Of a stretch of 38,067 bases of DNA, positions 1 through 38,067 are shown piece after piece. Below the pieces are notes generated by a model. The model made no database searches. It saw only the letters and a program-made list of their open reading frames with translations, and was not told the DNA's origin. This DNA comes from a virus, in the IMG/VR virus record IMGVR_UViG_3300037189_011016, positions 1 through 38,067 of that record; one strand, 5' to 3'. Numbering within the stretch: the first letter of the stretch is position 1; every line of letters begins with the position of its first letter. The position numbers and the translations under genes were made by a program.

Positions 1-700
1 ATCAGCTGTGTGCGAGTAATCTTCTCCATGTTGTACTGCCACATGAAATCATCCTTGGTTTCATTGTAGCGAGTATCAGCAGCGGCTGTCTGCGCCCTAG
101 TAATCTGCGCCCTAAGACCACGAACCTCAGCACTGTCCTGAGGGGCACCAAGTCTAATAGCGTCCTGTAGCTGCTGCTGAAGGACTGCGAGATCCATGTC
201 AGCGACGCCAATAGCATCCTGGTTAGCTTCAAGCTGTGCCTTACGCATATCCATAAGAGCATAGTTAGACTGGTTGATAGAGTTTTGTGTAGCACGCTCA
301 GCAGCAATAAGCTGGGCATTGAGACCATTAATTTCCGCACTATCGGCAGGAGCGCCAAGAGCCAAAGCATCAGCAATCTGCTGCTTAATAATCTTTTCGT
401 TCTGCTTAGCGGCACCAATTTCATCACCCATAGCCTGTAGTTCTGCCTGACGCAGCTGCATACCAGCAAGGCGAGCCTGATTCATAGCTTCCTGTCTAGA
501 CTTAATAGCTTCATTCAGCTTAGCCTGAGCATTATTCTGAGCCTCAATATCATTGAACTGCTTAGCCATAGCAAGTTCTCTTTGAGCAATCTCAACATTA
601 TTATCAGCAACCTTAATAGGATCCTTAGAATTTTCACTACTATTAAGATTTGTATATGAATTAGCTCTAGCAACTTCAGCCCTACGCTGCTGTCTCATAG
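1..700 (-). repeat. Coiled-coil repeats of about 69 residues at the C-terminal side of the tape measure
   Basis: Near the left edge the protein becomes an A/Q-rich coiled coil with an internal repeat. LGAPADSAEINGLNAQL (about 310-359) recurs as LGAPQDSAEVRGLRAQI (about 105-153), spaced by about 207 bases (69 residues). A related, more diverged unit (MQLRQAELQAMGDEIGAA, then KQQIADAL) lies just before. These are probably length-setting helical repeats that continue outside the window. Confidence 0.65.
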
Positions 701-3700
701 CATCAACAAGTTCACCCTGAGCAACAAGCTTGTCATAGCCCTCACTATTATCATACTTATTTTTAGCAATAGCAACATTAGTCTGAGCAATATCTAAGGG
801 ATCAGTACCACGAAGCTTTTGCTGAGTAGTCTGGAAAATAGCATACTCTTGAATAAGAGCATCCTTGAAAGCTTTCTCAGCATTGTCAAGTTCTTCACGA
901 GCAGCATTAAGCTCAGAGATACCAGCCTTACGTTTCTGAAGATCTTGAAGATTAGCTCTAGCATTCTTAACATTCTGTAGTGCGCCAGCAGACTGTTGAC
1001 CTCTATTTCTAAATCTGGTAGAATTAAGAGAGAAATTAGATCTAATATCAGCCATCGCATTATCGCGATCAGCACTAGCATTATTATTAATTTCTGCCTG
1101 AATATTATCGTACTCTGGATCGCCAGGTCTATAACCTTCTTGATAGGCAGCTATAAGTTTAGCCTGAGATCCTCTTAATGAAGCCTGACCTCTAGCTCTA
1201 GCATTCTTAGTATTTTGAGACTGTTCAAGAGCAGTTAAAGAATCAATCTTTGCAGTCTTAACATCAAGAGCAGCAAGTCTAATAGAATCGGCTATCTGCT
1301 GTCCAGCATCACCAAGAATAGAACTAAAGCCAGCAACTTCTGCATCAATAGCTTTTAATCTTTCTTTTTGCTGATCAGTATAATTACCACCATTTGCAGC
1401 AGCACTAGCTTCTATAGCGGCTCTTTCATCTCTAGCAGCAGCAATATTCTTTAAAGCTTTTTCTCTTACAGCTTGAATTTGGGCAGGATCACCAGACTGC
1501 ACAGCGGCAGCAAATTCGTCAGTAAACTCTGAACCGCTTGTCCAATCTCTACCAGCGGCAGGATTAGGTGTTCTAGCTGGATTAGACCCAGGCCATCCTG
1601 CTGGAATATCAGGTGTTCCACCACCACCAGTAAAAGCAGCATTAGATCCCTGCAATGCAACATCAAAAGCGGTATAAGCATCCTTACCAATATAATTTTC
1701 AATACCAGACTTGATAAATGCTTTCTGTACCCTTGGATCAACATCAATAGTCGCATCCATACCACCAATAGCAAAAACATCAGTCTGTCTATTAATTCTT
1801 TGTCTTAATCCTTCTTTCTGTAAATCAATCCACTTTTTACCATATTCATAACCGGCAGAAGGACTAAGATTAGGATCATCAAGAGCTCTATTAACAACAC
1901 TGAACTGTTGCATCAAGTTTTGCTGAGGGCTAATATTTTTGTCTACAGAACCAAGATACTGAACTCTTTCCAACTGAGCATCATACAAACTCTTAGCAAT
2001 ATCAGATCGTGCTTTTCGTTCACGAGTAATAAAATCAATTAATTCCTGGTCAGCAGTACCATCAGCAGCAATCTGATCCTGAACTGTTTTATATGCAGCA
2101 TCACTAACAAAATTAGAAACTCTCAAATAAGTTTGAGCAGATATTCCACCAGAAGCAAGCGACTGTGCAAGTTCCTGAAGTTTCTTTTCACCCTTACTAA
2201 TAGCCTCAATAGTTTTAGCAATTTCTTCATTTTTTGCTTTTCTCTTAGAAATTGCATCCAAATAAGATTTATCAAAAATATCTTCACTACGCTGAATAAA
2301 ATCTATAGCATCAGCAGCGGCCTGAGCCGTATCTTTATCATCGCTTTTGCTTTGCTTATTTAGATAGCCTAATGGATTCTTACTATCACCAGCATTAAAA
2401 AGCATCTTTTGAGCTTCAGGAGTGAGAGCCTCAAACTCTTTGCTATCAAATATTTTTTCCTGTTCTTTTGTAATATCAAGTTTTTTCCCGCCTGGAAGAA
2501 GGACTACTTTTTGATCTTGTACGCCACCAAAAATATCTCTTAATCTTTTATTACCAGTTCTTCTTGATGATTGATCATCAAGAACAGTAGACATCCAACT
2601 AACGCTTTCTGCACGAACTAGCTCATCACGAACATTCTGTTTTGCCTCGTTAACAGTTTCCCCACCACTTATTCTAGCACCTAGCCAATCAAGAACAGCA
2701 CCAGCGCCAGTTTTTTCAGCAGCAACCTTTCCAGTTCTTTCATCAAGCAAACTATTAGCCTGGAACTGGCGCTGAGAAATCAGGATACCTCTATTATCTA
2801 TATCAGGTACATAACCATCACCAATAGCTTTACCAAAGCCAACATTGGTTCCATAATCACCAGTCATCCAGCCTTTTCTCAATTTATCGATTCTCTTCTT
2901 ACGCTCATCGACTCCATAATTCATAGCAGCTTGGAAAGCAATTGTAGCACCAACAGTTACAGCTTCCATACCAAGGCCACCGAGAGCATTACCTTCAATA
3001 GCAGCACCAGCAGCATCAAGACGACCAGCACCACCAGCACGGAACATCTTATATTCATCTTTCATATTACCAAAGCCGGCAAATGCACCTGTTCTTCTAG
3101 TAACTTCATTACCCTGATCATCTCTTAAAGTCTGCTTGCCATAAATATTGTTTTTCCAGAAATTAGCAAAACCTTCACCCATCTTATTCAAACGAAGTCT
3201 AGCATTTTCCATACCGTTACCAAAGCCTCTTACGGTAGCAGTAGTTCTCTTTAATTCAGTACCATTGTCAAGTTCAGCAGAAATACGACTTCTAACTCTA
3301 GAATTATAGCTACTTTCTACAGCTTCTTGTCTTTGAGCTTGCTCTTCTTTTGTTAGCTTCCGTGTGGTTCCAGGTTCTCCAGGGACAGGAACCTCAGCAG
3401 TCATAATATCATTAAGCTGCTGATCTCTTACCAAACCCTCTTCTAGAGTAATTCTATCAGTAACATCCTTGATATTCTGCAACTTAGAATCTCTAGTAGC
3501 CTGAGCATCAGAAAGTTTTGTATCAAGCTCATCAAGACGCTGCTGGCGTTCAACAGGGCTCTGAGCCAAGCCCATAACTTTCTTTCTTTCCTTTTCTACC
3601 TGCTGCTCAACATCAACATACTCAGCATTAATAGCATCTTCATCCATAAAGTAGTCGCCAGACATATAACGCTTACGCATTTCTCTACTGGTCATACGAA

Positions 3701-6700
3701 CAGGCTGATCGGGGAAGTCACTTCCTTGTCTATCACAAAAAGCCTGACCCATTCTTTCAGCATTTTTTCTCTGCTGAACAATCTCCTCGGCAGTGACAGT
3801 AGGCAAAGGCTGCGACTCGCCAATCTTAATTTCTTTACTAGAAAGATAACTTCCAGCAACATCCTGCATAGAACGAGCAAGTAGAGAATTAGTAACTTCT
3901 TCAGGCTTACCATTAGGAGTCATGCTAACAGCATTATCAAAAACCTGCTGTCTTAGATCTGCTGGCAAGAACGTAGTCATATCAGTTGGAGCATACTTAC
4001 CAACTGGTGAAATTATAGTAGAAGTACCATCACCGTTATCCCTTAATCTTGCAGGATCGATACCATCACCACCGGCACTAATAGCTCTAGTAGCTAGAGC
4101 AGTATCAACAACCTTAGAAGAACGATTCTTTCTAGCCAGCTCAGCACTACCACCATCAAGAGCATTTTCAGGAATGAGTCCAGACCACTTTAAAGTCTTG
4201 AACAATAAACCGATAGCAAGAAGCTTAGTTGGAATACCACCCAAAATATCGTTGAACTGTGTCCAAAGTTTAACAATAGGACTTACAGCTCTAAGAATAA
4301 GACCAAATCCAGCAGCAACGTCCTTTAGAACATCGCCAATACCAGACTCAATAAGTTCAACAAACAAGGTTCTGATTTGCGCAATAAGACGCTGAACAGT
4401 ATTCTGAATACTGGAACGAATAACTTCAAAACGTTTCTCAAGGCCACCATCAGAATTTTTCAAAGCATCATCAGCAAGTTCTCTGACCCTAGCGCCCTGA
4501 GAAAGAGCCGGAATAAGAATCTGAGCCTCTCTTCTACCACCAAGACTTGCCTCAACTTCTTTTCTAGCATTACCACCAAGAATAAAATTACCCTGGGCAT
4601 CTGTAGCTGTATAAGCCTTACCAAGACCCTCTAGAACACCTTTTAGATTATTATTCGAAAGGTCCTGATAAAACTCGGAACCAAAAGCTCCACTGTTCTC
4701 AACAGCAAGACTATAAAGCTCTGGCTTTCTATCAGAAATACCTGGCAAAATACGACCAAAAGACTCAGCAATAGCAGCACCAGAACGACCAGTACGAGAA
4801 GCAACAGCAGCCATCAAAGCCATAATTTCTTCAAGCTGGTAACCGCTGGTCTGAGCAACAGGAGCAATATCGCCAGTCATGTTGAAAATTTCGTTAGCGC
4901 TTACACCAGTAGTAGACTCAAGCCTAGTAGCAATATTACCAATCTGCTCGTAAGACATTCCATAAGCAAGAGAAGTAGCCTGCAAACCATCATTGATTTC
5001 TTTCAAAGGAAGACCAGTAACAGTAGCAATCTTAGAAGCAGCATCAATCTGGCCCTGAATAGCAGCCTCACCACTCATCATTCCCTTAGAACCAAAATCT
5101 AGAGGAACGTCCTTGAAAGCACCAATGATCTGGACAGACATCTTTGCCAACTCGTCAGCAGCAATACCAGTATTCTTAGAAGCATCAAGAATCAAATTAG
5201 AATACTTTTCTGTAATAGCAGCAGAATCGCCGCCAAAAGTAGCTTCAATCTGGTTCTGGATCTTAGTAAGAGCAAACTGGAACTCCTGAGCCTCCCTCAA
5301 AGAATCCTTAAACAGATCAAGGCCACCATAAAGAAGCATACCTGGAAGACCATACTTGATAGTAGAAAGAGCACCAGAACCAAAGAAGCCAGCAGGAGTA
5401 TCCTGATTAGCATTTCTTACTCTCTGGAACCAACCAGGAGCAGGAACATTACTACCGCCACCGGGACCACCGGGGCCACCGGGACCGCCGCCAAAGATAT
5501 CAGTGTTACTTGGATTAAGCGGACCACTACCACCAGTAGCAGCAGTGTTGTAAGAACCAAGAAGAGTCTGTTTAAAATTAGCTACCTGTTTTCTCAGCTC
5601 TTCAAGTCTCACATATTCATCAGGATTAGCACTAGGACTAATATTTAAACCAAGTACTTCTTGTCTTATAACTCTAAAGTCCCTAGAAACAGCAGCAGTA
5701 ATCTGCTTAGCAGCTTTAGGATCAGCAAAAGTTAGACCCTGAGCAGAAGATAAAGTGCCAGAAGCAGCCCTAAATCTAGATTCAAGATCAGAAAGCTGCT
5801 CGGCGGGAGTCTGGTTAGCAGCAAAAGCATCAGGATACAAACCTCTACGAGACTTAGGAATCAGATCAAGTTCACCACGAGCAATAAGTTCACGCTCTTT
5901 AGCAACCCTACGACGCTCAGCAAGACGCAACTTGTCGGCATCCTGACCAGCCTGAGTACCAGCCAGACTAGGATCAGCCAAAACAGTCTGGTCAACAGCA
6001 TTACCAAAACCTTGGTTACTTACCTTAGCGCCAGCAGCAGCTGCCATTGCATCAGGATCAGCCAACATCTGCTCATTAGCAATAATAGAAGCCTGGTTAG
6101 CAATATTTCTGTTGAACGCCTGAACAGTACCCTTAGCCTGAGCAAGATCTTCAGCAAGACCAAAACTTGCCTTCTGAATAGCAGCAGAAGATTCTTCAAG
6201 TGATCTGATCCACTGAGCAACAGCCTTAGCAAGCCCAACCATGTTAATAGCATCCTGACCCTCAGGAGTATTAGCAAAACCATACATTTCTGCTGCGCCC
6301 TGGAAACCAGCTTTAGCGCCCTGCTGATATCTTTCACTTGGGCTTGGCTGCTCGTCATCAGGAGCAGCGCCAACAGGAGGAAGATTACCGCCCCCGCCAG
6401 TACCACCAGCGCCACCAGCAGCAGTCTGAGGCTGTGGACCACCAAACTCGCCACCCATGTAACGCATACCAAACTCGGCCTGAGCGAACTGCTGCGCAAG
6501 ATCAAGAGCATCCTGCTTAGGAGCTTTACCACCAGAGAAATTACCTACAACCTGACCACCAGCAATAACATCATAACCAGTTACCTTATCAGCAGCATCA
6601 CGCAATCTCTGAACATAAACACCATCAAGCTTTTGTCTACCCTTACCCTTGCCAACAAAAGGAACAAGCTGATCGCGAACAGCGCCAACGCCAGTTTCAC

Positions 6701-9700
6701 TAAAGCTGATATCACCCTGAGGAATATTTGGTAGACCAGCAGCAGCATTACCTGGAACAAGACCAAGAATATCTTCTAGACCAAGACTAGCATTATAAAT
6801 AGTTGATCTCAACGATGGGTTAGCCATAGCAGCTTCGGAACTAACCGATCTAAGCTGTCTTCTAATATCATCAAGTTCTTGATCTGTTACATCTCTGCCA
6901 GTAGCTTTAAAAGCCATCTTGACAATATCGCGAGCAACAGTTGGATCCTGTCCAGCCTGAATAGTTTTTTCTGGAGATTCAGAGAAAACTTTAGCAAATG
7001 CTTCCGCAACAGTTTCTTTCAAGAAAGTATCTGGATCAGCTTCAAGCCCCGCATATTCACCAAGGTTAGAAGTGACCAGCATTTGTTCAGCAGAAGCACC
7101 CATCATTCCATTAGGCGCACCATTAAACTGAAGTGGAGCGTTTGGATCACCAACAATTCCGCGTGCGGCAGCAGCTTCAGCCAAATACCGAGAAAGCTTA
7201 TCAGTATAACCATCTTTAGTTCTTGCCCTATAGTCAACAGTATGACCAAATTCGTGAGCAAGATAACTAACTGGACTCATTGTAACATTGCGCCTAAAAG
7301 TCCTATTCTTAGTAGCAAAGTTATCATCCATAACTTCTGAAACTCTGCGTTCACGATCATAAGCTTGAGGATTGATAGAAATAGCGCTAGGAGCGTATTC
7401 ACCAGGCATATATTCTCCACCTGGATATGCCATACCGCCAGCACCTTCTGACATAGCTCCATATATGCCATCAAATTGTGAATCTAAGCGATCTGGAGTA
7501 CCAATAAATCCAATCGTAGAAAGCATCTCTGGGAAACGAGAAAGCAAAACTTTAGCTGCGCGAGACATTGGAATCTCAGAGCCAGGTTTATCAAATCTAA
7601 AGTTACCTGGACCAGCAACATCAACAAGCTGCTGTTCGATCTTTCTTCTAGCTCTACTTCTCTTTAGCTGTGTTTCAAGACGTTCAGCAATAGAAGCGCC
7701 AGGAGTTCTAGCAGGTCTAAGCTTTCTAGCAAAAGTCTGATCTGGTACACCAATACCAGGAAGTTCAATCAGTGGAAGTTTTTCTAGCGCAGACTGACGC
7801 CCGCCAAGATCAACTGGAACACCAGAATTTACAAAACCACCAGCATCGCCAAACAGAGCATTTAGTTCTTCGCTGCTTAATGGAGTAGGAGCGGATCCCC
7901 GTCCTACAGACCCAGAACCAGAGCTAGGAGCAAACGGATCATCGTCAAATAGTTTTTCAAGCTCACGCCTTCTAGCAATTTCTTGCTCGTCAGCAGCCTC
8001 TCTAATTTGTACAGCTTCCTCTTTACCAAATAGACCAGATTTAATAATATCAAATATAGATGCATCTCTTAAAGAACCAGGACCAATAAGCGCATCTTTT
8101 TTGTCTTTTGCTTTAACAAGATTTCTTGCTTCTTCAATAGTAACTTTACTTCTCGTAACCTGTGAATTAGCACGATCTTCATCAAACTGCTCAACAGTTG
8201 GTGGCTCAATACCAAAGTTTAACATTTTTTTGATCATATCGCCAATATTAAAACGCTTCTTATATATAGGGCTAGACATATCAGCCTGAAGATCAATTGT
8301 ACGAATACCATTCGTAACAGCATCTCTATACTCTGACCAAGGATTATTTGATATTCTTTCCCTTATCCCAGGGCTAAGAGGCTGCATACTAGAACCAGTA
8401 ACATTATATGTACCAGCAACAAGTCTCTCATCAGCGCCAGCATACTTATCCATGCCAGCATACTTTTGCCACCAAGTTCTTTTTGTCTTTGCTTCATAAG
8501 CCTGCGTAGCAGCAGTCAAAGGAAGATTAGGACCTGTCATTCTTAGCATGACAGGAATCTCGTTCCCAGTTAATCCAGCAGTAGCAGTGCCAAACTCATT
8601 GAAAGCAAAAGAACTAGCAACATCAATATTGCCACTAGCAGTATCTGGAGCACCTTGATAGTCCTTGCCAGTGGTATAAGTACCAGTCTTCATAATTTCG
8701 TCAATTTGTTCTTGAGTTAAAAGAACACCACGATATGTAGTACTAGAAGGCTGCTCTTGAAGCAAGGAACCTATAATAGAAGAATTAACACCTCTTGAAG
8801 ATGCGTCCTGTGGCTCATTACCATTAGTCCAAATATTTCTAAAAGATTTTCTTATACCTGCAACTCTACTATTTTGAATCCACTTAGAATGGAATCTAGA
8901 AATAATACCTAGCTCTTCATCAGAAAGACCGCTAATATCAGCAGAAGATCCAGGCATAGATTGGTTATAGCCAACAAAACCACCAGCATTACCAGCAAGC
9001 ATAGCCCTAGGAACTCTAGTAGAAATACTTCTATTGTTCTTTCTTCTAAGATCAGCTAAAGTTCTACCATCCTGGTTGAAGAACATTTCACCATTAAGAC
9101 CCTTACGAAGTCTTGCAGGAGAACCAACAGTATTTAATCTTTTTCTAATAGAATCAAAATCTTCATCTGCCAATTCTCTACCAGTAGCATTTCTAGTAGC
9201 AATATTAGCTATACCACGGGCAAATTTAGGATCAACATCTAAACGCTTGAGAAGTCTAGGATCAGCACTAAAAGCCTGACCAAAAGACTGGGCCACAGTC
9301 TCAGCCAAGAAAGTACTTAAATTACCACCTGGAGAATTAAATGCCCTAGAAGGATAATCACCAAGTTGCAATCTTGTATTATCTTGAATTTCATTATAGT
9401 TTGTTGTCTTAAAATAATCTTGTAAATATTTCTGTAATTCAGTAACATAACCTGGTTCAGTTCTAGCCTTAAAATCAACACCATGACCAAACTCATGAGC
9501 CATAGCCCCAACAGGACCCTTAACAAGATGCTCATAGATTGGACCCCAAGTAGGATCATTCTTATATGGACCACGACCTATGCCAGATCTATCAGCCATA
9601 GTGAACATATCTTCATTAAGCTGAATATTTCCGCCCCTCTGATACTGAAGTTCACCAGGAAGCATGGTATTAACCATAGCAGAACCAATAGATCCACGAT

Positions 9701-12700
9701 TACCAGAAATCTGATCAGGACGCAGATTAAATCTTCTACCAGTTTTATTTCCAGTACCAACAAACTCAATAGCAGAAAGAATCTCTGGGAAAGAAGAGAA
9801 CAAAGTCTTATAAGTAGAAGAAGCTTTCTGTGCAAAATATGGAGTAAGTTCTGGAGTAAACGCATTAAACTCAAAGTTCTTAGACTGAGTAGCGACCTTC
9901 AACTGTGTTTCTATAGCTCTTCTGGCAGCACTTCTTTGGAACTGATTATCTAGACGTTCCTGAATAGATCCACCACGTTGCCTACCAAAAAGCTTTTCAG
10001 CAAAATCTCCACCAAGAACACCAACACCAGGAGTATTGATAAGAGGAAGATTTTCTTCTCTAGTCCAGCTTCTACCTGGTGGCATCCAACTAAAAGGTAG
10101 TCCAGTAGTAACCTCTGGATCTAAATCATCAGGTTCCTTACCGCCAAGAACTGGTTCATAAGGGAAGCTTTCAAAAAACCTAACGGAAGCAGGAACACGA
10201 GTACGAGTCGGAACTTGATTCCGATCGTTGGCCCCTGCTCGCCGTGGCGGGGGAGGAGTACGACGAGCCATATCAGAAACAAAGCCACCAGCATTACCCT
10301 GCAAACCAGAAGAAGGACGCAATCTTCTATAGCCCGAATACATACTGAATTCACGAAGAATACCACTTCCTCTAGAAGCAGTATTCTTCATCTGGGCAAG
10401 TAGTCTTTCTGTAAGCTTTACAGCCGCCATATCAGACTGATACTCAAGAGAACCATCATCAAATGTAGGATCAGTAGCAGACTTGCTATAAGCTGATGTA
10501 CGGCGACCAAAAAGCTGAGAAAGACTTACCGGATTGAGCCCAGTATCAGGATCTAGCCTACCCTCAAGTTCATTATAAGCTCTTAACTTAGAAAGCTTAT
10601 CATTACCATAGTTAGCAAGATTATTTTTAAGAAGTCTTCTAACTTTTTGAGCAACAAGCTGATCAAACTTGGTTCTCTTTTTGTTAGTAGAAGATATCCA
10701 CTCAAGAGCCTTAGGATTAAGTTTAGAATTTATATTTTTAGATATTTCTGGATCATCAAATCTAGCAGTATCAATAAGATACTGTCTACCACTTACCGTA
10801 CTTCCATTGTTATCGCTACCCTGGCGAACAAGAGTTGCAAGACCAAGATTTTCAAGAGTCTTCCAAACATTAGCACTATACGGGCTCAAATAGCTCGTAT
10901 CATTACTTATATATTTGACACCATTTTCGCGAGCACGCTTAAGAGCATCAATATACATGGCAAGGCCATAACCCTTACCTCTTAAAGAAGGCTCTAAAGA
11001 AGAATAGTTAACAGCAGCAATATCTTTTCTTTTAGAATCTTGACCAAAAGAAATAAAACTATCTTTGTTAAACTTGTTTAAACCAGGAGTATTATACTGT
11101 GCCGTTAAAGTATTGACACTACCATCAAACTCATTCCACAAATAGTTAGCGGCAGTGCGTTGCTCAGGGTTTAAAGGATCATCCTGTGACTGTCCTGGAG
11201 GACCCCAACCGCCAGTACCAGCAGAACCAACAAAACCACCAGAATTACCCTGCAATCCACCACCCTGAAGTTTATCAAGTTGATTAACAAACCAATTAGC
11301 GATCTCTTCAGTTCTATCTGAACGTGGGCGATTTGAAGCAGTTAGTTCAGCACGCGTTGCCGGATTACCAGAAATACCGAATTCTCTAGCAGCAATTGAG
11401 AATGAAGCATCACTTCGTGCTCTAATAGCTGACCCACGGCTAGAACCCGGTCCAGGGCGTTCACTAGTATTTCTAAAACCAGACGTATCTGTCCGTTGTC
11501 TCCGGGAGCCACGATCCAGTCTTGTATTCTGTTGACCTTTTCTAGAGAGCCCTAGAAGTTCTTTTTCAATCTCAACTCTTCTTGCCCTAAATTCGTCAAG
11601 TTTCTTACCAAGAATAGATTCATAAAGTCTAAATGCAGCATCGTCAGCTTCAACAGAAATATTAGCTTCAAATTCATCAATCTTACGACCCCAAGGAACG
11701 CCATAAATATTATAGCCGTTAGAACCAGTTCTAGTATTTCTATATCTAGCATAATCTCTTGCAGTAGCGCCAGACTTACGACCAAAAGCTTTATCTCTAG
11801 CAGATACAGATCCAGCCATTTCTTCAGTAGTGAAATTAGCAAGACCATAGCCTGGACTCTTAAGATCTTCAAGACTAATATTTTTCAGATCAATAGGACT
11901 AGACTGAAGAAGTTTCTTCAGTCGCTGATCAACAAGCTTTCTAAATCTCTCAGCTTTCTTTCTTTCACCCTCAATATACTTAGCAGGGTCTTCATATCTT
12001 TGAAGTTTTTCTGCAACATCAGGATCTTTTAATTTTTCTAGATCAATAATATATTGTCTGCCACTAAAACCTGAACTCTCAGAACCCTCACCCTCTACAC
12101 CAAGATCTCCAAGACCAAGCTCAACAAACTTTTCCCAAACCCTAGTAGCATCAGCGCTTACAGAACCAGAATCATTACTAACATATCTTACACCATCTTT
12201 ATAAAGCTGTTTGAAAGCATCAAGATACATTGCAATGCCACGATTTTTACCCCTGTCTCTTGAACGAAGAGTTGAATAAGCTACAGTTGCTACTTTAGGT
12301 CCATTAGATTCTTCATCGCTTACATTAAACTTCATGAAGCTATCTTGTTGGAAAGCTGATCTACCGGTCAGATTATAAGTAAATAACTTACTTTCTCCAT
12401 AACCTGTATCCAGGAATGAGCCTAGAATACTATTTCTTTGAGAAGAACTCAGACCAAGATTAAGGTCATCATTATTAAGTCTTACAGAGCTGGCGGTGGG
12501 TTCAGCATACCCATCCATATACATTTCTTCTTTTTTCTCATCAAGATAAACGGCTTTGTCTCTAGCAAGCCTATCAAGAGGAGGTACTTCTATACCTGGG
12601 CCACCACGTTCCCTTCTCCACCAATTTCTGGCTTCCATTTTACTTCTAAAGCCCATAGCGTCAAGAAGATCAGAAACAATATCTTCTTTATACTCGCCAC

Positions 12701-15700
12701 GGCCAACTGCTTCAGGTATACCACCTATGTTACCTAAACCATAAGAACCTAAAGTATTCCAAATATATCCACCAGAGTTACCCTGCAATCCACCACCAGG
12801 AGTCTGACGAGCATCAAACTGGCGACCGCTACTAAACATGGCACCAAGGCCACCACTATCAGCAGGTTCAGAGAAAGAACGAGGAGGAAGACTAGTACCA
12901 AAATCACCAGCATACTGACGACCATCAGTAATACCCATACCCGACATAGCAGCGCGCTGGCTGGCCTGAGAACCAAACCTGCCTAAAGAACCAAGAGCTC
13001 TTTCCCACCAGCTCATTCTTCCAGAGCCACCAGTTATACCATTAGGAGCACCAGTAGAACCACCTCTTGTTCCAGCGTAACCACCAGCTGCAAGTCTACT
13101 AGCAGCACCAGAAAGACCAGTCATTCTTCTCAAAAGACCAACAATAGATCTTCTAATTAGAGAAGAATCTTTCCAGCCTTTGTTTTTACGAGTCCATCTT
13201 CTACCATTATTAGGAGGACCAGGAGCAGTCATCGAAACCGAACCGAACTGGCCTCTGCCGGTAAGTTCTTCGTCCGCCCACGGACCCAGTTCGACAAAAC
13301 CTGACCGGCCGCCTTTCGGACCTTTCCAACCATCCATAGACATATCCATCATGAATTCTTCCATATTCATGGTGGCAGTATCTGTAGCATCTTGTTCGCT
13401 ATATGCTTCTGTTTGCGGCCAGAAATCAAGCTTAGTAAAGCCAGCCTCAGAATCGTACATCATATTACCAGTATGATTATCTCCACCAATACCCTTAAGA
13501 GCCATCTGATAGAAAGTCTCATAAAGATCATCAAGCTGTTCATTTGTTACATCGGTCATAAGACCTGCTCTTAACTGAGCAGAAACAGTTTTACCAGGAG
13601 CACGCTTAGTAATAGGAATAGGAGACTCAACCATTCCACGAGGACCAGGAAGAACACCAACAAGCTGTTCAATACCAGGAATACCCTGCGCTCTAACTAG
13701 AGCAGCAGTACGTTGACGAGCATCAGCCCAAGGACCGCCAAGCATAGAACCCATCTGCGCAGCAAAATCAGCAGTAGGCTTAACTCTTCTATAAACAAGA
13801 TCTTCAGAAGTATCTAAAGGATTTTTGAAGCTGTATGCAACACTCTGCATACCTTCACCAAGTTTAGAGAAAATATTACTATCAGGTTCTGGATTAGCAG
13901 TGCGTCCACGGCCAACTCTGCTTCTATTAATTAGAGCTTCTGGACCAATGACCCTACCAACAGCAGACATAAGTCTTTCGTCAAACTTTGGAAACTCATT
14001 AGTAGCCTGAAGCTGACCTCCATAGAGATAGCCCCAGAGCCTTTCCATCATAGAAGTATTTTCGCCCTCTCTCTTATAGCCATATCGATCATGACCGAAA
14101 CGGGCGCTTTCCTCAGTTTGCCAAGCGCGAACACCACCACTCGTAAGCTTTTGCCGACCCATTACAGATCTAGCAGCAGTACCAAGGAATTCTTTAACTT
14201 TTGATAAAATACCAGTATTAGGAGTAACAAATCGCGCCTGATCGGAAGAAGTAGGACCAGCCTCAACACGGCCCATAAGTTCATCAATTTTGGCTAATAA
14301 ATCACCTTTACTAAGTGGTTCTGATTGATTCCACCACTCCGGCGACAATGCAGAATTTCCCGCCGACATACCAGGATTAAGAGTCTTACCAAAAAGATCA
14401 ACAACAGGGAAACTTGGGAAACTTGGCTGCATATCCAAAGCTGCTGGCCGCGGCATACGAGCTAATTGGCGTAAAGAAGCAAAAGGATCTGCCTGTGGAA
14501 TCATACGGTCAGCTATTTCACCACTAGATACAGATGGGTTCCAAGAACCAGTAGGAAGACCAACCTGTCTAGCAAAATTATCCACGATTTCTCTAACCCG
14601 AGAAGCAGGTGATTTTTGCTCACGATCACGCCGGCCACCACGAGCCGTTCTCACAAATGGAGGAAGGTCAGGTGTACCAGTAAAACCACCAGCGTTACCA
14701 GAAAGCATACCGCCAGGATTACCAACAAGATTAAGAGCAAGACTTTGAACCATACGGTCAACTTCTCGCTTAGCAGCAGCATCAGCATCAGTTTTAGTTT
14801 GCTGGCCCTGCTTCCAATAGTCAATAACAGTAAAACCCTTCTTCTTATCATACAAAAGATTATGGGCACCAGTATCGCCACCAAGACCAGCCTGGAACAT
14901 TGCAGAAAGAGTTCTCTGAAGATCAGTTAAATGTTTTCTGTCAACAGTAGGAGAACCTGGGAAAGATGACGAATTATAATCAGAAAGAGACTTGCCGGTG
15001 CCACGATAAGTAATAGGAACAGGACTTAAAGCAGAACCATAAGGACCAGGCAGAACAGCAGCAAGTCTTTCCATGTTCTTTCTTGCATAAGCAGGAAGAG
15101 TCTGGGCAAGGAGAAGAGCAGAAGTTCTTTCACGGTTATCTGCATAACCATCCCCACCACCAGAATTACCAAAAAGATCCTGGCGGCGACGACGATAAAC
15201 AAGGTCCTTACCAGAACCAGCATTAAACGTATATGCTATAGACTGGAAACCAGAACCCAGTCTAGACATAGCAGGATTCTGATACTCAAGTGGCTGTCTT
15301 TGAGAATCAAACCTAGGATCGCCAATCTCATCAGCACCAATAAGTTTGATCAAATTATTTCTGAAAGCTACTTCACGAGTAGCAGAACTAACTTCCCTTT
15401 CAGAAGCAGCAAACTGTCTAGCAGCAATTTGCTGCTGTATTCTAATACGGTCAGCTTCAGCACGAAGTATTCTATCATCATATGCACCCTGCTCAGTATT
15501 AGTTGCCCTAAATCCAACAGCATTCATAAAAGACTGTGAAACTACAGGTTCAATTTCATTACGTCTAACGTAACGAGAATCACTGGTTCTAGGAGCCTCA
15601 ATATAAGGCTGATTCATACCAGTGCTTCCACCCTGAGGATTAGAAGTGTTAAATCTAGGAGTTGGCTGAGTTCTTGGAACAAAGTTAGATGGAGAAAAGG

Positions 15701-17279
15701 GCCTAACAACTCTAGGAGGACGCTCCGCTGGAGGACGGAATAATGCTGGAGTACTTCTCTCCGCTCTACGCTGCTGTTCTCTCTCTACAGCCTCACGTTC
15801 TTGAGCCTGACGCTCTAACCTATCGGCAAAAGACTCTCCCTGCCCACCAGGGATATATGGAGGATTAGGATATCTATTACCAAAAGATTCAGGAGGAGCA
15901 GTATAACCACCAGCATTGCCCTGAAGACCCTGCTCACGTTCACGCTTTTCTTTACGCTTTCTTGCTTCGGCCTCACGACGATTCTTAGCATCACGATCAG
16001 CGTTTCTAACTCTCTGAACATAATCAGCATATTCTTTTTGTTTCCTAACACGTTCCTGCTCTTCAAGTCGTCTTAATTCGCCAGGAGTTAAACCAGTATC
16101 TTGATATCTAGAATTATCTTCAAGAATAGGAGTATATTTATCAATAAAGCCACCAGAATTACCCTGAATACGAGGAGGAGGAGTCCTACCCTGCCTCTCT
16201 GATAACGCTCGTCTTCTTGCCTCGTACTCTTCAACTTCTCTTCTCTTACGAGCTTTTTCTTCTCTCTCAACTCTTGCAAGATCTTCAGGAGTTAAACCAG
16301 TAGCCGAATATCTTCTAGGGTTACCATACCAACGAGAAGTAGGCTCTCTTTCAGGCTCAATATCCTCAATATAACCAGCTGAACCCTCATATGCTGGCCT
16401 ACGAGGAGGATTATTTCTTCTAGCCCTGCCACCATAATATTCTTCTTCACGAGGAACCTGACCACCAGCATTACCCTGCAAAGCTCTAACATATCTTCTA
16501 CTTGACTCTTCTACAGCTCTGGCCTGTGCCTCAATAGCGCGAGCTTCTCTTTCATGAGAATCTTTTATTCTTTTATCAATAGAAGCAGGACGGCTACCGC
16601 TATTACCAGTAGTACGAAGACCAACCTGCTGAGAGCGCACGCTTTCCTCGGCAAGTTTAGCCTGCTGCTCAATGGCACGAATCTGACGTTCGTTAGCCTG
16701 ACGAACCCTTGGATCAGCCTTATACTGATTTTGATAAGCCAGAGCAGCAGGAGTAGTTGCAGTTGCACGGCCCTGAATACCAAGAGCAGAAAGTTCCCTA
16801 TTAGCAAGCTGGTTAAAGCTTGTGGTTAAGTTTTGGGGACGTACATTAGAAAGAGCACGAGTAAACTCAGCAACTTTACGTTCAAAAGCCTGATTGAACG
16901 CCTTAGAAATTTCAACCTGCTTATTTCTTGGAAGAAAGTCAAAATTCTGAATCTGAGACTGAAGCTTTCTTAAAGCTTCTTGCTGAAACTGCTGAGAATT
17001 AGGACCAGGCTGGGAAAGAATCTTTGCCTGTACCTGCATCTGCTGTTGCTGCAAAGCAGCCAATCTAGCCTGCTGCTGAACAACAGCCTGCATATCACCC
17101 TGAACTGGAACAGACTGTGTAGTAGTAGCCTGAATAGGCAACTGTGGGATATATGTGGCACCGCCAGATGCGGAACCAGAAGCCGCTCTAGAAGCCTGAG
17201 CATCCTGCTCTTGATAAAAACGTTGCAGATCAGAACGGTCAATTTCTGGCCGTATCCTAATTACAAAATCCTCAGCCAT
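1..17279 (-). CDS. Giant tape measure protein with embedded enzyme-like domains (partial, C-terminus beyond left edge)
   Basis: One open frame runs from an ATG at 17279 to the left edge without a stop, giving at least 5759 codons. The start has a good ribosome site (AGAGGGA, about 5 bases upstream). The N-terminus, MAEDFVIRIRPEIDRSDL, is typical of tape measures, and a TP901-type core lies near residues 3950-4360. The order along the protein is: Q/A-rich helix (1-260), charged helical repeats (260-460), two kinase-like domains (about 660-1300), two GNAT-like domains (about 1620-2170), zincin A (about 2400-2720), ADP-ribosyltransferase-like (about 2800-2960), zincin B (about 3160-3480), P/G-rich linkers, the core, then Q/A-rich coiled coil to the edge. 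Tape measures set tail length, are held by the GT chaperone and leave with the DNA; most are about 1000-2500 residues. The gene lies just downstream of GT, as expected. The enzyme functions are inferred from motifs. Confidence 0.93.
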   Translation of the reverse strand, partial: MAEDFVIRIRPEIDRSDLQRFYQEQDAQASRAASGSASGGATYIPQLPIQATTTQSVPVQGDMQAVVQQQARLAALQQQQMQVQAKILSQPGPNSQQFQQEALRKLQSQIQNFDFLPRNKQVEISKAFNQAFERKVAEFTRALSNVRPQNLTTSFNQLANRELSALGIQGRATATTPAALAYQNQYKADPRVRQANERQIRAIEQQAKLAEESVRSQQVGLRTTGNSGSRPASIDKRIKDSHEREARAIEAQARAVEESSRRYVRALQGNAGGQVPREEEYYGGRARRNNPPRRPAYEGSAGYIEDIEPEREPTSRWYGNPRRYSATGLTPEDLARVEREEKARKRREVEEYEARRRALSERQGRTPPPRIQGNSGGFIDKYTPILEDNSRYQDTGLTPGELRRLEEQERVRKQKEYADYVQRVRNADRDAKNRREAEARKRKEKREREQGLQGNAGGYTAPPESFGNRYPNPPYIPGGQGESFADRLERQAQEREAVEREQQRRAERSTPALFRPPAERPPRVVRPFSPSNFVPRTQPTPRFNTSNPQGGSTGMNQPYIEAPRTSDSRYVRRNEIEPVVSQSFMNAVGFRATNTEQGAYDDRILRAEADRIRIQQQIAARQFAASEREVSSATREVAFRNNLIKLIGADEIGDPRFDSQRQPLEYQNPAMSRLGSGFQSIAYTFNAGSGKDLVYRRRRQDLFGNSGGGDGYADNRERTSALLLAQTLPAYARKNMERLAAVLPGPYGSALSPVPITYRGTGKSLSDYNSSSFPGSPTVDRKHLTDLQRTLSAMFQAGLGGDTGAHNLLYDKKKGFTVIDYWKQGQQTKTDADAAAKREVDRMVQSLALNLVGNPGGMLSGNAGGFTGTPDLPPFVRTARGGRRDREQKSPASRVREIVDNFARQVGLPTGSWNPSVSSGEIADRMIPQADPFASLRQLARMPRPAALDMQPSFPSFPVVDLFGKTLNPGMSAGNSALSPEWWNQSEPLSKGDLLAKIDELMGRVEAGPTSSDQARFVTPNTGILSKVKEFLGTAARSVMGRQKLTSGGVRAWQTEESARFGHDRYGYKREGENTSMMERLWGYLYGGQLQATNEFPKFDERLMSAVGRVIGPEALINRSRVGRGRTANPEPDSNIFSKLGEGMQSVAYSFKNPLDTSEDLVYRRVKPTADFAAQMGSMLGGPWADARQRTAALVRAQGIPGIEQLVGVLPGPRGMVESPIPITKRAPGKTVSAQLRAGLMTDVTNEQLDDLYETFYQMALKGIGGDNHTGNMMYDSEAGFTKLDFWPQTEAYSEQDATDTATMNMEEFMMDMSMDGWKGPKGGRSGFVELGPWADEELTGRGQFGSVSMTAPGPPNNGRRWTRKNKGWKDSSLIRRSIVGLLRRMTGLSGAASRLAAGGYAGTRGGSTGAPNGITGGSGRMSWWERALGSLGRFGSQASQRAAMSGMGITDGRQYAGDFGTSLPPRSFSEPADSGGLGAMFSSGRQFDARQTPGGGLQGNSGGYIWNTLGSYGLGNIGGIPEAVGRGEYKEDIVSDLLDAMGFRSKMEARNWWRRERGGPGIEVPPLDRLARDKAVYLDEKKEEMYMDGYAEPTASSVRLNNDDLNLGLSSSQRNSILGSFLDTGYGESKLFTYNLTGRSAFQQDSFMKFNVSDEESNGPKVATVAYSTLRSRDRGKNRGIAMYLDAFKQLYKDGVRYVSNDSGSVSADATRVWEKFVELGLGDLGVEGEGSESSGFSGRQYIIDLEKLKDPDVAEKLQRYEDPAKYIEGERKKAERFRKLVDQRLKKLLQSSPIDLKNISLEDLKSPGYGLANFTTEEMAGSVSARDKAFGRKSGATARDYARYRNTRTGSNGYNIYGVPWGRKIDEFEANISVEADDAAFRLYESILGKKLDEFRARRVEIEKELLGLSRKGQQNTRLDRGSRRQRTDTSGFRNTSERPGPGSSRGSAIRARSDASFSIAAREFGISGNPATRAELTASNRPRSDRTEEIANWFVNQLDKLQGGGLQGNSGGFVGSAGTGGWGPPGQSQDDPLNPEQRTAANYLWNEFDGSVNTLTAQYNTPGLNKFNKDSFISFGQDSKRKDIAAVNYSSLEPSLRGKGYGLAMYIDALKRARENGVKYISNDTSYLSPYSANVWKTLENLGLATLVRQGSDNNGSTVSGRQYLIDTARFDDPEISKNINSKLNPKALEWISSTNKKRTKFDQLVAQKVRRLLKNNLANYGNDKLSKLRAYNELEGRLDPDTGLNPVSLSQLFGRRTSAYSKSATDPTFDDGSLEYQSDMAAVKLTERLLAQMKNTASRGSGILREFSMYSGYRRLRPSSGLQGNAGGFVSDMARRTPPPPRRAGANDRNQVPTRTRVPASVRFFESFPYEPVLGGKEPDDLDPEVTTGLPFSWMPPGRSWTREENLPLINTPGVGVLGGDFAEKLFGRQRGGSIQERLDNQFQRSAARRAIETQLKVATQSKNFEFNAFTPELTPYFAQKASSTYKTLFSSFPEILSAIEFVGTGNKTGRRFNLRPDQISGNRGSIGSAMVNTMLPGELQYQRGGNIQLNEDMFTMADRSGIGRGPYKNDPTWGPIYEHLVKGPVGAMAHEFGHGVDFKARTEPGYVTELQKYLQDYFKTTNYNEIQDNTRLQLGDYPSRAFNSPGGNLSTFLAETVAQSFGQAFSADPRLLKRLDVDPKFARGIANIATRNATGRELADEDFDSIRKRLNTVGSPARLRKGLNGEMFFNQDGRTLADLRRKNNRSISTRVPRAMLAGNAGGFVGYNQSMPGSSADISGLSDEELGIISRFHSKWIQNSRVAGIRKSFRNIWTNGNEPQDASSRGVNSSIIGSLLQEQPSSTTYRGVLLTQEQIDEIMKTGTYTTGKDYQGAPDTASGNIDVASSFAFNEFGTATAGLTGNEIPVMLRMTGPNLPLTAATQAYEAKTKRTWWQKYAGMDKYAGADERLVAGTYNVTGSSMQPLSPGIRERISNNPWSEYRDAVTNGIRTIDLQADMSSPIYKKRFNIGDMIKKMLNFGIEPPTVEQFDEDRANSQVTRSKVTIEEARNLVKAKDKKDALIGPGSLRDASIFDIIKSGLFGKEEAVQIREAADEQEIARRRELEKLFDDDPFAPSSGSGSVGRGSAPTPLSSEELNALFGDAGGFVNSGVPVDLGGRQSALEKLPLIELPGIGVPDQTFARKLRPARTPGASIAERLETQLKRSRARRKIEQQLVDVAGPGNFRFDKPGSEIPMSRAAKVLLSRFPEMLSTIGFIGTPDRLDSQFDGIYGAMSEGAGGMAYPGGEYMPGEYAPSAISINPQAYDRERRVSEVMDDNFATKNRTFRRNVTMSPVSYLAHEFGHTVDYRARTKDGYTDKLSRYLAEAAAARGIVGDPNAPLQFNGAPNGMMGASAEQMLVTSNLGEYAGLEADPDTFLKETVAEAFAKVFSESPEKTIQAGQDPTVARDIVKMAFKATGRDVTDQELDDIRRQLRSVSSEAAMANPSLRSTIYNASLGLEDILGLVPGNAAAGLPNIPQGDISFSETGVGAVRDQLVPFVGKGKGRQKLDGVYVQRLRDAADKVTGYDVIAGGQVVGNFSGGKAPKQDALDLAQQFAQAEFGMRYMGGEFGGPQPQTAAGGAGGTGGGGNLPPVGAAPDDEQPSPSERYQQGAKAGFQGAAEMYGFANTPEGQDAINMVGLAKAVAQWIRSLEESSAAIQKASFGLAEDLAQAKGTVQAFNRNIANQASIIANEQMLADPDAMAAAAGAKVSNQGFGNAVDQTVLADPSLAGTQAGQDADKLRLAERRRVAKERELIARGELDLIPKSRRGLYPDAFAANQTPAEQLSDLESRFRAASGTLSSAQGLTFADPKAAKQITAAVSRDFRVIRQEVLGLNISPSANPDEYVRLEELRKQVANFKQTLLGSYNTAATGGSGPLNPSNTDIFGGGPGGPGGPGGGSNVPAPGWFQRVRNANQDTPAGFFGSGALSTIKYGLPGMLLYGGLDLFKDSLREAQEFQFALTKIQNQIEATFGGDSAAITEKYSNLILDASKNTGIAADELAKMSVQIIGAFKDVPLDFGSKGMMSGEAAIQGQIDAASKIATVTGLPLKEINDGLQATSLAYGMSYEQIGNIATRLESTTGVSANEIFNMTGDIAPVAQTSGYQLEEIMALMAAVASRTGRSGAAIAESFGRILPGISDRKPELYSLAVENSGAFGSEFYQDLSNNNLKGVLEGLGKAYTATDAQGNFILGGNARKEVEASLGGRREAQILIPALSQGARVRELADDALKNSDGGLEKRFEVIRSSIQNTVQRLIAQIRTLFVELIESGIGDVLKDVAAGFGLILRAVSPIVKLWTQFNDILGGIPTKLLAIGLLFKTLKWSGLIPENALDGGSAELARKNRSSKVVDTALATRAISAGGDGIDPARLRDNGDGTSTIISPVGKYAPTDMTTFLPADLRQQVFDNAVSMTPNGKPEEVTNSLLARSMQDVAGSYLSSKEIKIGESQPLPTVTAEEIVQQRKNAERMGQAFCDRQGSDFPDQPVRMTSREMRKRYMSGDYFMDEDAINAEYVDVEQQVEKERKKVMGLAQSPVERQQRLDELDTKLSDAQATRDSKLQNIKDVTDRITLEEGLVRDQQLNDIMTAEVPVPGEPGTTRKLTKEEQAQRQEAVESSYNSRVRSRISAELDNGTELKRTTATVRGFGNGMENARLRLNKMGEGFANFWKNNIYGKQTLRDDQGNEVTRRTGAFAGFGNMKDEYKMFRAGGAGRLDAAGAAIEGNALGGLGMEAVTVGATIAFQAAMNYGVDERKKRIDKLRKGWMTGDYGTNVGFGKAIGDGYVPDIDNRGILISQRQFQANSLLDERTGKVAAEKTGAGAVLDWLGARISGGETVNEAKQNVRDELVRAESVSWMSTVLDDQSSRRTGNKRLRDIFGGVQDQKVVLLPGGKKLDITKEQEKIFDSKEFEALTPEAQKMLFNAGDSKNPLGYLNKQSKSDDKDTAQAAADAIDFIQRSEDIFDKSYLDAISKRKAKNEEIAKTIEAISKGEKKLQELAQSLASGGISAQTYLRVSNFVSDAAYKTVQDQIAADGTADQELIDFITRERKARSDIAKSLYDAQLERVQYLGSVDKNISPQQNLMQQFSVVNRALDDPNLSPSAGYEYGKKWIDLQKEGLRQRINRQTDVFAIGGMDATIDVDPRVQKAFIKSGIENYIGKDAYTAFDVALQGSNAAFTGGGGTPDIPAGWPGSNPARTPNPAAGRDWTSGSEFTDEFAAAVQSGDPAQIQAVREKALKNIAAARDERAAIEASAAANGGNYTDQQKERLKAIDAEVAGFSSILGDAGQQIADSIRLAALDVKTAKIDSLTALEQSQNTKNARARGQASLRGSQAKLIAAYQEGYRPGDPEYDNIQAEINNNASADRDNAMADIRSNFSLNSTRFRNRGQQSAGALQNVKNARANLQDLQKRKAGISELNAAREELDNAEKAFKDALIQEYAIFQTTQQKLRGTDPLDIAQTNVAIAKNKYDNSEGYDKLVAQGELVDAMRQQRRAEVARANSYTNLNSSENSKDPIKVADNNVEIAQRELAMAKQFNDIEAQNNAQAKLNEAIKSRQEAMNQARLAGMQLRQAELQAMGDEIGAAKQNEKIIKQQIADALALGAPADSAEINGLNAQLIAAERATQNSINQSNYALMDMRKAQLEANQDAIGVADMDLAVLQQQLQDAIRLGAPQDSAEVRGLRAQITRAQTAAADTRYNETKDDFMWQYNMEKITRTQL
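4185..5450 (-). other. TP901-type tape measure core
   Basis: Residues about 3945-4365 read as the conserved phage tape measure core. Helical segments include SLREAQEFQFALTKIQNQ, the strongly characteristic TGLPLKEINDGLQATSLAYG and TTGVSANEIFNMTGDIAPVA, then EEIMALMAAVASRTGRSGA. Hydrophobic helices near the end (GIGDVLKDVAAGFGLILRA and LGGIPTKLLAIGLLFKTL) may contact or cross the host membrane during DNA entry. This region is the main basis for calling the whole gene a tape measure. Confidence 0.85.
6840..7800 (-). other. Zincin metallopeptidase-like domain B (HEFGH) inside the tape measure
   Basis: The motif AHEFGHTVDYRARTKDGYTD has zinc-ligand histidines at residues 3342 and 3346. TFLKETVAEAFAKVF follows about 80 residues later, with a candidate third-ligand glutamate near 3422. 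ETVAEAF closely resembles the ExxAEAF segment of the lethal-factor catalytic domain as I recall it. Like domain A it is preceded by PLIELPGIGV and ERLETQLKRSRARRKIEQQL. All catalytic positions are intact, so both copies could be active. Confidence 0.74.
8390..8880 (-). other. ADP-ribosyltransferase-like domain inside the tape measure
   Basis: The segment carries the three landmarks of an R-S-E type ADP-ribosyltransferase: TTYRGV with R near residue 2850, TASGNIDVASSFAF in the STS position about 30-40 residues later, and ADERLVAGTY with E near residue 2951. Order and spacing fit the fold. It lies between the two zincin copies. Phage ADP-ribosyltransferases such as T4 Alt are carried in the virion and modify host proteins. 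The target here is unknown and the assignment rests on motifs only. Confidence 0.5.
9130..10090 (-). other. Zincin metallopeptidase-like domain A (HEFGH) inside the tape measure
   Basis: The motif AHEFGHGVDFKART lies at residues about 2594-2607, with the two zinc-ligand histidines at 2595 and 2599 and the catalytic glutamate between them. About 65 residues later, TFLAETVAQSFGQAF gives a candidate third ligand (E near 2660). HEFGHxVD followed by E-x-x-A-x-x-F is the arrangement of anthrax lethal-factor-like (M34-type) zincins. The domain is preceded by a segment (PLINTPGVGV, then ERLDNQFQRSAARRAIETQL) that recurs before zincin B, so the duplicated unit is about 300 residues. Confidence 0.72.
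10760..11150 (-). other. GNAT-like acetyltransferase domain B inside the tape measure
   Basis: Residues about 2045-2170 contain IAAVNYSSLEPSLRGKGYG, with RGKGYG beginning near residue 2100, followed by LAMYIDALKRARENGVKYISND and VWKTLENLGL. RGKGYG is a clean match to the R/QxxGxG/A acetyl-CoA loop of GNAT enzymes. The same downstream segment, SGRQYLIDTARF, follows, which shows that domains A and B arose by duplication. The acceptor substrate is unknown. Confidence 0.65.
12040..12430 (-). other. GNAT-like acetyltransferase domain A inside the tape measure
   Basis: Residues about 1620-1745 contain a beta strand (KVATVAYSTL), then RDRGKNRGIAMYLDAFKQL, then GVRYVSND and VWEKFVELGL. This matches GNAT motif A (R/QxxGxG/A, pyrophosphate loop for acetyl-CoA) and the following strand/helix. 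The loop here is degenerate (GKNRGIA, R near residue 1676), so activity is less sure than for domain B. A segment reading SGRQYIIDLEKL follows, as it does in domain B. Confidence 0.55.
13370..13900 (-). other. Kinase-like domain B inside the tape measure
   Basis: This is a paralogue of domain A. It has KLGEGMQSVAYSF (starting about residue 1139), DLVYRRVKP, hinge-like VLPGP, then GIGGDNHTGNMMYD with D near residue 1267 and N near 1272, and KLDFW with D near 1285. The GxGxDxHxxN...DF pattern is close to that of PI3/4-kinase-like and HipA-like kinases. All three catalytic positions are kept, so the copy is not obviously dead, although the N-lobe lysine is again unclear. The DFG glycine is replaced by W, as it is in domain A. 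Confidence 0.62.
14770..15310 (-). other. Kinase-like domain A inside the tape measure
   Basis: Around residue 671 there is a glycine-rich loop-like segment (MSRLGSGFQSIAYTF), followed by DLVYRR and a hinge-like VLPGP. Next comes a catalytic-loop-like GGDTGAHN with D near residue 802 and N near 807, then IDYW with D near 820 in the position of the DFG aspartate. The spacing and order match the protein-kinase-like fold, closest by eye to PI3/4-kinase, HipA or aminoglycoside kinase families. The usual beta3 lysine is not obvious; RR sits there. An LFGNSGG motif interrupts the N-lobe. Substrate is unknown. Confidence 0.6.
15906..16481 (-). repeat. Charged helical repeats in tape measure N-terminal part
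   Basis: Within the tape measure, two repeats share the pattern TGLTPxxLxRxExxE, followed by a strongly charged K/R/E helix and then a QGN[A/S]GG motif. The first carries the helix EEKARKRREVEEYEARRRA and the second a longer one ending near KRKEKREREQ. They look like rigid charged helices joined by glycine-rich hinges. They cover roughly residues 267-458. No enzymatic motif is visible here. Confidence 0.7.
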
Positions 17280-17322
17280 ATGTCCCTCTTTAAACCTAAA
17301 ACGTTATCTTTATAACGACACC

Positions 17323-18440
17323 TTAATCTCTAAATCTAGCAGCATAAGCATTATCGTCCCATACTTCTTCACCAGTCTCGCCACTAGAATCACCAGAAGA
17401 GGAAACGTTATACTTTTCTTCTCTTTTTCTTTCCACATCACCAAAATGAATCTCAAGCTCCCAATCAAGAGCCCACATCCATCTTGGTGGAATTTCATCA
17501 GAAGGCAAATTTTCTTGCCAATTAAGTATTCTCATAGCCTGCTCAATAGCAGAATGAAGGTCGTGCGGAATAGTTTCCGCCGTATGCCCCTCTGGATAAA
17601 GCACATGGCCAGAACCAGCAGACTTAGCGACGGAAACTACCCGCAAAAACTGAGGATCTCCCCCTAGCCTTTTCCCTCTTGGGGATCGACGGTCATCTCG
17701 CGATAAGCATCAAGAAGGATGTTAATGATACGAATATCAAGAGCATCAACTTCTCCCTTATCAACAAAATAACGAACCTTATGAGCATTAGGCTCACGAA
17801 CAGCATAGAAAAGCTGCCAACGTGAAAACTCGTTCATCCAAGCGAAATCCGACTCAGCCTCAATGATCTTATCAATGACAGAAGTAAGAAGCTCATCATC
17901 ACTCTTGCCTTCATACTTGACAACAATATGCTCTTTGTCTGACTCAGTTGCCTCAATGACAAGCTCGGTAAAACGCTTAAGCTCATCATAGACACGCTTA
18001 GCCTCTTCATCATTCTCATCCTTTTCAAAGGTTTCACGAAGACCCTCATTCCAAGCCTTTTGAAGAGCATCAAGATAATCATTCTTTGACCACTCATCTT
18101 CAGAAGCAATACGCTCCTGATTTGAAAGCTCAGCTTCCTGTAGGTCATTGATTGAAAGGAAGTCGATCCAATCCTGACGACCGATAAGACCAAGATCAAG
18201 AACCTGATCCTCATACTGAAGCCGACGCTCAGAATGAAGCTCTGTATTCTTTACAGCTAGAATCTTAGCTCTAGCACCAGTAGCCTTATCTGCTGCATCA
18301 CGCTGCTCAATTGGTGAAATCTTTGAAAGCCAAACGACAATATCGTCTTCGCCTTCAGTACCATCGTTAAGCTTTACTTCCTGACCAGTAACATACAGGT
18401 CAGTCAGACGACGACGAGTAGGGGCAATTACTTCTGACAT
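17323..18440 (-). CDS. Tail assembly chaperone GT fusion (by -1 frameshift)
   Basis: Ribosomes that slip -1 at the heptamer at 17670-17676 leave the G frame after its lysine codon 257. They then read a further 115 codons (starting RLGGDPQFLRVVS) to a TAA at 17323-17325, giving about 372 residues. The downstream frame has no ATG or ribosome site near its beginning, which supports expression only as a fusion. In lambda and most long-tailed phages this minor G-T product binds the tape measure through the T part and recruits tail tube protein. The T part is acidic and tryptophan-containing, and ends 43 bases before the tape measure start. The frameshift is predicted from sequence. Confidence 0.85.
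17664..18440 (-). CDS. Tail assembly chaperone G
   Basis: This 258-residue protein starts at an ATG at 18440 with a clear ribosome site (AGGAGATATTT then ATG) and ends at TAG 17664-17666. It is acidic, largely helical and lacks enzyme motifs, as G-type chaperones are. The N-terminus is MSEVIAPTRRRLTDLYVTGQ. Its place between the tail tube gene and the tape measure, with a slippery site a few codons before its stop, identifies it better than its sequence does. It is expected to be made in excess over GT, to coat the tape measure during tail assembly, and to be absent from the virion. Confidence 0.85.
   Translation of the reverse strand: MSEVIAPTRRRLTDLYVTGQEVKLNDGTEGEDDIVVWLSKISPIEQRDAADKATGARAKILAVKNTELHSERRLQYEDQVLDLGLIGRQDWIDFLSINDLQEAELSNQERIASEDEWSKNDYLDALQKAWNEGLRETFEKDENDEEAKRVYDELKRFTELVIEATESDKEHIVVKYEGKSDDELLTSVIDKIIEAESDFAWMNEFSRWQLFYAVREPNAHKVRYFVDKGEVDALDIRIINILLDAYREMTVDPQEGKG
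17670..17676 (-). other. -1 programmed frameshift slippery site GGGAAAA
   Basis: On the minus strand the G frame reads GAG GGA AAA GGC TAG. The heptamer G GGA AAA fits the X XXY YYZ rule and is close to the lambda G-T site GGGAAAG. After a -1 slip the frame continues as AGG CTA GGG GGA GAT into the T frame without a stop. The site is one sense codon before the G stop, a common arrangement. Confidence 0.88.
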
Positions 18441-18518
18441 AAATATCTCCTATTTCCGAGAGTGTGACACTATTATAGAGTCACCCAAAAACCTATTAAA
18501 CATAACGGTAAAACACTT

Positions 18519-18557
18519 TAAAAATAAAGAAGGTGTGGGACCGAAATCCCACACCCC
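18519..18557 (-). terminator. Rho-independent terminator after the major tail protein gene
   Basis: On the minus strand, a 9-bp stem GGTGTGGGA / TCCCACACC (plus 18532-18540 and 18547-18555) encloses a TTTCGG loop, in effect a UUCG tetraloop closed by a U-G pair. It is followed by the T-rich tract TTCTTTATTTTT. It lies about 25 bases after the tail tube stop and would reduce transcription into the chaperone and tape measure genes. Confidence 0.9.
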
Positions 18558-18579
18558 CTTTAACAAATGAAATTTAAGA

Positions 18580-19911
18580 TCAGTCGTCCATCTCGCCGTT
18601 GTAGACGTACATAAGACCCTGATCGGAAGTGAAGGCAAAGCTTGTCTCAAGCTTGGTCTGGATACGACCGGAAAGACCAGGAACGTTGAAACGTGCATCT
18701 GGAACAAAGATGGTCTTGACAACATCACCAGTATCTGGATGATTGATAACAATCTTAAGAGGTACTGGAGTGGTGAAGTCTGGACCGATTACCTCATTCT
18801 CAGAAACACCAGTGATCTGTGCAAGCTTGTTCCAAAGATCTGCTGGGTCGAAAGGCTTAACGCCAATTGTACCAGTTACGTCTGGAACAAAGTAGTCCAT
18901 CGTTACATAGTGCTTTGAACCGAACTCTTCGTCCATTTCAAGGTTAGCAGCCCAAGTAACTTCAACAGACTGAACTGAAGTCATTCTGGTGTATACGGGG
19001 CTGGCGCCAGCAGTACCGATGTAAATATCGATATCACGGGGACGAACAGCAGCTGGCTTTGTGGTCACACGCTCATGGATGCGGTTACCTGATGGGTTAA
19101 GACCCTGGTAATCGTTACCTGGATTGTATGAGCCAGTTTCGGCTGAAGCATAAACAATACGACAAACGTCATAGGTTGCAGTTAGATCTTCATTGATCCA
19201 AACTTCACCAGTTGAGTTGTCTGAGTAGCCAGCATTTGGATTAAGAGCTGAATCTTCCCAGAATAGACGCTTGTAATCACCAGTAGCAAGATTGATAAGA
19301 ACGACACAAAGAGCGTAAACATCGTCACCAGACTCAGCATAAAGAATTGGAGCCTTGTCAAGAACAAAAGGATTGCCCTCAGTACCATTATTACCAGTGT
19401 AGTCAAATTCCTCGTAGTAAGGCTGACCTGGAACATAGTAGATTGAGTCGCCACGAAGGGTGAACTGCTGAGCAGCGTTCTGACGAAGACCGAAACGATA
19501 GGTAGCACGCTCTAGAGTCAGGTAAGGAACAGCAAGACCCTTAACAATGTCGAAGTTGTTACGACGTGATTTGAATGGTGAAACAACGTCGATTGGAATG
19601 TGGTTCTGGAAGTCAATTTCGTTAGAACCTGCAACACCGCTCAACTGTGTACTACCACCAGCGGGAGCGTCACCGGGGACGGCAGCGCCGCCATATCCAA
19701 GAAGAATTGCTTCGAACTCTGAGAAAACGTCGAATGATTCGAGGTCGAAAGTAAGGTCAGGAATGTCGGTAATAGTAGCGACTGACTTCCAGTTACCCAG
19801 CTCGTAGATCTTTTCCTGAGGAATGTTGAGCTGGCCGGGGCCACCTGACTGAATTCTATCGATCACATAACCATTGGCGTCATGTAGAATAGCACCTGCT
19901 TTAATTGCCAT
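18580..19911 (-). CDS. Major tail protein (tail tube)
   Basis: The protein has 443 residues, starting at the ATG at 19911 with a strong ribosome site (GGAGG, 8 bases upstream). It begins MAIKAGAILHDANGYVIDRI and is rich in beta strands, without signal peptide or membrane segments. The C-terminal part (LKIVINHPDTGDVVKTIFVP, then GRIQTKLETSFAF) fits a tube-forming beta sandwich. It lies directly upstream of the G/GT chaperones and tape measure, has its own long leader and is followed by a strong terminator, as expected of a very highly expressed virion protein. It is longer than a minimal tube protein (about 200-250), so an extra decorating domain is likely. The identification rests on context plus overall character. 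Confidence 0.78.
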   Translation of the reverse strand: MAIKAGAILHDANGYVIDRIQSGGPGQLNIPQEKIYELGNWKSVATITDIPDLTFDLESFDVFSEFEAILLGYGGAAVPGDAPAGGSTQLSGVAGSNEIDFQNHIPIDVVSPFKSRRNNFDIVKGLAVPYLTLERATYRFGLRQNAAQQFTLRGDSIYYVPGQPYYEEFDYTGNNGTEGNPFVLDKAPILYAESGDDVYALCVVLINLATGDYKRLFWEDSALNPNAGYSDNSTGEVWINEDLTATYDVCRIVYASAETGSYNPGNDYQGLNPSGNRIHERVTTKPAAVRPRDIDIYIGTAGASPVYTRMTSVQSVEVTWAANLEMDEEFGSKHYVTMDYFVPDVTGTIGVKPFDPADLWNKLAQITGVSENEVIGPDFTTPVPLKIVINHPDTGDVVKTIFVPDARFNVPGLSGRIQTKLETSFAFTSDQGLMYVYNGEMDD

Positions 19912-20052
19912 TTTGAGAAACCTCCATAGTTAGTATTTGTGTGTCCTTTGCCTTTGACTATGAAGGTCGCCGGCTACCGTATAATATCCTATTCACTACA
20001 TGCAGGCAGTGATTCCTGTCAGTATTAACGACAGTATAGTAAGCAATTAAAG
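19912..20052 (-). promoter_or_regulatory. Leader of the major tail protein gene with possible promoter
   Basis: This 141-base gap is one of the largest between genes here. On the minus strand it holds a TATTAT element (plus 19981-19986) that could be a -10 box, with only a poor -35 match (CTGCCT) upstream. It also holds two small hairpins, CTGTC / GACAG and CACT / AGTG, and ends with the ribosome site. A promoter would fit the tail tube being needed in bulk, but the sequence evidence is weak. Confidence 0.3.
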
Positions 20053-21210
20053 TTACTTACCGTTCCAAGGCTTAGCCCACTTAGGTCTTCTTCCACCTGG
20101 GAACACCTGATCCATAGGAACAGGCCGATTACCCTTCATCTGCCACCAAGGTTTACTTCCACCCTTAGAACCAGAAGAACTAGGAGGATCAGCCTTAACC
20201 TTGACTTTCTTTTGCTGACCAGTACCCCTAGTAGCCTCTCGCATAGCTTCCTCATGCCATTTCTTAAACACGCCAACCATGCCAAGACTACCGTTAGAAG
20301 TTCTTTCCTTACCATAGTTGTTGTTAATATATCTCACACCAGCATCAAGGAACCTAGTACCAGTAATACCCTTAGAAAGATGAGGAGAGAAAGACCCCCT
20401 AAAAGGCTTACCATCCTTGCCATAACCAACAACATACAAAGCGCCCGGTTCGCCATTTCTAATATTTCTACCAGGCTTACTTAAAGCCTTATAATTAGTA
20501 CTAGTTAGATACTCTCTAGACCAAAGACCTCTACTAGATAGAGCCTGAGGAACATAGAAAGGCATAGAAGGACCAAAGCCCTCCAAGCTAAGCCTTTTGC
20601 CAGAACTTCTTCCAAACATTCTAATAGAACCCTGACCAGGCAAACTACTCCCAGCAGGCAAAGCACCGAAGTTTAGTCTGTACCACTGTTTAGCAGTATC
20701 ATCAAGAAATTTAACATCAAAAAGACCAATACCAGCAGCACTTACGCTGAACAAAGACCTACCAGGCCCATCACCAATTCTGACAGGACTATCCAAAGCT
20801 TTTCTAAGCTTCTTGTTAGAATATCTTTTTAGCTTGCCTCTATCAAGATTTCGGTAAGAAGGTCTTTTTCCATGATGCTTATCATACTCTAATAGTATCG
20901 CAGCTCTTGCTCCTAGAGCAAGGTTTCTATGCATGTTTTCAAGATCTTCACGCTTATCTATGTTTCTCAACATACTAGCTATATATTTTTGAAAAATTTC
21001 AATAGTACCATTTTTGACTTGAGCAGCAACAGCCCTATTAACCGCATCTACAGCAATAGGTTTTGCCTGCCCAGTAGTTAATACTTGTCTTGGATAGTAG
21101 CCCTGAGGATATCTATATTCAAAAGGAACACCATTTTTTGCACCACCAGAAAGCGGGCCTCTTGGATAATAATTTACTGGCTTTTTATAATTAAAATCAT
21201 AAGTAGCCAT
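20053..21210 (-). CDS. Unknown basic structural-type protein
   Basis: The protein has 385 residues, starting at an ATG at 21210 with a good ribosome site (AGGAGATATT). It is very rich in K, R, G and Y. The N-terminus (MATYDFNYKKPVNYYPRGPL) and C-terminus (GSKPWWQMKGNRPVPMDQVF) look unstructured. In between is a helical part (about 50-120) and a probable beta-rich part (about 140-300). It lies between the collagen-like fibre and the tail tube gene, so a minor tail or tail-completion role is likely. I considered an HK97 gp10-like tail-completion protein because of position and FLDAGVRYINNN, but the match is weak and the length is too great. I do not recognise the family. Confidence 0.8.
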   Translation of the reverse strand: MATYDFNYKKPVNYYPRGPLSGGAKNGVPFEYRYPQGYYPRQVLTTGQAKPIAVDAVNRAVAAQVKNGTIEIFQKYIASMLRNIDKREDLENMHRNLALGARAAILLEYDKHHGKRPSYRNLDRGKLKRYSNKKLRKALDSPVRIGDGPGRSLFSVSAAGIGLFDVKFLDDTAKQWYRLNFGALPAGSSLPGQGSIRMFGRSSGKRLSLEGFGPSMPFYVPQALSSRGLWSREYLTSTNYKALSKPGRNIRNGEPGALYVVGYGKDGKPFRGSFSPHLSKGITGTRFLDAGVRYINNNYGKERTSNGSLGMVGVFKKWHEEAMREATRGTGQQKKVKVKADPPSSSGSKGGSKPWWQMKGNRPVPMDQVFPGGRRPKWAKPWNGK

Positions 21211-21218
21211 AATATCTC

Positions 21219-21488
21219 CTAGATATTAGTTATCTCATTGACCTTCTCATATATATCGTCTAATCTTGAAAGAAATTCATCATTCCAAATAATGTTATCT
21301 TTTTCTATAAGATCAAAAGAAAGATCACAAAGATCATTAATCTGGTCAAGAATCTTTTTTCTCAACTGAGAACTGACTTCAGAAGGAAGAAAAGAATCAC
21401 ATTCCTGTTCCTTGAAAGAAAGAATAGAAGCAATAGCCCTATCTCTACGTTTTGCTAAAAGCACCTTATTATCCATTAATTTATCCAT
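21219..21488 (-). CDS. Small hypothetical helical protein
   Basis: The protein has 89 residues, beginning MDKLMDNKVLLAKRRDRAIA at the ATG at 21488; a second ATG lies four codons in. The ribosome site is weak at either start. The protein is almost wholly helical, with two cysteines and an acidic C-terminal half, and has no membrane segment. It sits 8 bases upstream of the 385-residue gene and just after the fibre, so it is probably co-transcribed and may assist fibre or tail assembly. Family not recognised. Confidence 0.72.
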   Translation of the reverse strand: MDKLMDNKVLLAKRRDRAIASILSFKEQECDSFLPSEVSSQLRKKILDQINDLCDLSFDLIEKDNIIWNDEFLSRLDDIYEKVNEITNI

Positions 21489-21507
21489 TTCTTAAATGAG
21501 AATCTTA

Positions 21508-24500
21508 TCATGCTGCAATTCTAGTAACATTTATAAACTGAAGCGTATAAGTTTGTGTAGTATTTGCCGTAGCTGTAATCAAAAGATCAAGAGCAAGTGA
21601 TCCAGAAGAAATATTTTCTGTAGCAACACCAGTACCAACTAATGGGTTGTTTGCGTTGATAGTCCACATCAAAGATCCATTTATATCGCTAGCTGCCTCA
21701 ACTCTTAATACACCAGTAAATATTGAAGATCTAGTTGAAGCATTGTTAGTCAAAGTAATAGTTGCCGTAGCAATGTTTGTACTACCAATTTTAAGAGTTA
21801 AAACTAAGGTTCTACCAGAACCTGAATTTTGAAGAATATTTAAAGCCCCATCAATATAGATAAGATCACCAGCACTACAAGCAGGTAAAGTAATCGTTGA
21901 ATCAAGTAGCGATGTAATAGTTGATGGCTCATTTTTACCAGCGCCCTCATCTTGACCACCAACAATCAATGCACCTCTAGCACCAGTGGCTCCTGCGGGT
22001 CCAGTAGAACCAGTCGCACCAACTGAACCATTGGCTCCCGCTGGACCAGTCGCACCCGTAGCACCCTGCGGACCGGTAGGACCTGTCGGTCCGGTTTGCG
22101 TGTTGGTGACCTGCGAAACAACGATGAACGCAGATGGAACCGTAGGTCTTGTGGGATTAGACTGAACACCGATGTAGTCCAACTTGATTTGGGTGTTATT
22201 GCCACTCCAAAAGATTTCGTAGTAGTCCCCGGCAGCAGCGTCAAACTGATACTCCCAGTTCACCAATTGCGGAGTGCTGAACGTGACAGTCGTATCAAAC
22301 GTCGTAGCAAGCGCCGTGTTTCCGTTCTTCACCAGCCAGAACGAAATAATGTGAACCGCACTGCCGTTCGACAGATCGACTAACTGACCTGCAAACCCGA
22401 GGCTGTAGATGCCAGCATTAGCAAAAGTGATTCGGGTCAGCGCAGAACCATTCGACGCCACAGACACACCGTTAGCAACGTTCGTACTGTCAAACTGAAC
22501 GGCCTGCCCAACAGTTGTAGAAGCCAGCGGCTGATCAACCGTGGAGTAGAACGACCCGTAGTAGCCAATAGTTCCACCAACACCAGAAGCACCAGTAGCT
22601 CCAACACTACCCGTATAACCCTGTGGACCAGTAGCTCCAGTAGAACCATCATTTCCGCTAGGACCAGTCTCACCGATTGGACCAGTTTCTCCTACGGGGC
22701 CAGTAGCACCTGTTTCACCTTGAGGACCAGTCTCTCCAATGGGGCCTGTATATCCACTAGATACAAGCAATTCCCAGTTATAACCTGGAGGATATCCTCC
22801 AATAGTCCAACCGGCAGTAGAAGGAAGCCACCATAAAGATCCTTCAAATGTAACTGCATCATACAAAGAATAGACAGTTCCCCCACTCCATAGACCACGA
22901 TAGTTATATGGCATAGGACCTGTAGGGCCTTGCGGACCTGTTTCTCCGATCGGACCCGTCCAACCATCATTACCGGGTGAACCGGGTGAACCAGTTTCAC
23001 CCATTGGACCAGTTGGACCAGTTTCACCAGTCGGACCAGTCCAGCCATCTATACCACTAGAACCTGTCTCTCCCTGAGGACCAGTCGCTCCGTCTAAACC
23101 GCTAGGGCCAGTAGCGCCATCAGCGCCCATCGCAGCAATCTTGGTCCAGAAACCTGGCGACGGCGTATCGCCGGTGTTGCCCCCGTTAGCGCCGACCCGG
23201 TACCAAGTCTCACCGTTATAAGTAGCCACATCGCCAACTGCATATGATGCACCACCGTTATATTCCCCGGTGAAGTTCCAAAGAGCATCACTGCCTGCGG
23301 GACCAGTTTCACCCTGTGGACCAGTCGCTCCGTCTAAACCGGGTAGACCAGGATCACCGGGCGGGCCATCGCCACCGGGGTCACCCTGCGCTCCGGTATA
23401 CCCCTGCTGACCCTTCGGCAGATATAAATCCCAGCCTCCAGCGCCACCAGCCGGATCGCCCAACTCGCCGCTACCCGTAGCAATATACAGGTTATCATCT
23501 GAACCTTTAACAATTGCGCCAGGCACATAACCATTACCTGGAACATATGTATTTAACCAATAAAATCCAGATCCAGTCGAGCCAGTCTCTCCTTGTGGAC
23601 CTGTAGGACCAGTAGAACCATCATTTCCGCTAGGACCAGTCTCACCGATTGGACCAGTTTCACCCTGAGGGCCAGTCTCACCTTGTGGCCCGGTTGGTCC
23701 AGTTTCACCAATAGCACCAGTTGCGCCTTGAGAGCCAATAATCGACAGAGATAAAGTAACCAGTTCACCATCGGTGAAAGAACCATATCCCATATTACTT
23801 GGATCAACATTAAATATTACATAGCTTCCATCAACTGTTTCGTTAGTAACAGTGCCATCAACACATGAAGTAACTTTCCAAGTTGCGTAAATATATGGAT
23901 CTGACTGGCTTGTCAAGGTTAAGTAAGCACTTTGAACGTTTAAAAATAATTCGTGTAAAGTTGTATTTATATCATAAGGATTATCATCTACGACAATTTG
24001 GGTTGCATTATAATATGGTAAAGTAACAAAACCCAAATTATCGTTACCGGGATCTCTATCACCGGAAGTGGATGTATTTATTTGATAAGTCCAAGATAAC
24101 CCAGCAAGTTCTCCTTTAGGTCCGGTTTCACCAGTTGGACCAGTAGCCCCTGTCTCACCTTGTGGCCCGGTGATACCATCATTGCCAGGAGAACCGCTAG
24201 GGCCAGTCTCTCCAATAGGTCCAGTTTCACCTTGCGGACCAGTAGCACCACTAGAAAGGCTTAATGTATCAATAGCATCAAGTGCTTGCAATAGATTATA
24301 TGTATTTTCAAGATTACCCGTGTAATCAGTACGAGTAACAACATCTAATGACGTAGTGCCCTGAGGCTGAAAAAAGTCAGCTTCCGCAAACGGCCACGTT
24401 CCGCCAAAAACAGGGGAGAGCGAGTTTGATCCTACAAAGATTGAAGGAACACCAAATCCTGCACCACCGCAAGACAACGAGACAAGAGTGCCACCTAGCA

Positions 24501-25695
24501 GGGATATCGGCTCAAAACCAGTACCCGTAAACCGGGCATAAACCGTTGGCATATAGTCTCTTTGCCCGCCTTCACCTTCATCGATCATTAGCAGAACTAA
24601 GTCATTGGGGTCAGCTTCCCATAAACCGCTGTATTCATATGAAGTAACTTTAGAAAAGTTGCTGTTTGCTGGAACCCAACCACCATTCCACTCAGTTTCA
24701 GCTTCGCCCGGTGAATAAGTAACAGTCCAAATCTCGTCCCCAACATCTGGAGTTAGTGAAGGGGTAAGCAGGATTGCCGCCGCTTTCACAACTGTAGTAG
24801 CCGGAGGCTCCCAAGTAGCAGCAAGGCTATCTATATACAACCAACGAACTTCTGTAACAGTTACTGCATCTCCAGTCTCAGTATTGCGAGCAAGAACCTC
24901 AACCTTCACATCCCATTCATTAACTACCTCAAATGGAGCAGAAAGATTCAGAGTAAAAACAGTTTCAGTATCATTATCAGCAGAATGATAAGCAAGGGCC
25001 TTATTTTCCAACCACGAAGAAACAGGAGAATTAGAACTACCAGTTAAAGGAGCGCTAAGATTAGCCCCATCATAATTAACAATCGCTGCCCAAAGATCGG
25101 TATCAGCACCACTTTCAATAGTTACCTCAGCACCAACAACAAGTTGACCCGGCTGTAATTCACTAAGAAATAGAACACCACAAAGAAATGGGTCTGTAGC
25201 AGCCATACCAACAATAGGACCATCCACATAGAAACCTGGAAGGTCCTCCCAATTACTAAGAGAAAGATTTGGCGGACTAGTATCAAGACTTACAGCATCA
25301 ATAATTTCTTGACCAGAGTTATCAACAGCATAGCCAACCAGCCCAGTAATAACTTCAGAGACAGTAAGAACATCACTCTTTTTCGTTAAAGTCGGCAAAC
25401 TATCATTTCCAGCAGGACCAGTAGCGCCCTGTGGACCAGTCTCACCTTGAGGACCCGTCGAACCATCACTACCAGAAGATCCTGTTTCACCTTGGGGACC
25501 TGTATAACCGCTAGGGCCAGTTGGACCAGTTTCACCTTGTGGACCGCTAGCACCCTGTCTGCCCTCAGGCCCCTGACGGCTGGACAAAATGATAGTAGTT
25601 TCACCATCACCAGACGAGGAAATGACGGTCCCATCCTCGGAACCGTCTTCAATAATTACTTCATCATAATTATCGTCCTCTATATAGCTAGGCAC
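21508..25695 (-). CDS. Collagen-like tail fibre with C1q-like domain and carbohydrate-binding-like modules
   Basis: The protein has 1395 residues from a GTG at 25695 (GGAGG 9 bases upstream; no nearby ATG), overlapping the previous gene by 8 bases. Many G-x-y triplets (GPQGETGPTG type) form collagen-like stretches separated by globular parts: residues about 45-98 collagen; 100-480 globular; 485-530 collagen; 650-705 collagen; then three short WxxxxxYxxGxxVxxxG modules (about 707-758, 802-855, 925-978) resembling CBM5/12 carbohydrate-binding modules; a further collagen stretch; a C1q/TNF-like jelly roll (about 1038-1198); a last collagen stretch; and a C-terminal beta-rich tip. It is very likely a trimeric host-binding fibre. 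Its position between neck genes and tail tube is unusual for a tip fibre and could also fit a neck or whisker fibre. Confidence 0.9.
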   Translation of the reverse strand: MPSYIEDDNYDEVIIEDGSEDGTVISSSGDGETTIILSSRQGPEGRQGASGPQGETGPTGPSGYTGPQGETGSSGSDGSTGPQGETGPQGATGPAGNDSLPTLTKKSDVLTVSEVITGLVGYAVDNSGQEIIDAVSLDTSPPNLSLSNWEDLPGFYVDGPIVGMAATDPFLCGVLFLSELQPGQLVVGAEVTIESGADTDLWAAIVNYDGANLSAPLTGSSNSPVSSWLENKALAYHSADNDTETVFTLNLSAPFEVVNEWDVKVEVLARNTETGDAVTVTEVRWLYIDSLAATWEPPATTVVKAAAILLTPSLTPDVGDEIWTVTYSPGEAETEWNGGWVPANSNFSKVTSYEYSGLWEADPNDLVLLMIDEGEGGQRDYMPTVYARFTGTGFEPISLLGGTLVSLSCGGAGFGVPSIFVGSNSLSPVFGGTWPFAEADFFQPQGTTSLDVVTRTDYTGNLENTYNLLQALDAIDTLSLSSGATGPQGETGPIGETGPSGSPGNDGITGPQGETGATGPTGETGPKGELAGLSWTYQINTSTSGDRDPGNDNLGFVTLPYYNATQIVVDDNPYDINTTLHELFLNVQSAYLTLTSQSDPYIYATWKVTSCVDGTVTNETVDGSYVIFNVDPSNMGYGSFTDGELVTLSLSIIGSQGATGAIGETGPTGPQGETGPQGETGPIGETGPSGNDGSTGPTGPQGETGSTGSGFYWLNTYVPGNGYVPGAIVKGSDDNLYIATGSGELGDPAGGAGGWDLYLPKGQQGYTGAQGDPGGDGPPGDPGLPGLDGATGPQGETGPAGSDALWNFTGEYNGGASYAVGDVATYNGETWYRVGANGGNTGDTPSPGFWTKIAAMGADGATGPSGLDGATGPQGETGSSGIDGWTGPTGETGPTGPMGETGSPGSPGNDGWTGPIGETGPQGPTGPMPYNYRGLWSGGTVYSLYDAVTFEGSLWWLPSTAGWTIGGYPPGYNWELLVSSGYTGPIGETGPQGETGATGPVGETGPIGETGPSGNDGSTGATGPQGYTGSVGATGASGVGGTIGYYGSFYSTVDQPLASTTVGQAVQFDSTNVANGVSVASNGSALTRITFANAGIYSLGFAGQLVDLSNGSAVHIISFWLVKNGNTALATTFDTTVTFSTPQLVNWEYQFDAAAGDYYEIFWSGNNTQIKLDYIGVQSNPTRPTVPSAFIVVSQVTNTQTGPTGPTGPQGATGATGPAGANGSVGATGSTGPAGATGARGALIVGGQDEGAGKNEPSTITSLLDSTITLPACSAGDLIYIDGALNILQNSGSGRTLVLTLKIGSTNIATATITLTNNASTRSSIFTGVLRVEAASDINGSLMWTINANNPLVGTGVATENISSGSLALDLLITATANTTQTYTLQFINVTRIAA
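22095..22580 (-). other. C1q/TNF-like trimeric domain of the fibre
   Basis: Between two collagen-like stretches lies a beta-rich domain of about 160 residues. It starts GGTIGYYGSFYSTVDQPLAS and includes FANAGIYSLGFAGQLV and HIISFWLVKNGNTAL. The order (short collagen stretch, then a domain with a 'YxxxFxxxGxYxxxF' strand) resembles the C1q-like heads of collagen-like proteins of bacterial spores and phages. It would trimerise the fibre and could bind receptor. Base composition is clearly more GC-rich than in neighbouring sequence. Confidence 0.6.
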
Positions 25696-26044
25696 TTCTA
25701 GTAACCTCCGCTTTTACCTTAAAAGAACCATAAAGCGGTCCGTAAACTTTTTCTAAAGGAGTTTCAAGTTCTAGATCATACTTGTATGAACCTGGAGGAA
25801 AGGATGAAGTTGTTACATCGTCAATAAATAAAGTAACGCTTCCAGCTGGACCATCAATAATGATACCATCATTTTCAGTCGTAAGTTCAACTAGATAAGT
25901 GGATGCGTCAATAGTAACTCTGACCTGCATCCTAGCAGTCCAGTCAGACATATCAATAGCATTCTCATCAGCATCTTTAAACAGATAGATCTGTTCAAAA
26001 GTTTTACCCTGCCAACATTCTAAATTTCTTTTTACTGGTTTCAT
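25688..26044 (-). CDS. Small beta-sandwich tail/fibre-associated protein (BppU N-terminal-like)
   Basis: The protein has 118 residues; its ATG overlaps the previous stop by 4 bases (ATGA). The sequence follows a pattern I know from many phage baseplate or tail proteins: a start with WQGKTFEQIYLFKD, then DMSDWTARMQVR, an acidic turn GIIIDGPAGSVTLFID, and PPGSYKYDLELETP near the end. This looks like an immunoglobulin-like or BppU N-terminal-like sandwich. Such proteins usually precede fibre genes and may link the fibre to the particle. It lies directly upstream of the collagen-like fibre and overlaps it, which supports that role. Confidence 0.72.
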   Translation of the reverse strand: MKPVKRNLECWQGKTFEQIYLFKDADENAIDMSDWTARMQVRVTIDASTYLVELTTENDGIIIDGPAGSVTLFIDDVTTSSFPPGSYKYDLELETPLEKVYGPLYGSFKVKAEVTRSA

Positions 26045-26568
26045 ATCAAATAATCCTCTGCATCATTATTATAAGTATAAGTTACAATACAAGAAACTAC
26101 CCACCAATATTTTTCATAAGGCTTAGAATGAAATCTTGATCTATCAAGCTCAACTTCTTCTATCTCACAACAAAAAAGAAACTCAGGAGTTGCCTGACTA
26201 AGATCATAAACATCAAAAATAGGATTGTCTCTACCAATAGACGTAAACCTACCCTGTAAAATTTCTTTAATATCACTAGCTAAATGCATTGCAACTACAT
26301 TATTTTCACCATAAACATCAATATACATACTAAAAGAATGTTCAGAAAGCATCGATCCCATCTCAGCTTCTGTCTCCATTATATCTTCCATTGATATGGC
26401 CATAGCATTTGAATCAAATGGAGTATTTTCATCAATAGGCTCTGGATAAATTTTTAAAGGTTTATGACCACGATTATTAGAAAACCAATTAAGATCCGTC
26501 AAAGAATCAGTAACCATATTGACAAAATTGTCAAAAACTAAACGATATAAAATACCACCAACATACAT
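26041..26568 (-). CDS. Probable tail terminator / neck protein
   Basis: The protein has 175 residues from an ATG at 26568. The layout fits tail terminator proteins: an N-terminal helix (GGILYRLVFDNFVNMVTDSL), a middle strand/helix unit (SMYIDVYGENNVVAMHLASD, then IKEILQ), and a C-terminal strand pair (KYWWVVSCIVTYTY). It follows two connector-like genes and overlaps the next gene by ATGA. Tail terminators cap the tail tube and bind the head connector. The assignment is by pattern and order, as no single diagnostic motif exists. Confidence 0.65.
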   Translation of the reverse strand: MYVGGILYRLVFDNFVNMVTDSLTDLNWFSNNRGHKPLKIYPEPIDENTPFDSNAMAISMEDIMETEAEMGSMLSEHSFSMYIDVYGENNVVAMHLASDIKEILQGRFTSIGRDNPIFDVYDLSQATPEFLFCCEIEEVELDRSRFHSKPYEKYWWVVSCIVTYTYNNDAEDYLI

Positions 26569-26576
26569 AATACAAC

Positions 26577-27038
26577 CTACTTCTGGTCAATCGCAGTGCA
26601 ATAGATCTGATAGACGGTCACAGTAAAAAGACCAATAGGTGGACCAATAAAATCTATCTCATATAACTGGTTACCAATCAGAACCTGATCTGCCCCTTCT
26701 ATCTCAACAAAATCAAAGTCAAGAATAGTTAAGGTAGCACGAGGATTCCTAATATCACCCATAGGAACAAATTCAGCATTACCCTGACGACTAACAAATT
26801 CAACTGCTACTGGAACCTGAACATTGTCTCTTTCAACAATATTAGTTGGAGTAGCAGAAAAGTTATAAGGATTACCTTGATTATCTTCAATGTTATATGA
26901 TCTTCTAACTGACCACTTAAAAGTTACACGATCTTCTACAGCATTTGGCGCACCCATAAGCATGGTATTACGAATCTGAGTACGGAACTCATCAGCATCA
27001 AAACCAGCGCCGAAAGTAGGATCAGAAACAGCAGCCAT
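26577..27038 (-). CDS. Probable head closure / head-tail joining protein
   Basis: The protein has 153 residues if it starts at the ATG at 27038, which overlaps the stop of the previous gene (TGATG); a TTG four codons earlier is less likely. It is mostly beta, with FKWSVRRSYN and ATLTILDFDFVEIEGADQVL and a final YEIDFIGPPIGLFTVTVYQI. Small beta-barrel stoppers of this size usually sit between the connector and the tail terminator genes, as here. Family not proven. Confidence 0.6.
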   Translation of the reverse strand: MAAVSDPTFGAGFDADEFRTQIRNTMLMGAPNAVEDRVTFKWSVRRSYNIEDNQGNPYNFSATPTNIVERDNVQVPVAVEFVSRQGNAEFVPMGDIRNPRATLTILDFDFVEIEGADQVLIGNQLYEIDFIGPPIGLFTVTVYQIYCTAIDQK

Positions 27039-27538
27039 CAGCCGTTCCAATCAATATAATTGTTCCTTAAAGAAAGATCTCTAGATTTTACACCATCAAC
27101 ATAATAAGATGGCGTCGTACCAATATCGCTCAATCTGTCAAGAAGAGTGGTTCTCTGAGCAAGCATGGAAGCGAGAAGAGTCTGAAGTACCTGCGCAGAC
27201 TGCTGAGTCTCATACTCCACAGGTCCAGCCTTAGACCTAAAAGTAGTTTTGATCTGCAACAGCTCCATCTGCAAAATATTAATAGCAGAATACATAATAA
27301 CAATCTGCTGTAAATCTCTAGAAAAAGTGGTATCGCCTCCACCAGAAGCAGAAACGATACCATCTTCATCACAAGTAAAACCAGAAATTACACCATCATT
27401 ATACGCAGTCCAAAACCCATTACGAAGTTTAGTAAGCCACTCCGCATCAGAGGCATTTGAATATCTAGAAGTAGTGCCAGGAATAGTTATAGCACCAGTT
27501 AAGTCTGGGATAAGATCACTCAAGTCAACCGTTGCCAT
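27038..27538 (-). CDS. Probable head-tail connector (adaptor) protein
   Basis: The protein has 166 residues from the ATG at 27538, with a strong ribosome site (AGGAGG). A helical core (FSRDLQQIVIMYSAINILQM and TQQSAQVLQTLLASMLAQRT) fits the helical adaptor proteins that dock under the portal. The sequence also has AEWLTKLRNGFWTAYNDGVI, a pattern common to phage adaptor-type proteins. It is the first of a run of neck genes downstream of the capsid block. The stop overlaps the next ATG by one base, suggesting coupled translation. Confidence 0.6.
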   Translation of the reverse strand: MATVDLSDLIPDLTGAITIPGTTSRYSNASDAEWLTKLRNGFWTAYNDGVISGFTCDEDGIVSASGGGDTTFSRDLQQIVIMYSAINILQMELLQIKTTFRSKAGPVEYETQQSAQVLQTLLASMLAQRTTLLDRLSDIGTTPSYYVDGVKSRDLSLRNNYIDWNG

Positions 27539-27592
27539 AAAAATCCTCCTGCTTTATAGGATATAAACGGCAGAAAATACCTTATTTCAAAT

Positions 27593-28078
27593 CTATGACT
27601 TGATTTCAGTAATCTCGACAATATCAAACTTATCAGAATTTAGTTCCTTTAGCTTACCCTCAAGAGCACGGAACTGAGCCATCGAAACAGAAGTACCAGC
27701 AGTCTCAGTCTCAGCCATCTCATGCATACGCTCAATAGCAATAACATTAGTAATATCAGCAAGCTTATTCTTGAAATCAGCAGCCTTGAGCTTGAACATA
27801 TCCTTCATATCATCCTCAGAAAGATGATTAGGATTGCTAGCAATCTCATGGAAATCTTCTACAGAATCAGCAATAATTACAGGAACAAAAGTACCATTCT
27901 TGAAAGAATCAACATCAGAGGTAAAAGCACGCTCCTGATTGATCTGACGTTCCTCTGTAGAAACAGTTACCTTAGCGCCCGATCTGACCGGCGTAGAACG
28001 AAGCCTGCCAGTGTGATCAAAAGTAAGAATGTAGACCGAACCACGGCCCATGTTTGTCCAAGTTTCCTTATCAGCCAT
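27593..28078 (-). CDS. Virion-type hypothetical protein following the capsid gene
   Basis: The protein has 161 residues from the ATG at 28078, with a strong AAGGAG ribosome site. The first half is beta-like (SVYILTFDHTGRLRSTPV, then GAKVTVSTEER) and the second half helical (EDDMKDMFKLKAADFKNKLA). No catalytic motif is visible. It lies directly after the terminator that follows the major capsid gene and before the neck genes, so it may be a head-associated or accessory structural protein. I do not recognise the family. Confidence 0.72.
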   Translation of the reverse strand: MADKETWTNMGRGSVYILTFDHTGRLRSTPVRSGAKVTVSTEERQINQERAFTSDVDSFKNGTFVPVIIADSVEDFHEIASNPNHLSEDDMKDMFKLKAADFKNKLADITNVIAIERMHEMAETETAGTSVSMAQFRALEGKLKELNSDKFDIVEITEIKS

Positions 28079-28132
28079 AATAAACTCCTTAAAGTCCTAA
28101 TTTTTTTTATTGTACAACAATTTTTTATCTAT
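28079..28132 (-). promoter_or_regulatory. AT-rich spacer with possible promoter downstream of the capsid terminator
   Basis: Downstream of the terminator the minus strand is very AT-rich. It holds the palindrome TTGTACAA, whose TACAAT could serve as a -10 box, about 30 bases before the next ATG. No convincing -35 box is visible. A promoter here would restart transcription for the neck genes, but read-through alone could be enough. Confidence 0.22.
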
Positions 28133-28168
28133 AAAAAACAAAAAGGGCAGAGGCCGAAGCCCCTACCC
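28133..28168 (-). terminator. Rho-independent terminator after the major capsid gene
   Basis: On the minus strand, stem GGGTAGGGGC / GCCTCTGCCC (plus 28145-28168; two wobble pairs) closes a perfect TTCG tetraloop. It is followed by TTTTTGTTTTTT. It is about 25 bases past the capsid stop. Together with the terminator after the tail tube gene it probably sets high capsid and tube levels relative to downstream genes. Confidence 0.92.
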
Positions 28169-28195
28169 AATTTGCGAGAAAACTACTTAGAATTC

Positions 28196-29143
28196 TCAGG
28201 CAGGAAGTGAATCGTCAACAATACGACGAATGCGATCGGGACGATGAACAACGCCACCGAACTCCTTCTTGCCAAGGTAATGCCAGTACCAGTTGTCTTC
28301 TTCCATGTATTCCTTGGTCTTCATGCCACCCCAGAAGGCGAACTTAGAAGCGTCAGTTGAGATAACGTAGAGTTCGTTACCTGGGAAGAATGGCTCTTCG
28401 TTCTCATCAAGATAGTTGGTGAGTGAAACGATGTTAGCGCCACGGTAGGTACCAAGAACGCCACGGAGAACAAGTTCTTCGTTAGTGGCGGGAAGGAAAC
28501 CTGAACCATTGTAGCTTGAACCAAGAAGCTCATCCATAATCTGCTCGGTCATTGTTGGACGACCAACAATTGTGACCTGGCGGGTACGGGAAGCGTCACG
28601 GACAGAAGCTAGTGCGCTATTAAGAGTGGCTAGGCCAACGCCAGTGCCATGCTCGTAGTATGGGCTTGAGCTAGGAATAGCAGCCTGGAAAAGACCAAGG
28701 GCACGCTGATTAACAGCAGCATCCATACGCTGGACAGCTAGATCTACAAGAGTAGTAGCAGTTTCAGCGAAGTTAGTCTCTAGCTTCTCTTCAAACTCAG
28801 TGATGTGGAAACCAATGGTATCACGAGCGATTTCCATCACCTCTGCGTGCAGGGTGCTGGCTTCGATGTGACCACCACGGGCGATCCAAAATGCCTTCAG
28901 ACCACGAACTTCCTTAACGAATGAACGACCATCAAATGGCAGATTCTCTACCTGAGCCATAAGAGCCAGAAGGTTCTCATGCTGGAAGCCCTCGTAGATG
29001 GTTTCTGTCATTTCCTGGGCACGCTCACGACGCCACTGTGGGTTGTCGAAGTTAAGGCGAGCCTCTTCGTTTAGCTGTGAAACCTTCTGACGGAGGGCAT
29101 CAAGCTCAGGATCTGTCTTACCAAATAGTTTAATGCTTGACAT
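28196..29143 (-). CDS. Major capsid protein
   Basis: The protein has 315 residues from the ATG at 29143 (AAAGGGGG ribosome site; a TTG two codons earlier is possible but less likely). The N-terminal part is helical (PELDALRQKVSQLNEEARLN), followed by a mixed alpha/beta body. GRPTMTEQIMDELLG, GTYRGANIVSLTNYL and ELYVISTDASKFAFWGGMK match the late part of HK97-fold major capsid proteins. The length is normal for the fold. It comes after protease, scaffold and decoration-type genes and has its own strong terminator, as expected of the most abundant head protein. Confidence 0.85.
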   Translation of the reverse strand: MSSIKLFGKTDPELDALRQKVSQLNEEARLNFDNPQWRRERAQEMTETIYEGFQHENLLALMAQVENLPFDGRSFVKEVRGLKAFWIARGGHIEASTLHAEVMEIARDTIGFHITEFEEKLETNFAETATTLVDLAVQRMDAAVNQRALGLFQAAIPSSSPYYEHGTGVGLATLNSALASVRDASRTRQVTIVGRPTMTEQIMDELLGSSYNGSGFLPATNEELVLRGVLGTYRGANIVSLTNYLDENEEPFFPGNELYVISTDASKFAFWGGMKTKEYMEEDNWYWHYLGKKEFGGVVHRPDRIRRIVDDSLPA

Positions 29144-29157
29144 TTTCAAACCCCCTT

Positions 29158-29718
29158 TCAGAAGTTAAGGCGAGCTTCAACTTCGCCAGTAGTAGTATTT
29201 ACAGATGTGACAACAAGCCAAGCCTCGGCAGCATCTGATGTTTCGGCCCAATAGCCATCATCATCATTGCCTACACCGGGGGTAAGGAAGTTGCCTACGG
29301 CAACAGTAGTTGCACCGCTGACACCAGCCACCATAATACGAGCTGTTGGATAGCCAGTACGGGTAAGGAAAGTTTCATCGGTTGTATTCTTGTATGCAAC
29401 CTTTACTGCTGCACCGTTTACGACCTGGACAGCCTCACCAGCGGGTGCGGTATCAAAGTCTGAATAAGTTGTTAGAAATGGATCAACGCCAATATGCTGG
29501 ATATGCTCGTATACAAGCACGCCACCAGTACCGGGTAGTGGCTTGTCCTGAGCACCAGTAGCAAGCTCTACACCGAGCCTACCAACAGCGTCAGAATCAC
29601 CACTAAGGACCACAGGTGCACCCAGAACTACTGGAGTAGCGCTATCAAGGAAATAGCGACCAGCGCGCTCTGCGCCACTTGGTGTTGAACGAAATTCGAA
29701 GTTACGACCGTAAGACAT
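29158..29718 (-). CDS. Probable capsid decoration protein
   Basis: The protein has 186 residues from the ATG at 29718; an AAAGGAGG ribosome site sits about 11 bases upstream. The protein is small, rich in G, A, V and T, and almost all beta, without cysteine or catalytic motifs (GRYFLDSATPVVLGAPVVLS, then GVLVYEHIQHIGVDPFLTTY). It lies 14 bases upstream of the major capsid gene, where head decoration or stabilisation proteins are commonly found. The assignment is by position and composition. Confidence 0.6.
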   Translation of the reverse strand: MSYGRNFEFRSTPSGAERAGRYFLDSATPVVLGAPVVLSGDSDAVGRLGVELATGAQDKPLPGTGGVLVYEHIQHIGVDPFLTTYSDFDTAPAGEAVQVVNGAAVKVAYKNTTDETFLTRTGYPTARIMVAGVSGATTVAVGNFLTPGVGNDDDGYWAETSDAAEAWLVVTSVNTTTGEVEARLNF

Positions 29719-29748
29719 TGTTCTATTGCCCTCCTTTCAGAAGAATAA

Positions 29749-30444
29749 TTATAGGTAACGAACGTCGATACCAGCACTTCTAGCACCGAGAACATCTGCG
29801 GTGAGAGAAGCTGAGCCAGTATCGGCATCACGGACAGTTGACATTGCAGTCTCAAGAGGAAGGTCCGTGTTTGCTTCCTTTACGGTTTCCCGTGAAGAGC
29901 TAGAAACAGTCTTCCAATCCTCAAGCATTGCCTCAAAGGACTCATCATCCATAGCAACCCAACGATCTAGTTTGCTATCGATATATTCATCACCAAGAAG
30001 TGATGCTTCTTTAACAGCTGTACGACGAGCCTCACGACGAGCCTCAACTAGTGCTGCCTGCTCAGCGAGTGCAACCTCTGCCTCTAAATAAGAAACAAGG
30101 TCGGCATATGCACGCTCAGCCTCAGCAACACGAATCTCAGCCTTGTCAAGCTCAGTCTGTACCTCGGCAATCTGACCCTCCACCTCACTCTTTGCGGCTT
30201 CAGTCTTGAGTCCATCAAGTTCGGCCTGGAGTGCTGCAACCGTGGCTTCTGCCTCGGCCTGAAGTGGGGCAACAGCCTCATGTACAGCAGCGGTAAATTC
30301 ATCTTCAGTATAAGTCTTCATGTCACCCCCTCCAATGGAGTTAAATGTTGTGTTTGGATTGCACAAAGGACAAGCCTCTGCGTCATGCGAAGCGCCCTCT
30401 GGCATATTCTTTAACATTTCATCATGTAGATCTTGAATTGTCAT
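29749..30444 (-). CDS. Capsid scaffolding protein with two possible starts
   Basis: The protein has 231 residues from an ATG at 30444 (GGAG, 6 bases upstream) or 190 residues from an internal ATG at 30321 (GGAGG, 7 bases upstream). An ATG at 30483 lacks a ribosome site. After a short N-terminal segment with a CPLC motif, a long acidic coiled coil (AVAPLQAEAEATVAALQAEL onward) runs for about 100 residues, followed by a C-terminal part (LDRWVAMDDESFEAMLEDWK). This layout and the position between protease and capsid genes are typical of scaffold. It would be removed or cleaved before the capsid matures. Confidence 0.78.
   Translation of the reverse strand: MTIQDLHDEMLKNMPEGASHDAEACPLCNPNTTFNSIGGGDMKTYTEDEFTAAVHEAVAPLQAEAEATVAALQAELDGLKTEAAKSEVEGQIAEVQTELDKAEIRVAEAERAYADLVSYLEAEVALAEQAALVEARREARRTAVKEASLLGDEYIDSKLDRWVAMDDESFEAMLEDWKTVSSSSRETVKEANTDLPLETAMSTVRDADTGSASLTADVLGARSAGIDVRYL
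30326..30333 (-). promoter_or_regulatory. Internal ribosome binding site in the scaffold gene
   Basis: The minus strand reads GGAGGGGG, then TGAC, then ATG at 30321, inside the scaffold frame. The same ten bases, TCCATTGGAG, precede both this ATG and the upstream ATG at 30444. CTCC-ATT-GGAG could fold over the internal site. This suggests a shorter in-frame product lacking the CPLC segment. Confidence 0.5.
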
Positions 30445-30535
30445 TGAATTCTCCAATGGACGGTTCTGTGAATATATCGTCATTGATATAATCGAATTTA
30501 ACTATACAGTAATAAAAATATATTATAAATTAATT

Positions 30536-31675
30536 TCAGCTCTTAGGAAGAGCATTAATCTTGCTTAAAGAGTCCATACGATGAACTGTTACTGTGTCTG
30601 TAGAATTCCACTCTCCAGAAGAATTCCGTTTCCATACCTGAACACCAATAGCGGGTTTATCTTTAGTCCCCTCCATCTTTGGTCCATTTGGCTCAGCTGA
30701 AACAGTTCCCTTGGTACTCTTTTTTACTATCTTTCCGTAAGCTTTGCCTCCAGATGCGCTCCATGTAACAAGATCGCCAACCGACAATTCACTGGCAGCT
30801 TTATTTTTATAAGAATCCATTAGCTCCTGCATCATCATCATCCACTGCTGAGCATCAAGATTATTCATCTCTTTATCTTCATCATCGTTATCAGGATTAT
30901 GCACTGGAGACATATGATCTTCAGCTTCCTCGCCTATCATGTTTAGAATAGAAGCAGCAAGTCCCTCTTTCTGGGTATTTGAAAGATGTGCATACTCGCT
31001 AAAACTATTTAATAGATCATGAGCTTTTTCTTCATTTCTTTCAAGAATGCTCATCTCATTTACAGATGCATTTTTCCAGCCAGGTCTGTCAGGAGGAGCA
31101 ATTAGAGCGCCAGCTAAGAAATGAGGATTGTTCAGCTGTCTAAAAGAGGCGCGCTCCTTAATATGATCACAGTATGTTTGGCTCATAGGGCCGGCATAAT
31201 CAAAAGTCTGACCACAGCCCATAGGCCCAACACAAGTAACAGAATCTGAAATACATTCCATGCTTAGAAATAAATCACCCTGTTTGTAAGCTTCTTCTAT
31301 TATAGAAAGTTCCTCTGGAAAGTAGAACTTCCAAAAAGCACCAACAGTTTCTATATATGGATTCTGTTCCTCAATAGTTGGATAGATAAGTTCTGAAGCA
31401 ACAAAAGTGCCAACAATATGATTTGCCTTGTGACTCATGTTCATTGGTGAATGCTGAATCGTTGGCTGGTTCAGTCTGAGATCTGAAAGAGTCCAGTACT
31501 GGCCATTAGAATTAGCATTATCAGCTTCAACGTATTTGCCAACAATCCACTTAAGGGCAGGATTAGAAACAATATGCTTAGAAGCCCACTCGGAAGCTGT
31601 ATCAATATCAGACTCGATAATTCTAGCTTGAGTAGTAAAAAGAAATGAATTTTTGCTTTCGCTTAAAATAGTCAT
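30536..31675 (-). CDS. Capsid maturation protease (XkdF/U35-like) with C-terminal Tudor-like domain
   Basis: The protein has 379 residues from the ATG at 31675, chosen because AAGGAG lies 6 bases upstream; an upstream TTG has no such site. The N-terminal half has features of herpesvirus-fold phage proteases: MNMSHKANHIVGTFVASELI with a candidate catalytic histidine, and GDLFLSMECISDS with a candidate serine. A cysteine cluster follows (CVGPMGCG ... YCDH), probably a zinc site. The C-terminus (ELSVGDLVTWSASGGKAYGK, then IVKK) resembles the Hva1/DUF2945 Tudor-like domain often attached to XkdF-type proteases. It lies between portal and scaffold, as usual. Its likely role is cleaving scaffold and capsid during head maturation. 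Confidence 0.72.
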   Translation of the reverse strand: MTILSESKNSFLFTTQARIIESDIDTASEWASKHIVSNPALKWIVGKYVEADNANSNGQYWTLSDLRLNQPTIQHSPMNMSHKANHIVGTFVASELIYPTIEEQNPYIETVGAFWKFYFPEELSIIEEAYKQGDLFLSMECISDSVTCVGPMGCGQTFDYAGPMSQTYCDHIKERASFRQLNNPHFLAGALIAPPDRPGWKNASVNEMSILERNEEKAHDLLNSFSEYAHLSNTQKEGLAASILNMIGEEAEDHMSPVHNPDNDDEDKEMNNLDAQQWMMMMQELMDSYKNKAASELSVGDLVTWSASGGKAYGKIVKKSTKGTVSAEPNGPKMEGTKDKPAIGVQVWKRNSSGEWNSTDTVTVHRMDSLSKINALPKS

Positions 31676-31718
31676 CTTTAACTCCTTAGTAATCTCTAAC
31701 GTCAACCATTTTTATAAA

Positions 31719-33374
31719 TCAAGCTGGATTAGGTCTGAAAGAATCTGGATTTCTTCCACCACCGTTGGAGTTTCCACCACCACGACGACCCGCAGCCTTT
31801 GGTTCAGTTGGACCACTGCCAGGAGCAGTAGATGGAGCAGCAGGGTTAGCGGGGTTGACAGGATTAGGAGTTGAGAAAGGAACATTGACAGGAGAGAAAA
31901 TTTCATCATACTGATCTTTCTCAATCTGTCTTTTATAAGCTTCGTTCTCCTGAAGAATGTCAAGCTCTGCAAGAACAGTAGATCTAGAAATGTCACCACG
32001 GTCACGAAGGTCCTGCATGAAAGCAGCAATATTAGGATCGAAGTCAAGAGCAATACGGCGAGGATAGAACTGCATATCAGGTTCCATCTTGAGACTATCA
32101 TTCATATTCCACATTGGCTTAAATACATGAGCCATGAAAGAGTCACGGATCTTATCACGACGAGCTTCCATAGATGAAGCAATAACCTTAAGAAGCTTCA
32201 TAGAATCATCACTTGCAGTTCCAGCAGCATAGTTGCCAGTATTTAAAATCTGATAAAGCCTTGATGTAAGACGAGAATCAATACCATTATATCTTTCAGG
32301 AGCAAGAGTCTTATCAGTCTTTGGAGTAATGATCTCAATCTCAATTCGATGGTCACCAACAATAATTGGCACTCTTGAAGCAGTCTGGATCTGTCCAGCA
32401 AGCTGCTGAATTTCCTGTGGGCGAGCGGGATTATCCTTGTCGCCCTTCTTTACAAGAATGATTGCATTGGTTGCGCCAAGAATTGCCGAACGATCCATCT
32501 CCCGAAGAATGTGCTTCAGGTCAAGGAGTTCAAAAACCGACTCCATGCGAACATTGGCAAAACGCTCATAACTTGGACGAGTGGCGGTAATTCTCCAAGC
32601 ATTCTCACGACGAAGCTTAAAAAGTCTTCTGTCAAGAAGACCAAGGCCAGTCATCTCATCAATCTTCTTCAGCTCTTCTCTACTTGGATTATATCTGGAA
32701 TCAATAAGCTGATTAACAATCAGATCACTACTATTGCTACCAGCAAGAGTATCTTCAAAATCACTTATCTGATCAACGTCTGCAATATACACAAGATCTT
32801 CCTGACCAAACATAAAGTTGCCGACAGGAATAACTTTTAGAGGATCTAACAAAGAAACCCCAATTGGAACCTTTAAACCGTTAAAAAGCTTTTTACGATC
32901 CTTGACCTTAAAATCTTTCTCGCCAAAGAAAACAACTGGATAAGCCTGGCTTATTGTAAAAAGTTCTCTCCAGCATTCACGGAGTCTTTCAGATAAATCA
33001 ATATCGTCAATAACCTGTTTCCAAACATACGACTCTAGTTCATCTTCACATTCTATTGCAACACGTTTAAAAGCTAAATTTTCAGTAGTCTCAACAACAT
33101 TAGCTACAATGTCATCTGTATGAACAGCATCGGCAGCAATTCTAAACTTGTCAAAAATATTATCTGGTGAAAGATACTTATCTCTTTCAAAGATCGTCTT
33201 TTTTCTTCCACCACGCGTAGCAGTATGATTACTCATCTGCCATCTTTGAAGAATAGAAATTTCTGGAGCCTGTCTCTGAACAGCATCCATAACTTCTCTT
33301 GTTGAAACCTCTGTATCATTTAGAATAGCGATACCAAACTCTGGATCGTACTCAATCTCTGAACCTTCAGCCAT
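31719..33374 (-). CDS. Portal protein
   Basis: The protein has 551 residues from the ATG at 33374. GAAGGGA lies 5 bases upstream of that ATG, which is more convincing than an in-frame ATG at 33398. The body has typical portal features: an N-terminal wing (DKFRIAADAVHTDDIVANVV), a beta core (PVVFFGEKDFKVKDRKKLFN and VSLLDPLKVIPVG), a long stem/crown helical part, and a proline-, glycine- and asparagine-rich tail (GRRGGGNSNGGG) at the C-terminus. It lies just after terminase and before the protease. It forms the ring through which DNA is packaged and leaves. Confidence 0.85.
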   Translation of the reverse strand: MAEGSEIEYDPEFGIAILNDTEVSTREVMDAVQRQAPEISILQRWQMSNHTATRGGRKKTIFERDKYLSPDNIFDKFRIAADAVHTDDIVANVVETTENLAFKRVAIECEDELESYVWKQVIDDIDLSERLRECWRELFTISQAYPVVFFGEKDFKVKDRKKLFNGLKVPIGVSLLDPLKVIPVGNFMFGQEDLVYIADVDQISDFEDTLAGSNSSDLIVNQLIDSRYNPSREELKKIDEMTGLGLLDRRLFKLRRENAWRITATRPSYERFANVRMESVFELLDLKHILREMDRSAILGATNAIILVKKGDKDNPARPQEIQQLAGQIQTASRVPIIVGDHRIEIEIITPKTDKTLAPERYNGIDSRLTSRLYQILNTGNYAAGTASDDSMKLLKVIASSMEARRDKIRDSFMAHVFKPMWNMNDSLKMEPDMQFYPRRIALDFDPNIAAFMQDLRDRGDISRSTVLAELDILQENEAYKRQIEKDQYDEIFSPVNVPFSTPNPVNPANPAAPSTAPGSGPTEPKAAGRRGGGNSNGGGRNPDSFRPNPA

Positions 33375-33376
33375 AA

Positions 33377-33679
33377 CTATCCCTTCGACATTTCCCATTC
33401 ATGGGTATTTAATGAACCAATTCTTGACCAAATTCTAAACTGGAAGTCTGTCTCTTTTAAAAAAGGAACCAGTTCTTCAACTCTAAAATCTATAATCTGT
33501 CTATTCTTTGAATTTGCTGATAAATTATTCATATAGGTAGCTCTAGCGGAGAATCCAGATAACATTTTCATAATAAGAAGAGGATCATCAATCTCCTTGA
33601 AAGATCCCATTTCCTTCAAATATCCAAGAATTTCACTTCGCCAGTCTCTAAGTACCTCTTCAGAACTTGATTTATCCAT
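33377..33679 (-). CDS. Hypothetical protein upstream of the portal
   Basis: The protein has 100 residues from an ATG at 33679, with a GAGGAAAA ribosome site. The sequence is helical at first (SEEVLRDWRSEILGYLKEMG), then mixed (NRQIIDFRVEELVPFLKETD). No known motif. It overlaps the previous gene by 64 bases, and its final codons hold the ribosome site of the portal gene, so the two are translationally linked. A role in head assembly is possible from position only. Confidence 0.72.
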   Translation of the reverse strand: MDKSSSEEVLRDWRSEILGYLKEMGSFKEIDDPLLIMKMLSGFSARATYMNNLSANSKNRQIIDFRVEELVPFLKETDFQFRIWSRIGSLNTHEWEMSKG

Positions 33680-33984
33680 GTATTTTCCTCTATTTCATCG
33701 GAACGCTTGAGCATAAAATCAAAGATGAATATTAGCGCATCAGTGAAATATATTGAACCTAGTGGGATCTCGCGACCTTTTATAAAAAAAGAAATATCCA
33801 AGTAACTGCTGTTGGGCTTATTAAAAGCTAAGCAATAGCTTCCCAAAAAACATCCGTCGCAAATTACCGCTCTAAATATATCTATCCTTTTAGACATTCG
33901 CAAAGAGCCATCTTTGCCACAAGAAAAACATCTCGCCTTAGAGAAAGAGCATTGGTGGCGCTTGCCAGCTCTGGCTTTTAGCAT
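33616..33984 (-). CDS. Small CxxC zinc-ribbon-like protein between terminase and portal
   Basis: The protein has 122 residues if started at the ATG at 33984, inside the end of the terminase gene (47-base overlap). It carries two CxxC pairs (CFSCGKDG and CDGC) about 20 residues apart, as in a zinc ribbon. A start at 33897 would remove the first pair, and an ATG at 34179 would overlap terminase by about 240 bases; both are less likely. No ribosome site is obvious at 33984, so translation may depend on terminase translation. The rest is helical with a hydrophobic stretch (FTDALIFIFDFML). Function unknown; DNA or RNA binding is possible. Confidence 0.6.
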   Translation of the reverse strand: MLKARAGKRHQCSFSKARCFSCGKDGSLRMSKRIDIFRAVICDGCFLGSYCLAFNKPNSSYLDISFFIKGREIPLGSIYFTDALIFIFDFMLKRSDEIEENTWINQVLKRYLETGEVKFLDI

Positions 33985-35554
33985 CGATGAAATCTTTGAT
34001 CGCTTTTTGCTGATAAGCAAGCGCAGCCATTCTACAAGCATCAAGAGTGTGAAAATACCCAGACGAATAAATTTTCTTTCTACCGTAAGGGTCCAAAGCA
34101 GATTTGGAATAAGTCCAGGTCTGTCCTTGAAATTCTGCGATAACTGATTTATCGTAGGGGAGTATAAGTCTCTTTTCATCTACCATGCTCCTTAGAACAT
34201 CAGTACTCCATTCCAGCACATTTCTCATAATTGCGGCATCTTTATAACCATCGCTCGCTAGTTCATCTATTTCAACTGTATCATCAAACTCAGCGATTAT
34301 TTTCTCAGAAAAGTTATAACCAACAATTCTTGGAACAAGTCTTTTTAAGTTCGGATCTTCTCTAGCCAGCTGCTGGACATACTCAAACAACGGGAACCCT
34401 GCGCCAGTAGCATCAAGAGCAAAAGCTTGAGGAGTATAAGTATCTATAATATGGATTATTGCAGCAGCCTGATCTGGCGTGGAAACTTTTTTCATAATTA
34501 CTTTTGCAATAAGTCTTAGTTTGGTTTTTCCATCAACTTTGTCTTCTGCAAAAATTGTTATCGCTGAAGGAGCCAAGGTCCAGCCAACATCCATGCCTAT
34601 CCAAAACTTTTTATATTTTCTATGAGATCCAGGAAAATCTAGAAGAAGTCTAATATCCCCAACATCTCTGACCATTGCTTCATCAATATCTATGTTGATA
34701 TAATCAACGCTATTGTAGTCAGAATTTTCATCAGTATCAGTGCAGGCCATCAGCCTATACAGAACAAAGATTGGAGAGTTCTGGTCACCAGGAAGACCAA
34801 GTACGTTACGTCTATAGTCTACAGATTCAACAGATCCACCGTACTCGGCAACCTTAATTCTTCTTTCCTCTTCATCCCAGTTGGGTCTATACATTGCTGG
34901 TAGCTTATGGACATACCAGTCACTATCTGGCTGGCATCTTTCATCGAAACCACCGCCAATACCCCTCGTTACACCATGAGCACGCCAACGAGCCATAGGA
35001 TTCTGCATCTTTACAGTTTCAATAATTTCTCCCCATGCAACTTCAGGCCAGTCAGATGCTTCGTCCTGTTCAAGCCATATAGGGTGAGTACCCTTAATAC
35101 CTTTACCATCACGCTGCGGAATACGGCCAATAATTCTTGCACCATTAGCAAAGTTAATCATGAAAGGACGGTGTTTAATTCCACCACGACCCCTAGCAAT
35201 CATCTCCCTAGCAAGTCTGTTGTTCGTATATAGGGTTTCAATATTGTCAGTTACAGCGTCAAGATGGACGCCTTCAGGTGCCGTAATGACCATTTCTTCG
35301 CCGGGACATACGAAAGGAAAAGCAAAGGCTCTGAACTTGATTGACAAAGACTTCCCGCAAGAACGAGAACCTCTATCAATCTGCTTCTGATCTTCACATC
35401 TCCACCAAGGCCACTGGAAAGGCCACGCCCTGAATACACCGTCTTCCTGGGTCTCGTCTGTATAGGCAAACTCAGCCTGATCCAAACCGGACTCATCGGA
35501 AAGAATCGCCCACAAATAACATTCTTCTTCTGTCAAACCTTCATACACGGTCAT
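33938..35554 (-). CDS. Terminase large subunit
   Basis: The protein has 538 residues from the ATG at 35554 (a TTG at 35563 is also in frame; neither has a clear ribosome site). The ATPase domain shows a Walker A-like DRGSRSCGKSLS near residue 60 and Walker B HPIWLEQDEASDWP near 160. The RNase H-like nuclease part shows FWIGMDVGWTLAPSAI near 320, FALDATGAGFPLFEYV and a late DACRMAALAY. The acidic residues of these segments would hold the metal ions. It drives DNA into the procapsid through the portal and cuts the concatemer. It overlaps the gene on each side, which links it to the HTH gene and the zinc-ribbon-like gene. Confidence 0.92.
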   Translation of the reverse strand: MTVYEGLTEEECYLWAILSDESGLDQAEFAYTDETQEDGVFRAWPFQWPWWRCEDQKQIDRGSRSCGKSLSIKFRAFAFPFVCPGEEMVITAPEGVHLDAVTDNIETLYTNNRLAREMIARGRGGIKHRPFMINFANGARIIGRIPQRDGKGIKGTHPIWLEQDEASDWPEVAWGEIIETVKMQNPMARWRAHGVTRGIGGGFDERCQPDSDWYVHKLPAMYRPNWDEEERRIKVAEYGGSVESVDYRRNVLGLPGDQNSPIFVLYRLMACTDTDENSDYNSVDYINIDIDEAMVRDVGDIRLLLDFPGSHRKYKKFWIGMDVGWTLAPSAITIFAEDKVDGKTKLRLIAKVIMKKVSTPDQAAAIIHIIDTYTPQAFALDATGAGFPLFEYVQQLAREDPNLKRLVPRIVGYNFSEKIIAEFDDTVEIDELASDGYKDAAIMRNVLEWSTDVLRSMVDEKRLILPYDKSVIAEFQGQTWTYSKSALDPYGRKKIYSSGYFHTLDACRMAALAYQQKAIKDFIDAKSQSWQAPPMLFL

Positions 35555-36065
35555 TTTTATCAACTACTTTTAAGTACCAGCCAGAGGCTGCTTCTGGTGT
35601 AGCGGAAAGAAATCTTTCGACAACGACAACAACTTTAGCAATTCTATACTCTAAAAAATATGATGGATGCTTGTTGAAGGCTTTAGCTATTTCTTCCATA
35701 GTTCCAAATGAAGGCGACTGCTCTCCATTAAGAAGTCTATGTACATAACTTTTTCCAAGCCCAGTTTTAGCTGCTATATTTCTTAAAGATCTGTTTGCAG
35801 ACAATGCTCTAAAAGCTTGTTTGAACTCCGCATTTGCAAAGTCTTCGTCAGCCATTCTTAAAAGACGACGCTCTGCTTCATCTCTAGTCAAGTTTGGCCT
35901 TTTACCTGGAACAGACTTCTTGCCTTTAAATTTTAAAACATCACCTAATAGTTTAGCAAATATATCTGAATCGCGACGAAGCAAAGTATTCCAGTCTTCA
36001 GTAAGAATGTCTGGATACTGCTCCTTAATTTCACTATACTTCTTTTCCCAATTTTTCTTAGCCAC
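35541..36065 (-). CDS. Helix-turn-helix DNA-binding protein, possible small terminase subunit
   Basis: The protein has 174 residues from a GTG at 36065 that shares one base with the previous stop (TAGTG). An XRE-like helix-turn-helix is visible at about 88-135 (SLRNIAAKTGLGKSYVHRLL, then EQSPSFGTMEEIAKAF). The N-terminal part is basic (VLKFKGKKSVPGKRPNLTRDEAERRLL). Position directly upstream of the large terminase makes a small terminase role the best guess; a regulator is the alternative. The C-terminal part (ASGWYLKVVDKNDRV) overlaps the terminase start. Confidence 0.68.
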   Translation of the reverse strand: MAKKNWEKKYSEIKEQYPDILTEDWNTLLRRDSDIFAKLLGDVLKFKGKKSVPGKRPNLTRDEAERRLLRMADEDFANAEFKQAFRALSANRSLRNIAAKTGLGKSYVHRLLNGEQSPSFGTMEEIAKAFNKHPSYFLEYRIAKVVVVVERFLSATPEAASGWYLKVVDKNDRV

Positions 36066-36715
36066 TACAGATCACGAATCCAAATACTTTGATTTTTTCT
36101 AAGTTCTTCATCTATGACGGAAAATTCATCAAACTGCTTTTTGATCCATTCAACAATATCTTCGAATTTAACGCCAAACTCTCTACGCTCAGATTCAGAG
36201 CTATTTTCATAAAGGTTGATAAGTCCTACTAGTTCATTTAGTATGGTAATAGCTCTATAAGCCTGCTTGTTCCTTGTAATACCAAATTCTTTTGCTCGGA
36301 TTCCAAGCATATGTATATATTCAGCAGTACTCTCGCCCTTATCTTTATCTCTTGTGCTCTTATCAATACCTAGATCTTTTTTAATTCCACGAATTTCTTT
36401 TGAATAATTTTCTATAGATTTCTGGATTTCACCAACATTAATTCTCTTGCCATCATAATCTTCTTCAGCTAAGATCCAAAGACTCCACCTATAGCACATT
36501 AATTCCATAGTAAGAATTCGATCAAGTTCTAATATGTCTGATATATTTTTAAACTTGTTATCACTTTGGTATCTAGAAGCAATTTGATCATAATAATCAG
36601 CCTCTTCTTGATTCATAACAACTATAGTTCCACCAGATGGAGTAGAAACAGTTATTTTTTCATCTAGTTGATCGCTGTCATCAAGCAACTGACTAATATC
36701 AAAATCATCTTCCAT
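36065..36715 (-). CDS. Acidic hypothetical protein upstream of the HTH gene
   Basis: The protein has 216 residues from the ATG at 36715, with a GAGGTGA ribosome site. It is strongly acidic at the N-terminus (MEDDFDISQLLDDSDQLDEK), then largely helical (ILELDRILTMELMCYRWSLW; AYRAITILNELVGLINLYEN). It is without recognisable catalytic or DNA-binding motifs. It is joined to the HTH gene by a TAGTG overlap. A terminase- or packaging-associated role is possible from its position, and it could even be the small subunit itself. Family not recognised. Confidence 0.72.
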   Translation of the reverse strand: MEDDFDISQLLDDSDQLDEKITVSTPSGGTIVVMNQEEADYYDQIASRYQSDNKFKNISDILELDRILTMELMCYRWSLWILAEEDYDGKRINVGEIQKSIENYSKEIRGIKKDLGIDKSTRDKDKGESTAEYIHMLGIRAKEFGITRNKQAYRAITILNELVGLINLYENSSESERREFGVKFEDIVEWIKKQFDEFSVIDEELRKNQSIWIRDL

Positions 36716-36755
36716 AATTCACCTCAGATATTGTATCGGTTTTGGGGACAAAGAA

Positions 36756-37361
36756 TCAAGCAAAACCATAATATCTGCGAATTTGATTTGAAATCTTAAT
36801 CTGTGTTTTTCTATCAGGATTATTTCTACTATCTTTTCTAACAGAGATATCATAAATAGCATCTGGAACAGAAAAATGTTTAGCTCCATCATGGAAACAT
36901 CTGATCCAGAGATCCCAATCTTCGTAAAGATCAAGATCTCTAAAACCTCCAACCCTAATAAAAGTATCTTTCTTTACAAGAGTTGCAATGATCAAAAAAT
37001 TTCCAAGCTTGATACTTACAGGCTTATGCATTAAAATTTTATTAGCCTTGCCATCTGGAGTATCTTCATTATATCTATGAGAAGGCTGTAACAGTGCGTT
37101 AATATTGTTAATCTCTTTAATTTTTGAATCCATAGACTCAATAAATTTGCTATCAAGCTTATCATCAGCATCTAAAAAACATAGCCACTCGCCTACAGCC
37201 TGTTCTGCACCAGAGTTTCTGGCTTCGTGCAAAGTTTCCGCATGAACATGATGAAAAGAAGCCGGCTTCAACGTTTGTTCATCAACTGACGCAGCAGCAA
37301 CCTGAGCAAGCTCGATCCATGAATCGTCACCAAAAGTTCCAACTACAACAGATATACTCAT
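36756..37361 (-). CDS. Family 2 (GT-A) glycosyltransferase
   Basis: The protein has 201 residues; its ATG overlaps the stop of the methyltransferase gene by 4 bases (ATGA). SISVVVGTFGDDSWIELAQV is the nucleotide-sugar-binding N-terminus and CFLDADDKL carries the DxD-type motif (residues about 64-67) for metal and sugar-diphosphate binding. FRDLDLYEDWDLWIRCFHDG matches the acceptor-side ED motif with its catalytic base. The length is somewhat short for the family. It probably adds a sugar to a phage protein or DNA; the target is not visible. It lies in a small sugar-modification cluster upstream of packaging genes. Confidence 0.85.
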   Translation of the reverse strand: MSISVVVGTFGDDSWIELAQVAAASVDEQTLKPASFHHVHAETLHEARNSGAEQAVGEWLCFLDADDKLDSKFIESMDSKIKEINNINALLQPSHRYNEDTPDGKANKILMHKPVSIKLGNFLIIATLVKKDTFIRVGGFRDLDLYEDWDLWIRCFHDGAKHFSVPDAIYDISVRKDSRNNPDRKTQIKISNQIRRYYGFA

Positions 37362-37870
37362 TCTGGAACCAGAGTAATAATTATAGAATCAATAGTAGAT
37401 TGATCAATCTTCTTAACTGGAGGCATCCCAGGGCACCAAAAGTCTTCCCAGGTCCAATGAGAAATATGCTCCTCAAAAGGATTCAGTTCGTCATGCTGTT
37501 CCATCCAAAGCTTAGGAGTAGAAACCAGAACAGAAGTTCCGGCAGAAACAATGTCTTTCAATATCTTCTGACCCTCAGCTTTTTCCATATGCTCAATAAC
37601 ATCAATAAAAATTACAAGATCATATTTTGACCAATACACATCAGCTCTTCTAATGTCTGACTCAATGATATTGTCATAGATACAATCCTGCGTATAGATA
37701 CGACCCTGAGGAACCTCAACAGCATCTAAGATCTGGAGATCCTTCAAATACTCTCTGCACATAAGTCCATACTTCCCCCAACCAGGACCTATATCAATAA
37801 TTGCAAGAGGATCTAAACTTATGATTGTCTTCATAACTGAAGGAACCGAATCAACAAAACTTGAAGGCAT
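37358..37870 (-). CDS. Class I SAM-dependent methyltransferase
   Basis: The protein has 170 residues from the ATG at 37870 (TGATG overlap with the upstream gene; a GTG one codon earlier is also possible). IIDIGPGWGKYG near residues 25-35 is the SAM-binding motif I, and IFIDVIEHMEKAE near 87-99 matches motif III/post-III in small-molecule or sugar methyltransferases. It lacks the NPPY or IPCQ motifs of DNA methyltransferases. Its tight coupling to glycosyltransferase genes suggests methylation of a sugar or glycan. The ED-rich end (HDELNPFEEHISHWTWEDFW) is common in glycan-linked methyltransferases. Confidence 0.82.
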   Translation of the reverse strand: MPSSFVDSVPSVMKTIISLDPLAIIDIGPGWGKYGLMCREYLKDLQILDAVEVPQGRIYTQDCIYDNIIESDIRRADVYWSKYDLVIFIDVIEHMEKAEGQKILKDIVSAGTSVLVSTPKLWMEQHDELNPFEEHISHWTWEDFWCPGMPPVKKIDQSTIDSIIITLVPE

Positions 37871-38067
37871 CACTTACCCCACTTACTAAAATAGTATTTT
37901 TGGCCTTTAGCAAAATTAGTCTTTTTATAAATAGAATCTTTATGAGAATCATCATCTGGAGAAGCATGACGTAAATTTGCAATATTTATAGACTTGACAA
38001 CAAAACCCTGAGATTCAGCTTGTCTAATAAGATCTGTCTCTTCCCATGACCAAATATAGTTTTCATC
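37870..38067 (-). CDS. Partial glycosyltransferase-like gene (C-terminal 65 residues)
   Basis: Only the last 65 codons are in the window; the start lies beyond the right edge. ENYIWSWEETDLIRQAESQG resembles the 'exxDlxxRa' segment near the end of family 2 glycosyltransferases, and the C-terminus is YYFSKWGK, as in such enzymes. The stop overlaps the methyltransferase ATG by one base (TGATG). With the downstream methyltransferase and second glycosyltransferase it forms a glycan-modification group. The family call is tentative because the catalytic DxD region is outside the window. Confidence 0.55.
   Translation of the reverse strand, partial: DENYIWSWEETDLIRQAESQGFVVKSINIANLRHASPDDDSHKDSIYKKTNFAKGQKYYFSKWGK

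Follow-up and report, generated by a model that had tools for sequence, protein, structure and literature searches.

In phage DT57C, the lateral fibres are anchored by a ring of LtfC, with the N-terminal strands of the fibre protein LtfA completing the LtfC sheets and a trimerisation helix following from residue 40 (PMC10713586). In 73 of 113 phages of the lactococcal 936 group, the connector bears a BppU-like collar that carries fibres and carbohydrate-binding modules (CBMs) (PMC6669499), and the neck passage structures of 936 and TP901-1 phages are believed to make an early reversible contact (PMC6669499, PMC9692632). On Bacillus appendages, C1q-like tips are presumed to be adhesive (PMC11952670). 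Here we compare with these systems a locus in a DNA stretch of 38,067 nucleotides from an uncultivated tailed phage (IMG/VR record IMGVR_UViG_3300037189_011016; hereafter the window), for which a preliminary description, made from the sequence, had proposed a collagen-like neck or whisker fibre.

Results

A Collagen-Like Fibre with a C1q-Like Domain

The stretch 21508-25695 on the minus strand corresponds exactly to a single open reading frame (ORF) of 1395 amino acids with a GTG start, a GGAGG-like ribosome-binding site, and a start point shared with homologues (VPSFIQ in L105, MPNYIEDD in L025). It encodes 129 Gly-X-Y triplets in seven runs of 14-24 triplets each, compared with a longest run of 7 after residue shuffling (200 shuffles), and matches Pfam Collagen (PF01391) at an E value of 3.9e-50 (167.9 bits; cut-off 27.2); collagen fibres also occupy the equivalent slot of six phages (see below). 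The proposed combination of GPxGETG-type repeats, three aromatic modules and a C1q-like jelly roll in one ORF is borne out, and the reading of the protein as a collagen-like fibre carrying a C1q-like jelly roll is supported.

From the N-terminus, the fibre begins with a strand-rich peptide (residues 1-41, 25573..25695; all fibre features lie on the minus strand), a putative completer of adaptor beta-sheets, followed by Gly-X-Y run 1 (19 triplets, 25402..25572) and a 384-aa region of no assigned fold (residues 99-482, 24250..25401). This region had no match in Pfam, PHROGs, the phage collection or a pattern search of IMG/VR, the sole relative found being that of L105 (76% identical). Run 2 (16 triplets, 24106..24249) leads to a 123-aa middle domain, likewise of no assigned fold (residues 531-653, 23737..24105), which matched no family in profile scans and has a 94% identical counterpart in L105. 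Run 3 (19 triplets, 23566..23736), aromatic module A (residues 711-761, 23413..23565), run 4 (14 triplets, 23287..23412), module B (residues 804-856, 23128..23286), run 5 (24 triplets, 22912..23127) and module C (residues about 928-980, 22756..22911) alternate up to run 6, the shaft preceding the C1q-like domain (22573..22755). Beyond that domain (residues 1042-1200, 22096..22572), run 7 (14 triplets, 21967..22092) connects to a 152-aa C-terminal tip (residues 1244-1395, 21511..21966), for which the phage collection and the IMG/VR pattern search yielded no relatives; L105, L002 and L025 each have a different domain at this position. The N-terminal region and the middle and C-terminal domains had been missed in the preliminary description.

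AlphaFold2 models residues 1042-1200 as a jelly roll (pLDDT of the block mostly 82-97), in line with the earlier assignment. The best structural match is the C-terminal domain of F-BclA (9h38_B; VIA Z 15.8, 133 residues, 2.6 A), followed by BclA (Z 14.7), C1q heads (Z 13.3-13.8; about 13.5 for human C1q), and the NC1 domains of collagen VIII and X. The Pfam families BclA_C (PF18573) and C1q (PF00386) were not matched by the domain of the window; BclA_C was matched by 20 of 45 C1q-like domains at E <= 0.1 (best 2.4e-5), the domain of L002 reaching 18.9 bits, under the cut-off of 38. On the predicted model, the domain shares the C1q/TNF/BclA fold and is not a member of the Pfam family. Neuroplastin matches of the C1q profile (E 1e-4) were set aside because structural comparison pointed throughout to BclA/C1q/TNF folds.

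The aromatic modules do not form one close family, modules A and C being 18% and 29% identical to module B, respectively. Relatives of module A occur in L105 (two copies), L007 and L008, and those of module B in L002, L105, L006, L007 and L008. Against CBM5/12 (PF02839), module B scores 18.3 bits (E 0.0024) and module C 13.0 bits (E 0.11), both under the cut-off of 26.2, which was also not reached by a CBM anywhere in the whole protein; the same scan gave no match for module A. Only module B was modelled above pLDDT 70 (70-80), and the matches listed for the modelled block in the fold search came from the C1q-like domain. Of the chitin- or polysaccharide-type modules proposed earlier, a resemblance to CBM5/12 holds for modules B and C below the cut-off and does not extend to module A, which weakly suggests a carbohydrate-binding function at the level of sequence.

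A Predicted LtfC-Like Adaptor and Its Pairing with Fibres

Overlapping the fibre start by 8 nt, upstream, lies a gene for an LtfC/BppU_N-like adaptor of 118 aa (25688..26044, minus strand), also absent from the preliminary description. It matched phrog_1084 (3.9e-20) and phrog_3304, annotated "L-shaped tail fiber protein assembly" (1.2e-7). A profile search of PDB sequences gave 26dk_M (4.6e-19) and 8hqz_Q, the DT57C LtfC (0.0067); for scanning, a three-sequence adaptor alignment was usable, a six-sequence version being too diverse. The protein is predicted to be an LtfC-type beta-sandwich (AlphaFold2 pLDDT 95.6), with fold matches to LtfC of DT57C (8hqz_T; VIA Z 12.5, 1.9 A over 110 residues) and T5 (7qg9_J; Z 12.4), sequence identity to the best LtfC match being 13-14%. 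Further fold matches include 9oab (Z 9.6; P74-26 neck) and 9mt4 (Z 9.0; Bas63 connector), both by PDB title, the Ig-like domain of the R4C adaptor (Z 8.0), related by its authors to local stability and not to adsorption, and TP901-1 BppU (Z 7.8). T-cell receptor and antibody matches (Z about 7) were dismissed as reflecting the common Ig-like sandwich arrangement. Pfam LtfC (PF23926) and BppU_N gave nothing at E <= 0.1 for the adaptor of the window; among 59 relatives, 19 matched LtfC (best 1.5e-5) and two BppU_N.

To describe the pairing, we collected the 67 non-redundant LtfC-like genes next to which an ORF starts within -60..+30 nt. Collagen runs are present in 40 of the 67 partner ORFs, against 218 of 2186 ORFs of >=150 aa overall. 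Partner N-termini have a Val/Ile fraction of 0.24 for collagen (P 7e-14) and 0.26 for non-collagen partners (P 6e-14), compared with 0.13 in controls. A strand peptide rich in Val/Ile, some 20-75 residues long, is general at the N-terminus of partners of LtfC-like genes, and the pair in the window fits. By analogy, this pattern matches the DT57C joint, in which fibre strands complete the LtfC sheets.

Gene Neighbourhood and Exchange

The gene order is MCP (28196-29149), connector genes (26577-27538), tail-terminator-position gene, adaptor, fibre, two conserved genes, tail tube, chaperone-position gene, and tape measure, the last identified by PF10145 (2e-10); the earlier placement of the fibre between neck and tube genes, ahead of the tape measure, is confirmed. 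The connector genes include a probable head-tail attachment (stopper) protein (26577..27050, minus strand; four of six homologues match PF05354 Phage_attach, best E 0.0069). Synteny in related contigs delimits a slot between the conserved gene in the tail-terminator position on the left (26041..26568, minus strand), for which no family match was found, and a conserved 89-aa gene on the right (21219..21488, minus strand). A 443-aa protein (18580-19911) is taken as the tail tube from gene order; no relative of it was found in 84,980 genomes, and no host was assigned. Comparison of the connector proteins and the tail tube with PDB sequences gave nothing convincing. The tape measure is cut by the end of the window, which therefore shows none of its own tail-tip genes.

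In the window, and likewise in six other phages (L105, L002, L025, L188, L189 and L203), homologues of p175 and p89 flank an LtfC-like gene paired with a collagen gene; about seven related phages have nothing, or no more than a single small gene, in the equivalent slot, and four have other large genes there. Compared with its closest relative L105, the fibre DNA is about 77% identical over most of its length and the flanking genes 65-70%, and the C-termini of the two fibres are unrelated. We conclude that the adaptor and fibre genes form an exchangeable accessory cassette, which probably encodes a virion fibre. The contigs of two relatives, G001 and G006, include the tail-tip cluster; each cluster has Dit/Tal-position genes of its own, and that of G006 also a separate collagen protein. 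In Streptomyces phages of the Beuffert group, an analogous pair is gp28/gp29; in Beuffert it lies between capsid and adaptor genes. GX15bay has an LtfC-like gene and a fibre start after the tape measure, in its tail-tip region, so an equivalent joint can serve elsewhere. Gene order is also not localisation, and LtfC of DT57C sits at the tail tip.

Discussion

We consider it on balance probable that the two-gene cassette encodes an exchangeable accessory adhesion fibre, a homotrimer on an LtfC-like adaptor ring at the neck or upper tail; trimer, ring, beta-sheet completion, neck position and surface binding are features that we infer. The homotrimer would consist of three chains of 1395 aa, held together by triple-helical collagen segments of the shaft and nucleated by the C1q-like trimer. 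Residues ~1-41 would complete the beta-sheets of the adaptor ring in the way that LtfA completes those of LtfC in DT57C. This ring would encircle either the head-tail connector or the upper end of the tail, with fibres of about 100 nm protruding from it. A first, reversible contact with the host or a particle surface would fall to the C1q-like domain and especially to the exchangeable tip, and weak glycan contacts may be added by the small aromatic modules of the shaft. The fibre is probably an optional whisker with whose help the virus holds on to cells or surfaces, and its position, read from gene order only, is probably the neck. For the neck or whisker assignment of the preliminary description, as against a tail-tip fibre, support is indirect: gene order is kept in seven phages, G001 and G006 have separate tail-tip genes, and the adaptor is LtfC-like, a fold also seen in deposited neck and connector structures; the location itself still follows from gene order.

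A lateral tail-tip fibre, that is, a T5-style main receptor-binding fibre on an LtfC-like ring at the distal tail with its genes out of order, is unlikely in our view, although DT57C LtfC is a close fold match with an experimental placement at the tail tip, the GX15bay pair lies in the tail-tip region, and the C-terminal tip is swapped as in receptor-binding proteins. In seven related phages, however, the cassette lies in the head-tail connector cluster, and about seven others lack it; separate tail-tip clusters are present in G001 and G006, the latter with another collagen protein; and the pair of Beuffert lies between capsid and adaptor genes. More remote still is a fibre decorating the head or tail tube that binds particles or polymers instead of the host and keeps virions near their prey: an optional, long fibre that is C1q-like and weakly CBM-like would suit it, as would the presumed adhesiveness of Bacillus tips, but the dedicated adaptor and its strand-peptide pairing argue for a ring-anchored fibre and not a capsid decoration. 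True CBM5/12 domains that bind chitin or polysaccharides and dominate binding, which would fit any location, are doubtful. Module B covers the PF02839 profile almost entirely and a PDB search with the module profile returned chitin-binding domains of chitinases (E 0.06-0.3), yet no module attains the curated cut-offs, only module B gave a model above pLDDT 70, and module A has no match to the family. In the A-1(L) neck fibre, the CBM at the distal end failed to bind the host (PMC10966104), whereas host binding was found for a neck CBM in a lactococcal phage of the 936 group (PMC6669499).

Beyond the accessory neck fibre proposed here, we suggest tentatively, with slightly less than even confidence, that an LtfC-like protein (phrog_1084) and a Val/Ile-strand fibre form a general phage plug-in joint, used at neck or tail tip with any shaft, very often collagen, and that in this phage group it carries an optional, horizontally exchanged collagen neck whisker of ~100 nm with interchangeable heads. 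The common phage family phrog_1084, of "unknown function", would gain a testable role as a socket for adjoining fibres, with a recognisable plug in the Val/Ile-rich fibre N-terminus. The data suggest that whole accessory fibres are swapped between phages as two-gene cassettes and that neck collagen whiskers may be common among uncultivated phages; a literature search found no description of a collagen-based neck whisker.

Comparison with Known Systems

T5 and DT57C likewise combine a small single-domain beta-sandwich of the same fold (Z 12.5) with a fibre whose short strand-rich N-terminus precedes the shaft (trimeric in those phages, putatively so here), but DT57C LtfC is a tail-tip protein and the LtfA shaft begins as a helix, not as collagen (PMC10713586). 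The cassette would work like the lactococcal neck passage structures, with a different build: these have BppU-like sandwich and coiled-coil fibre in one protein (PMC6669499, PMC9692632), whereas the locus described here encodes its sandwich in a gene of its own (25688-26044), not fused to the fibre, and its shaft consists of collagen-like repeats and bears a C1q-like domain. The neck fibre of cyanophage A-1(L) (gp82/gp81/gp80) is about 100 nm long, the length expected for the fibre described here; it is trimeric, on the neck, with a CBM at its end, and differs as a bead-chain fibre on a gp5 pentadecamer with a pilus-like domain as anchor, collagen not being mentioned (PMC10966104). EPclA, a collagen-like side tail fibre protein from prophages of E. 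coli O157, has a phage-encoded collagen triple helix, as predicted here, with stable trimers shown, but also has PfN/PfC end domains and a coiled coil, and the proteins are likely side-tail proteins (PMC3368898). Bacillus BclA and F-BclA filaments likewise join a collagen shaft to a C1q/TNF-like trimeric domain, the solved fold nearest to that of the phage (Z 14.5-15.8), but they are spore proteins with other anchors (PMC11952670), and the C1q-like domain of the phage fibre is internal, with another tip beyond it.

Gene Order and Fibre Anatomy

The window, a 38,067-base fragment from IMG/VR, spans part of the late-gene region of a tailed phage, with all of its genes discussed here on the minus strand. 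A terminase (33938-35563), named after its annotated homologue in phage GX15bay, is accompanied by a portal (31719-33398) and a major capsid gene (28196-29149), then by connector genes, the adaptor (25688-26044), the fibre (21508-25695), two conserved genes, a putative tail tube of 443 aa (18580-19911), a gene in the chaperone position and the tape measure (3-17279; PF10145, 2e-10). Portal, capsid and tube were assigned from position and from homology to the syntenic GX15bay and Bacillus phage Slash; the stopper gene has a weak Pfam basis, with four of six homologues matching (best E 0.0069). The tape measure, cut by the left window edge, comprises at least 5759 aa, compared with 2829 aa in the related contig L002 and 2098 aa in GX15bay. 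Ahead of its PhageMin_Tail domain, the metallopeptidase-like motif HEFGH..D occurs twice and LQGN(A/S)GG(F/Y) segments recur; no Pfam domain was found in its first 4000 residues. It should be noted that several GenBank labels of GX15bay (MK557849) seem wrong: the "epimerase" at 18832-20049 is the tail-tube homologue, the "PhoH" at 7353-10175 is the portal homologue, and the "portal protein" at 10302-12284 matches the 389-aa gene after the portal in the window. GX15bay also has its tail-terminator-position gene in two tandem copies (16385-17550).

The preliminary description of a collagen-like fibre with a C1q-like jelly roll was borne out, and its ORF lies exactly where it had been placed. An acidic, strand-rich N-terminus of 41 residues precedes collagen run 1, a 384-residue region with relatives known in the related phage L105 only, run 2, a 123-residue middle domain and run 3; aromatic modules A, B and C then alternate with runs 4 and 5, and after module C the C1q-like domain, flanked by runs 6 and 7, leads to a 152-residue tip. 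With 129 Gly-X-Y triplets and a collagen rise of ~2.8 Å per residue (PMC11952670), the shaft would measure ~108 nm, provided all runs are triple-helical. The C1q-like domain was predicted well, its nearest solved folds being F-BclA, BxpB, BclA and C1q heads, and 20 of 45 such phage domains gave a weak BclA_C match. Upstream of the terminase lie a family-2 glycosyltransferase (36756-37361; PF00535, 7e-9) and a methyltransferase-like gene (37358-37873), which, by analogy with BclA, might modify the Thr-rich collagen; GX15bay has several annotated glycosyltransferases in the equivalent place.

Modules B and C matched CBM5/12 under the cut-off (E 0.0024 and 0.11), and module A gave no match to it. 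In the PDB, a profile built from all three matched the chitin-binding domains of chitinases many times (E 0.06-0.3). Similar module-plus-collagen stretches recur in many fibres of the phage collection (117 records at E <= 1e-5, a score to which collagen contributes). We treat the modules as CBM5/12-like, with a putative, unproved role in sugar binding.

A Predicted Adaptor Paired with the Fibre

The gene overlapping the fibre start is a member of phrog_1084. Its model (pLDDT 95.6) matched LtfC of DT57C (Z 12.5) and its T5 counterpart (Z 12.4); lower matches were baseplate proteins of Douge (11.1), NF5 (8.5) and 80alpha (8.1), a neck protein of P74-26 (9.6), a connector protein of Bas63 (9.0), an R4C portal-adaptor (8.0) and BppU of TP901-1 (7.8); because antibodies also appear at Z ~7-8, weight is given to the top matches only. 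LtfC forms a ring of twelve copies around the DT57C tail, N-terminal strands of LtfA join its sheets, and the LtfA trimerisation helix starts at residue 40 (PMC10713586). The first collagen residue is 42 in the window, and 36, 38 and 40 in the related L002, L025 and L105.

We collected 67 non-redundant LtfC-like genes whose neighbouring ORF starts within -60 to +30 nt. Collagen runs occur in 40 of these partners (median first Gly-X-Y residue 37), a sample biased toward collagen since part of the loci were retrieved via the C1q-like domain. Val and Ile make up a fraction of 0.24 of the N-terminus when the partner has collagen, against 0.13 in 2,134 control ORFs. The 0.26 of the 27 other partners is independent of the collagen bias. 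Shared descent of the loci means that P values overstate independence.

An Exchangeable Slot

We compared contigs showing both borders of the slot, the homologues of the tail-terminator-position gene (p175, 26041-26568) and of an 89-aa gene (p89, 21219-21488). Seven phages (the window, L002, L105, L025, L188, L189 and L203) carry an LtfC-like and a collagen gene there; no gene, or a single small one at most, lies there in L004, GX15bay, L193, L195, L196, L198 and L204. Two other genes occupy it in L197. In L192, L199 and L200, where the left border is out of view, other large genes lie beside p89. The large genes of these four encode 413-1679 aa and lack LtfC-like partners; the slot may therefore be a general hot spot at which accessory structural genes insert. 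A gene of 114-137 aa between p175 and adaptor is present in six relatives (L002 5549-5902, L105 3918-4262, L188 5542-5886, L189 1674-2036, L025 7581-7994, L203 2832-3224) and absent from the window.

Window and L105 fibres share 75-94% identity in the N-terminal region, middle domain, modules A and B and C1q-like domain, against 62% for the tube, 57% for the adaptor and 37% for p175, whereas their tips are unrelated. As the capsid protein is also well conserved (84%), the argument leans mainly on DNA: the N-terminal two thirds of the fibre are for the most part ~77% identical, its C1q-like part 71% and the flanking blocks 65-70%. From these alignments the fibre looks horizontally exchanged, with its tip replaced; L105, L002 and L025 have another tip family in common (42% and 34% identity).

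Position on the Virion

The neck location proposed in the preliminary description stays plausible, and we consider the neck or proximal tail the probable site. The gene position of the cassette in seven relatives suggests this, as do a similar pair (gp28/gp29) between the capsid and head-tail adaptor genes of Streptomyces phage Beuffert and the LtfC-like folds of deposited neck and connector structures. Separate tail-tip genes also count for the neck: those of the relative G001 include no collagen or LtfC-like gene, and those of G006 include a different collagen protein. A tail-tip fibre is the less probable, though still appreciable, alternative: LtfC itself is located at the tail tip, and in GX15bay an LtfC-like gene and a fibre start lie at the far end of the tail cluster.

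Comparison with Known Devices

To the fibre noticed initially, the present analysis adds the adaptor, its pairing with Val/Ile-rich fibre N-termini and the exchangeable slot. A-1(L) has a neck fibre of ~100 nm that bears a CBM, but this CBM failed to bind the host (PMC10966104). Among described devices, the neck passage structure of lactococcal phages comes nearest: BppU-like sandwiches are predicted to form a collar at the connector, and its trimeric fibres have variable tips that bind carbohydrate. It is optional (73 of 113 phages) and believed to make early reversible host contact (PMC6669499, PMC9692632). The system in the window falls outside it, because its shaft is collagen and the sandwich is encoded apart from the fibre.
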